From NCBI GenBank assembly GCA_020201485.1, contig JAIVGT010000001.1, forward strand, positions 1 to 16,533: a stretch of 16,533 nt of DNA, written 5' to 3'. The position numbers and the translations under genes are program-made. Positions 1-16,533 of this stretch are shown here, one piece after another. This DNA comes from Halobacteriales archaeon. GTDB lineage: Archaea > Thermoplasmatota > SW-10-69-26 > JACQPN01 > JAIVGT01. The notes below the pieces were generated by a model that searched no databases, was not told the origin of the DNA, and saw only the letters and a program-made list of their open reading frames with translations. Every line of letters starts with the position of its first letter. Positions within the stretch are counted from its first letter, which is position 1.

Positions 1-348
1 GAGCACGGCGGCCTCGCCGTGCTTCAGGTCGAGGATGGCGTAGTTGTTCCCATCGCCCAGCTCCATCTCCCCGGGCAGCGTATCGCGCACCTCGAGCAGG
101 CTCTTGCCGTGCCGCTTCACCAGCTCCAGGCGCAGCTCGACGGGGATGGCGTCGCCTTCCTGCACCGTCTCCGCCTTCACCGTGCGCCGCACCGTGACCT
201 CGGCCCCGCGCAGCGTGAGCCAGCCGAGCACGACCATGCCCAGGCCGAGCAGGCCGGCCGCGACCCAGAGCGGGTTGTCCAGGGCCAGGCCGCCGAGCAC
301 GCCGAGCATGCCGAGGAGGCCGACGAGCCGGCCCTTCGTCGTCAGCAT
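1..348 (-). CDS. DUF58 family membrane protein, N-terminal part (3' truncated by window edge)
   Basis: Translation from the ATG at 348 stays open to base 1 and gives the first 116 residues. It begins MLTTKGRLVG and has two hydrophobic segments at about residues 7-23 and 27-44, a helical hairpin. A soluble part follows, starting GAEVTVRRTVKAETVQEGD and running through LRLELVKRHGKSLLEVRDTLP. This is the usual start of DUF58 proteins: two helices, then a beta domain with an 'R.v....v.eGd.v.v.l.l' stretch and a 'D.lP' motif. The VWA-like domain that would follow lies outside the window. DUF58 proteins typically act with a MoxR AAA+ ATPase at the membrane; their substrate is usually unknown. The start overlaps the DUF4350 stop by one base (TGATG), and a GGGAGG site lies 9 bases upstream, so the start is well supported. 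Family assignment from a partial sequence is likely but not certain. Confidence 0.8.
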   Translation of the reverse strand, partial: MLTTKGRLVGLLGMLGVLGGLALDNPLWVAAGLLGLGMVVLGWLTLRGAEVTVRRTVKAETVQEGDAIPVELRLELVKRHGKSLLEVRDTLPGEMELGDGNNYAILDLKHGEAAVL

Positions 349-1580
349 CAGCGCGCGCCTCCCGATCCCTTCCGCGCCAGGAGCTGGACCTTGCGCAGCA
401 GCTCCAACGCCTCCGCCTTCGTGCTCTCGCCCAGGAGCAGCGCCTTGACCGCCGGGTCGGGCACGTGGACCGCAAGCTGCTGGGGCGTGGCCTGCTCCAC
501 CTGCTCCGGGGCCCAGCCGCTGCGCTGCTCCGCCACGCGCCGGGCGAGGCGGCGCAGGCGCTGCCCGGTGCGCTCCGGGCTGTCGAGGTGGGCAGGAAGG
601 TCGAGGGTGCTTGCGTGGGCGCTGATGTCCTCGGTGCGCGGGCTGACGGCGAACGCGGCCGCGGCGAGGAGCGCGGCGGCGAGCACGGCGGCGATGCTGA
701 TGCCGAGCTCGCTCGTGAGCTGCACCTCGCCGGCGAGGAGCGCGGCCAGGGGCGCGCCGGCCTCCTGCCCGTGCCGCGACTCGTCCACGAACACCGTGCC
801 CCCGTCCGGGAGCAGGGACTTGAACAACGCCTGGACGAAGGGCCCGTTGTCCGGGGCGAGGTCGTTCGCAAGCATGCCCGGGTCGCTGGCAAACAGGGCT
901 TGCCCCGGCCCGCTGCGCACGGCGCCGAGGACGAGGAACGGGCCCTTGATGTCGCCCGTGTCCTCCTGGCCGTCGAGGTTCTCGTCGATGTAGCTGTCGG
1001 AGCCGCTCACGGCCAGGGGCGTGACGTTCGCGCCGGGCGCGCTGCCCAGGCTCGCCGGCACGTTCATGGTGAAGGTGAAGTTCTCCGCGCCGAGCGTGGC
1101 GTTGACGCGCACCAGGCTGACGTTGCGGTCGTAGTTCGCGTCGCGGAGCTGCCGCTTGTCGAAGGTCACGCCGAAGGCCGCGCCGACCTGGTCGCCGAAG
1201 CCGAAGTCGTCGGCGACGAGCACCGTGCCCCCGCGGGCGACGAAGCCCTGGATGGCCTGGACCTCGCCTTCGCTGTAGGCGCGCTCCACGCCAGCGACGA
1301 GCAGCACGCTCCGGCCCGGCTCCTCCGCGGCGTCGATGGCGTGCGGCCCCGTGCCCAGGCTCTGCACGCCGATGCCCTGCACCTGCAAGCCTTGCGCCAG
1401 GATGCTCACGCCGCGCGCGCCCTCGTCGTACGCGCTGTTGCGCGGCGCGCCCCCCATGCCGGCCGCGGTCAGGGCCCAAAGCACGATGACGGCGGCGAGC
1501 ACGGCGCCCAGGGCGGGCTTGGCCAGCCGGCGCGCGCTCGGCCGGCGCGGCGCGGGCGGGGCGGGCGCGGCCTCAGCCAT
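348..1580 (-). CDS. DUF4350 domain-containing membrane protein
   Basis: This 410-residue protein has a basic N-terminus (PRRPSARRLAK) followed by a membrane helix at about 22-42. An external domain spans about 43-292, a second helix about 293-312 (ISIAAVLAAALLAAAAFAV), and a charged cytoplasmic tail about 313-410. The external part has the DUF4350 hallmarks: N48-SAYDEGARGVSILAQGL near its start, a 'SVLLVAG...YSEGEVQAIQGFVARGGTVLVADDF' region at 91-125 typical of the GATase-like fold, and VFVDESRHG at 263-271 matching the family's D-E-x-x-H segment. DUF4350 proteins have no settled biochemical role, but they habitually sit with DUF4129, DUF58 and MoxR genes, exactly as here. The start at 1580 overlaps the upstream stop in an 8-base ATGGCTGA, pointing to translational coupling. 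No cysteine is visible, unlike the neighbouring giant proteins. Family call is confident; function is not known. Confidence 0.88.
   Translation of the reverse strand: MAEAAPAPPAPRRPSARRLAKPALGAVLAAVIVLWALTAAGMGGAPRNSAYDEGARGVSILAQGLQVQGIGVQSLGTGPHAIDAAEEPGRSVLLVAGVERAYSEGEVQAIQGFVARGGTVLVADDFGFGDQVGAAFGVTFDKRQLRDANYDRNVSLVRVNATLGAENFTFTMNVPASLGSAPGANVTPLAVSGSDSYIDENLDGQEDTGDIKGPFLVLGAVRSGPGQALFASDPGMLANDLAPDNGPFVQALFKSLLPDGGTVFVDESRHGQEAGAPLAALLAGEVQLTSELGISIAAVLAAALLAAAAFAVSPRTEDISAHASTLDLPAHLDSPERTGQRLRRLARRVAEQRSGWAPEQVEQATPQQLAVHVPDPAVKALLLGESTKAEALELLRKVQLLARKGSGGAR
358..363 (-). promoter_or_regulatory. Ribosome binding site GGGAGG for the DUF58 gene
   Basis: GGGAGG is 9 bases upstream of the ATG at 348, within the last codons of the DUF4350 gene, and supports the start that overlaps the stop as TGATG. 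Confidence 0.7.
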
Positions 1581-4500
1581 CGGTCACCCCGGTGGCTGGC
1601 GGCTGGCCGGGCTTGCTCGCGAGGCGCGCCTCGCGGAGCTGCCGCTCGATGTCGCGCAGGGCCTGGAGCGCCTGGTCGCGCTGCAGCGGGCCGATGGGGT
1701 GGGGCGAGTAGCGCGCCTCCTCGAACACGGCGACGAGGCGCTCCAGGGGCTGGCGGCTCACGGGCAGGGTGCGCGCCATGGCCTCGAGCAGCTCGCGCGG
1801 CGTGAACGCGTCCTTCACGAGGAAGCCGTGCTCCGCCATGTGCTCGGTGAGGCGGCGGAAGCACCACAGGATGCTCGCCTGGTACTCCGTGCTGGCGAAG
1901 AGCATGCGCTGCGCCTCGGCGATGATGCGCTCCGCCTCGCTCACCTGCACGCGGCGCAGCCGGCGCGCGCCGAGCACGGCGGCCGCGGCGATGACGGCGA
2001 CGAGGAGCAGCGCCACGCCGAGCGCGCCCAGGCCAGTCTCGAGCAGGGGCACGCGGCTCTGGATGCTCACCCCGCGCTCGCTCGGGGCGAAGCCGCTGCC
2101 GCCGGGGAAGCGCACGCTCACGCTGCCCTGGCCCGGGCCCTGCATGCGCCCGGTGAAGTTCACCTGGCCGCCGGCGTCCGTGCGCAGCGTGAGGGGGAAG
2201 TCGTAGCCGGTGAAGTTGACCACGACCGGCTGGTCGGCCAGGGGCCGGCCTCCGTCGTCGCGCACGAGGATGAGCCCGGTGAAGACCTGGCCCTTGTCCA
2301 CGGCATCGGGCAGCGTGAGCTCGACGCGCGTGCCCACGGTGAGCGCGACCTGCGCCGTGTCGAAGCTGCCGATGTAGCCGTCGTCCCCCTCGAAGCTGGC
2401 CTCGACCGTGACGTTGCCCGGGGCGAGGAAGCCCGGCGGCCGGCCGATGAGGCGGACCTGGCCGGAGGTGTCCGTCACGCCCTGCCCGACCTGCGTGCCG
2501 GCGATGAGGAGCTGCACCTGCCGGTTCGCCAGGGGTTTGCCGTCCGTGCCGGCGAGCAGGGCGAGCACGGCGCCCGGCTCGCTCCGCACGAGCGGCTCGG
2601 CGCGCGCGATGCTCGTCACGCTCGGGGCGAGGATGCGGTAGGGCGCGCGGGCCTCGGCGCTCGCCAGCGTCCCGGAGCCGCCGTAGCGGACGACGAGGGC
2701 GTGCGTGCCGGGCACGGCACCCTCGGGCAGCGGCACCTCGGTGTCGAAGCTGCCCTGCAGGTCGGTGACGGCGAAGCCGAGCGTGGCGTTCTCGAGGAGG
2801 AGCTGGAGCTTGGCCCCGGGCACGGGCTGGCCGCGGTCGTCGCGCAGCGTGCCGTTCACCGGCAGGGCCCCCAGGCTCACCGTGCGGCCGCGCACGTCGA
2901 GCGTCGTGCCGGCCACGACCTGGAGCACGGCGGTGGCATCGGTCGCCGGCCCGAGCAGGCCCTCCTTCCCCCCGGGATAGCTGGCGCGCACGACCACGCC
3001 GCCCAACGACGCGTCCGTGGGCACGCTCACATCCGCGGTGAATCGCCCGTCCGCTCCGGTCGTGACGAGGAGCAGCGCGCCACCGAAGGTGACGTTCACC
3101 GTCTCGCCCGCCACGCCCTGGCCGCGCTCGTCGGTGAGGTTCCCGAGGATGGTCCCGGCGCGGCCCCGCACCAGCTCCCCGCCCGCGATGCCGAGCTGGG
3201 TGCGCGAGGTGAGCAGGACCTGGGACGTGGCCTGGCTCCCGCGGTAGAGCGGGCTGCCGAAGAAGTCGGCCTTGACCGCGAACGGCCCGGCGCCGGGCAA
3301 GAGATCCTTGGGCACGCTCAGGCTGAACTCGGCCCCGGTCACGTTCGCGAAGCCAACGAGGACGGGTGTGCTCACGCGCACCGTGGTGTTGCCCTCCTGC
3401 GTCGGGTCGTCGACCGGGTTGCCGGCGAGGTCGAGCAGCTTCCCGCTGACCACGAGGTCGTGGCCGAGGGGGGCGGTCTGCTGGGGCAGGGTGATGACCG
3501 TCTTCTGGAGCACGGTGACGAAGCCGGCGTCGGCCTCGCTCGCGTCGTACGCGTCCGCGCCCAGGAACTTCACCTTCACGGCCTGCGTGCCCACGCCCAC
3601 ATCGGTGGGCAGCGTGCCGACGATGGCGAACGCGCCGTCCGCGCTCACGTTGCCCGGGAAGCTCGTGCCCTGGAGCACGCCGGCGACCGGGCTGCCCGCG
3701 GGCACGGCGTCGCCGTGGAAGTCCACGACGCGCCCGCTCACGTGCATGGGCTCGCCCGCGGTCACCGTGGCGTTCACGTCGGTCACGTGGCCGGTCACGT
3801 TCGTCGGGTAGCGCACCTGCACCGTGCCCGTGAACGAGGCGCCGTTGACCAGGCCGTTGCTGCCGTCGTACACCACCTGCAGGTTGTGCGCGCCGAGCGT
3901 CGTGCCCACGTCCACCGGCAGGTCGAGGTCGAAGCCGCCGTCGTGCACGACGACCTCGGGAGCCGATTGGTAGGGCGTGGGGTTGAGCCACGTCACGCGC
4001 AGCACGCCGCCCTGGAGGTAGCGCGCCGGGAGCGGGTCGCCCAGGCTGTCCTGGGCCAGGCCCGTGGCCTGCAGGTCCTGGCCCGCGGTCACGTTCGACG
4101 CGCCCGGCACGCCGATCTGCGAGCCGCTCTGGAGCGTGAGCAGGGGCAACGTGAAGTTCCCGTTCGAGGCGTCGCTCGTCACGCTCGACCCGAGCACGCC
4201 GCGCGCCGCGAACGAGCCGCCGCCGGGCTTCGTCGCGGCGAACGCGTAGCTCCGCCCGTCCGGCGCCGTCTGGCGGCTGATGGCGAGGACGGTGAGCCGG
4301 TAGCCGGCGTCGGGGGTGAGCTTGCTCGTGTCCGGGCTCCAGCTCACCTCGCTCCCCGCGCCGCGCCGCGCGCCGAAGAGCACGGCGTCCTGGGGCAGGG
4401 TGGCGTTGCGCGCCCGGCTGGCCGCGGCGTGGATGGAGAAGGTCCCGTCGCTGGCCGTCTGCGCCACGCCCAGCACGTCCGCCTGCTCGCCGCTCCGGCC

Positions 4501-7500
4501 GGCGCTGCCCTGGGGCACGAGGTTCAGCAGCACGACCGCGCCGGGCACGGCTTGCGCCCCGCTGCCGTCCACCTGGAGCTTGCCGCGCACGGTGAAGTTC
4601 GCGCCCTTGAGGATGGTGCTCCCGCGCTGCGCCGCCGGGAGGCGCCCGTCGGGGTCGAGGTCCGCGCTCAGGCCCACGAGGCGCGTCGGGGCGTAGTTCA
4701 GCCGGTCGGGCACGCCGCTGCCCGTGCTGTCCACGTTCACCGTGCCCCGCCGCGCGTCGTGGAACACCCAGCCGTCCACGAAGCGGTGGTACGCCAGGCA
4801 GTCGGTGAGGGGCGGGGGGCTGGTGTTGTTGTGGTCGGCGAGCGGGCTGGGGTCCTCGCCGGTGAAGTCGTTGAGCCCGTCGTTGTCGAGGTCCACGTCC
4901 GCGCCGAGCACGCCGCCCGTGCGGTCGAAGGTCCCGTCGAGCACGCCATCGCCGTCCGTGTCCGTGGAGCGCGGGTCGTTGCCCAGCCACCACGGCCCGC
5001 ACACCGCCACGTCCCAGCCGCGCGGCATGCCCGTGGCGTACTCGGCGGTGGTGTTGAGCGCATCGGTGCACACCGGCGGGCAGCCCGGGCCCGACCCGTC
5101 ACCGATGCTGCCGGCGTCGAGCGGGTCGCGCGCGCCCTCGATGCCGTGCTTGTCCACCCAGTAAGATTCCCAGCCGTCGGGCAGGCCGTCCCCGTCGGAG
5201 TCGAGCAGGGTCGGGGTGGTGCCGAACATGTCCTCGCCGAGAAAGAGGACGCCGCGGGAGGTGACGTTCGCGGCGATGCCGGCGTCCACGAAGCGCTGGC
5301 TGAGCTGCGCCGCGCTCAGCGTGCACCCCTGGCGCGTGGTCACGTCGCGCGCCAGGACCACGCCGCTCTGCACCGTCTCGTAGAACGCCACGCCCGGCCC
5401 GTCGAGCAGCCCGTCGCGGTCGGAGTCCGGATCGGCGAGGCTCGTGCCCCGCGCCTGCTCGTCCTTGTTCAGCACGCCGTCGCAGTCCGTGTCGCCGTTC
5501 GGCGCGTCGTCCGGCGGATAGGCGGGGTTCGGGTCCTTGCCGTCGGTCAAGCCGCCGGCGTCGCTGTCCTGCACCGTGGGCTCGCTGCCCTTCGTGAACT
5601 CGTCGAGGTTGGGCAGGCCGTCGTTGTCCAGGTCGCCCCGGGCATCGCCCGCCTCCAGCGGGTCGAGCGTGTACGCAGCTTCCCAGGCATCGGGCAGGCC
5701 GTCGCCGTCCGTGTCCTGCAGGCTCGGGTCGAGGTCCTTCGTGAACTCCTGGAGGAAGGTCAGGTTCCACAGGCCGTGGATGCGGACCACGCCCGGGTAG
5801 ATGTCGCAGTCCGGGTCCGCCGGCCCCGTGTTCGGGCAGTCGGCGAAGCGCTCGCTCCGATTGCCGTCGAGCAGGCCCCGCGCCTGGTTGCTGTCACTCA
5901 CCGCGACGAAGCGCGCGAAGGGCACGCTCTTCCCCGTCTCGTTGCCGTCGCTCACGCCGTCCTTGTCCGCGTCCGGGCTGCTCGGGTCGAGGTCCACCTC
6001 GACCTCCGCCTTGTCGCTGCGCCCGATGCCACCGCACAGCTTCTTCGGCACGGTGGCGGTGATGCAGGTGAAGTACGCCTCCCAGCCGTCGGCCAGGCCG
6101 TCGGCATCGGTGTCGGCGACGTTCGGGCTCGTGCCGGCGAGGAACTCCTGGTAGTTCGTGAAGCCGAAGGCGACGCGGATGGCGTAGGCGCTGGCGTTGT
6201 AATGCACGCCGTCGCGGTCCAGGTCGCGGTCGGCATCGGTCCTGCCGTCGCGCAGGCGCAGGCTGTCCTTGCTGCTGGCGTTGAGGTTCCAGTCGCCCAG
6301 GCCGAAGTCGTAGTCGCCGAACTGGTCCTCCCAGGCGTCGGGCAGCTTGTCCGCGTCGCTGTCGCCGAGCGCCGGGTCGGTGCTGGGCAGGGGACGCTCG
6401 ATGCGCGAGTCCGCGCTCGTCGCCTTCGTGTCCGGCTCCAGCTCCCGGCCGTCGTCGAGCGTGTCGCCATCGCTGTCGCGGTCGAGGAGGTTGGGCTTGC
6501 CGTCGGCGTCCAGGTCGCCGCACGGTGCCATGGCGCTCAGCGCCTGCTCCCGGCCCACGCCGCTCCCGGCGCGGTTCCCCATCTCCTTCGCCAGCTCCTC
6601 GAGCGCCGCGTCCTGCTGCGCCCCCGTCGCGTCGTGCCGGCCCTGCCAGTACAGGACCTCCGCCCCGTCCAGGATGCCGTCCGCGTCGCTGTCCGGGTTC
6701 GTCGCGTCCAGGCGGCGCGGGTCGCTCGCGCTCGCGCACGGGAAGCTGACCTCCTCGAAGTCGCCCAGGCCGTCGAGGTCCGTGTCCGGGTTGCGCGGGT
6801 CGAGGGCGGGGAAGTTGAACGCGACGCCGTTCCGGAGCGCCTTGCCCTCTTTCTCCTCCAGGTCGCTCAGCCCGTCGCCGTCGGTGTCGGCGCGCCCCGG
6901 GTCGCTCGTGACGTGCGTGGCCTTGCCGGCGATGGTGGCGTCGTAGCCATCGACCTCCTGCTTGTCGCTCAGGGCGTCGCCGTCGCTGTCGGTGAGGAAC
7001 GGGTTGCTGCCGACCTTGCTCTCCTGCAGGTTGCTCAGGCCGTCCGCGTCCGGGTCGGCGTTCGGGCCGAGGCGCGGGTCGCCCGGGCCCGGGTCGAGCG
7101 GGTCGAGGCCATCGCGCACCTCGTACCCATCGGGCATGCCGTCGCCGTCCGTGTCGTTCCCCGCCGGGGTCAAGCCGCGCCCGAAGAGGCCGAGCAATTC
7201 CTTGCCTTGGACGCTGCAGTTGCAGCGCAGCCCCGCCGGCTTCACCACGCGGTCCTCGCTGAAGCGCGATTCCTCGAGCGCGGTAAGGCCATCGTGGTCC
7301 GCGTCCTGGAAGCCGACGCCGGCGTCGTCCAGCGGCAGGTGGAAGGTGACGAGCCAGCCGTCGGCGATGCCGCTGCCGCCCGTGCTGCGCCGCGTCGGGT
7401 CGGTGCGCGTGCTGTTGAACTCCTCCGGGTCGGTGAGCCCGTCGAGGTCGCTGTCGGCGCGGTCGCAGCGCGTGCCGAGCTGCTGCTCCTGCAGGTTGCT

Positions 7501-8073
7501 CAGGCCATCTGCGTCCGGGTCCGCGCCGCTGTCGGGCGTGAACGGGTCGCTGCCGCACGCCACCTCCAGCCCGTCGAGGACGCCGTCGCCGTCGATGTCC
7601 GGGTTGCTCGGGTCGGTGTCCGCGGCCATCTCCGCCGCGTTGCTCAGGCCGTCGTGGTCGCAGTCGCGGTTCGCGTCGGTGACGAGCGGGTCGGGGCAGT
7701 ACGTGCTGCTCAGCACGTCGAGCTTCGCGTGGCGCACCTCCCACAGGTCGGGCATCGCGTCGCCGTCGGTGTCGTTCGCCTTCGGATCCGTTCCCGAGAC
7801 CAGCTCCTCCAGGTCGCTCAGCCCGTCCTTGTCCGTGTCGAGCTGGGCGAGCCGCGTGTCGGGCTGGGCGCTGATGACGTCGATGTCCACGCTCGGCTGG
7901 TTCTGCCCGCTGTTCGGCGCGGCGGTGAGCAGGGCGACGCCGACGACGGCGAGCACGAGCGCGGCCGCGAGCAGGGGGAGCCAGCGCCCCTTCGACCCCG
8001 CGAGGAAGGCGAGCCGGGGCTCGACCCGGGCCCGGAGGCGCGCCAGGCCTTTCCGCAGGCGGGGGTCAGCCAT
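1573..8073 (-). CDS. Giant TSP3-repeat / Ig-like / DUF4129 membrane protein
   Basis: The protein has 2166 residues. A basic N-terminus (RKGLARLRARVEPR) precedes a signal-anchor helix at about 32-53. Residues about 79-1141 hold some 26 calcium-binding thrombospondin type 3 repeats of the DxDxDGxxDxxE form (for example DTDGDGLSDLEE). Residues about 1160-2006 form about eight Ig/transthyretin-like domains of roughly 95 residues, with recurring 'D..G.pv.g..v.....TD..G.f' and 'G....v.v.y.G...y' patterns. A second helix (about 2009-2036) ends in RRLRR, and a cytoplasmic DUF4129 domain occupies about 2044-2146, with FTPRELLEAM, LERLVAVFEEARYSPH and a preceding LTEHMAEHGF. DUF4129 is usually the C-terminal part of TgpA-type transglutaminases or a short two-helix protein; no transglutaminase core is present here, and the ectodomain is exceptional. 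Eighteen cysteines lie only in the TSP3 part. The start is set at the ATG at 8073, not the GTG at 8085, because that GTG lies inside the ribosome binding site. The role is probably a calcium-stiffened surface stalk or sensor linked to the DUF58/MoxR complex; that is inference. Confidence 0.9.
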   Translation of the reverse strand: MADPRLRKGLARLRARVEPRLAFLAGSKGRWLPLLAAALVLAVVGVALLTAAPNSGQNQPSVDIDVISAQPDTRLAQLDTDKDGLSDLEELVSGTDPKANDTDGDAMPDLWEVRHAKLDVLSSTYCPDPLVTDANRDCDHDGLSNAAEMAADTDPSNPDIDGDGVLDGLEVACGSDPFTPDSGADPDADGLSNLQEQQLGTRCDRADSDLDGLTDPEEFNSTRTDPTRRSTGGSGIADGWLVTFHLPLDDAGVGFQDADHDGLTALEESRFSEDRVVKPAGLRCNCSVQGKELLGLFGRGLTPAGNDTDGDGMPDGYEVRDGLDPLDPGPGDPRLGPNADPDADGLSNLQESKVGSNPFLTDSDGDALSDKQEVDGYDATIAGKATHVTSDPGRADTDGDGLSDLEEKEGKALRNGVAFNFPALDPRNPDTDLDGLGDFEEVSFPCASASDPRRLDATNPDSDADGILDGAEVLYWQGRHDATGAQQDAALEELAKEMGNRAGSGVGREQALSAMAPCGDLDADGKPNLLDRDSDGDTLDDGRELEPDTKATSADSRIERPLPSTDPALGDSDADKLPDAWEDQFGDYDFGLGDWNLNASSKDSLRLRDGRTDADRDLDRDGVHYNASAYAIRVAFGFTNYQEFLAGTSPNVADTDADGLADGWEAYFTCITATVPKKLCGGIGRSDKAEVEVDLDPSSPDADKDGVSDGNETGKSVPFARFVAVSDSNQARGLLDGNRSERFADCPNTGPADPDCDIYPGVVRIHGLWNLTFLQEFTKDLDPSLQDTDGDGLPDAWEAAYTLDPLEAGDARGDLDNDGLPNLDEFTKGSEPTVQDSDAGGLTDGKDPNPAYPPDDAPNGDTDCDGVLNKDEQARGTSLADPDSDRDGLLDGPGVAFYETVQSGVVLARDVTTRQGCTLSAAQLSQRFVDAGIAANVTSRGVLFLGEDMFGTTPTLLDSDGDGLPDGWESYWVDKHGIEGARDPLDAGSIGDGSGPGCPPVCTDALNTTAEYATGMPRGWDVAVCGPWWLGNDPRSTDTDGDGVLDGTFDRTGGVLGADVDLDNDGLNDFTGEDPSPLADHNNTSPPPLTDCLAYHRFVDGWVFHDARRGTVNVDSTGSGVPDRLNYAPTRLVGLSADLDPDGRLPAAQRGSTILKGANFTVRGKLQVDGSGAQAVPGAVVLLNLVPQGSAGRSGEQADVLGVAQTASDGTFSIHAAASRARNATLPQDAVLFGARRGAGSEVSWSPDTSKLTPDAGYRLTVLAISRQTAPDGRSYAFAATKPGGGSFAARGVLGSSVTSDASNGNFTLPLLTLQSGSQIGVPGASNVTAGQDLQATGLAQDSLGDPLPARYLQGGVLRVTWLNPTPYQSAPEVVVHDGGFDLDLPVDVGTTLGAHNLQVVYDGSNGLVNGASFTGTVQVRYPTNVTGHVTDVNATVTAGEPMHVSGRVVDFHGDAVPAGSPVAGVLQGTSFPGNVSADGAFAIVGTLPTDVGVGTQAVKVKFLGADAYDASEADAGFVTVLQKTVITLPQQTAPLGHDLVVSGKLLDLAGNPVDDPTQEGNTTVRVSTPVLVGFANVTGAEFSLSVPKDLLPGAGPFAVKADFFGSPLYRGSQATSQVLLTSRTQLGIAGGELVRGRAGTILGNLTDERGQGVAGETVNVTFGGALLLVTTGADGRFTADVSVPTDASLGGVVVRASYPGGKEGLLGPATDATAVLQVVAGTTLDVRGRTVSLGALPVNGTLRDDRGQPVPGAKLQLLLENATLGFAVTDLQGSFDTEVPLPEGAVPGTHALVVRYGGSGTLASAEARAPYRILAPSVTSIARAEPLVRSEPGAVLALLAGTDGKPLANRQVQLLIAGTQVGQGVTDTSGQVRLIGRPPGFLAPGNVTVEASFEGDDGYIGSFDTAQVALTVGTRVELTLPDAVDKGQVFTGLILVRDDGGRPLADQPVVVNFTGYDFPLTLRTDAGGQVNFTGRMQGPGQGSVSVRFPGGSGFAPSERGVSIQSRVPLLETGLGALGVALLLVAVIAAAAVLGARRLRRVQVSEAERIIAEAQRMLFASTEYQASILWCFRRLTEHMAEHGFLVKDAFTPRELLEAMARTLPVSRQPLERLVAVFEEARYSPHPIGPLQRDQALQALRDIERQLREARLASKPGQPPATGVTDG
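1584..1590 (-). promoter_or_regulatory. Weak ribosome binding site GGGGTGA for the DUF4350 gene
   Basis: GGGGTGA lies only 3 bases before the ATG at 1580, closer than usual. With the 8-base ATGGCTGA overlap, initiation here may rely on ribosomes finishing the upstream gene rather than on this site alone. Confidence 0.4.
1636..1944 (-). other. Cytoplasmic DUF4129 domain
   Basis: Residues about 2044-2146 of the giant protein, directly after the second membrane helix and its RRLRR stop-transfer cluster. Family features seen: helical start (SEAERIIAEAQRMLFAS), LTEHMAEHGF, the TPRELLEAM motif, and LERLVAVFEEARYSPHPIG ending in the typical 'aRYs' segment, then ALQALRDIERQL. In TgpA-type proteins this domain closes the protein on the cytoplasmic side. 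Here it is the only part that ties the stalk to the DUF58/MoxR-type genes. Confidence 0.85.
2056..4596 (-). repeat. About eight tandem Ig/transthyretin-like domains
   Basis: Residues about 1160-2006 of the DUF4129 protein. The repeat is best seen in the last six copies, about 95 residues each. Each begins after a TxL-type strand, has a 'G.l.D..G.pv.g..v.v' hairpin, then 'TD..G.f...v.vP....G...v.v.f.G...y.gs'. This is the carboxypeptidase-regulatory/Big_1-like pattern found in bacterial and archaeal surface stalks. There is no cysteine in the whole region, in contrast to the TSP3 part before it. It forms the membrane-proximal half of the ectodomain. Confidence 0.8.
4651..7839 (-). repeat. Array of about 26 thrombospondin type 3 (TSP3_bac-like) calcium-binding repeats
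   Basis: Within the giant DUF4129 protein, acidic motifs recur every 20-60 residues: DTDKDGLSDLEE, DTDGDAMPDLWE, DIDGDGVLDGLE, DSDADGILDGAE, DTDGDGLPDAWE and others. About 26 are canonical and two near the end (around residues 1115 and 1138) are decayed. Links such as SGTDP and AGTSP between motifs match the bacterial/archaeal TSP3 layout. In this family the aspartates and the glycine bind calcium and make a rigid wire-like stalk. On the DNA the array shows as degenerate repeats of a gtcgccgtccgtgtc-like word on the plus strand (for example at about 5700, 7141 and 7759). Several repeats are separated by longer inserts carrying cysteines or a helix. Confidence 0.93.
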
Positions 8074-11000
8074 CCGGGCCGCCACCTCGCCGCCTGCGCA
8101 TGAGGCTTGCGGCCGCGGCTGCCCCGACGGCGGCGAGCAGGAGCCCCGGCTCGAAGCCGGGCAAACCCCGGCCCACCTCGACCTGCACCAGGTTGTTCGA
8201 CTCGTCCGTCTCCGCGAACACGTCCGCCGGGTCGATCTGCACGGCGACGGTGCGCGGGGCCTCGTCCACCGTCCACGCGACGGTCACCGTGCGCGCCTCG
8301 CCCGGGGGCAGGGTGCGCAGGGCCTCGTCGCGCACGCCCTTCCCGTTCACGATGAGGCCCAGGCCCACGTTGTTCGCCGGGATGGTGCCGCGGTTCTGCA
8401 CGCTCACCGCCGCCACCGCGGGCTGGCCGACGGCGAAGCTCTGCGTGGCGAGCACGAGGTTGCTCACGATGAGGTCCAGGCGCGCCGTGACGGCAGGCAC
8501 GCTGAACTCCGCCTGCCGGTTGCTCAGGGCGTCGGTGGCTGTGACCTTCACGGGCTGCGCGGTCTCGGCGGGCGTGGAGGGCGCGTCCACGAGCATGCGC
8601 AGCTTCGTCTCCTCCCCCGGCTGCAGGTCGGCGACGCTGCTGTCGGGGAAGCGCGCGCCGTACCCGCCGGGGGCGGAGGCGACCAGGCGCAGCTTCACTG
8701 GCAGGTTGCCCGTGTTCACCACGCCCAGGGTGAGCTCGCGGTGCCCGCCGGGGGCGAAGAGCAACTGATCCACGCCCAGGTCCACCTTGAAGCCGGCCGT
8801 CTTGCGCACGAGGATGGTGAAGTTGCGCACGTCCGCCCCTTGCGTGAACGTGTCGTTCGCCGCGAGCACCACGCCCAACGCGTACACGCCCGCCTCCGTG
8901 GCGCGCGGCGGGGTGATGTTGAGGCGCACCGTGACCCGGTCGCCCGGGCGCAGGAACGTGCTGTTCGCCGGCTCCTCCACGGCCAGCGTCCAGTTCACGG
9001 GCAGGGCCCCGGCCGCGACGCGCAGCGTGAACGGGCCGTTCGCCGCGCTCCGCATCTCATACGTGAGGGGGAAGGGCTCGCCCGGGTTGATGCTGATGGG
9101 GGCGAAGTCCGGCTGGGCGAGGGTGAAGTTGTTGCCGACGATGGCCGTGACCTTCGCGCTGTCGCTCTGGCGGAAGCTCTTCACCGTGTCCCCGGTCTCG
9201 ATGACCACGGCGCTCGTCGCGACCACGTTCACCGGCACGACGAGGGCGACCGGCGCGTCGCGCGCCGCCGTGACGTTGACGACGAACTCGGCGTGGTCCA
9301 GGCTGTTGCCCAAGGCGTCCACCGCGCCGCGCGCCTTCAGGCTCCCCGGGGCGTCGAGGAAGCTGACGTTCCACCCGTTCGGCACCAGGCCGGTCGTGCC
9401 GTAGGTGATGGGCGTCTCGACATCGCCCAGGTTGTCGATGCGCATGTGGTACGTTGCGTTCGCCCCGGGCAGGACGAGGCTGGTGTCGTCCTCCGCCGTG
9501 AGCTTGATCTTCGCCTCGACGTTGATGAGCACGACGGCGCTCACCTGCTGCCGCACCGAGGCGTCCTCCTCGGCCGTGCCCTGGACCTCGACCTCGAACG
9601 GGAGCGGCTTGTTGTCGTTCGGGGCCGTGACCACGAGGGTGAGCACGGTGCGCGCGCCGCGCGCCAGGCTGAGCGGGGCGCCGGGCCGGCCGTCGCTGTC
9701 GATGACGCTCGTGCCCGCGCCGGGCGCGCACGCGCCGCTGAACTGCTGCACCAGGCCGGCGGTGAAGTCGAGGAAGCGCACCGGGCTCGCCTCCAGGTCG
9801 AGGTGCATGTCGCCCGTGCCCGTGTTCACGACCTCGACGTCCAGGCAGGTCGTGCTCCCTGGCTTGATGATCTTCTGCAGGCTGGTGCCGTTGCTCTCCA
9901 GGAACCGCATGGTGAACTCGTAGCGGATCTGGACGGTGATGACGACGTGGGCCACGTCGCGGAAGTTCGGGTTGCCCAGGCTGGTCGCCGTCACGTTGAC
10001 CTCGTACACCGTGCCCGTCGCGGCGTCGGGGGGCACGCCCACGGCGAGCGTCACGTCGCGGCCTTGGAAGCTGGGCACCTCGCCCCAGCGCGCCGGGCTC
10101 AGGTCCACCGCCGGGTCGGTGGCGTTGCCGGGCTTGCTCACCTCGCGCGTGATGTCGAAGGTGTCGCTGAGCGGCTGCGCCCCCACCGCCCGGCCCAGGT
10201 TCACCAGGCTGAGCTTGAGGCGAACGCGCTCCCCCGGGCCGACGCTCGCCGTCGCCACCTTGTCCTTCCAGCCCACGGCGAAGCCGTGGAACTCGCCCGC
10301 GCCCTGGGCTTGGAGCGGCGGCTCGGTCTTCGCCACGTAGTAGGTCGCGAACGGCGGGTCCACCGTCTTGCCCGGGCCGTAGAAGTAGGCGGCGACCGGC
10401 TTCGTCGCCTCGACGTGCCAGCTCCCGTAGGGCAGGTAGGGCGTGCCGCCGCTCTGCTTGTCGAGCCAGTCGTGCAGGCCCATCGTCGTGTTCGCCCGCT
10501 CCACGCCCGTCTTCGCGTCGCGGATGACGACGCGCGTGCCGTTGTACAGGCCCATGACGATGACGCGCGTCTCCCGGGCGTCGTTCTTGTCGTTCGTGAT
10601 GGTCGTGCCCTCGCTGTGCTCTTGCTGCAGGCTGAGGTCGAAGGACATGCCGAGCTTGCCGCCCACGGGGAAGATCCCGGCCTCGTTGCTCTTCGCCCAG
10701 AGGAGCGCGCCGTCGTCCTTGGCCTGGATGCGCCACGCCTTGCCGATGTAGTCGGGCGAGGCGGAGCAGGCGCACCGGTGGTACAGGGCGTTGCTCGCGT
10801 TCGCGGCCAGGGGCTCGGCCTCGAGCGCGTTCGGGTCGTCCGGGATGCCGATGGGGCTGGCGATCTGCAGCGTGGTCGGCCGGTTCGTGTCCACGATGGT
10901 CAGGTCCTCGTTCACCACGGTGTAGAGCTGCGCGTCCACCGTCGCCCCGAACGGCCCGACGGCGGGCAGGCCGATGTCCGCGCCGATGCCCGTGCCCACG

Positions 11001-12280
11001 ACCATGACCGGCTTCGAGGCGAAGAGGTGGATGCGGTCGCCGCTGCCGAAGCTCCCGATGCGGCCGACGCCGTCCACGTTGGCGAAGCCATTCGCGTCGC
11101 CCGACCAGCCCACGCTCGCGGCTCCGGACGGGCTGAGGATGTACAGGGGCGTGGCGGCGCCGCCCGCCTCCGAGTCCTGCGCCGTGCGGAAGAGGAACTC
11201 CGTCCCGGACAGGCCGCCGTCCTTGGCCGGGTACCACGTCGCGCCCTTCGCCCCATCCACGCTTTTCAGCGCGACCACGACCGGCTTGCTCGCCACGACG
11301 CGGAAGAAGAACGGCTGCGCCTGGGGCACGTCGAGGCACACCGTGCCCTTGAACGACGTGCTCGGGCACGGCCCGGCCTGCCCGTTCGTGTCGCTGTCCA
11401 GGGCGTTCATCGTCGCCTGGACCATGAGCGCCGGCTCCACCCCGCGGCTGACGTACTTGTAGATGGCCACCGTCGTGTTGTCGTAGAGGGGCTGGGCGAG
11501 GAGCACGCCCGGGCCCGTCGCCATCGTCGCCGGGGCGTAGCCGAGGATGTCCGTGCCGCTCCGGATGAAGTGCGTGCCCTGGACGATGCCCGCGTCCCGC
11601 GCCGGGTAGCTGGCCGGGGCCTTGTGGCCGTTCTGCAGGATGTCGAAGTAGACGAAGAACAGGCGTGGCGCGCCGAACTCCCCGCGCACGGCGAACTGGA
11701 GCGTGCCCACGGCGTTGCGCGAGGCATCGAACGCCGGGTCGCGGTCGGGCTGCACGTTCGCCCACAGCCCGGGGGCGAAGGTCGCGGCCACGAGCAGGTC
11801 CTCCGGCCGGTCGCTGGTCACGCCGCAGCGCAGGTCCTGCGTCGTGCGGTCCACGGCCAGGGGGCAGCCCTTGAAGCGGTCGTGCTCGACGACGCGCACG
11901 CTGTCCGCGTCCAGGGTGAAGGAGCTGAGCCGCCCCTGCGCGTCCTTCGGCCAGCCGAAGCCCTCGGGCCCGGCCTGGCGGATGGCCTCGGTGAAGTCCA
12001 CCTCGACGAGCGCCGGGTAGTTGCGCACGTGGTTCCCCGACAGGTCGGCCAGGCCGCCGTTGATGCGGTCCACGACCTTCGGCTGGAGGAGGACGGGCAC
12101 GCGCATGTGCCAGGCCGCGTCCCACCACGGGTAGGCCACGCCCGGCAGGGTCGCGCCCGAAGCGTCCTGGGCCTGCGCGGCCGGTGCGAGGTCGAGCGCG
12201 GCGAGGGGCTGGAGCACGAGGAGCGCGAGCAGCACGACTACGAGCCAGGGGGGCGAAGGGGGGACGCGTCCCGGCCTCAC
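8066..12280 (-). CDS. Secreted multi-domain surface protein with PGF-CTERM-like tail (DUF2341-like, IgGFc-like, NEW3, CARDB)
   Basis: The protein has 1404 residues and starts at a GTG that overlaps the previous stop in GTGA. A signal peptide covers about 1-38 (hydrophobic WLVVVLLALLVLQPLAALDL, then AQAQ). Residues 47-140 begin PWWDAAWHMRVPVLL, resembling the start of DUF2341-type domains. Residues about 160-650 are beta-rich and contain three copies of a 'ASKPVxV' type motif (325-338, 419-430, 624-634), as in IgGFc-binding-like domains. From about 670 to 1263 follow roughly five NEW3-like beta-sandwiches ('sv.pGe.v.l.l.lvN.G' and GNLPVKL patterns). A CARDB domain occupies 1264-1367, ending FAETDESNNLVQV. 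The C-terminus is LPGFEP, a short hydrophobic helix, then RRRR, a PGF-CTERM-like sorting signal. Eight cysteines fall in close pairs (139/152, 305/315, 503/505, 812/851). Likely an exported, processed and membrane-anchored adhesin or sheath protein; no catalytic motif was seen. Confidence 0.88.
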   Translation of the reverse strand: MRPGRVPPSPPWLVVVLLALLVLQPLAALDLAPAAQAQDASGATLPGVAYPWWDAAWHMRVPVLLQPKVVDRINGGLADLSGNHVRNYPALVEVDFTEAIRQAGPEGFGWPKDAQGRLSSFTLDADSVRVVEHDRFKGCPLAVDRTTQDLRCGVTSDRPEDLLVAATFAPGLWANVQPDRDPAFDASRNAVGTLQFAVRGEFGAPRLFFVYFDILQNGHKAPASYPARDAGIVQGTHFIRSGTDILGYAPATMATGPGVLLAQPLYDNTTVAIYKYVSRGVEPALMVQATMNALDSDTNGQAGPCPSTSFKGTVCLDVPQAQPFFFRVVASKPVVVALKSVDGAKGATWYPAKDGGLSGTEFLFRTAQDSEAGGAATPLYILSPSGAASVGWSGDANGFANVDGVGRIGSFGSGDRIHLFASKPVMVVGTGIGADIGLPAVGPFGATVDAQLYTVVNEDLTIVDTNRPTTLQIASPIGIPDDPNALEAEPLAANASNALYHRCACSASPDYIGKAWRIQAKDDGALLWAKSNEAGIFPVGGKLGMSFDLSLQQEHSEGTTITNDKNDARETRVIVMGLYNGTRVVIRDAKTGVERANTTMGLHDWLDKQSGGTPYLPYGSWHVEATKPVAAYFYGPGKTVDPPFATYYVAKTEPPLQAQGAGEFHGFAVGWKDKVATASVGPGERVRLKLSLVNLGRAVGAQPLSDTFDITREVSKPGNATDPAVDLSPARWGEVPSFQGRDVTLAVGVPPDAATGTVYEVNVTATSLGNPNFRDVAHVVITVQIRYEFTMRFLESNGTSLQKIIKPGSTTCLDVEVVNTGTGDMHLDLEASPVRFLDFTAGLVQQFSGACAPGAGTSVIDSDGRPGAPLSLARGARTVLTLVVTAPNDNKPLPFEVEVQGTAEEDASVRQQVSAVVLINVEAKIKLTAEDDTSLVLPGANATYHMRIDNLGDVETPITYGTTGLVPNGWNVSFLDAPGSLKARGAVDALGNSLDHAEFVVNVTAARDAPVALVVPVNVVATSAVVIETGDTVKSFRQSDSAKVTAIVGNNFTLAQPDFAPISINPGEPFPLTYEMRSAANGPFTLRVAAGALPVNWTLAVEEPANSTFLRPGDRVTVRLNITPPRATEAGVYALGVVLAANDTFTQGADVRNFTILVRKTAGFKVDLGVDQLLFAPGGHRELTLGVVNTGNLPVKLRLVASAPGGYGARFPDSSVADLQPGEETKLRMLVDAPSTPAETAQPVKVTATDALSNRQAEFSVPAVTARLDLIVSNLVLATQSFAVGQPAVAAVSVQNRGTIPANNVGLGLIVNGKGVRDEALRTLPPGEARTVTVAWTVDEAPRTVAVQIDPADVFAETDESNNLVQVEVGRGLPGFEPGLLLAAVGAAAAASLMRRRRGGGPDG
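8069..8164 (-). other. C-terminal PGF-CTERM-like sorting signal
   Basis: Codes LPGFEP, then GLLLAAVGAAAAASLM, then RRRRGGGPDG at the end of the second surface protein. The order motif, short hydrophobic helix, arginine cluster is the tripartite form recognised by archaeosortase-type enzymes. The PGFE variant differs slightly from the classic PGF consensus. No archaeosortase gene is in the window. Confidence 0.75.
8083..8088 (-). promoter_or_regulatory. Ribosome binding site GAGGTG for the DUF4129 protein
   Basis: GAGGTG lies 9 bases upstream of the ATG at 8073 and matches the complement of the 16S rRNA 3' end. It decides the start: the alternative GTG at 8085 would sit inside it. The site is embedded in the CGA GGT codons of the arginine/glycine tail of the preceding gene. 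Confidence 0.75.
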
Positions 12281-15200
12281 GGCCAGGCCCTCCGCCGCAA
12301 CACCGCGACCGCCAGCAGGGCGGCCACGGCCAGCATCGGCTCCAGCCCGGGCACGGCGAAGAACGCGCCGCCGCTCTCCACGTGCAGGACGCGGACCACG
12401 GCGTTGTTGTCCTCGTCGTCCTCGCCCACCGCCTTGCCCGGGTCCACGGCGGCGAGCACGACGTGCTCCCCGTGCTGGACCTTGAAGCTCACGTTCAGCG
12501 TCGCCGCCTCGCCCGGCTGCAGGTCGCGGCCGGCGTCGAAGCCGACCAGGGTGTTGTCGAGGTACACGGCGACCGTGCCCGGAGCGGGCGCGTTGCCGTT
12601 GTTCCGCACCGTCACGCCGATGGTGGCCACGTTCCCCTCGCGCAGCGCGCCCTTGGGCTGGAGGTCGAAGCCCTCCACCTGCAGGTCGGCGCGCGCGGCG
12701 CGCAGGACCTGGTGCAGCGTGTAGTTGGCTCCCCGGCCGCTTGCCGCCACGGCCTGGAGGCGGTGCTCGCCGCTCGCCGCGCCCTGCGGCACGTCGAGGC
12801 TCACGGGCAACGCGCGCTGCTCCCCGGGCTCCATGCTGGCGATGTCGCGCGCCAGGTGCGCCTGCCAGCCCGCGGGCACGAGCAGGCTGAGGTCGGCGTG
12901 CGCCGGCAGGTTGCCCGCGTTGCGCACGACGAGCAAGCCCTGCAGCTGCGCGCCGGGCAGGGCCATCTCCGGCAAGCCCTGCACCTCCAGGCGCAGCAGC
13001 TCGAGAGGCAGGACCTGCACTTGGGCCTGGGCCGGGAGCAGGTCCCCGCCGCGGCCCTGCGCCTGCAAGGCCAAGGGATAGGGGCCCTCGGGCGTGGTCG
13101 TGGGGATGCTCACGTTGAGCCGCACCGTGATGCTGCTCTTCGGCGGCACGCCGAAGCTCGCCGGCTCCAAGGCCCAGCCCGCGGGCAGGCTCGTGGCGCG
13201 CACCGTGACCGTGTCCACGCCGTTGCCCTTGTTCACGAGGTGCACGGGCAGGAACTGGTCGCCGGGCGGGAGGAGCAGCCCGTCATCGACGCTGAAGCGC
13301 AGGCCGAAGTCCTGGGGCACGTCCACCTGGATGCCCGACTCCATGACCTCCGTCGTGTTCTCGCTCGCGCCGCGCAGGAGGATGATGACCGGGCCCGCCT
13401 CGGCGAAGGGCGGGGCGGTGATGCTCAGGCTGAGGTTGGCCTGGCTGTGGTTGCCGATGGCCACGTGCACGCCCTCGCCCTGCTCGCCGAACGCGCTGCG
13501 CCAGTTGTCGGGCGGGATGAGCTGCACGTCGTACGCGTCGTCGACGTCGCCCCGGTTGAGGAGGGTCAGGGTCGCGTTCACCGTGCCGCCCGGCTTCACG
13601 GTCAGGCCCAGGGGCACGGCCGCGTCCAGCCCACGGCTGCGCACGCTGACCGTGATGACCGCGGTGTTGTCGTCGATGGTCTCCAGGCGCTCCAGCACGC
13701 CGGCCCGGGGCACGGCGCGCACGAAGATGAACTGCTGCCCGGGAAAGGCCGCGCGGAAGCTGACGCTCAGCGTGACCGTGCCCCCGGGCGGGATGCTGTC
13801 CGGGAGCACGTGCGGCGGGTCGCCGCTCAGCAGGTCGGTGACGCCGGCGCGCATCGTGACCTGCACGCCATCCGCGCTCGCCCCGCCCTTGTTCGTGATG
13901 CGGGCCTGGATGTCCACCACGTCCCCCGGCGTCGGGTTGAGCTGGCTGGCGTGGGCCTCGACGAGCAGGTCCGGGAACTCCGCCTTCGGCACCTGGACCG
14001 CCTTCGTGAACACGTTGTCCTTCTCGTCGAACTCCAGGATCTCCGCCAGCGGGTCGACGATGGCCGTGATGTTGTGCTCGCCGTCCAGGCTCGGGACCCA
14101 GTTCACGGTGACGACGCGCAGGTCCGCCGGGGCGAGGTCGAAGGGCGGGATGTCCGTGCCGTCGACGCGCTTCAGCGGGACGGGGGCGACGCCGAAGCTC
14201 GCATCCACCTTGTCGAGCACGTCGAGGCGCGCGCCGACCGCGGGCACCGTGCCCGTGTTCTGCACGATGACGTCCACGGTGCGCGGCTTGTCCACGGCCA
14301 GCGTGGCGTCGTTGATGATGACGCCCGCCACGCGCAGGTTCGGCCGGTCCGGGTAGGTGAAGTGCAGCAGGAGGTGCTGCGTGCCGCGCAGGAACGCCGT
14401 GGTCTTGCTGATGGCGGTGATGGCCAGGTCCACCTGGCCCTCGCGCGGCAGGCTGGGCTGCGCCACGTCGATGTGCACGCGCACGGTGATGACGCGCCGC
14501 TCGCCCGGCTGGGCGCGCACCTCCTTCAGGGGCCGGCCCTGCTCGTCGAGCAGTTCGACCCGCCAGTTGCTCGGACCCTTGCTGGGCAGGCCGGTCTCGT
14601 CCTGCAGGCTGACCTGGTAGGTGTCGGTGTACCCGCCGCGGTTCAGGAGGGCGAGGTGGAACTCCTTCGTGACGTTGTCCCCGATGGGGATGTCCTGCGC
14701 CGGGCTGAGGGCGGTGCCGTACGGCGTGATGAACACGTCGTCGATGGCCCAGTCGCGCAGGAGCACGGCCCCGTCGCGCGGGCTGGGCTGCTCCAGGTGC
14801 CAGCAGACCTGCACGTGGTCCCAGTAGTCCAGGGCCTGCTTGCTCTCCGCTTGCGCGCGGTCGAGGAGCGGGCCGAGGTCCACGCTGCGCAGCACCCACT
14901 TGTTCGCGGCGAAGCCCGGGCTGGCCGGCGTGCTGCCCTGGATGTGCGCGTCCACGAGCTGCCAGCCGTGGACGTTGAACTGGTTCTCGCACTGGCCGGT
15001 GGGGAAGACCGTGCTCGTGTCCTTGCAGGGCACGTCATCGGGGTGCAGCGCGTCCGCCTCGCAATGCACGAGGCGGGCGAAGATGTTGCCGTCGGCGTCC
15101 AAGGCGTTGAACTGGTGGCGGTCGGCGTAGATGAGCTGCGGCCGCTGCATGTACGCGATGGGGATGGCCGGGCTGTGGACCGCGGCGAACAGCGTGCCCA

Positions 15201-16533
15201 GGTACAGGCCGTTCTGCCCGTCCTGGAACCAGCCGCACGTGCCCGCTCCGCCGCCGTCGTCGCCGCCGGCGATGCACTCGTCGGAGCCCGTGTCCTGGAT
15301 GAGGTGGAAGGAGCGGAAGGCGCTCAGGTTCTCCGCGGCCGTCTTGTGGAAGTACCACTGCAGGCCGTGGACCTGCGAGGCGCTCACGTCGATGCAATAG
15401 GTGGGCTGGCCGACGCCGTGGCAGGCGTTCGTGGGCGGATAGGCCTTATTGAACACGCCGTCGCTCGACCAGTGCGCCATGCTCGGCAGGGGCACGGTGC
15501 ACGTCGCGTCGCACGGCCACATCAGGTCCTTGTCGTCCACCTGGCTGAGGTTGCTCACCGGCCAGTAGGAGCCGAACTGGCTGTGGAAGTCGCTGCCGAT
15601 GTACACGAGCACGTCGCCGCTGTCCGGCGCGATGCGCGCGCCCTGCGTGGCGACCTCGACGCCGAAGCGGTACACGCCGGCGGGCGTGGTGCTCTCCGGC
15701 AGGAAAGCCCAGCGGAAGCTCTGCTCCTGGAGCGGGCCGAGGGTGAGGGAGTCCGGGGCCGGGTCGAAGTCGGCCTGCGTGCCCTGGAACAGCGCGTGGC
15801 CGGCCAGGTCGCCCAGCGTGCCGGTCACGCTCTGGATCTCGGCCTCCTCCGCGCCCTCGTTGCGGAGCGTGACGAGCAGGCCCATGGGCACGCCGGCGAT
15901 GGCGCTCAGGTTGTAGTTGTTCGGGTCGGCGACGAGCTTGCTCACGACGATGCGCCCCGGGCCGAGCGCCGGGCCGGTGAGGGTCACGGCGCGGTCGTCG
16001 CCAGCCACGCCCTCCGCCACGAGCTTGCCCGCGGCGTCGAAGGGCAGGGCTTGCGCCACGATGCGGTAGCTCGCGCCCTTGAGCGTGGCGAACTGCGGCA
16101 GCTCGCCCTTCGCATCGGTGATGTTGCGCGATGCGCCTGCGCCCAGCGCGTAGCCGCTGAACGCGACGGCGGGCTGCGTCAGGGGCTGGACGCGCAGGTC
16201 GTCGAGCAGGACCTCGCCCTGGAAGTTCACCAAGCGCACCCGGAGCTGGGTCGTGGGCCGGCCCGGGGGCACGATGAAGTCGTAGGCGAAGGGGAGGGAG
16301 CCGTTCGTGCCGTGCAGCACGACGTTCCCTGGCATCTTGTACGCCGCTTGCAGGGTGGATCCCCGGCCGGTCGGGTCGACGAGCTTGAGCGGCGTGCCCT
16401 GCGCCCCCACGGCGTCGATGGCGACGTACCCGTCGAGGGCGAAGCCCAAGCCCAGGGCCAGGGAGCAGGCGTGCCCGGAGCTGTTCAGCAGCGCGAACGA
16501 GCAGCCGTCGCCGCCGAAGCGGTAGGGCAGCGT
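12277..16533 (-). CDS. Giant surface protein with jelly-roll, NEW3 and CARDB domains and VPGLEP sorting tail (5' truncated by window edge)
   Basis: The frame is open to base 16533 with no in-frame stop, so 1418 residues are visible and the true start lies outside. The TTG at 16449 is not a credible start, because 28 coding codons precede it with matching composition. Visible residues 1-118 end VRLVNFQGEVLLDDLRVQ, typical of a CBM-like jelly-roll. About 190-310 is a beta-sandwich with 'LRNEGAEEAEI'. About 310-608 is a cysteine-rich, MAM/lectin-like region with HVQVCWHLEQ and DWAIDDVFI near its end. Then come NEW3 (606-728), two CARDB domains (729-963), three NEW3-like domains (965-1278; LNRGDVDDAYDVQL, VNKGNGVDTVTV, RNAGNLPAHADL) and a third CARDB (1281-1385, ending EDDEDNNAVVRV). 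The tail is VPGLEP at 1394-1399, a hydrophobic helix and RRR. All 12 visible cysteines lie before residue 580. Likely a carbohydrate- or protein-binding surface adhesin; no peptidase signature is seen in the visible part. Confidence 0.87.
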   Translation of the reverse strand, partial: TLPYRFGGDGCSFALLNSSGHACSLALGLGFALDGYVAIDAVGAQGTPLKLVDPTGRGSTLQAAYKMPGNVVLHGTNGSLPFAYDFIVPPGRPTTQLRVRLVNFQGEVLLDDLRVQPLTQPAVAFSGYALGAGASRNITDAKGELPQFATLKGASYRIVAQALPFDAAGKLVAEGVAGDDRAVTLTGPALGPGRIVVSKLVADPNNYNLSAIAGVPMGLLVTLRNEGAEEAEIQSVTGTLGDLAGHALFQGTQADFDPAPDSLTLGPLQEQSFRWAFLPESTTPAGVYRFGVEVATQGARIAPDSGDVLVYIGSDFHSQFGSYWPVSNLSQVDDKDLMWPCDATCTVPLPSMAHWSSDGVFNKAYPPTNACHGVGQPTYCIDVSASQVHGLQWYFHKTAAENLSAFRSFHLIQDTGSDECIAGGDDGGGAGTCGWFQDGQNGLYLGTLFAAVHSPAIPIAYMQRPQLIYADRHQFNALDADGNIFARLVHCEADALHPDDVPCKDTSTVFPTGQCENQFNVHGWQLVDAHIQGSTPASPGFAANKWVLRSVDLGPLLDRAQAESKQALDYWDHVQVCWHLEQPSPRDGAVLLRDWAIDDVFITPYGTALSPAQDIPIGDNVTKEFHLALLNRGGYTDTYQVSLQDETGLPSKGPSNWRVELLDEQGRPLKEVRAQPGERRVITVRVHIDVAQPSLPREGQVDLAITAISKTTAFLRGTQHLLLHFTYPDRPNLRVAGVIINDATLAVDKPRTVDVIVQNTGTVPAVGARLDVLDKVDASFGVAPVPLKRVDGTDIPPFDLAPADLRVVTVNWVPSLDGEHNITAIVDPLAEILEFDEKDNVFTKAVQVPKAEFPDLLVEAHASQLNPTPGDVVDIQARITNKGGASADGVQVTMRAGVTDLLSGDPPHVLPDSIPPGGTVTLSVSFRAAFPGQQFIFVRAVPRAGVLERLETIDDNTAVITVSVRSRGLDAAVPLGLTVKPGGTVNATLTLLNRGDVDDAYDVQLIPPDNWRSAFGEQGEGVHVAIGNHSQANLSLSITAPPFAEAGPVIILLRGASENTTEVMESGIQVDVPQDFGLRFSVDDGLLLPPGDQFLPVHLVNKGNGVDTVTVRATSLPAGWALEPASFGVPPKSSITVRLNVSIPTTTPEGPYPLALQAQGRGGDLLPAQAQVQVLPLELLRLEVQGLPEMALPGAQLQGLLVVRNAGNLPAHADLSLLVPAGWQAHLARDIASMEPGEQRALPVSLDVPQGAASGEHRLQAVAASGRGANYTLHQVLRAARADLQVEGFDLQPKGALREGNVATIGVTVRNNGNAPAPGTVAVYLDNTLVGFDAGRDLQPGEAATLNVSFKVQHGEHVVLAAVDPGKAVGEDDEDNNAVVRVLHVESGGAFFAVPGLEPMLAVAALLAVAVLRRRAWP
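12280..12354 (-). other. C-terminal VPGLEP sorting signal
   Basis: Codes VPGLEP, a hydrophobic segment (MLAVAALLAVAVL) and RRRAWP at the very end of the first surface protein. Its layout and xPGxEP core match the tail of the next protein in the operon, so the two are probably handled by the same sorting enzyme. L replaces the usual F of the PGF motif. Confidence 0.72.
12288..12293 (-). promoter_or_regulatory. Ribosome binding site GGAGGG for the second surface protein
   Basis: GGAGGG lies 7 bases upstream of the GTG start at 12280. It is formed by the CGG AGG GCC codons of the RRRA tail of the preceding gene, and supports GTG as the real start. Confidence 0.7.
14710..15606 (-). other. Cysteine-rich jelly-roll (MAM/lectin-like) region
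   Basis: Visible residues about 310-608 of the 5'-truncated surface protein. It carries ten of the protein's twelve visible cysteines, many aromatic residues (GLQWYFHKT, CGWFQDGQNGLYLG, DYWDHVQVCWHLE), and ends in DWAIDDVFI. A closing 'W.iDDv' strand is typical of jelly-roll domains of the MAM/CBM type, also found in secreted immune-inhibitor-A-like peptidases. No HExxH or other catalytic motif is present. A binding role is inferred. Confidence 0.6.

Follow-up and report, generated by a model that had tools for sequence, protein, structure and literature searches.

A giant TSP3-repeat and Ig-domain protein ending in DUF4129 is a candidate outer-stalk subunit of a DUF4350-DUF58-MoxR membrane machine in Thermoplasmatota

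We describe a 2166-residue archaeal protein that links a long Asp-rich TSP3-type repeat array and eight Ig-like domains, through a membrane helix, to a cytoplasmic DUF4129 domain. There is, in our judgement, about an even chance that this giant is the outer-stalk subunit of a DUF4129-DUF4350-DUF58-MoxR membrane machine. Functional coupling to such a machine is much better supported than is the view that its task is assembly or secretion and not adhesion or sensing. MoxR-DUF58 modules are widespread and, to our knowledge, their targets are mostly unknown. The window, by which we mean the whole 16533-base stretch of DNA analysed here, is the complete contig C385, part of an archaeal genome assembled from a metagenome and assigned at phylum level to the Thermoplasmatota (genome G000; 2.24 Mb, 404 contigs, 76.8% complete); no archaeal SSU rRNA was found in this 76.8% complete assembly. 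The genes that we take as real all lie on the minus strand and overlap one another by 1-8 bases:

1..348, minus strand: first 116 residues of a DUF58 (vWA) protein (58 bits against our own DUF58 profile)
348..1580, minus strand: DUF4350 protein of 410 residues (Pfam, 44.2 bits; hydropathy)
1573..8073, minus strand: gene of the giant DUF4129 protein, 2166 residues (open reading frame, Pfam, homologue alignment)
8066..12280, minus strand: secreted CARDB/NEW3 protein of 1404 residues (Pfam CARDB 52.1 bits, NPCBM_assoc 45.7 bits)
12277..16449, minus strand: CARDB/NEW3 protein, 1390 residues from the first start codon (Pfam CARDB 109.4 bits)

The giant reading frame that the initial annotation had placed at 1573..8073 is borne out (8073..1573 as read on the minus strand), with an alternative GTG start at 8085 that gives 2170 residues. 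Its gene overlaps by 8 bases both the DUF4350 gene and the gene for the 1404-residue CARDB/NEW3 protein, the product of which has a signal-like start and, by eye, a PGF-CTERM-like tail. The product of 12277..16449 ends in a similar tail, likewise by eye, and scores 13.5 bits against the Pfam PGF-CTERM model, below the cut-off of 18.8; its gene is probably 5'-truncated as the frame stays open up to the contig end. An archaeosortase A is encoded on another contig of the same genome (C348; 134.9 bits, cut-off 75) and was matched in 17 of the 21 genomes searched, while among 14 control genomes matches occurred only in two archaea. By hydropathy the DUF4350 protein has membrane helices at residues 24-42 and 294-312 followed by a tail of ~98 residues. 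The DUF58 gene is cut by the contig end ahead of its vWA part, and the Pfam DUF58 model does not reach the 116-residue fragment; the same position is held by DUF58 in a genome of the same family (L033 of G001). The contig stops inside DUF58, ahead of any place for MoxR, and the best MoxR match of this genome lies on another contig, adjoining another DUF58 gene. Large plus-strand frames (for example 1336-8103) were regarded as high-GC shadows of the minus-strand genes.

The giant protein itself is divided as follows:

7918..7974, minus strand: N-terminal membrane helix, residues 34-52 (hydropathy 2.69)
4867..7839, minus strand: TSP3-type Asp-rich repeat array, residues 79-1069 (Pfam TSP3_bac, pattern count)
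2053..4617, minus strand: eight beta-sandwich (Ig-like/CarboxypepD_reg-like) domains, residues 1153-2007 (AlphaFold2, Pfam)
1975..2031, minus strand: C-terminal membrane helix, residues 2015-2033 (hydropathy 2.74; long AlphaFold2 helix)
1654..1863, minus strand: DUF4129 domain, cytoplasmic, residues 2071-2140 (Pfam)

The N-terminal helix is preceded by very basic residues, is kept in the homologue alignment and is probably an uncleaved signal anchor, as judged from its sequence. The initial annotation, which counted a single membrane helix, overlooked it; the helix which it placed between the ectodomain and a cytoplasmic DUF4129 is supported both by hydropathy and by the structure model. Since the additional helix follows a very basic N-terminus, both ends of the giant are probably cytoplasmic. 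The repeat array is likewise present, with 51 bits in seven stretches for TSP3_bac, although a count of the pattern Dx[DN]x[DN]xxx[DN] gives 25 blocks (starting at residues 79-1061) in place of the roughly 26 repeats first proposed. The strict pattern DxDxD[GA]xxD occurs 16 times within residues 60-1140; in 1000 shuffles it appeared 0.16 times on average and never more than 2 times. Eighteen of the 19 Cys residues lie between residues 126 and 1092 and the Ig part is free of them, a distribution that suggests repeats braced by disulphides. The ectodomain probably binds calcium. TSP3_bac, CarboxypepD_reg (35.3 bits) and DUF4129 all score above the Pfam cut-offs, in keeping with the domains that had been annotated, with Big_1 and Big_3_5 falling slightly below. 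The C-terminal domain does match DUF4129, at 52.7 bits (cut-off 24.8) and at 60.5 bits in a second search. In Pfam searches of the giant, Transglut_core is missing even at E values up to 1, and neither TgpA_N (DUF3488) nor a ligand domain was matched. Hydropathy shows one N-terminal helix only, as against the five expected of a TgpA protein.

An AlphaFold2 model of residues 1150-2166, built from a 19-sequence alignment (mean pLDDT 85.1, pTM 0.42), contains eight beta-sandwiches, one long helix and four shorter helices that correspond to DUF4129, as read from its strand list. This agrees with the about eight Ig-like domains originally annotated. The model of the N-terminal half, residues 1-1150 with the TSP3 repeats, was poor (mean pLDDT 47.5) and was set aside. 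Among solved structures, the model is matched best by a large-adhesin extender repeat, by complement and alpha-2-macroglobulin chains, and by invasin, and the VIA-align match list is filled by Ig domains. In 49 of the 50 structural matches listed the rmsd is 9-44, which indicates that the domains match singly and not as one rigid rod. Sequence alignment to solved structures gave three rows only for DUF4129 (E 0.79-0.91), taken as chance, and none at E 0.01 for the whole giant.

Six homologues on other contigs (2144-2159 residues, 55-64% identical) match the giant over nearly its full length. Most Asp positions of the TSP3 array are conserved in all six, and a precomputed Pfam list gives DUF4129 in 6/6 and TSP3_bac in 3/6. 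Because of these homologues, the assembly error joining two genes that the initial annotation had itself raised is ruled out. A chance fusion of two genes is scarcely conceivable for the same reason and because fused forms recur within the family, order and class to which the window's genome belongs (L033, L032, L035 and L076), even though three loci (L048, L050 and L085) encode the TSP3 part apart from the Ig-DUF4129 part. At these three loci the TSP3 array has a gene of its own directly upstream of the Ig-DUF4129 gene. The giant therefore has the look of a natural fusion, and the fact that the array can be split off and still adjoin suggests that the stalk and its anchor form one unit, be it in cis or in trans. 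The separate TSP3 gene of L050 scores 147 bits for TSP3, whereas in L032, L033, L035, L039, L049, L076 and L082, for example, TSP3 lies in the same frame as DUF4129. The C-terminus of this separate L050 protein matches the first beta-sandwich of the giant weakly (13.5 bits). In L036 and L050 the Ig-DUF4129 protein starts to match the giant at about residues 1325-1376, which, together with the L050 match, weakly points to a fusion junction at about residues 1220-1330. A 16-locus tree, from which the window was left out as it carries no MoxR, requires several changes between fused and split states; the contigs of L036 and L080 begin at DUF4129, so the TSP3 state upstream of these two is not visible. 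A further 19 TSP3-repeat loci (L052-L070) match the giant only within residues 45-1154; they are mostly bacterial, with two archaea, and 10 of the 19 are titled as Verrucomicrobia or as one of its genera. The TSP3 proteins of these loci match the stalk patterns LGDWNLNA or PD.WE.

To place the giant within its phylum, the DUF4129 domain of the window was used as a query against 97 genomes including the window's own. Matches were obtained in 51 of these genomes, with 82 matches in total (window included). The giant is no isolated case in its phylum: 66 of the 82 matches lie in open frames of at least 900 residues and 39 in frames of at least 2000 residues, sizes that may overstate protein length in GC-rich genomes. 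A TSP3-DUF4129 giant was not found in the literature as searched by titles and abstract openings, a scope outside which most subscription journals fall.

The reported absence of a transglutaminase (TG) core is correct for the window protein but is not a general property of its relatives, as at least 23 of the 82 phylum matches have a core in the same frame as DUF4129. The L034 protein adds one above the cut-off (TG 28.3 bits, DUF4129 29.0 bits) and L080 one that is below both cut-offs (20.0 and 18.3). The 2660-residue protein of L049 (2766-10745) combines a TG core (89.7 bits), TSP3 (265 bits in 25 stretches), Ig-like domains and DUF4129 (32.5 bits), and is followed by DUF4350-MoxR-DUF58. By eye, the Cys and His motifs of the L049 core are intact and the usual Asp position reads Glu. 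Because so many relatives carry an in-frame core, the window protein is best regarded as a TG-less branch of a family of giant TgpA-like proteins in Thermoplasmatota. The core may have been either lost or gained; a DUF4129-domain tree of 45 sequences contains many weak nodes. If the core had instead moved to another gene, then the giant could serve as a scaffold that positions substrates for a separate transglutaminase. Other DUF4129 giants keep the core in cis and the window's own genome does have one TG-core match, but that gene is located on a different contig with no link to the operon seen, and we regard a scaffold of this type as improbable.

The genes that surround DUF4129 provide evidence for a membrane machine. 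We surveyed the window and 35 other neighbourhoods with our own profiles; the neighbourhoods were mostly picked from DUF4129 matches and some supplied profile seeds, which makes the sample a non-independent one. Of the 36 neighbourhoods, 32 contain DUF4129, and DUF4350 is directly downstream of it in 21 of these 32. Within this set of 21, DUF58 is present in 19 (18 of the 20 loci other than the window) and MoxR in 18, among them the same-family locus L033. The usual order is DUF4129-DUF4350-MoxR-DUF58, often then a small membrane protein. The order in G001, of the same family, is DUF4129-DUF4350-DUF58-small membrane protein-MoxR, and in G004, of the same order, DUF58 also comes ahead of MoxR, an arrangement that fits the window. 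A related genome, G002, has DUF4350, MoxR and DUF58 with part of its sequence reading N. The small membrane protein seen after DUF58 in many operons (L050 6017-6598, L032 7488-8159, L033 11260-11769, L051 6397-6900) is without a Pfam match above cut-off. CARDB-type genes also lie upstream in L032, L035, L050, L075 and L076, with weak scores (33-44 bits) in three of them.

We then scored all 82 matches with Pfam models, calling a match linked if DUF4350 lies within 3 kb or DUF58 within 8 kb downstream. By this measure 38 of the 82 are linked, comprising 38 of the 50 outside of families f17 and f25 and none of the 32 inside these families. The recurrence next to DUF58 and DUF4350 genes that had been anticipated for a conserved system is thus seen outside f17/f25, where 12 of the 50 matches are unlinked and some of the unlinked ones sit near contig ends. 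At the level of whole genomes DUF58 is present in 51 of 51 genomes with DUF4129, and none of the 31 genomes that lack DUF58 has a DUF4129 match (Fisher p 2e-14, a value inflated by relatedness). When counted by family, DUF58 is present in 20/20 families with DUF4129 versus 6/14 without it (p 2e-4). Outside the phylum, the Haloferax volcanii genome, used as a control, also gave matches to DUF4129, DUF4350 and DUF58. DUF4350 is present in 47 of the 51 DUF4129 genomes and was not found in the other four, and 15 of the 66 genomes with DUF58 have no DUF4129 match. Since DUF58 accompanies DUF4129 in every genome with a DUF4129 match, even when the genes are unlinked, DUF4129 is the likely membrane-spanning client or docking partner of the MoxR-DUF58 module.

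This co-occurrence also bears on a simpler view in which the giant is a plain surface-layer component, with a structural ectodomain, a DUF4129 that is merely an anchor inherited from a TgpA-like ancestor, and an operon that reflects shared membrane targeting. Ectodomains do vary widely across families while DUF4129 stays, this branch has no TG core, and the EEARYS motif of DUF4129 (residues 2118-2123 in the window protein) drifts in weaker matches, to FEIARYS in L049 and FEIANYS in L034. However, EEARYS persists in 27 of the top 30 loci by score, the remaining three reading EEVRYS or ERARYS, and DUF58 is present in all genomes with DUF4129, including those in which the two are not linked. We therefore consider an inherited anchor to be unlikely.

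In families f17 and f25 the giants lie apart from the module, elsewhere in the genome or on another contig, yet 14 of 17 genomes carry exactly two copies each of DUF4129, DUF4350 and DUF58. There are mostly two giants per genome in these families (for example L044 and L045 on contig C1 of G019), of ~2,400-2,700 and 3,000 residues. Among the matches listed, one of the two giants carries a TG core, mostly the longer one (15 of 17 genomes). A second MoxR-DUF58 cluster also exists in the window's own genome (L074, G000:C55, 2151-7726) and in its relative G001 (L034, G001:C55, 6314-12765). In both of these clusters an Ig-domain protein with a DUF4129-like C-terminus adjoins MoxR and DUF58. The DUF4129 and TG core of the L034 protein score above cut-off as given above, while the protein from L074 is DUF4129-like by eye only, and no DUF4350 match was obtained in the cluster stretches fetched.

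Several known systems resemble parts of this arrangement. In TgpA the last membrane helix is followed by DUF4129, and PA2875 and PA2874 encode MoxR and DUF58. The window protein shares with TgpA a last membrane helix that leads into a cytoplasmic DUF4129. As described in passages on TgpA of Pseudomonas aeruginosa (PA2873), that protein has 688 residues, six predicted membrane helices, an external domain, a TG core and an operon shared with PA2875 and PA2874 (PMC3507681), whereas the window protein has 2166 residues and two helices, with TSP3 and Ig domains in place of a TG core. Relatives such as the L049 protein have a TG core together with TSP3, Ig domains and DUF4129. Bacterial adhesin extenders, invasin and intimin share stacked Ig-like domains with the giant, which differs from these adhesins in that both ends are apparently anchored in the membrane and in having a cytoplasmic DUF4129. 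We also considered anti-phage defence and rejected it, as no PADLOC match was found at E up to 0.01 for five proteins (two from the window and three from relatives).

The surface sensor, tether or scaffold coupled to MoxR/DUF58 that the initial annotation suggested is thus supported in part, for its domains and gene neighbours. Its reading corresponds to the alternative that the giant is a receptor or adhesin, the stalk of which binds a surface or another cell or senses S-layer strain, with a signal passing via the helix to DUF4129 and thereby switching MoxR/DUF58. A parallel would be the PFNA cluster of bifidobacteria (pkb2-fn3-MoxR-duf58-tgm), for which sections on the operon describe a large secreted multi-domain protein together with MoxR, DUF58 and a transglutaminase (PMC8430577). 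As given there, the PFNA system differs in being bacterial, in having FN3 and transglutaminase as separate proteins and in including the kinase gene pkb2. None of FN3, kinase or Transglut_core was matched in the four window proteins scanned, of an operon that continues past the contig. The lack of a ligand domain among the Pfam matches and of a kinase match in these four proteins, and stalk ends that both seem anchored, unlike those of an adhesin that exposes its tip, make a receptor or adhesin a tentative alternative, although a less doubtful one than an inherited anchor.

The closest precedent for a membrane machine is a 2015 paper that predicted that a DUF4350-MoxR-vWA cluster forms an archaeal secretion or membrane-remodelling complex with neighbouring Ig-like surface proteins (PMC5898192). 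The system of that paper, arCOG01314, shares with the window a DUF4350 protein that has two membrane helices, and Ig-like surface neighbours, represented in the window by the CARDB/NEW3 proteins and the eight beta-sandwiches. It shares MoxR and a vWA (DUF58) protein with the related operons, the window containing just the start of DUF58, ahead of the vWA part. As we read the paper's table, arCOG01314 is marked as absent from Thermoplasmata and its vWA protein as likely secreted (PMC5898192). In contrast, the start of the window's DUF58 protein has, by eye, two hydrophobic stretches followed by basic residues, suggesting a cytoplasmic vWA domain. The passages on the arCOG01314 complex contain no TSP3 giant, and the paper was not among our literature matches for DUF4129.

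Taken with the gene order, domain content and hydropathy, these likenesses lead us to propose the following model for the giant as the outer stalk of a DUF4129-DUF4350-DUF58-MoxR machine. Both ends of the protein would be in the cytoplasm, each next to a helix that spans the membrane, and the intervening chain would form at the cell surface a calcium-stiffened TSP3 rod that is followed by eight Ig-like extender domains. The cytosolic vWA domain of DUF58 may dock onto DUF4129, and a MoxR ring could use ATP to assemble, gate or pull on the DUF58-DUF4129-DUF4350 complex. With so large an ectodomain on the DUF4129 protein, the machine would seem to act on the cell surface. The stalk would then place, anchor or export the large surface proteins encoded upstream, with their CARDB domains and PGF-CTERM-like tails, in a genome that also encodes archaeosortase A. 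The domains, the topology by hydropathy, the gene order, the fusion and splitting of TSP3 and the co-occurrence across genomes are observed, and the physical contacts, calcium binding, ATP step and role in surface assembly are inferred. A more far-reaching version, which we consider rather doubtful, is that Thermoplasmatota have turned an enzyme-bearing TgpA partner of MoxR-DUF58 into a giant mechanical transmission. An ATP-driven AAA+ ring and a vWA protein in the cell would act via DUF4129 on a doubly anchored, calcium-stiffened rod on the outside so as to load, extend or retract surface proteins, and the paralogues of f17 and f25 suggest that TG-bearing and purely mechanical versions might then operate side by side in one cell.

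The constituent families of this system were already known. What appears to be new is a giant form of DUF4129 protein that recurs through a phylum with a stalk that is fused or split, the pairing of TG-bearing with TG-less paralogues, and the way in which DUF4129 tracks DUF58. These observations would extend the 2015 archaeal prediction to a phylum that is seemingly blank in the table of that paper (PMC5898192), and they tie the DUF4350-MoxR-vWA prediction to the TgpA family. Furthermore, the pair of TG-bearing and TG-less paralogues offers a clean comparison for the role that this machine may have without its enzyme.
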